IMG/VR virus record: IMGVR_UViG_3300030102_002373
Coordinates: 1 to 38,139 of that record
Source: a virus
Direction: 5' to 3' (one strand)
Length of the DNA stretch: 38,139 bases
Of this stretch, positions 1 through 38,139 are shown piece after piece. Within the stretch, counting starts at the first letter, position 1; every line of letters begins with the position of its first letter. Below the pieces are notes generated by a model. The model made no database searches. It was not told the origin of the DNA and was given only the letters and a program-made list of their open reading frames with translations. Made by a program: the position numbers and the translations under genes.

Positions 1-98
1 GGTATCTCTGGCATTATCCTATCATCCCCGCTTGTCCTATATTAATATCACCTTCATATCCTGTGTTTACTACACCACTCAAATTAATTTTTTTTTTT
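1..98. repeat. Left copy of 98-bp terminal overlap
   Basis: These bases are identical to 38041-38138. The next base differs because the T run is 11 long here and at least 12 long in the right copy. The repeat lies inside coding sequence (end of the 198-aa gene, start of the 617-aa gene) and joining the copies restores a normal gene order with a TAATG stop/start overlap. I read it as assembly overlap of a circular or permuted genome, not as a biological terminal repeat. Confidence 0.93.
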
Positions 99-610
99 AA
101 GAAACTCCAACTTGAACTATCTGTTCCATCAGCACCTATAAATCCACTAGCAAGTGTTCCAATAGCAGAATATATACCTGCTCTTCTTTGTGCTGATGCT
201 TCCATTCTTCCAGAGTATAATGCACTTTTGCCTTTAAATGTATACATATCAGCTTGTTGTAAATTTTGTTTTTCTTTTATTAAACTATTTCTTTTAGCCA
301 TATTCATATCATATTGCATTCTTTTTAACTGATCTAATTGAACTAGTAATGGTGAGCCAGAATCAATACTTGCACCAGTTTTAGCAAATCCTACTTTTTG
401 TGTTGCTGCAACTTCTCTTTGAACACGACCTAATAATCTTCTTTCTTCTCTTCCAGCCATTTCTGTTGCTCTTGCTTTTTCTTTAAAAATTTTAGCATTG
501 TAATCAAACTCTTGTTTTCTTAATCTAGCTTGCTGCATAGTGGTTTTAGATGCAGCTCTAGAAGCCATAATACCACCTAATGCTTTTACAACTGTTGCTG
601 GACCTATCAC
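14..610 (-). CDS. Internal virion protein, T7 gp14-like position
   Basis: A 198-aa protein, rich in Ala, Lys, Arg and Gln and mostly helical. It has a central segment with AKTGASIDSGSPLLVQLDQL (about residues 76-95) and a glycine/alanine-rich hydrophobic stretch near 145-160 (AIGTLASGFIGA). This composition and the place directly after tail tube B and before two very large virion proteins are those of the small internal core protein of T7-like podoviruses (inference from position and composition). The start overlaps the end of tail tube B by 4 bases and the stop overlaps the next gene's ATG as TAATG. An A11 run (complement of 88-98) lies in codons for three lysines, and one extra A would end the protein immediately with Lys-Asn-stop. 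Confidence 0.72.
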   Translation of the reverse strand: MIGPATVVKALGGIMASRAASKTTMQQARLRKQEFDYNAKIFKEKARATEMAGREERRLLGRVQREVAATQKVGFAKTGASIDSGSPLLVQLDQLKRMQYDMNMAKRNSLIKEKQNLQQADMYTFKGKSALYSGRMEASAQRRAGIYSAIGTLASGFIGADGTDSSSWSFLKKKINLSGVVNTGYEGDINIGQAGMIG

Positions 611-3600
611 TTACCGACTCCTTCTATATCTAATATCATACCTAATACTGTACATGGTTGTGGCTCATCTTGAACTACATATACAGTTTGCAAATATTCA
701 TTCGCATTACTTAAATAACATGGAACATCTTCACTATTCAATGAAGAAGCACTAACAAACTCAACTTCGTTTAAATCTGAAGCAGTTTCTGTTTGTCCTA
801 CTTTAGCAGATAACGTATCTTTAAATCTAATTAATGCTTGTGACACTGCTATTTTACTACCTCTTGTTGAGCCACTTCTAAATTCTAATCCTAAATATAA
901 TGGTGCAAGTGTTGATGTGTATGACAATCCTACATAAACAGTAGCGTTAGATGGAGTAGAATCTAATGTAATAGCATTACCACTAACTGTTTTAGTTTGT
1001 GTAACTCCATTAACTTTAGCTATAACAGATTTTCCTTCTAGATGATTTAACCCACTTACAGTTGCACTAGAATGATTTGTGTATTTTTTATACAAATCTA
1101 ATCCAGGATATTCTGTAGTGTATGTAGACCCCCAATTACGAGCATCCATTTTTACATAACATCTTTCATTATTAGTTTTCTTTAATACAACATATACACA
1201 ATCTTCTCCACTAGATGTAGGTAATACTGTTACTGATTCAGCAGTTGCACCATCAAACGTATGTCTATGCCAACCAAATGTTTTTGTTTCTTTTTCATAT
1301 GTAAGACCAATAAGTTGACCATCATTTCTTATCATCCATATAATGGTTTCAGGTTGAGTTTGTACTGCCATTTGAAGTATACCACCTTCTGTAGCCTGGT
1401 CTGCAAATGAAGCTAGGTCTGATGCTAAAAATACACCTCTAGTATTTTGATCTAACCACTCTCTTAACTTTGTTCCTTGTCTCATAAAAAATAAAATAGA
1501 TGCATTTACTAACTCACCTTGTATTTTGTTTGATCCATAATTACTTTGACGTTTAATATTTAATTGTGTTGGTGTTACTGCTAACTGATCAGACCCAGAG
1601 CCTAATGCCCATTCGTTTGCACTTGTACCTATAATTAAACTAGTAGAAGGACATAGCCATCGTATTTCATCTACTGTATTAGAATTTATTGTAAGACGCA
1701 TAGAATCATTAGCAATAACTCCTGTTTGAAAATTATCTAAATCATTAGATTTACTTAACCATATAGTATTAGGTTTTTCATCTGTACCACCAAAACATAA
1801 TCTACTTTCGTATATTGCAATAGAATGTGGAAAACCTTGTTTTTTGTTAAATGCTGATTCATAAAATTCTATTTTATCAGGATATCTTCTAGACCACTTA
1901 CCATCTACTAAATCATCTTCAAAAACATTTGATGATTCATGTTCTACTTGACATTGATAATAACTTGTTTGTCCACCCGCTGTTGTATATCCTTGTATAT
2001 GACCATCATCTTCTACAGTATAATATTTATCTAATTGTGGATTATAAGCTATACCTCTTAAATCTTCGTTATCTAAATTCATTAAAGTATATTCAAAAGT
2101 TAATCCTGATCCCACAGTAATGTTTGGTTGATATACTTGTATTTTATTACTGTCATTATCTAAAACTTTTAGTAGCCCATTATTAGAAGTAAAATCTAAA
2201 AACTGTGTATTCCAATTGCTTACACTTGCAGCAGAGCCACTTGCTATTCCAGAATCTGAATTTGTTGCTTTACTTACACTTGCAATGGTACTACCATCTG
2301 CACTAACTTTCGTAACATATAAATTAAAATTAATATCATCAGCAGTATCAAATTGTGAATAATAACTTCCTGCAAAATAAAAATGAGAGCCATCAAAACC
2401 TAAACCAAATGTTTGATTATAACCTCTATAGGTTAATGAAATTGTTCTTAAATTAGAATCAAAAGAGCCATCAGAATTAAATTTAACTAAAGTACCTTCT
2501 CCACCATAATTATTTTGAGCAAGTCTAGTTCCTATAGTATATATATGATTATCATACCAAGCTATATCACTAGGTGCATATGTTGAGTATCCACCGCTAC
2601 CAATGCTAGTGCTTTCAGTATTTAAATCAATTACAGAACTAGCTGTTAAACTTCCATTTATTACAGTCCCATTATCAGATATTGTAGCCGCAGGATAAAC
2701 GTATACTTTAAAATCATTACTTTCATTTACTAATACAAGTAAACTGTTACTAATTGTTCCTGTTTCTGCCCATACAGAGCCTTGTACGCCTGCTAAAGGT
2801 GTTGACCCATCGGTCTTAAGTAATTGTACAGAGCCACCACTTAACATTTCTAATGACCCATCAAATTTTATTTTATCATTCTTTAAATAATTTTTACCAT
2901 TAGACCATTTACAATTACCATTAGTGCCTTCATAATCTCCTACACTATCTATAATAGGAGAATCTAACGTAGCTACAACAGATGTAGCACTTGACCTAGA
3001 TACAATAGTACAAGGTGCTTCTATGTAAGGATTTTCTGTTTTTAAATTAAAACTAAATTTTTGTGTAACTAAATCTTCATCATAATTTCTTGTGTAAAAA
3101 CTAGTTACCACTCTTAATAAGCTATTGCTAGGCTCAGGCTCGGTTGATGCAAATGTAAAGTTTTTTTCTTTAATGGTTTTAGTTGTATCAGCTTCAGGGT
3201 CTAACATTATACCACTTGTATCTCCTAAAAAAACATAATCTTCAAATGTTGTACCACCATCTAAACTTCTTTGTACTACAACTTTACCTCTCCATGTTCC
3301 AAAAGTTTCTATAGACCAATTTGAAAAAGAAGCATTTAAAGAGTCTGAATTACCTGATTGTTTAACAAATGCTACATTTCCTTTTTCATCATTTCTTATT
3401 GGTATCATAGATAAATTATCTAATATTGAATTAGCAGTATCTCTTTTTTGTTTTAATATAAATTTAGCACCAACATGAGTTGTTTCAAAATAATCTTGTG
3501 ATGCTGTTATTTCCACAGTTGTTCCTTGTGGAATAAATGTTCTGTATAATCTAGCAGTAGATGAAGAATCACTTATAGCAGTGCTTGCTATAGTTCCTGA

Positions 3601-4290
3601 TGTATCATGTGTAAAAGTAAAAGTATCTGCTGATGGTATAGTCGCTACTTCATATGTTCCATTTAATGTTTTTATAGCAGTACTTCCACTTAAATTAATT
3701 AAATTTACCATATCACCTACAGCAAAAGTATGACCTACACAGGTAATAGTTACAGTTGTTGAACTTCTTACTACATTAGTTATAGGAAAACTTTTTATAC
3801 TAGCATTTGCTAATTTAAATGTTGTATCAGGGTTTAAATCTATTGTTGGAGGGTATTTAAATTCTAAATCACCTATTTCAAAATTAGTATCTGAAAGTCT
3901 TGATAATTTTTTTACTGCATGATTAGGATGTGCAATAAATACTACATCAGCAGATTGTGTTAATTTTAAATCATATAGTTCTGATGTTGTATATTCTGTA
4001 GATAATGTGCTTTTTAAATCATTATCTTTATAAATAAGAAGCTGTAAGTTTGAAAATATAAGTGTGTAAGCATTACTGTTATTAAAAACAAATGGGTATA
4101 TAACATTAGCTGTAGAGCCTAATGTTGATAAATATTTTGTTCCTGGTCTTCTATCTGCACCACCAGTTTGCATTGGAATAAAGTTTTCCATTTTAAGACA
4201 AGCGGCATCATATAATTCGTTGTCATATCTTGCATAAGTAGATGGAGATACTTCTCCATTATTAAATGCATTTATAGATTTTTTTGCCAC
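607..4290 (-). CDS. Tail tubular protein B (T7 gp12-like), enlarged
   Basis: A 1227-aa structural protein. Its N-terminus has the family signature of podovirus tail tube B: INAFNNGEVSPSTYARYD, then a metal- and glycine-rich stretch ending GGADRRPGTKYL at about residues 42-54. It follows the tail tube A gene directly (8 bp gap), the usual order. T7 gp12 has about 794 residues, so this one carries some 400 extra residues. The middle (about 430-770) is Ser/Thr/Gly-rich beta-type sequence with repeated NSDG-like turns and may be an inserted beta domain exposed on the tail. The last third (IWLSKSNDLDNFQTG, about 860 onward) again looks like the family core. It probably forms the tail nozzle. Confidence 0.88.
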   Translation of the reverse strand: MAKKSINAFNNGEVSPSTYARYDNELYDAACLKMENFIPMQTGGADRRPGTKYLSTLGSTANVIYPFVFNNSNAYTLIFSNLQLLIYKDNDLKSTLSTEYTTSELYDLKLTQSADVVFIAHPNHAVKKLSRLSDTNFEIGDLEFKYPPTIDLNPDTTFKLANASIKSFPITNVVRSSTTVTITCVGHTFAVGDMVNLINLSGSTAIKTLNGTYEVATIPSADTFTFTHDTSGTIASTAISDSSSTARLYRTFIPQGTTVEITASQDYFETTHVGAKFILKQKRDTANSILDNLSMIPIRNDEKGNVAFVKQSGNSDSLNASFSNWSIETFGTWRGKVVVQRSLDGGTTFEDYVFLGDTSGIMLDPEADTTKTIKEKNFTFASTEPEPSNSLLRVVTSFYTRNYDEDLVTQKFSFNLKTENPYIEAPCTIVSRSSATSVVATLDSPIIDSVGDYEGTNGNCKWSNGKNYLKNDKIKFDGSLEMLSGGSVQLLKTDGSTPLAGVQGSVWAETGTISNSLLVLVNESNDFKVYVYPAATISDNGTVINGSLTASSVIDLNTESTSIGSGGYSTYAPSDIAWYDNHIYTIGTRLAQNNYGGEGTLVKFNSDGSFDSNLRTISLTYRGYNQTFGLGFDGSHFYFAGSYYSQFDTADDINFNLYVTKVSADGSTIASVSKATNSDSGIASGSAASVSNWNTQFLDFTSNNGLLKVLDNDSNKIQVYQPNITVGSGLTFEYTLMNLDNEDLRGIAYNPQLDKYYTVEDDGHIQGYTTAGGQTSYYQCQVEHESSNVFEDDLVDGKWSRRYPDKIEFYESAFNKKQGFPHSIAIYESRLCFGGTDEKPNTIWLSKSNDLDNFQTGVIANDSMRLTINSNTVDEIRWLCPSTSLIIGTSANEWALGSGSDQLAVTPTQLNIKRQSNYGSNKIQGELVNASILFFMRQGTKLREWLDQNTRGVFLASDLASFADQATEGGILQMAVQTQPETIIWMIRNDGQLIGLTYEKETKTFGWHRHTFDGATAESVTVLPTSSGEDCVYVVLKKTNNERCYVKMDARNWGSTYTTEYPGLDLYKKYTNHSSATVSGLNHLEGKSVIAKVNGVTQTKTVSGNAITLDSTPSNATVYVGLSYTSTLAPLYLGLEFRSGSTRGSKIAVSQALIRFKDTLSAKVGQTETASDLNEVEFVSASSLNSEDVPCYLSNANEYLQTVYVVQDEPQPCTVLGMILDIEGVGK

Positions 4291-4298
4291 TATATCTC

Positions 4299-5261
4299 CT
4301 ATTCAAATGAGCCATAAGAAGATAGTTCGAAAGGTGGATAAGATGTAACTGATGAGCTTGAAGATGTATATGTTGCTTCTAACCATTCACTATCTATCGT
4401 AGGTGTTTCATTTCTCTCAAATCCATTTATTCTTCTAGCTTCTGGTAATACTATTTGTTGAAAATCTTGTAATAATAAAACTGCTAAATCTTTATCTCCA
4501 GTAATAGGCATTGCTAATTTATAGGCCAGGTAAGATGTAAATGCATTACCAAATAAAGGATCAAAATCTGTTGTATCTGGTATAGCTTCGTAACACATAT
4601 ATATTGGTGTAAAATCTGTAAGTATTGCATTGCCTTCTCTTTTCCATGCAAAGTTTGATTTAGCATATCTATAAGAAGATGATTGGTCTGTTAGATAAAC
4701 TGATCGTTGTGCATCTGATGGTATTCTGTAAGAATAATCATATTCAAAATCAGGTGCTACTATTGAAATAGTTAATCCAAAACCAGCTGAACTACCACCA
4801 TTATAATCTCCATTAGGACTGTAGTTAGTATTTTCTAAAGTTACTGTAGTGGTGCTACTACCTAATCCTAAACTTACTTGCCAAACTTTTGCTCCTGCTC
4901 CTGTAACTGCTCTTTCTACTTTTGCATATCCTTCTGCTGTTGCAGTAGTTTCTGTACTTGTGTAAATAGGAAAACCATTGCTATCAGTAGATGATGCAGT
5001 AAGATCACCATTAAAAGCACCATCGCTTTGTAAGTTACTTCCTGTTGTTATGTTAATTTTAAATGCACCTAACTGTACTCTTTTTTTACAACAATTCCAG
5101 GTGTGCATTCTTGTTAGCTCTTCTAATGTAGGATCATAATGCAATCTTGCTTGTACACCAGCAACTGTTGCATCACTATCGAAATCTGTTATTTGTAACC
5201 TATCGTTCCCTAATTTTGATAATGCTAAATTTGTAGCTATAGTTTTACTTGCGTAAGACAT
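4299..5261 (-). CDS. Tail tubular protein A (T7 gp11-like)
   Basis: A 320-aa protein starting SYASKTIATNLALSKLGND, the typical opening of podovirus tail tube A. It is followed by LEELTRMHTWNCCKKRVQL (about 48-66), matching the helix in which these proteins have 'hp..rA..W.fA..r..L'. A Ser/Thr/Gly-rich insertion of about 100 residues (about 75-175) interrupts the core, after which YSYRIPSDAQRSVYL and FTSYLAYKLAMPITGD resume the family pattern. Its role is the ring between portal and nozzle. It has its own hairpin-terminated gap upstream and is followed at once by tail tube B. Confidence 0.87.
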   Translation of the reverse strand: MSYASKTIATNLALSKLGNDRLQITDFDSDATVAGVQARLHYDPTLEELTRMHTWNCCKKRVQLGAFKINITTGSNLQSDGAFNGDLTASSTDSNGFPIYTSTETTATAEGYAKVERAVTGAGAKVWQVSLGLGSSTTTVTLENTNYSPNGDYNGGSSAGFGLTISIVAPDFEYDYSYRIPSDAQRSVYLTDQSSSYRYAKSNFAWKREGNAILTDFTPIYMCYEAIPDTTDFDPLFGNAFTSYLAYKLAMPITGDKDLAVLLLQDFQQIVLPEARRINGFERNETPTIDSEWLEATYTSSSSSVTSYPPFELSSYGSFE

Positions 5262-5280
5262 TTTTTCTCCGAAAAGTTAA

Positions 5281-5298
5281 GGGAGGTTTTACCCTCCC
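5281..5298 (-). terminator. Hairpin between decoration-like gene and tail tube A
   Basis: GGGAGG-TTTTAC-CCTCCC forms a perfect 6-bp GC-rich stem with a 6-nt loop. Read on the minus strand it follows the 133-aa gene stop and is followed by TTAACTTTTC, a weak U tract. This suggests a partial terminator that lowers transcription from capsid genes into tail genes. An RNA stability hairpin is the alternative. Confidence 0.6.
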
Positions 5299-5309
5299 AT
5301 TATGAAGCG

Positions 5310-5711
5310 TTACTCGTTGGTAACAATTATTGCGAAACCCTTTAAAGAGTAAGTCGCATCACTAGTCCAAGTAGTACCTGAAGTAGAGCCGAATATTTGC
5401 TTTCCACCAACATCTGTCAAAGGAGTCAGATGTACATTAGCTGCTGTAGAAGCAGTTAATGAAAGGTTAGCAACAATATCAGTTCCACCAGAAGTAGTAC
5501 CAAGGTCTAGCTCTTTTGAACTTCCGATTGCACCAGTAGAAAGAACTACTGCAACTAATGTTGCTGATTGAGGTAAAACTTCAGAAAATACCATTGCAGT
5601 ATCTGATGTTACAGATGCTATTTCAATTGGTATAATTTGAGCGTTTCCTCTATAAACATTCTTTTCTTGGATGCCATTAGCGAGTGCCGCAACTGCTGTT
5701 GAATTTGCCAT
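5310..5711 (-). CDS. Putative head decoration/stabilisation protein
   Basis: A 133-aa protein with almost no charged residues after the first 25, rich in Ala, Ser, Thr, Val and Gly in an alternating beta-strand pattern (ATLVAVVLSTGAIGSSKELDLG). It has no cysteines and no membrane segment. It sits 15 bp behind the major capsid gene and before a hairpin, so it should be made in large amounts with capsid. I recognise no named family. Decoration or head-stabilising protein is an inference from composition and place. The 100-aa protein at 26461 has similar composition. Confidence 0.6.
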   Translation of the reverse strand: MANSTAVAALANGIQEKNVYRGNAQIIPIEIASVTSDTAMVFSEVLPQSATLVAVVLSTGAIGSSKELDLGTTSGGTDIVANLSLTASTAANVHLTPLTDVGGKQIFGSTSGTTWTSDATYSLKGFAIIVTNE

Positions 5712-5726
5712 CTAATTATCCTCCAC

Positions 5727-6755
5727 TTATGAATCTTGACAAGGTAACACAACTACTTTTTCTTCTTCCATTCTAACAGCACCGAACTCTGCTTTCATGT
5801 AAGCGTAATAGTTGAACGATTTATCAGCTCTTTCACTAATTTTTGAAGTTAGATCAGGGTTGATTTCCAATAATCCTGCGTCAGGCATAAATGCATAACA
5901 TAGGCGAGTGCTATCTGTTGAAGCAGATTTCCACTTACCAACGCCTGTATCAATGCTTGCATCGTCTAACTCGAAGTATGCTTCTAATGTTTCTGAAGTA
6001 GAAGTGTAACTTGCTTCAAGTGTTTCGATTTCAGCAGGTGTTCTATTTATGAATGGAACAATGTTGCTGATGCAGAATTTCGCACCCATGTAGTCATAAA
6101 TAGTTCCGACTTGTGAATCTAATGGTCTAGAAGCAGTGTAATCAAAGTTGATGAAGTTATCATCTTCCATAATGTGCTTCCATTGTGTCCATGTGATTTT
6201 GAATATAGGTGCAGTAGTGTCAACATCTACAGAATTATTTCCGAACTTTTCTAAAACAGAAAGGAACTTCTTATAAGTTAACTTGTAGTTGTTGTCAGCA
6301 GCAGCATCAACACTAACAGCATTAGCTTGGTCTTTTAGTTTAGTATCAGTTTCACCTTCAACTCCACCTTTAGCAGCACCTAATAATGCTCTGTCGATGA
6401 TGATGTCTTCTTGACGCATAAATTTATTCTTCATAATTTGAAGTTTAGCGTTTCGAGGATCAACACCCATTTTGCTTACGTCAGCCCAATCCATGAACTG
6501 TCCATCTTGGTAAGCAATTCTTGATGTACGTCTACGACTGTAGTCGATATCCGATACTGGAGAATCTCCGAATCGGTTAGTAACTTTAGATGGTAATCCA
6601 CCACCAGTAGTTCTTTGGTAAACGCCTTCTTTACGAAACAAGTCGCCTGTAGCTAACTGAACGTAAGGACGCATCTTACCACCTTTGACTTCAACAGTTT
6701 CTCTAATAGCTCTGTCAAAACCAATTACATAAGTATTAAGCAGATTTCCCGCCAT
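5727..6755 (-). CDS. Major capsid protein
   Basis: A 342-aa protein following the scaffold gene, the normal head-module order. Its N-terminus has the stretch about YVQLATGDLFRKEGVYQRTTGGGLPSKVTNRFGDSPVSDIDYSRRR (about 27-73), like phage capsid proteins with an N-arm followed by an extended loop. Later come RQEDIIIDRALLGAAKGG (about 115-132) and a C-terminal part with FGAVRMEEEKVVVLPC. 'FGAVRMEEEKVV' resembles the end of HK97-fold capsids of marine podoviruses, where the last strand carries an acidic/valine motif. No protease gene lies nearby. A 168-bp leader with hairpins precedes the GGGGGT ribosome site and suggests separate, strong expression. Confidence 0.85.
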   Translation of the reverse strand: MAGNLLNTYVIGFDRAIRETVEVKGGKMRPYVQLATGDLFRKEGVYQRTTGGGLPSKVTNRFGDSPVSDIDYSRRRTSRIAYQDGQFMDWADVSKMGVDPRNAKLQIMKNKFMRQEDIIIDRALLGAAKGGVEGETDTKLKDQANAVSVDAAADNNYKLTYKKFLSVLEKFGNNSVDVDTTAPIFKITWTQWKHIMEDDNFINFDYTASRPLDSQVGTIYDYMGAKFCISNIVPFINRTPAEIETLEASYTSTSETLEAYFELDDASIDTGVGKWKSASTDSTRLCYAFMPDAGLLEINPDLTSKISERADKSFNYYAYMKAEFGAVRMEEEKVVVLPCQDS

Positions 6756-6786
6756 AATATACCCCCATTTAATTGTTATAATTTAC

Positions 6787-6825
6787 GTTTGTCGGCCTTG
6801 AGTGTCCACACTTTGTGGGTCAAAC
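6787..6825 (-). other. Structured leader of capsid mRNA
   Basis: In the 168-bp gap before the capsid gene, GTTTG (6787-6791) pairs with CAAAC (6821-6825). Inside this, CCACA (6806-6810) pairs with TGTGG (6814-6818) across CTT. The minus-strand transcript would hold this two-part hairpin about 30 nt before the ribosome site. It lacks a U run, so it is not a normal terminator. It may protect the capsid mRNA or mark a processing site. Confidence 0.45.
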
Positions 6826-6897
6826 CTAATATTAGCTTTTCAGCTTTGATTCTACACCAGGCTCACAAGGAGGTATCTGTTCTTAAATCTGTTTTTT

Positions 6898-6927
6898 GCT
6901 ATACAAAATTATCTATATTTTTGTCAA
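6898..6927 (-). promoter_or_regulatory. Possible sigma70-like promoter for capsid genes
   Basis: On the minus strand a perfect TTGACA (6927-6922) is followed after 18 bases by TATAGC (6903-6898), upstream of the capsid leader. The surrounding sequence AATATCTTGACAA recurs at 26811-26823 before another structural gene. The -10 element is imperfect. The site overlaps the last codons of the scaffold gene. Confidence 0.45.
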
Positions 6928-7748
6928 GATATTTTCTCTAATAAGCTACTTCTTTCTTTAATCCAGTTTTGATAAGTAATATCACTAGTATTTCCAGTGT
7001 ATTGCATCATCTTCTGTTCTATTTCAGAAAGTTGATCACTTAAAGATGCAAAATTGTCATTATTTCTTTGTTGAATAAGATCATCATTATCAATCAAAGG
7101 TAAAACATTATTATACAATGCTTGAATTAATTGCACGTTATTTCCAATAGAAGGATCATCCATAAGTTCTTCTAATCCCATAAATTCCATAACTTCAGCA
7201 ACTTTACTCATATTGTAATCAAATTGATCACCTTTCCATATTTCTCTTAATTCAGCTTCAGCATCATTAACAGAAACATCATAATCTACATCTTCTTGTG
7301 CTACAGAATCAGCTAATGCTTTCATATCAAAATCAATAAGAGCTTGTACTGCATTATTAGAAATACCATGTTCAAATGCTAATTCTTTAAATTCTTGTAC
7401 ACGACTATCATCAATTTCAATACCTTCAGGTGCTTCAATATTTAACGCATATCCATCAACAGTTGTAGGTACACCTAAAAGTTCATGCACTTTATGAATA
7501 TCATTTTGATCTTCTGATGCTAATAAGTCTTCTAATTTACCACCAACCATACTTTGTGCATTTATTGCACCTTTAGCTAGGTCAATTGGATTATTATACT
7601 TATTCCATATTGAATGATTACCAAGGTCATCTGGTAATCCTTGTAGCCAATCTGCATTGAAGTTCCCTTCATCGTTAAGCATCCCAGGCTGTTCTACAGT
7701 ATCTGTTGTTTCAACAGGTGTTTCTACAGGTGTCTGTTCTTCACTCAT
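6924..7748 (-). CDS. Capsid scaffold protein
   Basis: A 274-aa, strongly acidic and Gln/Asn-rich protein. The start MSEEQTPVETPVETTDTVEQ is disordered, and the body is helical with repeated Asp/Glu (LLASEDQNDIHKVHELL, ELREIWKGDQFDYNMSKVAEVMEF). A coiled-coil end follows (DQLSEIEQKMMQ, about 235-250). This acidic-N-terminus, helical-C-terminus plan and the place directly before the capsid gene define podovirus scaffold proteins (compare T7 gp9). WKGDQFDYN resembles the 'W..d......' stretch seen in many such scaffolds. It has a good AAGGAAAG ribosome site. Confidence 0.83.
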   Translation of the reverse strand: MSEEQTPVETPVETTDTVEQPGMLNDEGNFNADWLQGLPDDLGNHSIWNKYNNPIDLAKGAINAQSMVGGKLEDLLASEDQNDIHKVHELLGVPTTVDGYALNIEAPEGIEIDDSRVQEFKELAFEHGISNNAVQALIDFDMKALADSVAQEDVDYDVSVNDAEAELREIWKGDQFDYNMSKVAEVMEFMGLEELMDDPSIGNNVQLIQALYNNVLPLIDNDDLIQQRNNDNFASLSDQLSEIEQKMMQYTGNTSDITYQNWIKERSSLLEKIS

Positions 7749-7763
7749 AACTTTCCTTTACTT

Positions 7764-7868
7764 TTAATATGTTTTTTTTGATTTTCTTATTCTTTTTAAT
7801 TTACTAGGTTTACTAGGTTTACTAGGTGTTTTTTTCTTCATTGGTTTTACTAATTTTTTAGCATACAT
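7764..7868 (-). CDS. Small 34-aa lysine-rich protein with PSK repeats
   Basis: The start ATG overlaps the lysozyme stop as TAATG, after the GGAGGGG ribosome site. The product is MYAKKLVKPMKKKTPSKPSK followed by PSKLKRIRKSKKTY, so nearly half the residues are Lys or Arg. The codons CCTAGTAAA are repeated three times in a row, visible as ACTAGGTTT direct repeats in the plus strand. It probably binds nucleic acid or the acidic scaffold made from the next gene. No family is recognised. Confidence 0.6.
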   Translation of the reverse strand: MYAKKLVKPMKKKTPSKPSKPSKLKRIRKSKKTY

Positions 7869-8524
7869 TATACTCCCCTCCTTCCAAAAGTTGCATCATT
7901 AGGATCATATCCGGGAATAAAATTATCTTTAATATAAGTATCTTCTTCATTAATACCCATATCAATTCCCATTTCGCTATCATAACTTCCATAATTTAAT
8001 GGTGATGGTGCAGTATAATCTCCTAACAATTTATCAAAATTTCTAACTGCTCTGCTTTTAGTTTGATTCCAATAATTTGTAAGCGTAAAATCTTCTTTAT
8101 TAAAATTTTTATATTTTAGTTCTGCAGCAGCAAGAGATATATATCTTTGTTTTAAAATAGGTGTATCAGCTGTTGCTGCAAGTGAAATATTTTTTATCAT
8201 GTTTGGAAACTTATCAACCCAGTTTACTCCCATGTTAAATGTAAGATCGATTAACACTTCTTTTTGATTTTCATTTAAAGAATTAAAGCCTTCAATTTTT
8301 TGAGCTGCTGCGTAATGAATTCTCCAATCTTTTTCAAAATACTCTTCAAGTAACTTATCATCGACTATATCTCCTAATTTATATTTTTTCTTTTCTTCTT
8401 CAGTCAACTTATGGCCATATCCCATAGATAAATAACCAAGACTGTCTTTATAAACATAGTTTTTGTAACCTTCGTTACCTTTTACATACGTTTTAACTCT
8501 TTGTACAAATTCTTTTTCACTCAT
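7868..8524 (-). CDS. GH24 lysozyme (T4-type muramidase), endolysin
   Basis: A 218-aa enzyme that should cut the MurNAc-GlcNAc bond of peptidoglycan. The catalytic block is E18-x8-D27-x5-S33 in GNEGYKNYVYKDSLGYLSMGYGH, exactly the spacing of E11, D20 and T26 in T4 lysozyme. The third residue is Ser instead of Thr. NQKEVLIDLTFNMG (about 112-125) is the conserved second GH24 helix. I chose the ATG at 8524 because upstream in-frame sequence overlaps the 69-aa gene and looks non-natural, and because ATG here overlaps that gene's stop region (GATGAGTGA). No signal peptide, so it needs a holin. Its place among head genes suggests it may also be virion-associated. The C-terminal 50 residues are acidic and unassigned. 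Confidence 0.88.
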   Translation of the reverse strand: MSEKEFVQRVKTYVKGNEGYKNYVYKDSLGYLSMGYGHKLTEEEKKKYKLGDIVDDKLLEEYFEKDWRIHYAAAQKIEGFNSLNENQKEVLIDLTFNMGVNWVDKFPNMIKNISLAATADTPILKQRYISLAAAELKYKNFNKEDFTLTNYWNQTKSRAVRNFDKLLGDYTAPSPLNYGSYDSEMGIDMGINEEDTYIKDNFIPGYDPNDATFGRRGV

Positions 8525-8726
8525 CTTCTGATACCATTGCTTCGATATATCTAACGACATCTTGTAATGCGTTTCGATATGCACATTGTGCATGAGTGAG
8601 TTCTGACCCAGACTGCTCATCAATACCACTAAACTTGCGTAAATCAGATAATACTTCTCTGCCATTTTGTGTATTGAATATTGATTTGTATGCTGCGACT
8701 AATTGAATAATTTCACTTTTACTCAT
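8517..8726 (-). CDS. Bbp19-like small virion/accessory protein
   Basis: A 69-aa protein with the pattern of the Bbp19 family from podovirus BPP-1: YKSIFNTQNGREVLSDLRKFSGI (about 13-35), then AYRNALQDVVRYIEAMV (about 48-64). This corresponds to 'yk..f.t..G..vL.DL...' and 'f..G.r.v..hi'. It is helical with no cysteine pairs. It overlaps the portal gene by 8 bases and the lysozyme start by 8 bases, so translation is coupled. The family usually sits between portal and capsid genes. Its exact function is unknown. Confidence 0.7.
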   Translation of the reverse strand: MSKSEIIQLVAAYKSIFNTQNGREVLSDLRKFSGIDEQSGSELTHAQCAYRNALQDVVRYIEAMVSEDE

Positions 8727-10365
8727 CTTCTTGTGCTTCTCCTAATAAACTATCTGGCTGAACACTACCACTCATTTTTTGAGCTGCATCAGCTAGTGCT
8801 GGTAATTGTTTAATTTGTTGTTGTTCTTCAAATTTAGCTTTCATTTCTTCTCTTTCTTTTTCAACTTCGTCAAGAGATTTTAATGCATTCATACTTGAAC
8901 TATTAGCATACCACACTTCTCTAAATAATTTATCAGGCGAAACATTGTCTAATGTTTTTAACATTCTTTGATCTAATTGTGCCACCTCGCCAAACATTCT
9001 TAATGTTTGCATTGCACCCATAACTTCAAATGATTTAGTAGCCATAGATAATCTTCCTACATAATCTATTTCATAATTAGGATTGTCCTGTAATGCTTCT
9101 GGCAATGGTGGTAATAATTTTTTCTTTGCTAAAATATAATATATATGTTCCATAACAGGTGTAATATGTTCCTCAATATATCTTGCAACAAATGGTGATA
9201 AAGTCATTAAATCAGTTGTCATTCTTTCATTAACTTCTGTAGCAGTCATATTTCTATATTGGTCCAGCGGTCTAAACAAATGATTAAAAAACATACGTTT
9301 AATTTGTTCGTCATGTTGTTTGTATATTTCATTTGCAAGTTGTGGATTACCATTAGGTTGTAATCTTTCTGGTTTACCATTTGGATTAGTTGCTCTCCAT
9401 CTAATAAATGCACCAGCTCTGTTACTCATACCACTAACACTATCGTCATCCGGGATTAACCATTGTGGATTAGATTGTTGTTCTGCTGAAACCATTAGTG
9501 ATCTGTATACAACATTTGTTCTTCGAGCAGTTCCTAATACTGTACTCATTGGAGAACGACCATATACTTCTTCGTTACCAACCATAAATCTAGATACTTT
9601 ATATGGGTTATAATCAAAACCAGATTCTAAAACTATTTTAGATGTTTCTTTGCATACATGAATTGATGCAAAAGGTTTATCTGTATTCTTTTTACTAGAC
9701 ACATCATAGTCTAATCTTGGTTGTATCATTTGTATAAAAGTATATTTCTTTTCAAAATTATGTTCTAAATCTTTTTCAATGTTTTGAATATCTGCTGCTT
9801 TTAATGCTTCTATTCCATATTTTTGTATAGCTTGTCTTATTGTTAATTTAAATTCTCTAGCTATTGTATCTACTTCACCTAAATGATTTTCATCTATTCT
9901 AATATTAGATACAACAATGTTTTTAAATCGTATAATATTTTTATCATCTTCTTCTAATGTTAAACAGTTTGTTCCAAAACAACCCATAGATAATAATGCT
10001 TGAAACTCTTCTTGTGCAAAGTTAGAGCCAATAAGAATACGATGTGAAATACGACTTACTTCTTCAAAGTATTCTGCAACTCTTTCGTTTTGCATCATGA
10101 TTGGTGATGGATGTCTATATCTAGCCCATACTGTGTTAGGTGGAAACATATGTGAAAAGAAACCACTAGCAAAGTTATAGTTAGCTTCTATGCAAGTATC
10201 TATCATACGTTGTGGTGGTTTTTCTTGGCCAGCAACTCTAATACGATTTATATTATCGTTTGTTTGATAACACCAGTCAGCACATTCTTGCCATAAATTC
10301 ATCCAATTGCCAATGACATTGGAGTTCATAGCATTGTATTTTTTAATTATAGAACTACCATTCAT
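8719..10365 (-). CDS. Portal (podovirus head-tail connector)
   Basis: A 548-aa protein. NWMNLWQECADWCYQTNDNINR (about 20-41) and IDTCIEANYNFASGFFSHMFPPNTVWARYRH (about 54-84) match the T7-like head-to-tail connector family, where 'l.n.l...l.p.g..WF.l' is typical. YGRSPMSTVLGTARRTNVVYRSLM (about 268-291) and YRNMTATEVNERM (about 369-381) correspond to the 'yG.gp...al.D...l......' and 'MTAtEV..R' signatures. It forms the dodecameric DNA gate and packaging platform. The start overlaps the upstream stop as TAATG. Confidence 0.93.
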   Translation of the reverse strand: MNGSSIIKKYNAMNSNVIGNWMNLWQECADWCYQTNDNINRIRVAGQEKPPQRMIDTCIEANYNFASGFFSHMFPPNTVWARYRHPSPIMMQNERVAEYFEEVSRISHRILIGSNFAQEEFQALLSMGCFGTNCLTLEEDDKNIIRFKNIVVSNIRIDENHLGEVDTIAREFKLTIRQAIQKYGIEALKAADIQNIEKDLEHNFEKKYTFIQMIQPRLDYDVSSKKNTDKPFASIHVCKETSKIVLESGFDYNPYKVSRFMVGNEEVYGRSPMSTVLGTARRTNVVYRSLMVSAEQQSNPQWLIPDDDSVSGMSNRAGAFIRWRATNPNGKPERLQPNGNPQLANEIYKQHDEQIKRMFFNHLFRPLDQYRNMTATEVNERMTTDLMTLSPFVARYIEEHITPVMEHIYYILAKKKLLPPLPEALQDNPNYEIDYVGRLSMATKSFEVMGAMQTLRMFGEVAQLDQRMLKTLDNVSPDKLFREVWYANSSSMNALKSLDEVEKEREEMKAKFEEQQQIKQLPALADAAQKMSGSVQPDSLLGEAQEDE

Positions 10366-10574
10366 TAGTAACTACCCATTAACGTAGTATCATCACCAGT
10401 TTTCTTTTTTCTTTTTGGTTTAGTTAAGATTGTGCTACCTAAAGTCATATCATCAGCACTTGCTGCTCGTTGATATTCAGCCATACTTGATCTGTCTATT
10501 TCAGACATTATATCTGGCGTTTGTTGAATTGGTGGTGGCGTAGGTGCTTTTCCTTTTGATCGTCTACTTCCCAT
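10365..10574 (-). CDS. Small conserved phage protein between TerL and portal
   Basis: A 69-aa protein starting MGSRRSKGKAPTPPPIQQTP, with proline-rich then Ser/Ala-rich sequence (EYQRAASADDMTLGST) and a lysine patch KPKRKKK. Short proteins opening 'MG..k...kaP.pP' directly before the portal gene are common in marine podoviruses. They may be head accessory or joining proteins, but the function is unknown. It overlaps the 109-aa gene upstream by 11 bases and couples to the portal. Confidence 0.6.
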   Translation of the reverse strand: MGSRRSKGKAPTPPPIQQTPDIMSEIDRSSMAEYQRAASADDMTLGSTILTKPKRKKKTGDDTTLMGSY

Positions 10575-10893
10575 ATCTTCTCTTTAATTTACTAAATTTA
10601 TATAACCTATATTTGTTATCAAACCTTTCAAAACACACATATTCTAATGGTTTAACCATATCAAAAATGTATTTTGGGTTACCTGCGAGCAAATGTACAT
10701 ACCAACAATTTGGCTTGTCAACAATTAAGCTACAACTATCGTTTAAACATTTAGAATGAGTTGGATAACCACAAGCAAATACTTTATCTGTTGATATTAT
10801 CACACCATGTCTACCACAATAATCTAATATATCTAAAAATTCAGATTTACATTGAATTAATTTACTTGCTGTTAAATAAGGTGTTACACCCAT
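10564..10893 (-). CDS. Hypothetical protein between TerL and portal
   Basis: A 109-aa protein. Visible features are the centre GRHGVIISTDKVFACGYPTH, CWYVHLLAGNPKYIFDMVKP (about 63-82) and a basic C-terminus LKRRYGK. The 'WYvHLl...P' pattern with aromatic residues occurs in small phage proteins encoded just after terminase. A GNAT-like fold has been suggested for some such genes, but I cannot confirm it here. It has five cysteines but no clear zinc pairs. It overlaps the TerL end by 10 bases. Confidence 0.6.
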   Translation of the reverse strand: MGVTPYLTASKLIQCKSEFLDILDYCGRHGVIISTDKVFACGYPTHSKCLNDSCSLIVDKPNCWYVHLLAGNPKYIFDMVKPLEYVCFERFDNKYRLYKFSKLKRRYGK

Positions 10894-12278
10894 AATTCTG
10901 TATCCTCGTAATGTGTTACTTGATGTGTTATTTTTTTTCTAGTTAAGTAAGGTCTTATCATACCATTATGTTGGGCCATAAATAGCATTCTTATTGCATC
11001 AGCACCATGTGAATATTCGTTATGTAATACTTTACCACTAACTGGATTCCATTGATAGTTCTTTAAAATATCTATAAGTTTAGTGGTCCGGGAATGAAAA
11101 TATACGCCAGGCAGGTTGCGTCTTACTATTTCTATATCATCTCTAACAGAATTAGTTTTTGGTATAGTAATAGTTTCAAATGCAAACTCTGTTCGTAAAT
11201 AATCTATTAAGTTTACACCAGTAGTGTTTTGTCTTTTCTTTGCGTCATGTGGCAAGTAATGGCCACCATAATTATAATTTTTTTCTGTTAGTATATCTAA
11301 ATAATGCTTTATATCATAACCAGTGTTTTCATAATAATCTATTATGTAAATTTTTTGGTGAATGATTTTAGCAAATACTATGGCAGTTGGGTCATCAACA
11401 CCTAAATCCCAAAACGTATATACAAGTTCATTACTAGGGTCAAATTCGCCTATATGACTATCGTTTTCTAATTTAGTAATCTCATATCCATACACTGAAT
11501 TAGCTACATCTGCTACTGCTTCGTTGAGATATTCTTGTCGTGCTAACGAATATGAGATCATCTTTGAGTCAACTCTGTCTTGAACATTCAAGTATGGTAT
11601 CCCTGTTAAGGGATCGATTTTTTGTAACAGCTCTGGGTTTAAGTTCATTTCATCGCCTACCCATGCATATCGTTTAGTTTCTTGTGGTGTAAGCCACTCA
11701 CAAAACCAATCAGGATGTTCTTTATTAGCTTCATACATACGATATAGCTGATTATTTTTACCACGCATCGTACCATTCATAATAATCCATGAGTTACCTT
11801 CGTCTAATATTGGTGCAAGAAAGCCTGTAACTTCTTCTTTATGCAAAGAAAACTCTGATAATGCGTAGCCATACCCACCTTGGCCCACAAAATCTAGATT
11901 ATCTGTACCACTAAAGTTAATAACAGAGCCATTAATAAGACCAACTTTCATGTCAGTATTGTTCTTATAAGTAACTATTTCTGGTGGAAAGATAAGGTCT
12001 AATAGATGCCCACCCTTACCATTTATTGTTACAATGTTGTTCCATATAGCACGTTCTGCCCACTTACGAGTAGGAAATAAATAGTAATACGAGCCAACTC
12101 TAGTCATAGCACGTTTAGACAGTATACTAGCAGTAGTAACGTCTTTACCATGTCGTCTAGGCCAACTAATCAGTAGATTCTTCGCACCCTGATCCAAGGC
12201 TTTCCAACTGTTTATTTGGTAAAACCTCGGTTTCAGTTGTGGTAACTGTATTCTCTTCGTATGCGTTTGCAAAATCAA
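10884..12278 (-). CDS. Terminase large subunit (TerL)
   Basis: A 464-aa packaging motor ATPase and nuclease. The Walker A-like WPRRHGKD is at residues 39-46. The Walker B/catalytic segment GYGYALSEFSLH is at about 136-147. The nuclease starts with TFWDLGVDDPTAIVFAKI (about 289), followed by LPHDAKKRQNTTG, and the last acidic motif HGADAIRM is at 424-431. These are the standard podovirus TerL motifs. The start is TTG at 12278 behind GAGGTAG. No ATG exists before the Walker A motif in this frame, so a non-ATG start inside the TerS gene is needed (113-bp overlap). Coupled translation is likely. Confidence 0.93.
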   Translation of the reverse strand: MILQTHTKRIQLPQLKPRFYQINSWKALDQGAKNLLISWPRRHGKDVTTASILSKRAMTRVGSYYYLFPTRKWAERAIWNNIVTINGKGGHLLDLIFPPEIVTYKNNTDMKVGLINGSVINFSGTDNLDFVGQGGYGYALSEFSLHKEEVTGFLAPILDEGNSWIIMNGTMRGKNNQLYRMYEANKEHPDWFCEWLTPQETKRYAWVGDEMNLNPELLQKIDPLTGIPYLNVQDRVDSKMISYSLARQEYLNEAVADVANSVYGYEITKLENDSHIGEFDPSNELVYTFWDLGVDDPTAIVFAKIIHQKIYIIDYYENTGYDIKHYLDILTEKNYNYGGHYLPHDAKKRQNTTGVNLIDYLRTEFAFETITIPKTNSVRDDIEIVRRNLPGVYFHSRTTKLIDILKNYQWNPVSGKVLHNEYSHGADAIRMLFMAQHNGMIRPYLTRKKITHQVTHYEDTELWV

Positions 12279-12552
12279 CTACCTCAATAATTATATCTTG
12301 TGATTCTTCACCCAACCTGGCTATCTTTGCTAGTTGTGCAGATGCTTGTGCATTACCATTTCCAGATTCAGTATACAGATGGCTCATCACTTCTGTTTGA
12401 AGAGCTTTCCTATCAGAAAAATCAATATCAACACTTGATCTATTAGTTTGTTTAGCAGCTTTTCTTCTAAATTCTGCAAGCTCTTGGCTGATAGCCCAAT
12501 TTTTTTTGTTATCGCCTTCTTTGATTGTTTCATAAATATCTTTCGCACTCAT
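12166..12552 (-). CDS. Probable terminase small subunit (TerS)
   Basis: A 128-aa mainly helical protein (SAKDIYETIKEGDNKKNWAI, then DRKALQTEVMSHLYTESGNGNAQASAQLAKIARLG), ending in an acidic tail. The 'GN..A...LA.l.Gl' helix-turn pattern and the position immediately before TerL are typical for small terminases of marine podoviruses. The DNA-binding part would be the N-terminal helices. I prefer the ATG at 12552, which overlaps the upstream stop as ATGA, over the ATG at 12564. The last 37 codons overlap TerL. Confidence 0.7.
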   Translation of the reverse strand: MSAKDIYETIKEGDNKKNWAISQELAEFRRKAAKQTNRSSVDIDFSDRKALQTEVMSHLYTESGNGNAQASAQLAKIARLGEESQDIIIEVVDFANAYEENTVTTTETEVLPNKQLESLGSGCEESTD

Positions 12553-12725
12553 TTTTTTGACCAATCAATATCATCGTAGTTATTACGATACTTCTGTTTC
12601 TGCCCTATAGTCCTTGCAAAATTACTATTATCTAATGTCTTTTTCCAATCACGTTCATCTTGTGCTTTTTGCGTATATCTATATGGAACATTAGGCTCAT
12701 GGTATCCACTGTTAGTTTCGCTCAT
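12549..12725 (-). CDS. Small hypothetical protein upstream of TerS
   Basis: A 58-aa protein, MSETNSGYHEPNVPYRYTQK and so on, ending NYDDIDWSKK. It is rich in Tyr, Asn and charged residues, without hydrophobic segment or cysteine. A strong ribosome site AAGGAGATAG precedes the ATG, and the stop overlaps the TerS start. Coding is supported by this fit. The function is unknown. Confidence 0.6.
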   Translation of the reverse strand: MSETNSGYHEPNVPYRYTQKAQDERDWKKTLDNSNFARTIGQKQKYRNNYDDIDWSKK

Positions 12726-12858
12726 CTATCTCCTTTGCTAAACATATTACACACAGGTAATCAGTCATTCCAGTAGCGTTATCTATTATATCACACACTG
12801 GATTATCTTTTGTATCCAAGCAACCACACTCACTACAATGTTTATTGAACGTCAACAT
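12712..12858 (-). CDS. Small putative zinc-binding protein
   Basis: A 48-aa protein with CSEC at residues 8-11, CG/CLDT next to it and CVIC at about 36-39 (MTDYLCVICLAKE). Two CxxC pairs about 24 residues apart are a compact zinc ribbon pattern. The ribosome site GAGG lies 6 nt before the ATG, inside the preceding gene. It overlaps both neighbours. Possible roles are transcription or nucleic-acid binding at the start of the late operon (inference). Confidence 0.6.
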   Translation of the reverse strand: MLTFNKHCSECGCLDTKDNPVCDIIDNATGMTDYLCVICLAKEIDERN

Positions 12859-13000
12859 CTATTACCTCTACAAATTGCTCTCCACAAAAAGGACAAAAAT
12901 TTGGGTCATTTAAATTCATTGGTAGCTCACGAACATAAAAAATATTTTTACAATCATAGCACGTCATTTGTGACAAATCACTTATTTGTAAATCTTCCAT
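12842..13000 (-). CDS. Small zinc-ribbon protein, first gene of late operon
   Basis: A 52-aa protein with CYDC (14-17, as MTCYDCKNIFYV) and CPFC (36-39, as NFCPFCGEQF). This is a classical zinc ribbon with a 'CPfCG' knuckle. The ATG follows AAGGGGGGT. It is the first gene of the long minus-strand late block and lies next to the putative promoter and CTAGAAAGGC site at 13015. A regulator of late transcription is possible but unproven. Confidence 0.65.
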   Translation of the reverse strand: MEDLQISDLSQMTCYDCKNIFYVRELPMNLNDPNFCPFCGEQFVEVIDVDVQ

Positions 13001-13014
13001 ACCCCCCTTATGGT

Positions 13015-13024
13015 CTAGAAAGGC
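13015..13024. repeat. CTAGAAAGGC motif, copy 1
   Basis: A 10-mer identical to 16339-16348 and 16384-16393. With two further bases, GTCTAGAAAGGC is shared with copy 3. On the minus strand it lies just after a TACAAT box, where the transcript would begin, so it could be an operator. Confidence 0.5.
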
Positions 13025-13183
13025 GATATTGTAAAGTCTGAAATAAATAAAAGCGTTTCGATGGGTCTAATCGTAATTTTTTTGGCATTTTTTAAAAGCC
13101 GAGGTGGGTATCTAAAAAAGCCCTGCCCAAAAAAGAGCGAATCTAGATAGTAATTCCATATGAAAGTCAATGCTAAAATGTTG

Positions 13184-13206
13184 CTAATATTCGAGTTCAA
13201 TATTAG
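13184..13206. promoter_or_regulatory. Perfect inverted repeat, operator candidate
   Basis: CTAATATT-CGAGTTC-AATATTAG: 8-bp arms around a 7-base spacer, 33 bases before the plus-strand ORF at 13239. The arms are AT-only and no T run follows, so an operator for a dimeric regulator is likelier than a terminator. Confidence 0.4.
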
Positions 13207-13238
13207 AATATTCTATGAGTAATTCATACAGGTAAACT

Positions 13239-13424
13239 ATGGATGGCATAAAGATTGCTATCGTGTACGTACGCATAGAGATGTCTTTTAAATGGCTAGA
13301 GGAGTGTAAACTCTCTATGGTATTTCTTCTTATGTTTGTGTCTATATTTCTTCACGTTATATCACGTTATGGTGCTATTATTTTTTTATATGTCTTATAT
13401 ATTAGCTGCATTGAAAGGAGGTAA
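13239..13424 (+). CDS. Possible small membrane protein
   Basis: A 61-aa ORF. Residues about 27-54 (MVFLLMFVSIFLHVI, then GAIIFLYVLYIS) form one or two membrane segments with basic residues at the end (CIERR). An internal ATG at 13281 (MSFKWLEE) is an alternative start. Ribosome sites for both are weak. Its stop lies in the AGGAGG ribosome site of the next gene, which fits a two-gene unit. Function unknown; holin-like is only a guess. Confidence 0.42.
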   Translation: MDGIKIAIVYVRIEMSFKWLEECKLSMVFLLMFVSIFLHVISRYGAIIFLYVLYISCIERR

Positions 13425-13426
13425 AC

Positions 13427-13720
13427 ATGAAGAAGTTTTTAGTAATGAGATCAGTTGAATTAGTAAAAGGCAATATGGATGTTGTCTTTGATTTAGAGTT
13501 ACATAAAGATGGATATAAACTTACATTAGATAAGTCCACTAGACGTAGCATAATTAACATTGCGAATAAAATGGATGGTTGTGGTGCATTACAAATATTA
13601 TCTGCTCATATGGATAAATATTTAAATGATGGATGGATCATTGATAGTGATTCTAAAAATGTAAACTATCTAAATATTGGAACAGTGGCTTGTCCAATCA
13701 ACTACGTTAATTGGGATTAA
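13427..13720 (+). CDS. Hypothetical 97-aa protein
   Basis: This gene has the strongest ribosome site of the area (AAAGGAGGTAAAC before ATG) and ends directly at a terminator, so it is well expressed. The sequence looks soluble and mixed alpha/beta: MKKFLVMRSVELVKGNMDVV, DGYKLTLDKSTRRSIINIANK, then ALQILSAHMDKYLNDGW. No family is recognised. It is one of only two plus-strand genes between the late and early minus blocks, so separate regulation is likely. Confidence 0.72.
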   Translation: MKKFLVMRSVELVKGNMDVVFDLELHKDGYKLTLDKSTRRSIINIANKMDGCGALQILSAHMDKYLNDGWIIDSDSKNVNYLNIGTVACPINYVNWD

Positions 13721-13734
13721 GGCATCGCCTTTTT
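13719..13734 (+). terminator. Rho-independent terminator
   Basis: AAGGC-ATC-GCCTT directly at the stop of the 97-aa gene, continued by TTT. A compact stem with U run on the plus strand. Confidence 0.75.
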
Positions 13735-13770
13735 CCCTATTTTCATCTCAACCAGTTTTTTGTTCTGGGA

Positions 13771-13802
13771 TAAAAAAAAGACTGCCGATTAAGACAGTCT
13801 TT
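13771..13802 (-). terminator. Strong terminator of the small early minus-strand genes
   Basis: AAAGACTG (13777-13784) pairs with CAGTCTTT (13795-13802) around a 10-base loop. On the minus strand the stem is followed by a run of eight T. It lies 18 bases after the stop of the 220-aa gene and faces the plus-strand terminator, so the two convergent units are insulated. Confidence 0.85.
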
Positions 13803-13819
13803 CATTACTGCAGCAGCAA

Positions 13820-14482
13820 TTATGAGTATTCAAATATTCCTAATTTAATTTTATTGATTGCATCAACAAAGAATTTATCTAGAAGTTTTTGTCTGATACA
13901 AAGACATCGTTCTCCTTCATTCCATTCTTGTGATACTACTCTAGTTTCAGTTGTATTATCTTCTAGCCTAACTTCACATGAATTACAGTCAAAACGTTGT
14001 TCAAATTGATACTCTAATTCATCAATAATTTTAGTATACTCTTCTGATGGTTTTTCTACTCTGAGAAGTTTTTTACATCTTTGATCATCAACAAAAGTTT
14101 CGATCATTCTCATCATATCTGACCAAAAAATATCATCAGAATGTTTACCATATCTAATTCTTCCATAAAGACGATCAAAGTAGTATTTGATGTATCTATC
14201 GTTTGTCATCCATTCTCGCTTAAATAGATGCTGAATTAAGGCACATAATGGTATAAACAATAGACCGATCAAACAACCGACTGCTGTACCTGTAGCAAGC
14301 GTTAAATTACCACTGCCTAATCCACCAAGAAAATCGGATAAGGCATTGCCTAAACCAGCACCAATCACAGCACCATAACAACTACGTTTTTTAGCAAATG
14401 CCTTTTCAACTTCAAGACCGCTAAAAGCACCAAAGATCATCACTGCATTATCGATGATGCCAAATATAATATAATCTAACAT
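13820..14482 (-). CDS. Membrane protein with glycine-zipper region
   Basis: A 220-aa protein. The first 85 residues hold two or three membrane segments: YIIFGIIDNAVMIFGAFSGL (about 4-23), GAVIGAGLGNALSDFLGGLG (about 38-57, glycine-zipper spacing) and ATGTAVGCLIGLLFIPLCAL (about 63-82). The rest is a soluble, charged domain with FDCNSCEVRL and FVDDQRCKKLL, containing several cysteines. N-terminal segments like this ('IDN.vmi.GA..Gl.vEk') occur in short membrane proteins of marine phages and bacteria. The function is not known to me. It is the last gene of the early minus-strand set. A role in changing the host membrane early in infection is possible. Confidence 0.7.
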   Translation of the reverse strand: MLDYIIFGIIDNAVMIFGAFSGLEVEKAFAKKRSCYGAVIGAGLGNALSDFLGGLGSGNLTLATGTAVGCLIGLLFIPLCALIQHLFKREWMTNDRYIKYYFDRLYGRIRYGKHSDDIFWSDMMRMIETFVDDQRCKKLLRVEKPSEEYTKIIDELEYQFEQRFDCNSCEVRLEDNTTETRVVSQEWNEGERCLCIRQKLLDKFFVDAINKIKLGIFEYS

Positions 14483-14673
14483 TTTGAATTCCTTTCTAAT
14501 TTTTGTTTCCCTTGTAATAATTTAAAATCACATTTCATATATCGAATGTGATGTATCTCATGGTGAGATTTTAACATCTCAACCAAACGAATATCTTCAT
14601 CAGTCATCGTATCTTTTTCAGTACGAGTAAAACCAAGAGATTGCATATTCATTTTGTAAGTATGATAATTCAT
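14476..14673 (-). CDS. Small hypothetical early protein
   Basis: A 65-aa protein, MNYHTYKMNMQSLGFTRTEK then DTMTDEDIRLVEMLKSHHEI, with a histidine-rich middle (SHHEIHHIRYMKC) and a basic end. A helix-loop-helix is likely. The ribosome site is AGGAAT, 7 nt before ATG. It overlaps the start of the 220-aa gene by 7 bases. Unknown function. Confidence 0.58.
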   Translation of the reverse strand: MNYHTYKMNMQSLGFTRTEKDTMTDEDIRLVEMLKSHHEIHHIRYMKCDFKLLQGKQKLERNSKC

Positions 14674-14674
14674 T

Positions 14675-14929
14675 TTATATTCCTAACTCAACTAACAGAT
14701 CATATTGTGAAGATGTAATTTGCTGAATGCTACAACTGATTAAACGATCTTCTCGATAAGGTACTGTCCATCCACCACAGTCTTCATCAACTTGATTAAA
14801 ACCAATATGTTCAGCAAGTTTATCGTCATCTTTAAACATCTCGAGATAATCTTTATTTGACATATATTCAGTCCATTTACAAGTGTACTGATGAAGACAC
14901 AAATATTCAGCTTTTATTAAAACGTACAT
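14675..14929 (-). CDS. Small hypothetical early protein
   Basis: An 84-aa protein opening MYVLIKAEYLCLHQYTCKWT, then an acidic helix (NKDYLEMFKDDDKLAEHIG) and EDCGGWTVPYREDRLIS. The strong ribosome site AAGGAGG lies 7 nt before the ATG, and the start overlaps the upstream stop as TAATG. Four cysteines are present, but not as clear zinc pairs. Unknown function. Confidence 0.62.
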   Translation of the reverse strand: MYVLIKAEYLCLHQYTCKWTEYMSNKDYLEMFKDDDKLAEHIGFNQVDEDCGGWTVPYREDRLISCSIQQITSSQYDLLVELGI

Positions 14930-15132
14930 TAGCTGACCTCCTTATCATATTCATCCCATTCAGCCTCATATTTAGCACAACAATCACCACAAACCCATCC
15001 TTCATATGTAGTATCATTATGCTCAATATATCCACTATAACGATTAACAAATCTACCACTACCAAAATGGCAAAATTTGTCGCAATGAATACAAACTTCG
15101 AGGTTATGCATATCAATAACGCCAGTCGTCAT
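14929..15132 (-). CDS. Small zinc-finger-type early protein
   Basis: A 67-aa protein with CIHCDKFC (14-21) and CGDCC (48-52, in WVCGDCCAKYEAEW). The paired CxxC knuckles about 30 residues apart indicate a zinc-bound fold. Between them lies FGSGRFVNRYSGYIEHNDTT. It ends in an acidic helix. The ribosome site GGAGG is 7 nt before ATG and the start overlaps the upstream stop. It could act on host transcription or nucleic acids (inference). Confidence 0.65.
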   Translation of the reverse strand: MTTGVIDMHNLEVCIHCDKFCHFGSGRFVNRYSGYIEHNDTTYEGWVCGDCCAKYEAEWDEYDKEVS

Positions 15133-15338
15133 TATTTCGCCTCCAAACTAGCATCACGTTTATAAGAATACTCTGAATCAATTTCTTCAACTGTATTACT
15201 TTTTTCACCACAACCATAAACGACATCTTCTAACATAATATCGCCATTGTTTATTTGTTCATACTCTTCATCAGTTACTGGACAAGTATGAATCTCTTCT
15301 ACTTGTTTTGTAACACGAATTTTAATTACTTGTGCCAT
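15132..15338 (-). CDS. Small hypothetical early protein
   Basis: A 68-aa, acidic protein: MAQVIKIRVTKQVEEIHTCP forms beta strands, then VTDEEYEQINNGDIMLEDVV suggests a helix. The 'I.irvt..ve..y...vteeE...i..G' pattern is found in many tiny phage proteins of unknown function. The ribosome site GGGAGGATC precedes the ATG. It overlaps the upstream gene by 13 bases. Confidence 0.6.
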   Translation of the reverse strand: MAQVIKIRVTKQVEEIHTCPVTDEEYEQINNGDIMLEDVVYGCGEKSNTVEEIDSEYSYKRDASLEAK

Positions 15339-15670
15339 GATGATCCTCCCAGAACGTTTTCAACTGCTTTATGGATTAACTCATAAAGATGATCATCTTC
15401 ATCATATTCTTCTGCATCTACGACATGAAAATGACTACCACGTTTTAGATCAACATTTTCTCTAATAACATCCATCGTTTCATTAGTTATTTCATCAACT
15501 AAAAGATGAACATCATCAACGTATTTTTCTGCACACTGGTCTGCAAACTTACAAATCTTCCATAAGGCATGATCTTTGTTGTACAGGTCAAATGTGTTTA
15601 CTAATATGGGAAGTAAATCCACATACTTTGGTTTACATATTTCTTCATTACTTTTTAATTTTGTAGCCAT
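15326..15670 (-). CDS. Hypothetical early protein
   Basis: A 114-aa protein from the ATG at 15670 (MATKLKSNEEICKPKYVDLL), which lies behind GGAGGTTAAATAAG. In-frame Met further upstream overlaps the neighbouring gene and was not used. The sequence is helical and acidic (CAEKYVDDVHLLVDEITNET) with HFHVVDAEEYDEDDHLYEL and a glycine/tryptophan end GGSSWHK. The function is not recognised. Confidence 0.58.
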   Translation of the reverse strand: MATKLKSNEEICKPKYVDLLPILVNTFDLYNKDHALWKICKFADQCAEKYVDDVHLLVDEITNETMDVIRENVDLKRGSHFHVVDAEEYDEDDHLYELIHKAVENVLGGSSWHK

Positions 15671-15671
15671 C

Positions 15672-15818
15672 TTATTTAACCTCCAAATATTTAATTTTTG
15701 CACCATTGCGATATTTGAAGTTTAATACTTTATCCGAACGTCTATGATCAAATTTTTCGAGTTGATCTTTTAGTCCACAATTTATGCTACTTAATTTTTG
15801 TTTTATTACTTTTGTCAT
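15672..15818 (-). CDS. Small basic hypothetical protein
   Basis: A 48-aa protein, MTKVIKQKLSSINCGLKDQL then EKFDHRRSDKVLNFKYRNGA, ending KIKYLEVK. It is basic and mixed helix/strand. Ribosome site AAGGA is 7 nt before ATG, and the last codons carry the GGAGG site of the next gene. First gene behind the palindrome/hairpin gap at 15841-15890. Unknown function. Confidence 0.55.
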   Translation of the reverse strand: MTKVIKQKLSSINCGLKDQLEKFDHRRSDKVLNFKYRNGAKIKYLEVK

Positions 15819-15840
15819 AATTAGTTCCTTAATTAAATTA

Positions 15841-15856
15841 CTGATGATCTCATCAG
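15841..15856. promoter_or_regulatory. Perfect 16-bp palindrome-like operator candidate
   Basis: CTGATGA-TC-TCATCAG: 7-bp inverted arms with a 2-base centre, in the 110-bp gap between two early minus-strand genes. The short symmetric form fits a dimeric helix-turn-helix protein. It lies 22 bp before the start of the 48-aa gene, in the leader or promoter. Confidence 0.45.
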
Positions 15857-15874
15857 GCAGTCAACTAGACTACG

Positions 15875-15890
15875 ACGCTCCGAAGAGCGT
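15875..15890 (-). terminator. TTCG-tetraloop hairpin, possible attenuator
   Basis: ACGCTC-CGAA-GAGCGT; on the minus strand the loop is C(TTCG)G, a very stable tetraloop. No U run follows, so full termination is doubtful. It lies between the 65-aa gene and the next small genes and could be an attenuator or an RNA end-protecting hairpin. Confidence 0.45.
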
Positions 15891-15928
15891 TTCGATCTAT
15901 GCAATACTTTCTTCCAAAGATTTAATTA

Positions 15929-16126
15929 TTATTGATTTGTGTATCCGTCAAACCAAGCACCGCATCTTGCGGTATGCCTTTTATTTTTTGTTAACTTACA
16001 AGTTGAAGAACTCGTTTCTTTATCTCTACAATGTGCTTGTGCTTCTTCTAGTGATAGATTTCTTTTGATAACTTTTCTTTTAATATCATCTCTAAAATAC
16101 ATTCTAACTATTTTATATTTTTTCAT
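15929..16126 (-). CDS. Conserved small phage protein, first early minus gene
   Basis: A 65-aa protein opening MKKYKIVRMYFRDDIKRKVI, then LSLEEAQAHCRDKETSSSTC and GAWFDGYTNQ. I recall this pattern ('YkivR.y......r.i..gLtleeAqahC.dpeTSs.T.......gpWFdgY') as widespread in phages of many hosts, including actinobacteria, with no known function. The two conserved Cys and the WFDGY end are present. It is the first gene on the minus side of the divergent control region. Confidence 0.8.
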   Translation of the reverse strand: MKKYKIVRMYFRDDIKRKVIKRNLSLEEAQAHCRDKETSSSTCKLTKNKRHTARCGAWFDGYTNQ

Positions 16127-16338
16127 TTTTTTACTCCTAATTTGCCAATGTGAATATCGGCTTACAAATAATATAAAGAAACAGGTACATTTTTAATAGA
16201 ATAAAATGCTGCCAATATTTGCATCCCGGACGACAATAATTTGCATACAGAAACACAATTTTATTTTTTAAATTTTGATTTTTTTTTCCTGGCCTAATAC
16301 ATGGCCTGGGACCAGATTTAATTTTTAATTCGCCTAAC

Positions 16339-16348
16339 CTAGAAAGGC
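16339..16348. repeat. CTAGAAAGGC motif, copy 2
   Basis: Identical to 13015-13024 and 16384-16393 and in the same orientation. It is also the right arm of GCCT-AACCTAGAA-AGGC. On the minus strand a TAAAAT box lies two bases upstream. Confidence 0.5.
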
Positions 16349-16383
16349 AGATTTTAAAAATTTTAAAGATTTTTTGATGTCGT

Positions 16384-16393
16384 CTAGAAAGGC
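16384..16393. repeat. CTAGAAAGGC motif, copy 3
   Basis: Third exact copy, 45 bases after copy 2 (about four helical turns). It is preceded by GT as in copy 1. On the minus strand TTGACA (16404-16399) lies just before it. Confidence 0.5.
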
Positions 16394-16470
16394 ATTTTTG
16401 TCAATTTTTGATATTTACATGGCCATATTTATGTGCAATATTTATGACTTAACAAGAAAAGGAATAAATT

Positions 16471-16671
16471 ATGGACAAAACAATAATATCAAAATTACTA
16501 GGCATCGACTTACAAATTATCCATGTAGCTGATGATTTAGTAGAGATACAATTAGTAGATAAAAATATTAACAAAGTTATAGAGTCAATGACAATTAGTG
16601 AAGACTGGTTGGGCCATCTACATACGTCAATTGATGTCTATTTTATGAACAAAAATAAGGAGAACAAATAA
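16471..16671 (+). CDS. Small hypothetical protein, first replication-block gene
   Basis: A 66-aa protein: MDKTIISKLLGIDLQIIHVA, then DDLVEIQLVDKNINKVIESM and DWLGHLHTSIDVYFM. It appears as a small alpha/beta domain. AAAAGGAATAAATT precedes the ATG. It opens the plus-strand block right after the divergent control region, so it should be among the earliest products. No family is recognised. Confidence 0.6.
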   Translation: MDKTIISKLLGIDLQIIHVADDLVEIQLVDKNINKVIESMTISEDWLGHLHTSIDVYFMNKNKENK

Positions 16672-16878
16672 ATGTGTGACTTACGAGATGATCAAATCAT
16701 ATTAAATACAGAAGATGTAAATAATATTTTGCATTTATGTAGATTTGCCAAACTATCTGACAATGAAAAGTTAATAGAAGCTGCTGAAAAAGTTGAATCT
16801 GACTTTAAATACAATAATCGTTTTAAAAACATTAATGTATGGAAGTATAGTTTAGTTTTAATAGAGGAGGAAGTGTAG
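16672..16878 (+). CDS. Small hypothetical protein
   Basis: A 68-aa helical protein, MCDLRDDQIILNTEDVNNIL, then CRFAKLSDNEKLIEAAEKVE and NVWKYSLVLIEEEV. It begins directly after the previous stop with the AAGGAGAAC ribosome site, and its stop overlaps the next GTG start as TAGTG. Unknown function. Confidence 0.6.
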   Translation: MCDLRDDQIILNTEDVNNILHLCRFAKLSDNEKLIEAAEKVESDFKYNNRFKNINVWKYSLVLIEEEV

Positions 16879-17264
16879 TGATAGCGTGTACGTTAAATGG
16901 TATTACTTTTACTAATTGGAATGAAGTAGATATTAATGAAGACGATGAAGTTATTTGTAAAATTAATGAAAAGTTTTCAGATGATGAAATTGCGTTAGAA
17001 ATTCAGACTGCTTGTAATTTTACAATAGGTTATATTCCAAAACTATCTACCATTGAAAAATGGGGTAACGATGCAAAAGAATCAGGTGATCTAGATAAAG
17101 CTGATTACTTACGAGAGAGATGGAAGTGGACACAGATTGTTCGTGATTATGTAACTACTGACATTATGCGTAATAAGTTAACAGTGAGTGGTAAAATCAA
17201 CAGAATAATGCGACATGAAGATGATTCTATAAAAAGTATATCAGTCGTGTTTGATTATATGTAA
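16878..17264 (+). CDS. Hypothetical protein, GTG start
   Basis: A 128-aa protein translated from GTG at 16878 behind GAGGAGGAAGTGTA. The N-terminal half (IACTLNGITFTNWNEVDINE, DDEIALEIQTACNF) is beta-type. The second half contains a helical stretch KADYLRERWKWTQIVRDYVT and ends with SISVVFDYM. It is basic/acidic mixed with no motif I can name. The tight place in the replication operon suggests a DNA metabolism accessory. Confidence 0.62.
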   Translation: MIACTLNGITFTNWNEVDINEDDEVICKINEKFSDDEIALEIQTACNFTIGYIPKLSTIEKWGNDAKESGDLDKADYLRERWKWTQIVRDYVTTDIMRNKLTVSGKINRIMRHEDDSIKSISVVFDYM

Positions 17265-17274
17265 AGGAAAATAA

Positions 17275-17511
17275 ATGTTAAGATTAAGCAATGAAGGTGT
17301 TAGTGTAAAAGGTAGTATTCAAATTACTGATGAATATCCTTGTACAGAAGTGTTTCCAAATTCACACAATGCAGAAAATTATGAGGCTTGGTGTGCTGAA
17401 GAATGTAAAAGAATAGGTAAAGGATGTTTTATATATTATTCTTTAAAATCAATTGGAGATGTAAATGATATTAAATGTTGTCACATAAGGAGAACAGTTG
17501 ATGTCGGCTGA
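17275..17511 (+). CDS. Hypothetical 78-aa protein, cysteine-rich
   Basis: The protein has MLRLSNEGVSVKGSIQITDE, HNAENYEAWCAEECKRIGKG and CFIYYSLKSIGDVNDIKCCH. Six cysteines include an ECK/WCAEEC cluster and a CCH near the end, so metal binding is possible. The ribosome site is AAAGGAAAATAA. Its end overlaps the start of the initiator gene by 11 bases. Unknown function. Confidence 0.6.
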   Translation: MLRLSNEGVSVKGSIQITDEYPCTEVFPNSHNAENYEAWCAEECKRIGKGCFIYYSLKSIGDVNDIKCCHIRRTVDVG

Positions 17512-18109
17512 AGCTCATGCATTTATTGTTAAGGAAGCTGTGGAGTATGGTTTAGATAAAGCTATACTCCTTCAGCATATTAGGTTTTGGATAAATCAAA
17601 ATGAGGGTAAAGATACACATGAACATGATGATAAGGTTTGGATGTTTCAATCAGCTTCTGATATGGCAAGACATTATCCATATTGGTCAAGGCAGAAGAT
17701 AAGTAGACTCCTTCGAGAGATGGAAGAACAAGGTCTTATTATATCTGGAAACTTTAATAAGGTTGGTTATGATCAAACTAAATGGTACACTATCCAATGT
17801 TCAGAATTAAACAATCGAAAGTTAAATAATAAACAACCTATACCATATACTAAACAAGATACTAAAACAGATACATTATTTGATGAGTGTTGGGCTATGT
17901 ATGGTAGAAAGGGTAACAAGAAAACTGCTTTGCGTTACTGGAGTAAATTATCTAAAGAAGATAAATTAGCTATTCAAGATAAAATTATACCATACATTCA
18001 AAGCAGAGAATATAAATTCAGAAAAGATTTTCAAGGTTATATAAACCCTACAAATCGTATTTGGGAAGATCAAGTGGAGCAAACAAAGATAGAAAGGATT
18101 AGCATATAA
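17501..18109 (+). CDS. Replication initiator / helicase loader-like protein, winged helix
   Basis: A 202-aa protein from ATG at 17501, eight bases behind AAGGAG. Residues about 15-90 are a winged helix: AILLQHIRFWINQN, then VWMFQSASDMARHYPYWSRQ and ISRLLREMEEQGLIISGNFN with the wing YDQTKWYTI. The C-terminal part FDECWAMYGRKGNKKTALRY (about 127-146) followed by YKFRKDFQGYINPTNRIWED is the common end of phage replisome organisers ('F..fW..YPrK..K..A...w......W.D'). Known family members bind the origin and load the DnaB-type helicase; the helicase gene follows two genes later. The stop overlaps the next ATG as TAATG. Confidence 0.8.
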   Translation: MSAEAHAFIVKEAVEYGLDKAILLQHIRFWINQNEGKDTHEHDDKVWMFQSASDMARHYPYWSRQKISRLLREMEEQGLIISGNFNKVGYDQTKWYTIQCSELNNRKLNNKQPIPYTKQDTKTDTLFDECWAMYGRKGNKKTALRYWSKLSKEDKLAIQDKIIPYIQSREYKFRKDFQGYINPTNRIWEDQVEQTKIERISI

Positions 18110-18339
18110 TGGAAAGTTGGGAAGACCATGAGATTAGAGAACAAGAGATTCAAGAGAATCTTGAGCGACAAGAGGGTGAGTGGCGAAAGTTAGAGAAAGC
18201 TGCTGACCCTAGTTTTTTATCTCAACCAATATCAGATGATTTTTGCATACGAGTGTATGATGAAAACTGTAAATGTATTTATGACTCAAGAAAGGATGGC
18301 GACTATGGAGAATGGAAAGCCACACAGCAAGACCAGTGA
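18109..18339 (+). CDS. Small acidic protein between initiator and helicase
   Basis: A 76-aa protein starting with a charged helix (MESWEDHEIREQEIQENLER) and followed by SDDFCIRVYDENCKCIYDSR, a small beta-type part. It overlaps the helicase start by 35 bases and is coupled to the initiator by TAATG. The place suggests an adaptor between them, but no homologue is recognised. Confidence 0.6.
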   Translation: MESWEDHEIREQEIQENLERQEGEWRKLEKAADPSFLSQPISDDFCIRVYDENCKCIYDSRKDGDYGEWKATQQDQ

Positions 18340-19576
18340 AGTAGGTCTAATTGGGTCAGTATTACTTGATCCTACAAGAATGAAGAACTGTATATCTTTA
18401 ACAAAAGATTATTTCTTTGAATCAAAACATATGTGTATTTGGGATGCATTAAAAGAAATGTATGTACAAAATATGGATATGGATGTATTAACTGTTAAAA
18501 ATTATTTAAAAGATAAAAAAATACTTGATCAATGTGGTGGCGAGAAATATTTACTTAATCTTCAAAGAAGTGAAATTGTACCATGTCATTCTCAAAGTTA
18601 CAGAGATGATATAATAAGAACTTATAATCTTCGAAAAGAGATCGATGTATATGAAGATGGTATAAGAAGAGCTTATGATGGAGAAAGTGCTTCAGATCGA
18701 GTTTTAAGCAGTTTAGTGAGGTATTCTGTATCTAATCAAAATTATAGCATGGATAAGATATGTGATAAATGGGTTAAAGATGCTGAAGATGGTAACACTG
18801 GTCATTTAGACTGGCCTTTTACTGATTGGAATTTAAAACTATCAAGATTAAGTAGTGAGGTGTGTATTATTCATGCACCAAGATCAACTGGTAAGACTGC
18901 TTGGCTTCTACAATATATATGTTATTTGCATAAAAAAGGTATGAAGTGTAGTTTTGCATCTATCGAAATGATTAAACAAGAATTAGTTGGTAGATTTATA
19001 GCACATCTTGGTCAAGTAAATACATATACTATTCGTACTAGAGGTTTTATGACTGATAATGAAAAAGAAAAAGTTTATCAGGCATCACAAAAGCTGAAAG
19101 ACCTTAAATTAAATATTCGTGATGGGTCTATGAATATCATGGAGATACGAGCGTGGGCCTTATCCGAAAAGAAAAATGGTGCTGACTGTATTATGATTGA
19201 TAATCTTTTGTGTATAAATGATGGTGGTAGAAACTTTACAAATAGAACAGCCATGTATGATTATTTTATACAACAGTTAGTAGATTTACGAAACGATATT
19301 AAGATACCAATATTTTTACTAGCACATCCATCTGCTGAAGGACTGGTAGCGTATAGTAGAAATATAGAGAACTTATGTGACGTAATACTTTATTTACATA
19401 CAGTGCCATATGAAGGTATTGATGTGAATGGAAAAACAATACATCAAGATCACGAAACTAATGACGATACAATTGTTTGTAAATGGCAAAAGAATCGTAA
19501 TGGACTATCTCCAGTTGCAGTTTTACATTTTGATAAATCAACACAAACATTTAAACATAGAAGTTGGGAGGAGTAA
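18305..19576 (+). CDS. DnaB-type replicative helicase
   Basis: A 423-aa protein from ATG 18305 (MENGKPHSKTSEVGLIGSVL), behind AAAGGA. The 'SEVGLIGSVLLDP' opening is the DnaB N-terminal domain, followed by MDVLTVKNYLKDKKILDQCG, also typical. The RecA-like domain has Walker A APRSTGKT (191-198), FASIEMIKQELVGRFIA with the DnaB 'slEM...l..R' motif, and Walker B CIMIDNLL (295-302) in place of the usual hydrophobic-DYLQ. The protein should unwind phage DNA ahead of the host polymerase, since no phage polymerase or primase is seen. It is about 50 residues shorter than bacterial DnaB. The stop TAA overlaps an ATG in the +1 frame of the following region. Confidence 0.88.
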   Translation: MENGKPHSKTSEVGLIGSVLLDPTRMKNCISLTKDYFFESKHMCIWDALKEMYVQNMDMDVLTVKNYLKDKKILDQCGGEKYLLNLQRSEIVPCHSQSYRDDIIRTYNLRKEIDVYEDGIRRAYDGESASDRVLSSLVRYSVSNQNYSMDKICDKWVKDAEDGNTGHLDWPFTDWNLKLSRLSSEVCIIHAPRSTGKTAWLLQYICYLHKKGMKCSFASIEMIKQELVGRFIAHLGQVNTYTIRTRGFMTDNEKEKVYQASQKLKDLKLNIRDGSMNIMEIRAWALSEKKNGADCIMIDNLLCINDGGRNFTNRTAMYDYFIQQLVDLRNDIKIPIFLLAHPSAEGLVAYSRNIENLCDVILYLHTVPYEGIDVNGKTIHQDHETNDDTIVCKWQKNRNGLSPVAVLHFDKSTQTFKHRSWEE

Positions 19577-20664
19577 TGTGGATAATACCAAAGCAATTAC
19601 ACACCTATCGTTGTGCAGTGGATACGAAGGAATCGGAATCGGAATTAAATCAGTTTTGCCAGGCCTGCGAGGAATCGCTTATGTGGAGATCGAAGCATTC
19701 GCTATTGCGAACTTGGTTGCGAAGATGGAAAGCGAACAGTTGGATGCAGCACCTATCTACACTGATGTTAAAACCTTCCCATACAAAGAGTTTCTTGGAA
19801 AAGTATCTATCCTCTCGGGTGGCTTCCCCTGTCAAGGATTTTCAGTGGCTGGAAATAGAAAAGGAGTTGAAGACCCTCGCCACCTCTATCCCTACATTAG
19901 TAAAGGAATCGAAGAATGTAAACCTAGAGTTGTGTTTCTCGAAAACGTCAGTGGAATCATCTCAAGCAAAACCCACGATGGACAATCAGTTCTCCAATAT
20001 GTCTTGTCAGACTTGGAAAGACTGGGTTACCAAGCAACGGCAGGAGTATTCTCTGCGAGTGAAGTCGGCTTGCCACATCAGAGAAAAAGAGTCTTCATCA
20101 TGGGCTACTCCAACAACAGGCAGAGCAGACCAACAGATGAGTCCAAGTCAACTGAAGAGAAACTCTATGAATCTAGCACAACAAGCAGAAGTGAACGAAA
20201 TAAATTATCCGACACCGAGAACATCGGATGCAGAGGGAGGGACAGTACAAGCGAAGATCAGCAAGACAGGTCAGTTTTACAGAGAAAACAAGAAAGGCGA
20301 GAAGTGGTCAGTCAAACTGAAAGATGCAGTGGAATCATGGCCGACACCGACAGTAGCAGAGGGAACGAAGATTCCAAATCAAGCGAATTATGGACAGATA
20401 GGATTGAGCAATCATCCATCGATAGTAGGACTGCCAATGAGAGAGAAAGGAATCAAGGATGGGAAAACATTTCCGACACCGATGGCAAGAGATTACAAAG
20501 ACACTCCGGGATGCAAAGCTGGACAAATGACAACTTCCAAGCAAGCATTAAGATACCAGCAAGACCAAACGAAAAACAACACGAATGGGAGCAAGCTCGT
20601 GTTAAACCCAGATTGGGTAGAACAGCTGATGGGACTGAATGTAGGTTGGACAAACATAGAATAG
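19576..20664 (+). CDS. Long overlapping frame inside the methyltransferase gene
   Basis: An uninterrupted 362-codon frame, +1 relative to the methyltransferase, starting at ATG 19576 (TAATG with the helicase stop, behind GGGAGGAG). Its second half looks like protein: SSSWATPTTGRAD (about 173-185), NYPTPRTSDAEGG (210-222), SWPTPTVAEG (254-263), FPTPMARDYKD (299-309) and LNPDWVEQLMGLNVGWT (343-359). I recall W/F-PTP-T-x-D repeats plus 'LNP.WVE.LMG.P.GWT' as a regular C-terminal pattern of phage proteins annotated as DNA cytosine methyltransferases. Here these motifs lie in the frame opposite to the catalytic one. It may be a real overprinted gene, reached by its own start or by frameshifting, or a former methyltransferase tail. 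Coding is not proven. Confidence 0.5.
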   Translation: MWIIPKQLHTYRCAVDTKESESELNQFCQACEESLMWRSKHSLLRTWLRRWKANSWMQHLSTLMLKPSHTKSFLEKYLSSRVASPVKDFQWLEIEKELKTLATSIPTLVKESKNVNLELCFSKTSVESSQAKPTMDNQFSNMSCQTWKDWVTKQRQEYSLRVKSACHIREKESSSWATPTTGRADQQMSPSQLKRNSMNLAQQAEVNEINYPTPRTSDAEGGTVQAKISKTGQFYRENKKGEKWSVKLKDAVESWPTPTVAEGTKIPNQANYGQIGLSNHPSIVGLPMREKGIKDGKTFPTPMARDYKDTPGCKAGQMTTSKQALRYQQDQTKNNTNGSKLVLNPDWVEQLMGLNVGWTNIE

Positions 20665-20762
20665 ATCGTTTACGTCTTTTAGGTAATGGTGTTGTACCAC
20701 AAGTAGCAGCAAAAGCATTTGTAGTATTGATAAATAGGTTGTTGACAAATAGTAATAAATAG
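19578..20762 (+). CDS. Cytosine-C5 DNA methyltransferase
   Basis: A 394-aa enzyme using GTG at 19578 behind GGGAGGAG; the N-terminus then reads VDNTKAITHLSLCSGYEGIG, the normal motif I region. Catalytic motif IV GGFPCQGFSVAG has C85. Motif VI is LENVSG (121-126), motif VIII LPHQRKRVF (165-173), motif X LLGNGVVPQVAAKAF (367-381). It transfers a methyl group from SAM to cytosine C5, probably to protect phage DNA; no restriction nuclease is adjacent. Residues about 180-340, where target recognition should lie, are polar and low-complexity with LSDTENIG, MADTDSSRG and ISDTDGKRLQRH. This stretch overlaps the other frame at 19576-20664. The region is visibly richer in G and C than its neighbours. 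Confidence 0.9.
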   Translation: MDNTKAITHLSLCSGYEGIGIGIKSVLPGLRGIAYVEIEAFAIANLVAKMESEQLDAAPIYTDVKTFPYKEFLGKVSILSGGFPCQGFSVAGNRKGVEDPRHLYPYISKGIEECKPRVVFLENVSGIISSKTHDGQSVLQYVLSDLERLGYQATAGVFSASEVGLPHQRKRVFIMGYSNNRQSRPTDESKSTEEKLYESSTTSRSERNKLSDTENIGCRGRDSTSEDQQDRSVLQRKQERREVVSQTERCSGIMADTDSSRGNEDSKSSELWTDRIEQSSIDSRTANERERNQGWENISDTDGKRLQRHSGMQSWTNDNFQASIKIPARPNEKQHEWEQARVKPRLGRTADGTECRLDKHRIDRLRLLGNGVVPQVAAKAFVVLINRLLTNSNK

Positions 20763-20809
20763 ATAATTATTTGTCTTTAATTAGAGAAACATTAACATAG
20801 GAGAAACAT

Positions 20810-21403
20810 ATGGGACTAATGAGTCTAGGCAACAAAGAGTATGGTAAGATCATTGATATTAACAGTGGTCAGTTTAATCAAAGATTATCAGAGGGTGAAG
20901 ATGCACCAACTGGTACTTCCTTAACAGTCAGAGAATTAACTGCTGGACCAAATAAAGGTAAAGAAGTTAGAGAAGCTCGTGCTAATGCACTTCCTAACAA
21001 CTTGATAGTTAATGCTGAAATGTCAGAAAGTCAGTATGGTACAAACTTAATTCTTGGATTGATTGATGAAGACGATCAAAAGTATGATTTACAAATAAAA
21101 GTAAATTCACAATTTTTTGGTCAGTTTGTTAAGCGTATACCTAATCTAGATATAAAAGCACCTGTTACATTTATACTTGGTGCAAGTGATGGTAAAGCAT
21201 TCATGTATCTTCAGCAAGATGGTAAGACTGTTAAATCAGCATATACAAAAGATAATCCTAATGGTATGCCACCACCTACGCAACGTGCTAATGGTCAGTG
21301 GAATTGGGATGATCAAGAAGACTTCTTGTATGAAAAATGCAAACTCTTTATAGAAGAAGTGAATGCAGAAAACGATGTAGTTAAAAAAGAAATTCCTTTC
21401 TAA
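20810..21403 (+). CDS. Putative single-stranded DNA-binding protein
   Basis: A 197-aa protein with the AGGAG ribosome site. The core (SQYGTNLILGLIDEDDQKYDLQIKVNSQFF, about 73-102) is beta-rich as in OB folds. A tail of acidic and aromatic residues ends in KKEIPF. A C-terminal '-IPF' is the partner-binding tip of bacterial and phage SSB proteins. The place between helicase/methyltransferase and NinG supports a replication-recombination role. I do not recognise a named family from the core alone, so SSB is inferred from fold pattern, tail and neighbours. The stop overlaps the next ATG as TAATG. Confidence 0.6.
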   Translation: MGLMSLGNKEYGKIIDINSGQFNQRLSEGEDAPTGTSLTVRELTAGPNKGKEVREARANALPNNLIVNAEMSESQYGTNLILGLIDEDDQKYDLQIKVNSQFFGQFVKRIPNLDIKAPVTFILGASDGKAFMYLQQDGKTVKSAYTKDNPNGMPPPTQRANGQWNWDDQEDFLYEKCKLFIEEVNAENDVVKKEIPF

Positions 21404-21855
21404 TGGCTAAAAAGAGAAAGCGTTCCATTAAGTCTGCTAAAAAAGGTGCATGGGATGCTTTCTCTAAATATATTCGCTTGCGAGATTCTCTTGCAACAAC
21501 TGGTACAACAGACAGGTGTATTTGTATAACGTGTAAAGATTCAGTGCCTACACAATATTATCCAGGATTTAACACACTACAAGCGGGCCACGCTATTGCT
21601 GGTAGATCAAAGAATATTTTATTTGATGAAGATTTAGTTAATGGACAGTGTCAAGCGTGTAACTGTATACATGGTGGTAGATTATCTGAATATGCTATTA
21701 TTATGATAGATAAGTTTGGTAAAGAGTGGTTTGAGGATAAATGTTTTATAGCAAGAAAGCCTGCTGAAACAAGATGGTCTATTCAAGAGTTAGATGAAAT
21801 AAAACAAAAGTATAAAAATAAATATGAGGAATTGTTATGTACAAATATGACTTAA
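21403..21855 (+). CDS. NinG/Rap-like recombination nuclease
   Basis: A 150-aa protein. Lys-rich start (MAKKRKRSIKSAKKGAWDAF), then SKYIRLRDSL, a zinc knuckle CICITC (39-44), LQAGHAIAGRSKNILFDEDL (59-78) and VNGQCQACNCIHGG (79-92). This order is that of lambda NinG (Rap), a structure-specific endonuclease acting on recombination intermediates: 'W..fs.yIR.rD', 'C.tC', 'aGHf..r......f.e.n...qc..CN....G'. Length is close to the family's core. It probably resolves branched DNA made during replication and packaging. The end carries the start of a 28-aa ORF. Confidence 0.85.
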   Translation: MAKKRKRSIKSAKKGAWDAFSKYIRLRDSLATTGTTDRCICITCKDSVPTQYYPGFNTLQAGHAIAGRSKNILFDEDLVNGQCQACNCIHGGRLSEYAIIMIDKFGKEWFEDKCFIARKPAETRWSIQELDEIKQKYKNKYEELLCTNMT

Positions 21856-21923
21856 TGTATCGTGTATTTTTAATGTTAATGATATCAATTTTATTTTGTT
21901 TATTAATGGAACTAATAACATAA
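21837..21923 (+). CDS. 28-aa membrane peptide overlapping NinG end
   Basis: ATG at 21837 with the GAGGA ribosome site six bases upstream. The product MYKYDLMYRVFLMLMISILF continued by CLLMELIT is one membrane span with a short charged N-end. It overlaps the last six NinG codons and ends 9 bases before the next gene's ATG. The good start signal and fit between genes favour a real gene. Unknown function; small membrane peptides can modify host membrane proteins (inference). Confidence 0.5.
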   Translation: MYKYDLMYRVFLMLMISILFCLLMELIT

Positions 21924-21932
21924 GGAGAAGTT

Positions 21933-22754
21933 ATGGCGTATAGTCTAAAGAAAGCTAGAGAAATACTTACAAGGGTAGAACAAGTTGGTATAGCTGAAAC
22001 AGCTATGGAATATGGTATCGCAGCTTCATCAGTTAAACGTGCATTACGTTATCTGAATAAAAAAAAGAAAATACCTAATCCAATAGATCAATGTGTTATT
22101 AATGGTGGTCGTAGAGTATTATGTGTAGGAGATTTACACTGTCCTTTTGATTTAGATGGATATCTAGAGTTTTGTATAAACGTGTATGCAAAATATGATT
22201 GTGATACTGTTGTATTCATTGGAGATGTAATAGATAATCATTACACATCTTATCACGAAACTGATCCTGATGGTATGTCTGGTAGAGATGAATTAGACCT
22301 AGCTATTGAAAGACTTAAACCATATAACAAAGCTTTTCCAGAAGCATACGTTACTATTGGTAATCATGATAGAATGGTTATGCGTAAATCAGTTACAAGC
22401 AATGTACCAAGACGTTGGATTAAATCATACAAAGAAGTTTTAGAAACGCCTGGTTGGATATTTACAGACGAAGTATCTATTGATGGTGTAAGCTATATCC
22501 ATGGAGAAGCAGGCACTGCAAAAACAAGAGCATTAAACGAAATGTGTTCTTGTGTTCAAGGCCATAGACATACAGAACTATATACTCACTGGTCGTTTGG
22601 AATTAACAGATCAGTATTTAGTTGCCAAGTAGGTTGTGGTATAGATTTTTCTAGTTTTGCATTTGATTATGCGAAGAGAGGAAAGAAACCAGCAATAGGA
22701 TGTGCTGTTATAATAGATGGTAAAACGTGTGTAAATGAGGTGATGTCGTTATGA
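21933..22754 (+). CDS. Calcineurin-like metallophosphoesterase with N-terminal HTH
   Basis: A 273-aa protein with AAGGAGAAG before the ATG. Residues 5-45 are a helix-turn-helix (ILTRVEQVGIAETAMEYGIA, then ASSVKRALRYL). The phosphoesterase core follows: GDLH (66-69), GDVID (97-101), GNHD (143-146), H190 and GHRH (210-213). All metal ligands of the family are present. Phage enzymes of this type often have DNA nuclease or nucleotide phosphatase activity; the exact substrate is open. The joined HTH suggests recruitment to DNA. The stop overlaps the next start as ATGA. Confidence 0.85.
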   Translation: MAYSLKKAREILTRVEQVGIAETAMEYGIAASSVKRALRYLNKKKKIPNPIDQCVINGGRRVLCVGDLHCPFDLDGYLEFCINVYAKYDCDTVVFIGDVIDNHYTSYHETDPDGMSGRDELDLAIERLKPYNKAFPEAYVTIGNHDRMVMRKSVTSNVPRRWIKSYKEVLETPGWIFTDEVSIDGVSYIHGEAGTAKTRALNEMCSCVQGHRHTELYTHWSFGINRSVFSCQVGCGIDFSSFAFDYAKRGKKPAIGCAVIIDGKTCVNEVMSL

Positions 22755-22945
22755 TTAGAATAACTATAGAAGATGATGAAACAATAGTAGGTATCAAAGA
22801 TAAACATTGTTGGACATTAGAAGATACAGTTAGTGTATTTCAAATTGTATTAAATAAATTCTTTGGTAGTGATGTTGAAGTATCTATTCAAGCTAAACAA
22901 AAATCTACTGTTGAAGTTCCTACGCAAGAAGCAGAGGGTATGTAG
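22751..22945 (+). CDS. Small hypothetical acidic protein
   Basis: A 64-aa protein: MIRITIEDDETIVGIKDKHC, then WTLEDTVSVFQIVLNKFFGS and SIQAKQKSTVEVPTQEAEGM. It resembles tiny phage proteins with a beta hairpin plus one helix. It is coupled to the phosphoesterase by ATGA. It is the last gene before the riboswitch. Unknown function. Confidence 0.6.
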   Translation: MIRITIEDDETIVGIKDKHCWTLEDTVSVFQIVLNKFFGSDVEVSIQAKQKSTVEVPTQEAEGM

Positions 22946-22994
22946 CTTTTTACTTGACGATATTGTGTAGATTTAGTATGGACATTATATAACT

Positions 22995-23041
22995 CGTTCA
23001 ACCTGTATGGTCGGAAGTAGGTCACAGTGACCGAAGGAACG
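22995..23041 (+). ncRNA. Glutamine-II riboswitch (glnA / downstream-peptide motif)
   Basis: All conserved parts of the glutamine-binding aptamer are seen in order: CGTTCA (22995-23000), CGGAAGTAGG (23012-23021) and CCGAAGGAACGC (23031-23042). P1 is CGTTC/GAACG (22995-22999 with 23037-23041), P2 is ACC/GGT (23001-23003 with 23009-23011) and P3 is GGTCA/TGACC (23020-23024 with 23028-23032). This matches the glnA and downstream-peptide RNAs, known in cyanobacteria, their phages and marine DNA, which bind L-glutamine. The ribosome site GGGAGAG of the tiny ORF at 23060 starts 8 bases after P1, so translation control is likely. Match made from memory of the consensus, without a covariance search. 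Confidence 0.88.
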
Positions 23042-23059
23042 CTAACATGGGAGAGTGAC

Positions 23060-23116
23060 ATGGAAGTTATCCTTTATTATCGAGGAGTAGCATACAAGAA
23101 AATCCTAAAGAGGTAG
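23060..23116 (+). CDS. 18-aa riboswitch-controlled 'downstream peptide'
   Basis: MEVILYYRGVAYKKILKR, beginning 18 bases after the riboswitch P1 with GGGAGAG as ribosome site. Short ORFs at exactly this place define the downstream-peptide RNA motif. The aromatic YYRGVAY centre with a basic tail is like other tiny 'YRGv.Y' proteins (compare the cyanobacterial DUF4278 type, from memory). A 3-codon ORF (ATG at 23047, MGE) precedes it. The function is unknown. Known riboswitch-controlled peptides in cyanobacteria act on nitrogen assimilation, so a similar role is possible. Confidence 0.6.
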   Translation: MEVILYYRGVAYKKILKR

Positions 23117-23263
23117 TATGCGTATGTGTCCCACTTCGGTGGGACTTATGTTAATACCGATCTTCTCACTTGCTTGCCTTATCATTTCTTCTCTATCAAA
23201 TCCTTTTACTTCAACTGTTGCTTCCTTACCACTTTCTTTGTGAACAATACGATACATAGACAT
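23105..23263 (-). CDS. Small hypothetical protein, convergent to riboswitch unit
   Basis: A 52-aa ORF: MSMYRIVHKESGKEATVEVK, then GFDREEMIRQASEKIGINIS and PTEVGHIRILPL. AGAGGAG lies two bases before the first ATG and eight before the second, so the start is probably the second Met at 23257. The sequence looks natural (strands then a helix). Its 3' end overlaps the last 12 bases of the peptide ORF on the other strand and contains the 23128 hairpin. It lies behind a terminator of the late operon, so it needs readthrough or its own promoter. Confidence 0.55.
   Translation of the reverse strand: MSMYRIVHKESGKEATVEVKGFDREEMIRQASEKIGINISPTEVGHIRILPL
23128..23145 (+). terminator. TTCG hairpin after riboswitch-peptide unit
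   Basis: GTCCCAC-TTCG-GTGGGAC: a perfect 7-bp stem with a stable TTCG loop, 11 bases after the peptide stop. The following TTATGTTAA is a weak U tract. It probably ends the plus-strand transcript; on the minus strand it lies within codons of the 52-aa ORF. Confidence 0.65.
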
Positions 23264-23286
23264 AACTCCTCTGAAATTTAAATATG

Positions 23287-23326
23287 AAAAAAAAATGTCA
23301 CTTTGAAGTTTTTAATGTTGAGTGAC
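23287..23326 (-). terminator. Terminator at the end of the long late operon
   Basis: On the minus strand GTCACT (23326-23321) pairs with AGTGAC (23302-23297) over an 18-base loop and is followed after two bases by nine T (complement of 23287-23295). A second hairpin, CTGGTTA-like GGTTA/TAACC near 23355-23372, lies between it and the holin-candidate stop. The stretch 23264-23385 has no gene. Confidence 0.65.
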
Positions 23327-23385
23327 GCAACATGGAACAGGTTAATGAAACCTTTGGTTAAACTTCTAACCAGCAGTAATGAAAA

Positions 23386-23772
23386 TTATTTAATTTGAGA
23401 GCTTCCAAAGTAAAATGAAATAATGCTTAAAAGCGTAATTTTCAATTCACTAATTAGAACAAAACCAGACAGTTCTGTCCACACTTCTTTTTTAAAAATC
23501 CAAAATCCTTTTTCTGAAGATACTGTCATTCCATTTTCAGAGAATGCCATAATCAATGGAACAATAACAACAGCAAACAAACAGGCACAAACAATTAGTC
23601 TTCGTACCCATGTTCCTCCATCTCTAGCTGCTGCTTTATCAGCACTTGTATCAGCTGCTTCTTGCTTTGTAATCATTGCTTGCATATTAGCTTGTTGAGC
23701 TTGTACTAATGTACCTATAAGTTTAAATATAAACCCAGCTAATCCACCACCTAACATCGCCATCAATTCCAT
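23386..23772 (-). CDS. Membrane protein, holin candidate
   Basis: A 128-aa protein with an N-terminal hydrophobic stretch MLGGGLAGFIFKLIGTLVQA (about 5-24), a polar helix (QANMQAMITKQEAADTSADK), a strong span LIVCACLFAVVIVPLIMAF (about 59-77) and a third hydrophobic part at the end (FVLISELKITLLSIISFYFG). Three membrane segments and this size fit class I holins. The lysozyme has no signal peptide and needs a holin. The opening 'MEL...LGGGL.GFIFKLIG' is familiar from marine phage membrane proteins of unknown role. The start overlaps the upstream stop (TAATG). Holin is inferred. Confidence 0.6.
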   Translation of the reverse strand: MELMAMLGGGLAGFIFKLIGTLVQAQQANMQAMITKQEAADTSADKAAARDGGTWVRRLIVCACLFAVVIVPLIMAFSENGMTVSSEKGFWIFKKEVWTELSGFVLISELKITLLSIISFYFGSSQIK

Positions 23773-23909
23773 TACATCATTCCTTTTCTCATCATAGTTG
23801 GTTTTTTACCTTTGCGTAATTTTTTAAAATCAGCACCAGTAATCTTATCTCTAGGCTCTGCTATTTGAGCTAACTTTTTTTGTTTTGAACTGTATTTACT
23901 AAATGGCAT
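23772..23909 (-). CDS. Small basic phage protein, 45 aa
   Basis: MPFSKYSSKQKKLAQIAEPR followed by DKITGADFKKLRKGKKPTMM and RKGMM. 'MPF.s..Q.kklA.iA.P..kIt.aDf..Lr..k' is a recurrent tiny protein of marine phages, often next to other basic small proteins as here. It is linked to both neighbours by TAATG overlaps. It may bind DNA; the function is unknown. Confidence 0.7.
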   Translation of the reverse strand: MPFSKYSSKQKKLAQIAEPRDKITGADFKKLRKGKKPTMMRKGMM

Positions 23910-24148
23910 TATCTATATCTCCTTGTCTTTTTAGCTATTAATGTTGGTTGTTTACTATGTTGTTTTCCTTTTGCTTTATCTTTTCTTTTCTTTCTAGTAG
24001 TTGCTGCATATTCAGCACTAGATAAAGACTTAATCGCAGCTTCGGGTAAATATCTTTCACCTGTTTCAGATGACTTCTTACCTGATTTGGTACGCCACTT
24101 TTGTTTTCCCCAGTTTTTTAAAGATTGTTGTGATTTTGCTAACGCCAT
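23909..24148 (-). CDS. Small basic protein, DUF5872-like
   Basis: A 79-aa protein: MALAKSQQSLKNWGKQKWRT, KSGKKSSETGERYLPEAAIK, SLSSAEYAATTRKKRKDKAK and a basic end. The block 'W..QkWrTksGk.S..TGerYLPeaAikaLs..EYaattr.Kr' is a conserved small domain of aquatic phages and also of large algal viruses (DUF5872 in my memory, unverified). About a third of residues are basic. Possibly packaged with or bound to DNA. Confidence 0.75.
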   Translation of the reverse strand: MALAKSQQSLKNWGKQKWRTKSGKKSSETGERYLPEAAIKSLSSAEYAATTRKKRKDKAKGKQHSKQPTLIAKKTRRYR

Positions 24149-24336
24149 TATTTATATCCACCACCACGTTGTTTGTATAATCTAGCTAATGCTTGAGCTT
24201 TACGAGCTGACCATTTACCAGCAGCAGTACCATAACTAGCACTTGCTTTTATTCTGTTAAATAATGTTTTACGCATCCCAGGCTTTGTATAATTACCAGC
24301 TTTGTTTACTGAACTATGTCCTTTCTTGTGTGCCAT
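24148..24336 (-). CDS. Small basic conserved protein, 62 aa
   Basis: Start at ATG 24336 (MAHKKGHSSVNKAGNYTKPG), because the upstream in-frame ATG at 24351 is part of the ribosome site GGAGG. Then MRKTLFNRIKASASYGTAAG and KWSARKAQALARLYKQRGGG. 'AGNYTkPgmRk.lf.rIKa.......G.WSARKAQ.LAk.Yk..GGGYk' is a known small domain shared by marine phages and giant viruses. It is strongly basic. Probable DNA- or RNA-binding role (inference). Confidence 0.75.
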   Translation of the reverse strand: MAHKKGHSSVNKAGNYTKPGMRKTLFNRIKASASYGTAAGKWSARKAQALARLYKQRGGGYK

Positions 24337-24629
24337 TATCCACACCTCCATCTTCTTAATGACATTGCTTTTCTAGTTGGTCTACCTTTACTATCTTTCA
24401 TTGGTCCGGGCATACCTTTCATTCTTGCACAGAATGACTTACGTCTTTTCGCAGCTTTACTGCCTGGTTTTACTTTACCAGTTACTGCTGTTTTTAATTT
24501 ACTTCCGGGATTGGCTCTACGATACGCAGCAACACCTTTAGCAGTCATACCAGCACCAGATTTGGTTGATCTGTAATTACCACCTTTTCCAGTAGTTCTT
24601 CGTATAACTGTTTCTTTTTTTCTAGGCAT
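24336..24629 (-). CDS. Small basic conserved protein, DUF6321-like
   Basis: A 97-aa protein with GKGGNYRSTKSGAGMTAKGV (about 15-34), AAYRRANPGSKLKTAVTGKV, KPGSKAAKRRKSFCARMKGM and DSKGRPTRKAMSLRRWRCG. The whole core equals the domain I recall as DUF6321 (unverified), found in aquatic phages and in algal viruses. The pI is very high and it has two cysteines near the end. It is linked by TAATG to the next gene. A DNA-condensing or virion role is plausible. Confidence 0.78.
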   Translation of the reverse strand: MPRKKETVIRRTTGKGGNYRSTKSGAGMTAKGVAAYRRANPGSKLKTAVTGKVKPGSKAAKRRKSFCARMKGMPGPMKDSKGRPTRKAMSLRRWRCG

Positions 24630-25012
24630 TATCTTCTTCCAGCTCTATATTTTTTCTTACTTTCTGTTTTTCTGTTTTCACCAATTCTTTTTTTAATTTC
24701 ACCTAGTAAAGTTTTTCCTCCACTAGTTTCTTTTGTTTTAACACCAGGCCTACCCATAGGGCGTCTTGTATTTAATTTTCTTGTTTCTTTTATATTTAAT
24801 TTTTCTTTAAAAGATTTAAACTGGCCTTTAAATTGTTCATCGCCACCAAGCTTACCAGTTACTGTTTCTCTTAATTTTGCATATTTTTTCTTTTCAGCAT
24901 CAGTTGCAGTTTTATTTTTCATTTTACTCATAATACTACGCAACTCTCTTAACTCTTTTTTATCTGCTGCTTTTTGTTTTTCTTTTTTTGATTTTATTAA
25001 TCTTCTTTTCAT
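24629..25012 (-). CDS. Basic coiled-coil protein
   Basis: A 127-aa protein that is about 40 percent Lys plus Arg. The N-terminal half is a charged helix (KKEKQKAADKKELRELRSIM, then SKMKNKTATDAEKKKYAKLR) likely to form a coiled coil. The C-terminal half is flexible with RRPMGRPGVKTKETSGG and ends KKYRAGRR. Part of a run of five consecutive small basic genes. No family recognised; DNA binding is inferred. Confidence 0.62.
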   Translation of the reverse strand: MKRRLIKSKKEKQKAADKKELRELRSIMSKMKNKTATDAEKKKYAKLRETVTGKLGGDEQFKGQFKSFKEKLNIKETRKLNTRRPMGRPGVKTKETSGGKTLLGEIKKRIGENRKTESKKKYRAGRR

Positions 25013-25200
25013 TTAAAGAATCTCCATCCTAGTGCAGCAAGTGCTGCAATTATAACACCAAAGAATAATGCTCTACCTATAGCGATAGATACATCATCTA
25101 CAATTTTTAAACACTTACCTAACCAAGGAAGATGTTTACTATTAATATACTTACTAGCGGTATGTAACCACTCTCTTTCTTTATCACTTAAATCACTCAT
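25009..25200 (-). CDS. Small single-span membrane protein
   Basis: A 63-aa protein with a polar N-terminal half (MSDLSDKEREWLHTASKYIN) and a membrane span near the C-end (SIAIGRALFFGVIIAALAAL, about 38-57) followed by GWRFFK. It overlaps the next gene by four bases (ATGA type) and the previous by eight. It may act with the 91-aa membrane protein in lysis; this is inferred from position only. Confidence 0.62.
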   Translation of the reverse strand: MSDLSDKEREWLHTASKYINSKHLPWLGKCLKIVDDVSIAIGRALFFGVIIAALAALGWRFFK

Positions 25201-25468
25201 TGATCTTCTCTAATTTTTTTTCTATAAAATTTAATCTCATATTTTGTTCAGCATCTGCTGGTAAACTACCAAGTTCTCCTCTTGGCCACTTAATTCGAAA
25301 CTCACTATTATTTGCTACGTCAAGCATTACTTTTTCTTGTTCATGCTCAAGCATCATTATTCTCTCATCTATATGAAAGTATCCTACTACTGCTATGGCT
25401 ACACCACCTATAATAGATAGTAAGTTACGCAATGGTATAGTTATATCTGTTGACTCATTAACTTTCAT
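25193..25468 (-). CDS. Small membrane-anchored coiled-coil protein
   Basis: A 91-aa protein: one membrane segment NLLSIIGGVAIAVVGYFHI (about 17-35), then a coiled coil (DERIMMLEHEQEKVMLDVAN) and the motif FRIKWPRGELGSLPADAEQN before a final helix. I recall 'F...WPRGElGalPaD.eQ' as a conserved motif in short marine phage membrane proteins of unknown role. Topology is like small holins or spanin parts. Coupled to its neighbours by short overlaps. Confidence 0.68.
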   Translation of the reverse strand: MKVNESTDITIPLRNLLSIIGGVAIAVVGYFHIDERIMMLEHEQEKVMLDVANNSEFRIKWPRGELGSLPADAEQNMRLNFIEKKLEKINE

Positions 25469-25656
25469 ATTAAATCTTTATCTGTTATAGTTATATTAGG
25501 TATATCATCTATAGTTGTAATAAGTTCTAAATCATTATCATCATAAGTATCTTTATAAAGTAAAGAGTAAGAGCCATCACACTCTAATTTTAACTTACCA
25601 TCTTCTTGAGCGGTAACAGTTACAGTTTTTTCATTGTATGTAATATCGTATGTCAT
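25465..25656 (-). CDS. Small hypothetical acidic beta protein
   Basis: A 63-aa protein, MTYDITYNEKTVTVTAQEDG, then KLKLECDGSYSLLYKDTYDD and ITTIDDIPNITITDKDLI. It is acidic, beta-type, without membrane segment. It overlaps the putative fibre gene by four bases. Perhaps a structural accessory; no family recognised. Confidence 0.58.
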   Translation of the reverse strand: MTYDITYNEKTVTVTAQEDGKLKLECDGSYSLLYKDTYDDNDLELITTIDDIPNITITDKDLI

Positions 25657-26453
25657 AATGCCATTACCCTCAAATCTGTAAATGTTGCAGTTGCAGTATT
25701 AGGAAATTGAGATGTACCCGAAGTAGTAAAACTTAATCCACTTGTGTCAGATGATGATGTAATTCCTGAGGCTTTACTTCCTACTGTTTGGTCAAACGAA
25801 TGTTTTTTTTGTGCTGAATTAGCACTACCTGTAGACCCTGTCATTACAGGACTTATATTACCAAAAGCAATAGTAAATGAATCACCACTACCCATGCTAG
25901 TAGTATCTAGTTTATAACCAAATGCAAAGTTATCTCCATCAGATAATGTATTAGTACCAAATCTAAATACTTTATGGTTTGAACTACTACTAGATGTTAA
26001 TGTAATTGAATTGCTTGTTCTAGCAGTTTCAGAACAATTACTAGTAGCAACTAAATTTTGTTCTGTTATGAGAGTTCTAAATCCTAATTTAGGAGCAGGA
26101 GCAGTACCACCGCCACTTACCGCCCAACCTGTTTGTGGTGGTGTAGTAGATTTAGCCGAATTAGTATAGGCTACTCCATTTGTAGAATATATAACCCAAG
26201 TATTATCACTAGTCTTTCTTAATAATTTAGTTTTAAAAACATCAAGATTTACCCAAGGATATATTTGCCACCAATATTCAGTATAGTATCCTGATATTCC
26301 ATGATTAGTATCATGTTGTAATTCAAATATACCATTACAGTTTAAACCAACTGCAGGTTGACTACTTGAATGTTGTTTACCCGCATCCATAGACCCTATA
26401 AACTTTGGTATATTAAAATGCGTGGTTATACTACCTAAACGTAAGTTTTGCAT
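25653..26453 (-). CDS. Putative tail fibre/receptor-binding protein
   Basis: A 266-aa protein very rich in Ser, Thr, Gly and Asn. The first half has aromatic clusters (GYYTEYWWQIYPWVNLDVFK, about 55-74); the second half is low in charge (NSITLTSSSSSNHKVFRFGT) and looks like a beta sandwich. Such composition fits a fibre or adhesin. It lies with the 100-aa protein behind its own TTGACA-bearing gap at the distal part of the virion block. Receptor binding is inferred; no named family. Confidence 0.5.
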   Translation of the reverse strand: MQNLRLGSITTHFNIPKFIGSMDAGKQHSSSQPAVGLNCNGIFELQHDTNHGISGYYTEYWWQIYPWVNLDVFKTKLLRKTSDNTWVIYSTNGVAYTNSAKSTTPPQTGWAVSGGGTAPAPKLGFRTLITEQNLVATSNCSETARTSNSITLTSSSSSNHKVFRFGTNTLSDGDNFAFGYKLDTTSMGSGDSFTIAFGNISPVMTGSTGSANSAQKKHSFDQTVGSKASGITSSSDTSGLSFTTSGTSQFPNTATATFTDLRVMAL

Positions 26454-26460
26454 AATTCAC

Positions 26461-26763
26461 CTAGTTATCTAAACTACGAACATTAACTTTATTAGTTGCG
26501 TGTAAATGAGTCATACCTGCGGGTACTAAAAATGGTCTTGTAGTGCCAAATGGTGGAACAAAAATCGCACCTGCCGCTTCATCAGATGGTGCGGCCACAC
26601 CACTACTATCACCAAATGCAATGTATGCACCTGACCCAGATGTATCAACTATTTCAATTACACCACTTACTGCTACCGCCGCATCACTTGTTATAGCACC
26701 TGTCATGCTACCAACTTGTATCGTTGTACCAGTACCTTCAAATTGTAGACCTTTTAAAGCCAT
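26461..26763 (-). CDS. Small structural protein, decoration-like
   Basis: A 100-aa protein, nearly all small and hydrophobic residues: FEGTGTTIQVGSMTGAITSD, AAVAVSGVIEIVDTSGSGAY and VPPFGTTRPFLVPAGMTHLH. Beta-strand pattern with an end like small capsid or tail proteins. GGAG ribosome site and a short leader with repeated TTGACA suggest separate strong expression. I take it as a virion protein; the exact place in the particle is unknown. Confidence 0.55.
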   Translation of the reverse strand: MALKGLQFEGTGTTIQVGSMTGAITSDAAVAVSGVIEIVDTSGSGAYIAFGDSSGVAAPSDEAAGAIFVPPFGTTRPFLVPAGMTHLHATNKVNVRSLDN

Positions 26764-26836
26764 AATATAATCTCCTTTAATTGTTAAAACCTATTTGTCA
26801 AGACAAATCTTGTCAAGATATTCTTTCATATAAGCA
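26764..26836 (-). promoter_or_regulatory. Leader with two TTGACA boxes
   Basis: On the minus strand CTTGACAA occurs at 26817-26810 and 26802-26795, 15 bases apart (direct repeat TTGTCAAGA in the plus strand). The first is part of AATATCTTGACAA, which also stands before the capsid gene (6921-6933). TAGGTT (26793-26788) is 17 bases after the first box, a weak -10. Probable promoter or operator for the two genes downstream. Confidence 0.45.
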
Positions 26837-29800
26837 CTAGTCTACTGCGTATGCACCAATGCCTGTCATTTCTGCAACAGTTTCTCCTAATATATATGGT
26901 GCAGGAACGTCTGTTATTATGCCTTCTACTGCGTTAGCAAAATGAATAGGAACAAATAATTCTAATAATGTTGCAAACTCATTTATATCTCTTTGAGTTA
27001 CATAATCTTTACCAGTCATTATCTCACTACCTTTACTCATCCATGGACTAACTTTGTATTTAATAAATGTTTTTTGAAATTCATTCCAAACATCTATATC
27101 AGTATCTCTTCCAGTAAGGTTAGAGAATGTAGCGTAGTTAAATTTATTCCAAAATCTAAATACAGGCCCCATACCACCAAATATATCTAATCTTAATTTT
27201 CCTATAGATATTTTCATAAAATCTTCTTCTTCTGGCTCAAATCCAAATGATGCACCAGCTAATACAGCTAATGTAATTATACCAGTCATTGTTGCACCAA
27301 ATCTAGCCCAAGATTTAGCTATGTATAAACCAAGCTCATCTGTAAATCCTTCAGCTCTTATTCTATCTTTTACTGCTTGATCTTTACTGTATTTAGCTCT
27401 ACCTATTTGTAATCCAGCATATATTGACCAAAATGGTAACTGAACTCTAGATAATGCAAATCGTGGAGAAAAGAAGAAGAATGAAGCTGATTGCATAGCT
27501 GCTTCACTTTTACCTAAATTACCTCTACCACTTGCTATATTTATAAAGAAAGCTACTTTCTTCAACTCTGCATCTGTAGCATGAGGATTTAATTCATAGT
27601 AACCATCAAATGCTGCAGCTCTTAAAAGATTTAAAGTAATTACCATGTTTCTTTCTGATGCACCCATTACTGTTCTAGATACATTACCAACACCTTTTAT
27701 ATTATATACTTTTTCTAAAGCTCTTGAGTTAAACGCCTCTTCTGATGCAGTTAATCCTGTATCAATAGCACTAAAGAATAATCCTGCTTTTTCTCTAATA
27801 AAATGCATTTCATCATTTTCTAACGTTAACATAATATCTTTAGCTATTTTATCAGTAAATTCTAATCTACCATCTACTATTGAAACACCTATTCCTTTTA
27901 AACCACCTTGTACAGCATTTAAATATTCTTTAGGCATAGCAGTTCCTAAAAATAATGCTTGTCTAAATATTACTGATATATCAGCAGTTGCTGCAAATGC
28001 ACGAGGTAAAGATACATAATCTCCTACAGTTTCAAAAAGTGTTCTTTCTCTTAACTCATCAATAGCTCTAGTAATTTTTCTTTCAGCAATACGTTGTGCA
28101 TCTAATAAATCAAGTAACTCTTGATCCATTTCTCTTTCTCTTTTAGGTTTCTTAAATGATTCAAAGTCACCTTCTTCTAAAATTCTATTTAATTCATCTA
28201 GTCTTTTTCTTATTGTTTCTTTTCTTTTGTTTGCCCATTTAAAATCTTCTAATTGTTTATAGTATTCTGTTTCTTTTATTTCTTGTCTTACTTCTTGAAT
28301 ACTTTCTCTAAATTTAAATGGATCAGCAACTTGTGCTTTTTTCTTATATAACTTTCCATACATTTCTGGTGGCAACTTACCAGTTAACAAAATAGCTTCT
28401 AACTCTGCTAATGTATCTTGTAATCGTTGTTCTCTTTTTGCTTGTTCTTTAGCTTTAGATATATCTGATTTAGGTTTCTTTTCTTTAGGTGTTTTATTTT
28501 TTCTATACCATCCTAATATTTCTCTAACTAACTCTTGTAATTCAGCTTCGTTATTTTCTTTTGTTTCTTTTTCTTTTTTATCTTTTTTGTCTTGTTTAAT
28601 TTTATCTTCTAGTTGTGCAACTCTAGCTCTTAACCTTTGTATTTTTTTATTTTCTTCTGTTCTTGCAGGGCCTTCTCTATCATTATCTACTGGTAAAACA
28701 GTACCTTCTATAATACCTCTTAATAACTCAATACGATCTAATAATTTAACAGCTTTTTTAGTATTAGTAATTATGTCTGAAATTTTATTTATATTATCTA
28801 TTTTTTTCTTTGATGGTTTTTCTACAGATTTGTAATAACCATCAACTAACATACCTAATTGTGATATAGTTACTAATAATTTATTTGTTTGTATTGGATC
28901 ATAATCATCTGCACTTGTAATTTCATCGTACATATCATTTAATTGATTTTTAAGTGCTTTAAAATCATCTCTTGTAGGTGGACTACTAGGTTTACTACCA
29001 AACAATTCTTCCATTTTATCTTGTATGGCTTGTAGCTTATTAGACTGTCTTGTTATTCTTTCTAATTTCTTTTGTGCATCAGTTTTAGATATTCTTCGTC
29101 TTTGTATATTACCAGCAATTGCATTAAGTATATCGTATTCTGTTGCACTAGGTAGAGCATTTTTAATTTCATCAACTATATTGTCAATGTTATCGTATCT
29201 TTTTAAATTTTTATAAACTAATATTTTTGCTAATTCTCTTATAATTTTAGCTTGTTCTATATTAATACTGAATGCCTGGCCTTTACCAAAACCTTTTAAA
29301 TCAAAACCTAATTCTTTAGCTTGTAATCTAATTTCTTTTTCTCTTGATAATAATTTTTTAGCAGCTTTAGTTCCTCTTTTTTTCTTTTCTTTTTCTATAA
29401 AAGTTTCTGACTCATCTTTAGTTTCTTTATTTCTCTCTGCTTCAATTTCTTTTTGTTTTTTCTCTACAGCTTCAGTTGCTTTTTTATGTTCAGAAGCTAA
29501 ATCAGCAGCCTTTTGTGTATCTTCTTTAGACACTTTTGTAGATTTTTTGTTATTCTTTTTAGCTCTTTCCATTCTTCTTAAAATACCAGCAACAGTATTG
29601 TTACCATGTAAGGCCATTCTTCTAGCAGCAAGTTGTTGTCCACTTATAGAGCCTGCCAAACCATCTGCTCTTATAATATCTTGTAACTCATTAATTAATG
29701 CTTCAGACCTTGCACCAGCATTTATAGTTGTTGGTTTAGTTGCTCTTGATTCTGATATATGTATTTCTTCTATTTGATCAACAAGTTGTGCAGTTCTAAC

Positions 29801-32800
29801 TAAAATAATAGCGTGTTCTATTCCTGTTAATGCTCTTGGCTCTTTATTTATAGATTGAGCAATCTTAAATGCTAATGTAGAATCTCTTTGTAAAAATTTA
29901 GCAGCTTCTGCTAACAATGTAGAAAACTTAACTTGTTGTGATCTTTCTAACTCATCTAAATTATAATGCTCTAATATTCTTTGTATGTCTTGTATTCTTA
30001 ACTGAAACACTTTTTGATTATCAAAATTATCATCAAATTTTTCATCTTCACTTAAAGTATCTGTGTCTACATTATCTTCATAAAATTCTTGTGATGATTG
30101 ATATTCATCTTTATCTACAGTAGGCTCATCATCTATAATATTTTCTTCTTCAGCTTCTTCAGCTATATCTTCTGGATTAAGTGTTTCTTCTTCGATTTCT
30201 TCTTCAGCTTCTTCTACTATAGCATTTGTTTTTTTACCTTCTGTATTTTCTTTTTCTCTTTGTTCGTTACCTTCTCTTATATTTGTTAGTAACTCATTTA
30301 TTCTATCATTAGATAAACTAAACTTACCTTTATCAGTATCTACTTCATCAACTATTTCTTGTTTAACTATTTTATCTTTAGTAGATTTTTTAAAATCAAC
30401 AGATTGTTTTCCATCCCATCCTATCATAGGCTCAACTAAATATTTAGTAGTAAGACCATGCATACCATTACCTAATACTGCAGCATTAAGACTTAATCTA
30501 TCACTCATTACTTCGCTTAATGACGCATCAAAACCCATAGCTATTAATAATATTTTAGTATTTATTCTTTTAAATAAATAACCAGTTGGTGACATAAATG
30601 CATCGTTAGCTTCTTTAATACTACATCCATATTTTTCTGCAAATATTTTTAAAGATTGTTGTCTTGAGTATTTATCCATTAACTTACTTATTTCGTAAGT
30701 GGCTGGTATTCCTATTCTACCTTGATTACTAGCACCATAAAGTTGTCCTTTGTCTTTACCTCTTTTTACAGTCTTTTTAACTTTTCTGCCTACTTTGTCT
30801 TTTTCTTCTCTTTTAGAGTCTTCAAATTGCCAACCAGCAGTAAGCACTTGACTTGCATAACCCTCTGGTACAAATGTTCCATCTCCTGTACCAATATAAA
30901 ATAATTGTTTACTACGAGCATATTTTTCCATATTAGAATATTGATCATTTAATAATTTAGCTATTATAACATGAAATGTTCCTTCACCTTTTTTACCTGT
31001 TCTTATTTCTCCAAATTCTTCAACAGGCTCAACTGGTAACTCTTTAATATATGGTGCAAATGCTTTTTTAAAATCTCCCGGACCAGTTTCTTTTGGTAGT
31101 GATGGAAAATCTACAAATGTTCCATCTTCATTTTTAACTCTTGTTGCTCGAACAATAACTCTTTCTCTTTGAGATATACCACCATAATAAGCAGGATCAG
31201 TTTTTACTGCTTCTACTTTATAACCAGCTTTAACTAATGCGGGTCGTATAACATCATTCCAATGTGGAGAAAGAATATAGCCTGGCACATTTTCTATTGT
31301 TAAGTTATTTGGTTTTATAACTTCTATAAACTCTGCAACTTTTTTAGCTATTTCTAATTCTAATTTAGTTGCTGCAGCAAGTTGTTGTGGTGTCATTTTG
31401 GATTTTTCAGTTTTAGATAATTTACTAAAAAACTGACAAGGTGGAGAAAAATGCATAAATTCTAAATTTTGATTTAAAAAATCTTTAGGATTCATTTTTG
31501 TAATATCTTTAGCTTCAAAATCTGTATTAAATATACCATTTGCTAAATCGTTAATATCTTTTTCATACTCTACTGCTAACTTCCAATTAATTAATTTATT
31601 ACTAATCATTGGAAATTCCATAGTTCTTGTACCAGAAAAGAAAGTAGCGGCATTTACACTTGTTGATAGTTGTTGTTTACCAGCATCAAAATTAGTTTCA
31701 GTATTAAATACAATTAATTGTGATCCATCAGTAACTTGTACAAGATTTCCTGTACCAGAAATATCTGCCATTACACCAAATAGTCTAAAGATAGAGTTTT
31801 GTTCAGCTGATTGTATATTTTTTATAATTAAAGAATCATGTCCTATAGATTTTAAATATTCTTGTAGAGTAATACCATCACTTTCTTCCGATCCATATAC
31901 ACTACTAAATTTATAACCTGCTTCTTCAGCTGCTTTTATTAGATCAGCAAAATCCATATCAGCTTCCCATCGATCAGGACTTTCTCCAATAATATATGGA
32001 TTGTTTACAGTTATTTCAACAGACTCAACATTTTCAGTAACACCTTGTGTATATGCTGCTGCATCTTTTTCTGTAAAAGCATAATATTGTGCATCTCCAA
32101 GAACATTTCCTGTTGTAGCTTTTACTGTAGCTGTACCTTTTTTAGTTCTATAAACTTTATAAGTTTGAGCTAATTGTGCTTTACCTGGTTGATCAGAAAC
32201 TCTTAATACTTGAGTTGACGTACCAGTTGTAGGATATATTCTTCTTTCTATATTTAATGCAGCATCTCTTACATTTTTAGCTTTACCATTTTTAAGTTCT
32301 TCTTTTATTTGTTCTTCTGTAGGAACAAGAGAGTTGCCATTTATATCTACAATACTGTCTTTATAATTAGACCTTTGCGATAACATATGTAATACTGGTT
32401 TTTGTCCCGATGTAGAAACAATAGAATATCCATATGTATCATGTTCAGGTGTAGCTATAGCTTCTACTGTTCCTTGCATTTCTAAAATAGCATATAAATC
32501 TCCTACAGCTTCTCTATCTAATCTATCTTCAGATTCTAATTCATTTTTAAGAGTTGGCTCTGTCATCATTTCTGATAAATGAAGTCTACCTAATGTAAAT
32601 AAAGATTTACTATCTACAATCTCGCCAGTTGATTTGCTTATAGGAATATCATTAACAATTATACTTTTATAAAAAGTACGAAGTTCGTATTCTAATTTAG
32701 CATTACCTTTTGCTACTTCTGCTACTTTTCTAATTACATCTAATGTAAATTGTTTTCTTCTTTCAAAAGATATTGGGTCTTTAGTTACAGGATCAATATA

Positions 32801-35800
32801 TCGACCAGCTAACATTCCTTTAACTTTATTAATATCTCCAGAAACTTGATTTAATTCTGATGATGCTCTAATTAATACATAAGAAAATTGTTCTTTAGTC
32901 ATAGATATTTGACCACTATCTATTAAATTTTCAAATAAATTAACAACACCTATTGATCCATTAGAACTAGAAAATAATTTTTCTCTACCACCATTAGTAA
33001 GTCCCATTAAAACTTTACCTTGACCATCTGCTGACTCATTAAGTAATCTTGCTAATGCTTCTGCAGCTTGTTTAGTAGAAGCCCAAAAATATCCTTGTTG
33101 TAAATATTTAATTGGATAATAAACACCACCTTGACCTTTAATTAATAAAACATCATCTCTGTATATATTTCCAGAAAACATACTGTCTGGAGAATGTAAT
33201 ACAATTTTTTGACCTGCAAAATCAGATGGTTTTTTATCTGTTGTTAAATGACCTAGTTTTTTATATAAATTAAAAAGATCAGCATCATAAAAATAATACA
33301 AATTTGTAATTGGGTCATAGTATGATAATTGAAATTTGTCGTTACCTTCTTGAGTTGATTCTTCTGATAATTCAAGATCAGTTTTTTCCTGGCCTAGTTG
33401 GTCCAGCAACGCAACATCACTTTCTAATATAGCTTCACCTCTTGATGTTTTAGCACCTATTACTTGTAACATTTTAAGAGCAGTTTCATTATTTTTAAGA
33501 GATGGTAACCAGTTTCCAAATATTTTTCTTAACCATGCTTTAATTTTGTTTTGTGTTCTTGGTATAAGATTTTCAAAACTATCAACCATAATTCCAACTA
33601 GTTCTGCTAAACCTTCTTCATCTAAATCTTTTAGTGAAACTTTTTTATCTCTATATTGTTGTTGAAATGCTTTTATTCTTATAACAACTGATTCATCTAA
33701 ATGATTAAAATCAATCATGTCATTTAAAATTCTGTTTGCTACATATCTAATTCTTGCATCTGTTTTTAATCGTTGATGAAATATAGCATGAGTAATTTCG
33801 TGTGCTAGAGTACCCATTGTTGCACTATCAGGGTTTAACCATATAGTGTCTTTCATGTCATACCAACCTCTGCCAGTATGTCTTGTTATTCTTTGGAAAT
33901 CTCTAGCATCTTTTGCATATTTAATTTTTACATTAGGTGCTAATACACTTAATGCTTTTCTTCCTTTTTGTAACATTTTGTTAAGAAATTTTTGTCTTCT
34001 GTTTTCTTTTTTTCTTTTATCAGCATCATCTACATCTTGTTGTTGTTCATCTGCTCGTTCTTCTGCTCTAGCTTTTTCTACTGCTCTTCTTAATCTAACT
34101 TTATATTCAGAAGTTCTTTTATCTCCTTCTACTTCTACTCCTAATCTTTCAGCTTCTGATTTAACTACAGAAAAATCATCCAATAAATCATCTTCTACAT
34201 CTGCTGTTTCTGTTCGTTGTTCTCCTTTTTTTAATGTTCCATGTAAGTCTAATACTTTTTGTATTGCTGCTTTTCTTCTATCAACTAATGTATCAGCTTC
34301 TGAATTACCAGTGGTTTCTAACTCTGTATCAAAAAATCCTGCTTTTATTTTATTTATTAATTCATTTACTTCTGGTGAAAAATCATATTTATCTATAATT
34401 TCATTTATTGTTTCTTGTGTGCTTCTTGTTTCTTGCGTGTTAGCATCACCTACTTGGCCAGGTAAATTTAATATAGTCTGTTTTAGAATTTCATTATTGT
34501 GTTGTTTTCTTGCATTTTGATCTCCATAAACAGCTCTTACAAAAACATCAGAATTTTGTGGTGACATTTCTTTTAATTCAGCTTCAGTAAAAATAATAGC
34601 TAATCTTTCAAAATCTCTGTCAGATAATTCAAGTCCATTATTAGAAGCAATACCTAGTACTTTATTTACATACTGTTCTCTTATTCTATTTCTTCTACCA
34701 GCTTCTTTAACTGCTGATATTTCTGATACTTCAAATATTTCTTTTACTAATGCTTTAGTAGCACGTTCACTTGCTCTTGCACGACCTAATCTTATAGCAT
34801 ATTGTTTGGCTTCTTTCTCATTTAAACCAAAATCATTCATTAACATTTCTTGTTTATCAAGAATCCATTGTTTAGTTTGTCCAAAATATCTACTATAAGT
34901 TGATTTAGCACCACCTACTAAACCCATACCTACAGTCATTTTTAATGCACCATCTACAGCATCTGAAACACCTCTAGCCCAATATATACTTTCTGGTAAT
35001 CCTAAATTGTATTTATCATTTAATGTTTTGTTATTTTTATTTGTAAAAAGATTAGATGCAATTTGTTGTAAAGATTCTTCACCTACGTTTTCAATAGCAG
35101 AATATCCTTGTGCTTTAAAAAATGCTCTTACGCTATTAAGCATAGGCCTTGACATTCTTTTAGTTGCGTATTTTGTACCAATATTAGTTTTTAATAATGT
35201 TAATACCTGTGCATATTCTATCATACCAGAAATAACACCATAACCAAAAGCTGATTGTGCGATAGTTTCTGCTTTGTCAGCTATTTCTGGAGTCCATTCA
35301 TCTGCTGAATAATAATCTTTTAAACCAGCTTCTTTTCTTTTTTGTTCTTCAAAATCTAATCCTTCTCTAATCATCATGTATGGCATAGCAACGAAAAATG
35401 GTAGCGTTGCACCTACAGTTAAAACATCAGCGTTTGATGCAAGAGTAGTAGCAACTTCTTTTAAATATCCACCAATGCCACCAGTTTTGCTATCAAAAGT
35501 TTGTAATTCATACATATTAAATTTGGCGTTTTCTGTTAATAAATTAAAAGCACCAGGAATGTTATATTCTAATCTATCTAAAAAATCAGTAGCTATACTA
35601 TTTGGTGTTTCTTCTTCTCTGTTGTATTTTTTATTTGTTATTTGATAAATTTGTTTAGCTAGAACAACACCTGGTGTATTAAATATACTTACTTTGTTAG
35701 GATTTACTGCTCTTACACCTTGTGTTGCAAGAAATTCTAATACTTTTTCTGCTCCATTTACAAATACAGCACCAGTTCCTGCTAAAAATTCTCCTGTTGT

Positions 35801-36211
35801 AAAATCTTGTTTGTCATATTTTTCTCTATGTTGATTATCTAAATCTTTTTTTAAATATCCAAAATCTAGGTCTTGATCTTCTGGAATATCATAAAACTTT
35901 CGTAACATAGTATCTACTTCAGTATCATTTAGTTCTCTTCCATTTTTTTCTAAAAAAGGTCTTCCATATAATGATCTAAAAGTGTTACGAGTTTTAACTC
36001 TATTTATAATATCTTTTCCATCATTACCTTGCCAAAACTCTCTATCTTTAGAATTAACAACTTGTGCTAATGGATTAAAAGCTAATATTTCTTGTGGAGT
36101 ATTATAAAAATCTTCATAAGAGCCAAAATTTGTATTTATATTTCGATTTACTGTTTTATTTAATTGTTTTACATCAACTGCTGCTGATAATTTTTCGGGA
36201 TTAATATTCAT
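26837..36211 (-). CDS. Giant polyvalent virion protein: peptidase, ART-like, C5-methyltransferase
   Basis: 3124 aa, a quarter of the genome. Order: 1-500, helical with hydrophobic segments (DVLTVGATLPFFVAMPYMM); 560-770, charged helices; zincin motif HEITH (804-808) in GTLAHEITHAIFHQ; KFQLS (959-963); a domain with VLHSPDSMFSGNIYRDDVLL and GYFWAST; about 1345-1510, ADP-ribosyltransferase-like (YKVYRTKKG, YYAFTEKDAAAYT, SQLIVFNT); about 1515-1930, C5-methyltransferase with SPPCQFFSK (C1592), IENVPGYI (E1640), ISQRERVIVRAT and LGNGMHG (1914); KFSLS (1963-1967); an acidic linker; 2180-2720, basic coiled coils; about 2740-2930, the domain DISVIFRQALFLG, ASGRGNLG, FFFFSPRFALSRVQ known from phage polyvalent proteins (LPD38 type, from memory). 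As neighbour of internal virion proteins it is probably ejected into the host. It overlaps the previous gene by 11 bases. Confidence 0.85.
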   Translation of the reverse strand: MNINPEKLSAAVDVKQLNKTVNRNINTNFGSYEDFYNTPQEILAFNPLAQVVNSKDREFWQGNDGKDIINRVKTRNTFRSLYGRPFLEKNGRELNDTEVDTMLRKFYDIPEDQDLDFGYLKKDLDNQHREKYDKQDFTTGEFLAGTGAVFVNGAEKVLEFLATQGVRAVNPNKVSIFNTPGVVLAKQIYQITNKKYNREEETPNSIATDFLDRLEYNIPGAFNLLTENAKFNMYELQTFDSKTGGIGGYLKEVATTLASNADVLTVGATLPFFVAMPYMMIREGLDFEEQKRKEAGLKDYYSADEWTPEIADKAETIAQSAFGYGVISGMIEYAQVLTLLKTNIGTKYATKRMSRPMLNSVRAFFKAQGYSAIENVGEESLQQIASNLFTNKNNKTLNDKYNLGLPESIYWARGVSDAVDGALKMTVGMGLVGGAKSTYSRYFGQTKQWILDKQEMLMNDFGLNEKEAKQYAIRLGRARASERATKALVKEIFEVSEISAVKEAGRRNRIREQYVNKVLGIASNNGLELSDRDFERLAIIFTEAELKEMSPQNSDVFVRAVYGDQNARKQHNNEILKQTILNLPGQVGDANTQETRSTQETINEIIDKYDFSPEVNELINKIKAGFFDTELETTGNSEADTLVDRRKAAIQKVLDLHGTLKKGEQRTETADVEDDLLDDFSVVKSEAERLGVEVEGDKRTSEYKVRLRRAVEKARAEERADEQQQDVDDADKRKKENRRQKFLNKMLQKGRKALSVLAPNVKIKYAKDARDFQRITRHTGRGWYDMKDTIWLNPDSATMGTLAHEITHAIFHQRLKTDARIRYVANRILNDMIDFNHLDESVVIRIKAFQQQYRDKKVSLKDLDEEGLAELVGIMVDSFENLIPRTQNKIKAWLRKIFGNWLPSLKNNETALKMLQVIGAKTSRGEAILESDVALLDQLGQEKTDLELSEESTQEGNDKFQLSYYDPITNLYYFYDADLFNLYKKLGHLTTDKKPSDFAGQKIVLHSPDSMFSGNIYRDDVLLIKGQGGVYYPIKYLQQGYFWASTKQAAEALARLLNESADGQGKVLMGLTNGGREKLFSSSNGSIGVVNLFENLIDSGQISMTKEQFSYVLIRASSELNQVSGDINKVKGMLAGRYIDPVTKDPISFERRKQFTLDVIRKVAEVAKGNAKLEYELRTFYKSIIVNDIPISKSTGEIVDSKSLFTLGRLHLSEMMTEPTLKNELESEDRLDREAVGDLYAILEMQGTVEAIATPEHDTYGYSIVSTSGQKPVLHMLSQRSNYKDSIVDINGNSLVPTEEQIKEELKNGKAKNVRDAALNIERRIYPTTGTSTQVLRVSDQPGKAQLAQTYKVYRTKKGTATVKATTGNVLGDAQYYAFTEKDAAAYTQGVTENVESVEITVNNPYIIGESPDRWEADMDFADLIKAAEEAGYKFSSVYGSEESDGITLQEYLKSIGHDSLIIKNIQSAEQNSIFRLFGVMADISGTGNLVQVTDGSQLIVFNTETNFDAGKQQLSTSVNAATFFSGTRTMEFPMISNKLINWKLAVEYEKDINDLANGIFNTDFEAKDITKMNPKDFLNQNLEFMHFSPPCQFFSKLSKTEKSKMTPQQLAAATKLELEIAKKVAEFIEVIKPNNLTIENVPGYILSPHWNDVIRPALVKAGYKVEAVKTDPAYYGGISQRERVIVRATRVKNEDGTFVDFPSLPKETGPGDFKKAFAPYIKELPVEPVEEFGEIRTGKKGEGTFHVIIAKLLNDQYSNMEKYARSKQLFYIGTGDGTFVPEGYASQVLTAGWQFEDSKREEKDKVGRKVKKTVKRGKDKGQLYGASNQGRIGIPATYEISKLMDKYSRQQSLKIFAEKYGCSIKEANDAFMSPTGYLFKRINTKILLIAMGFDASLSEVMSDRLSLNAAVLGNGMHGLTTKYLVEPMIGWDGKQSVDFKKSTKDKIVKQEIVDEVDTDKGKFSLSNDRINELLTNIREGNEQREKENTEGKKTNAIVEEAEEEIEEETLNPEDIAEEAEEENIIDDEPTVDKDEYQSSQEFYEDNVDTDTLSEDEKFDDNFDNQKVFQLRIQDIQRILEHYNLDELERSQQVKFSTLLAEAAKFLQRDSTLAFKIAQSINKEPRALTGIEHAIILVRTAQLVDQIEEIHISESRATKPTTINAGARSEALINELQDIIRADGLAGSISGQQLAARRMALHGNNTVAGILRRMERAKKNNKKSTKVSKEDTQKAADLASEHKKATEAVEKKQKEIEAERNKETKDESETFIEKEKKKRGTKAAKKLLSREKEIRLQAKELGFDLKGFGKGQAFSINIEQAKIIRELAKILVYKNLKRYDNIDNIVDEIKNALPSATEYDILNAIAGNIQRRRISKTDAQKKLERITRQSNKLQAIQDKMEELFGSKPSSPPTRDDFKALKNQLNDMYDEITSADDYDPIQTNKLLVTISQLGMLVDGYYKSVEKPSKKKIDNINKISDIITNTKKAVKLLDRIELLRGIIEGTVLPVDNDREGPARTEENKKIQRLRARVAQLEDKIKQDKKDKKEKETKENNEAELQELVREILGWYRKNKTPKEKKPKSDISKAKEQAKREQRLQDTLAELEAILLTGKLPPEMYGKLYKKKAQVADPFKFRESIQEVRQEIKETEYYKQLEDFKWANKRKETIRKRLDELNRILEEGDFESFKKPKREREMDQELLDLLDAQRIAERKITRAIDELRERTLFETVGDYVSLPRAFAATADISVIFRQALFLGTAMPKEYLNAVQGGLKGIGVSIVDGRLEFTDKIAKDIMLTLENDEMHFIREKAGLFFSAIDTGLTASEEAFNSRALEKVYNIKGVGNVSRTVMGASERNMVITLNLLRAAAFDGYYELNPHATDAELKKVAFFINIASGRGNLGKSEAAMQSASFFFFSPRFALSRVQLPFWSIYAGLQIGRAKYSKDQAVKDRIRAEGFTDELGLYIAKSWARFGATMTGIITLAVLAGASFGFEPEEEDFMKISIGKLRLDIFGGMGPVFRFWNKFNYATFSNLTGRDTDIDVWNEFQKTFIKYKVSPWMSKGSEIMTGKDYVTQRDINEFATLLELFVPIHFANAVEGIITDVPAPYILGETVAEMTGIGAYAVD

Positions 36212-38054
36212 CGATTATAAACTCACCTGCTTTTAGTAATTCATCCAAACTGTTAAATGCTTTATCTTCATAAGTAGTTGGTGTTTTAATATATCTACTA
36301 GCTGATCTAACACCTAATGATTCTTTCATAATGTAATCACCAGTATAATTCCAATAGTCTGAAAAAGTATTATCTAAATATTTATTCATAACCATTAAAT
36401 TATGTTTACTTTTAAATAGATTGCCATTTTTATCAAAAATTAATCTATTACTTATATTTACATTTTTAAAAGTTGCATTATTTTTTATGTAAGATTCTGA
36501 ATTATTCATAAAATCTTCTATAGTAATTTTTTCTTTATTTAACAATCCTTGTAATGTATCTTCATTATATTCACGATCATTTTTTAATTTTGATGATACA
36601 GCTGTAGGTACATTTAACATACTACTTGAAAATTTATCTATTGGCATATTATTAGAAGCGTTATCATAAGTAGACCATGTAAGTTGCCATAACCATTGTG
36701 TATCTCTTCTATATCTATTATTTCTATTAGAAAAACCTCCTTTTCCTAATGTTATAGCATTAAGTAAATCATCACCAAAACTTCGTGGATTATCATTTGA
36801 TGCAAATGCTTGAAATGTTTCGCCTTGCTTCATACTATTTGCAATGTAATCTAAATAATAATATTGAATATCAGCTGGTAAACCACTGTCCATAATTTCG
36901 TTAACAAGATTTTTAGTCATATCTTGTAAATCTTTGTTTTTGTATTTGTATTGATTATTACCTTCTGTAGGCATATAATATTCTTTTAACAATTTATTCA
37001 TTCCATCTTGTAATTCATTTAATCCTATATCATTAAAAGCCCCAGCAAGACTTATTTCATTCATTTCACTATCTTCATCAGCAACAAATTTTGCAATTCG
37101 CATATTCATTGCACGATTATACATTGTAACTAATGATTTTTTAAGATTTTCATCACCACCAAGATTTAACCTTTCTATATCATCTAATGTAAATACACCA
37201 TAAATACTAGTATCTCCTGTACCCATAGCTATTTCATTTATTCGATCTACTGCAAATTTATAATTATCAGCTTTAATAGTTTTAGTAAATTCTTCAACTT
37301 GACCAAAAACATTTGATAAAACTGCTCTTTGTATTTCTGGTGGTAAAGCTTTATATATTTCATTTTTTTCCATTTCATCAACTTGTAATTGATTAGTCCA
37401 GGATTCTAACATTCCAGTTTCTGTATTAATATGTCCTTTTTCAAAATATGCAACTGTAGCATCATTTAAAATACTATTATAACTTTCATCATCAATACCT
37501 TGATCAAATTTCAACTCATCTAACATAGCCTTACCACTAGCATAATCACCACTAATAATCATATTAACAGCAGTATTTTTAAGTGTTGTTATTTTGTTTT
37601 TAGTTTGAAATTCTATTTCAGCAATTGCTTGTTCAGACCTAATATTATCAAATTCTTGTTCAGCTTCTCTAACTAATTCTGCTCTAATTCTTTTAGAGTA
37701 TTTTTTTTCTGATAATCTTTGTTTAAATTTTTCTATTTCTGGCTCAATATAATCAGCTTGAAAATCATAAGGTTTACCTTGTGTTTGATCTCTAAACTTT
37801 ATACCACCTTGTACTAAATTTAATTTAAAATCTCTAACTTCATTTCCAAAATCTGCCATTGCAGCTTCATCTACTAAAGTTTCATAATTTGTAATAGCTT
37901 GTGCAACACCCTCTGTTAAATTTTCCATACCTTGTATTTCTACATTAGCAGTTCTAGCTAATGCTGCTGATTCACTAGATAAATCTAACATCATACCTTG
38001 TGGTGTTTCTGCACTTACTCTTGTTTGTTGTTTATATAATGGTATCTCTGGCAT
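36201..38054 (-). CDS. Large internal virion protein
   Basis: A 617-aa protein; its first 14 bases lie in the terminal overlap, so the gene spans the circle junction. MPEIPLYKQQTRVSAETPQG is a familiar opening for podovirus internal proteins ('M..iP.y..qv'). The rest is helical and charged: AIAEIEFQTKNKITTLKNTA (about 140-160), then many Asn-rich helices. It lies between the small internal protein and the giant protein, the place of T7 gp15. It likely forms part of the ejection core. No enzymatic motif was found. Confidence 0.75.
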   Translation of the reverse strand: MPEIPLYKQQTRVSAETPQGMMLDLSSESAALARTANVEIQGMENLTEGVAQAITNYETLVDEAAMADFGNEVRDFKLNLVQGGIKFRDQTQGKPYDFQADYIEPEIEKFKQRLSEKKYSKRIRAELVREAEQEFDNIRSEQAIAEIEFQTKNKITTLKNTAVNMIISGDYASGKAMLDELKFDQGIDDESYNSILNDATVAYFEKGHINTETGMLESWTNQLQVDEMEKNEIYKALPPEIQRAVLSNVFGQVEEFTKTIKADNYKFAVDRINEIAMGTGDTSIYGVFTLDDIERLNLGGDENLKKSLVTMYNRAMNMRIAKFVADEDSEMNEISLAGAFNDIGLNELQDGMNKLLKEYYMPTEGNNQYKYKNKDLQDMTKNLVNEIMDSGLPADIQYYYLDYIANSMKQGETFQAFASNDNPRSFGDDLLNAITLGKGGFSNRNNRYRRDTQWLWQLTWSTYDNASNNMPIDKFSSSMLNVPTAVSSKLKNDREYNEDTLQGLLNKEKITIEDFMNNSESYIKNNATFKNVNISNRLIFDKNGNLFKSKHNLMVMNKYLDNTFSDYWNYTGDYIMKESLGVRSASRYIKTPTTYEDKAFNSLDELLKAGEFIIDEY

Positions 38055-38138
38055 TATCCTATCATCCCCGCTTGTCCTATATTAATATCACCTTCATATC
38101 CTGTGTTTACTACACCACTCAAATTAATTTTTTTTTTT
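38041..38138. repeat. Right copy of 98-bp terminal overlap
   Basis: Identical to 1-98. The last base of the window continues the T run to at least 12, where the left copy has 11 T followed by AAG. Assembly ended in this homopolymer. Confidence 0.93.
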
Positions 38139-38139
38139 T

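Follow-up and report, generated by a model that had tools for sequence, protein, structure and literature searches.

One gene, which takes up 25% of the genome, encodes a 3124-aa protein (the giant) that joins a zincin-like module, an exchangeable segment and a C5 cytosine DNA methyltransferase in a single chain. We analyzed the IMG/VR virus record IMGVR_UViG_3300030102_002373 over its full length of 38,139 bases (the window), and we read the giant as the largest of three ejection proteins of a T7/N4-like podovirus, a delivery vehicle with a payload, at a probability of about 0.6. What we observe directly is the order of the genes and of the domains, the family and fold of the methyltransferase, its conservation, and the exchange of cassettes.

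Genomic setting of the giant gene

The contig ends carry a near-exact direct repeat of 99 bases (98 of 99 agree, and the mismatch falls in a run of T), so we take the window to be near-complete. It contains no tRNA genes. As the preliminary description had stated, positions 26837-36211 form one open frame of 3124 aa, and the strand is minus (Table 1). TerL comes first among the late genes and is followed by portal, lysozyme, protease-like protein, capsid, tail A, tail B, the phrog_418 internal virion protein, the 617-aa protein and, last, the giant. Across the terminal repeat, the internal virion protein gene and the 617-aa gene share the bases TAATG, in which the stop codon of the former overlaps the start codon of the latter. 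Counterparts of the 617-aa gene, ORFs of 593-726 aa, stand before the giant in contigs L033, L034 and L035, and the 617-aa product is probably a second ejection protein. HTVC035P and a Manatee Spring podovirus, which have related portals, show the same order with two to three large genes at the ejection position. We presume that the giant's gene position is that of T7 gp16; by gene order, it is also where N4 has its ejected 3500-aa RNA polymerase.

The Manatee Spring gene at the ejection position (L029 30457-34299; MW202898) is labeled as a type I restriction enzyme methylase. On reading, it showed no methyltransferase motifs and was set aside; the label is probably a mis-annotation. In the window, the product of the tail tubular B-like gene is 1227 aa long, against ~760 aa in Pelagibacter phages, owing to a long insertion in its middle, and gave weak beta-propeller matches (DUF5122).

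Table 1. Features of the window and of the giant, with residue numbers for the parts of the giant
Feature	Residues	Positions	Strand	Evidence or remark
Internal virion protein, 198 aa		14..610	-	phrog_418, 1.1e-14
Structural module		607..12278	-	Pfam/PHROG matches
Tail tubular B-like		607-4290	-	Pfam/PHROG
Tail tubular A-like		4299-5261	-	Pfam/PHROG
Major capsid		5727-6755	-	PF19821, 1.3e-32
Protease/scaffold-like		6924-7748	-	Pfam/PHROG
Lysozyme		7868-8665	-	Pfam/PHROG
Portal		8719-10365	-	PF12236, 1.3e-85
TerL		10884-12278	-	weak match (1.9e-3), but in position
Free C5 methyltransferase, 444 aa		19428-20762	+	phrog_363, 7e-56; PF00145, 1e-38
Giant (P0001), polyvalent/ejection-type, 3124 aa	1-3124	26837..36211	-	single open frame; full-length orthologs
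N-terminal region	1-450	34862..36211	-	conserved across orthologs (~25%)
Zincin-like metallopeptidase module	737-940	33392..34003	-	HEITH 804-808 at 33788-33802
Mid core	960-1340	32192..33334	-	conserved; travels with the zincin
Variable slot contents	1344-1507	31691..32182	-	ART-like cassette, identity unproven; unrelated cassettes in orthologs
C5 cytosine DNA methyltransferase	1515-1930	30422..31669	-	PF00145; phrog_363; PDB 3qv2
Charged linker region	2060-2700	28112..30034	-	29-31% identity in orthologs
C-terminal domain	2700-3124	26840..28114	-	LPRAF..FRQA, SGRG, FFSPRFA
617-aa gene directly upstream of the giant		36201..38054	-	overlaps the giant's start

At its N terminus, the giant has a candidate packaging/ejection region. 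The linker, 29-46% of whose residues are charged, is probably helical. The C-terminal domain, in which GRG (2895-2897) and FFSPR (2913-2917) lie as described earlier, is the best conserved part of the giant (38-43% across orthologs); it matched nothing in named phages, yet is clearly present in L033-L035. In comparisons of the window with the genomes of L035 and L033, identity is 79-83% for TerL and portal and 62-71% for the capsid, but falls to 36-43% for the internal virion protein, 31-33% for the 617-aa gene product and 27-32% for the giant; the ejection genes are the most diverged part of the structural module. Such fast divergence fits host-facing roles or recombinational replacement, which the data do not separate.

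The embedded methyltransferase, the zincin-like core and the exchange slot

Residues 1500-1945 scored 57.2 bits against PF00145 (cut-off 22; E 2.4e-15, Pfam), and the whole giant matched phrog_363 at 3.4e-17 (PHROGs). PDB 3qv2 was found by sequence at 1e-5; by fold, this structure (EhMeth) matched the catalytic domain at 1.1e-10 (AlphaFold model, Foldseek), and the model also matched the folds of HaeIII, HhaI, DNMT1 and DNMT2. Built from a 20-row alignment, the model has a pLDDT of mostly 60-96 in its catalytic part. An ordered PCQ..ENV pair arose in none of 2000 shuffles of the giant.

A methyltransferase profile scan, which covered viral contigs, matched L006/L032 (one contig; 95%), L007 (86%, fragmentary) and L033, L034 and L035 (36-38%); all relatives in this lineage are metagenomic contigs. 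Every embedded copy lies inside a frame of 2858-3247 aa (split in L007 by a frame break), whereas all 33 of the weaker loci examined lie in frames of 267-879 aa, mostly ~345-450 aa. L006 carries a full-length ortholog of the giant (91-95% identity), as do L033, L034 and L035 (27-31%), in which the alignment spans residues ~40-3121 and the domains keep their order. In the tree, the embedded methyltransferases form one clade (support 98/98) apart from the free-standing enzymes; some of the latter have long branches, which leaves the exact sister unsure. Judged by these comparisons, the methyltransferase-bearing giant is a lineage rather than the oddity of a single genome. The other zincin-bearing giants tested all lack a C5 methyltransferase within their frames. 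Relative to the window, L007 has lost 76 bases at 6201-6224, which breaks the frame and removes motif VI, either through an assembly error or as a broken allele, and its end is unrelated sequence. L007 was therefore used mainly for its cassette.

The HEITH of the zincin-like module stands at 804-808, as first described, and occurs once in the giant; an HExxH appeared in 1.8% of shuffles of the protein. Across 21 aligned relatives, the His, His and Glu of HExxH and an EExxAEL pattern further downstream are conserved to 90% or more, which fits the description of zincins as having HExxH on one helix and a Glu on the next (PMC5512222). Family scores were weak (phrog_87 metallo-protease, 2.4e-4; Astacin, 0.0019; M78/IrrE, 0.018). 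The preliminary description had proposed structure prediction as a check; it bore out the methyltransferase fold, and for the zincin a multi-domain model of zincin, mid core and slot gave nothing below E=1 against PDB folds. From its conserved residues, the module is probably a zincin peptidase. The mid core behind it matches no known family, is modeled at a pLDDT of mostly 75-96, and is shared, at 25-33% identity, with giants from other phages. Zincin-mid homologs are found in the giants of Flavobacterium elemo podoviruses, where they are annotated as "structural protein" (the label as deposited). This link suggests a Bacteroidota host; a Bacteroidota-like promoter pattern showed no excess in the window (2 vs 3.7 expected).

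A slot separates the mid core from the methyltransferase, and its contents differ among the six orthologs: ART-like in the window, ParB-like in L006, Cys-type in L007, LPD in L035, LPD followed by Cys-type in L034, and none in L033. "LPD" is a label by analogy, as no family matched, and "Cys-type" refers only to a conserved C, H and D. Between the window and L006, which are 95-97% identical on both sides of the slot, the DNA boundaries around it are sharp, and L006 has there an unrelated piece of ~190 aa with DGNHRTIAA (phrog_1033, ParB-like, a weak match at 0.003). The L007 piece reads GHCYVAAE...HW...DPT (phrog_12251, 2.7e-25, function unknown). It is 58% identical to the Cys-type piece of L034, compared with 32% for the flanking zincin-mid region and 36% for the methyltransferase, so the cassette has passed from one clade to the other and sits at one and the same site in both. 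The two copies (L007 5358-5822 and L034 9461-9883) gave a weak YunG match and possibly have a cysteine-peptidase-like fold. The LPD-like piece (L035 9212-9979, and in L034 and L017), with LRLDIPAY...VVTIHK and DPNWVQIGFNPFRRSFFY, is 35% shared between giants that are otherwise distant.

Proposed role and competing readings

In the mechanism we propose, the particle would hold three ejection proteins of 198, 617 and 3124 aa; for the giant, we infer presence in the virion, injection, activities and targets. Its N-terminal, linker and C-terminal regions would serve packaging in the particle and the passage of giant and DNA across the envelope. After entry, the zincin-like peptidase would most likely release or process parts, one exchangeable effector cassette would form part of the payload, and the C5 methyltransferase would mark the phage DNA as it comes in, or the DNA of the host, ahead of all phage gene expression. 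Recombination would swap the cassettes that stand between mid core and methyltransferase, presumably as an adaptation to hosts with different defenses. The giant could then be described as a chassis with an exchange slot between its zincin/mid core and a resident methyltransferase, in which effectors are swapped in frame while the methyltransferase is a fixed payload marking incoming DNA; recombination at the slot would change, at one locus, the payload injected before gene expression. We judge the odds on this description, with both its parts, to be even.

If the delivery-vehicle reading is true, a particle-borne cytosine methyltransferase would protect DNA at the one time when the phage cannot yet make protein, and phages of only ~38 kb would manage this with no helicase partner of the DarB kind. 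The exchange slot would then amount to a natural, mapped collection of injected effectors, delimited by ortholog comparison and testable against host defenses, and would open the concept of injected polyvalent effectors as a whole to direct tests.

The embedded methyltransferase might instead be dead or altered and act as a DNA-binding, base-flipping or structural domain, for example in holding DNA during packaging, a reading we consider unlikely. The preliminary description had reported a complete set of C5 motifs. PCQ (1591-1593), ENV (1640-1642) and GNG (1914-1916) lie where it had placed them and an R-x-R lies at 1682-1684, but motif I (SGTRT, 1526-1530) deviates, and the reported "QRER" was one residue out of register: in motif VIII, the R-x-R is retained and the usual Gln is Ser in both clades. 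Motif I, usually G-x-G-G and in its SAM-binding form F-x-G-x-G, is FFSGTRT in the window and two near relatives, with the second glycine replaced by Arg or Thr in all three window-clade copies. Because that glycine and the motif VIII Gln are absent, SAM binding or activity could be lost. L007, moreover, has no motif VI, and the fold of the target-recognition region (~1720-1900, pLDDT about 25-30) is absent from the model. These points are set against the Cys, ENV, R-x-R and GN, which both clades retain at ~29-38% identity; motif I reads AGIGT in the distant clade and deviates as well (SGYEG) in the free methyltransferase of the window, whose family score is strong; and dN/dS of the methyltransferase is about 0.28 for the L034/L035 pair, although for the catalytic half in the window/L006 pair it is 0.57 on just 22 changes. 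As far as its residues tell, the domain is likely, not certain, to be catalytically active, the reservation being due to motifs I and VIII. Carboxymethylation of the CmoX type was rejected: CmoX enzymes have Arg in place of the motif X Asn, where it holds carboxy-SAM (PMC12783734), and the giant retains this Asn in its GNG.

The preliminary description had a peptidase, an ADP-ribosyltransferase and a methyltransferase acting together in one polyvalent virion protein. Of this picture, the ejection-gene position, a genuine C5 domain and the conserved zincin motifs have held up, and the ART-like stretch at about 1345-1510 has not. ART-PolyVal (PF18760) gave no match on the window even at E=10, the stretch had none in Pfam or PHROGs and no convincing homolog in viral contigs, phages or plasmids, and it was modeled at a pLDDT of about 30-45. 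Its alignment to ART-PolyVal members from relatives has a sensible register and is weak, its score being equaled by 1 of 20 shuffles. An ART in the slot would be in keeping with two relatives: the giants of L008 and L012 carry a true ART-PolyVal, which in L008 follows immediately after the mid core found in the window as well. The full three-activity reading, with its HEITH module and methyltransferase in place, is on this balance doubtful. That the giant stays uninjected, as an internal core, scaffold or late cytosolic protein whose zincin is a maturation protease and whose methyltransferase acts on new DNA, seems to us distinctly improbable; the host entry of polyvalent proteins is itself inferred and not always shown (PMC5512222), but the giant sits behind an internal virion protein and the 617-aa gene, the homologous region of the elemo giants is labeled structural, a free C5 methyltransferase is already present that would serve newly made DNA, and payload exchange fits early effectors. 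Assembly chimeras could also mimic slot exchange, given that all the sequences are metagenomic and that L007 has a frame break and an unrelated end. Six contigs, however, show the exchange in frame and at one shared boundary, and neither the Cys nor the LPD type is confined to a single contig, which makes this explanation very remote.

The delivery-vehicle reading also has to accommodate the free methyltransferase, which might make the embedded one redundant in the same genomes. The L033 and L035 contigs (40.1 and 38.4 kb) likewise have both enzymes, and their free methyltransferases are orthologous to that of the window (54-56%). The free enzyme can reasonably be taken to modify newly made DNA, with the embedded one acting at entry or on other sites.

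Relation to known systems

The concept of polyvalent proteins, multi-domain proteins of phages and conjugative elements that are predicted to be early effectors (PMC5512222, Iyer et al. 2017), is already known, as are giant virion proteins with a methyltransferase (P1 DarB and JC1 gp69). Like the polyvalent proteins, the giant combines a zincin-like peptidase with unrelated enzymatic domains in a terminase-portal phage: several domains of unrelated predicted activities occur in one chain (a methyltransferase above the cut-off and the zincin motifs), and the packaging element is evident from the portal and the structural gene order. The methyltransferase of PMC5512222 is of the adenine type and in almost every case joined to an SF2 helicase and LPD36; the word "cytosine" appears there in a reference title only. 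The giant's is a C5 enzyme, and no helicase family was detected anywhere in the giant (Pfam, PHROGs, NCBIfam).

DarB has an adenine-type methyltransferase with a SWI2/SNF2 helicase (PMC5512222) and is packaged in P1 via an N-terminal signal (PMC9024508). The DarB-like gp69 of Burkholderia podovirus JC1 (4515 aa, 22% of the genome) gave 51 peptides in purified virions (PMC9144972). The giant resembles both as a very large methyltransferase-bearing protein that is probably packed in the particle. It lacks the methyltransferase-SF2 helicase fusion of DarB, and our searches returned no DarB-type match to it. In view of JC1 gp69, a methyltransferase in such a protein is less unusual for so small a genome than first proposed; what sets the giant apart is the C5 type, the lack of a detected helicase and the slot.

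As a giant gp16-analog of a podovirus, it is also like the N4 vRNAP gp50, a 3500-aa protein ejected with two other ejection proteins (PMC12633501), whose payload is an RNA polymerase. T4 Ip1-Ip3 are anti-restriction proteins that are injected and that vary in line with the diversity of restriction systems in the hosts (PMC12373910) and, unlike the giant's in-frame cassettes, are separate small genes. The elemo "structural protein" (for example MT497087, at least 3637 aa) shares the zincin-mid core (residues 737-1339, 29-30% identity), but has no C5 methyltransferase and different N- and C-terminal parts. We found no paper on a C5 methyltransferase in an ejection protein, in a search that lay outside most subscription journals. 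The C5-methyltransferase lineage of giant ejection-type proteins, with no detected helicase and with a mapped in-frame exchange slot, is new.

In the window, the free methyltransferase gene overlaps a DnaB-like helicase gene (18236-19576). Its orthologs in genomes G024 and G026 show higher similarity over the first half than over the second, so target sites may differ. The metallo-phosphoesterase at 21933-22754 is 98% identical in G026, compared with 27-84% for the other genes compared, and was therefore probably exchanged recently.
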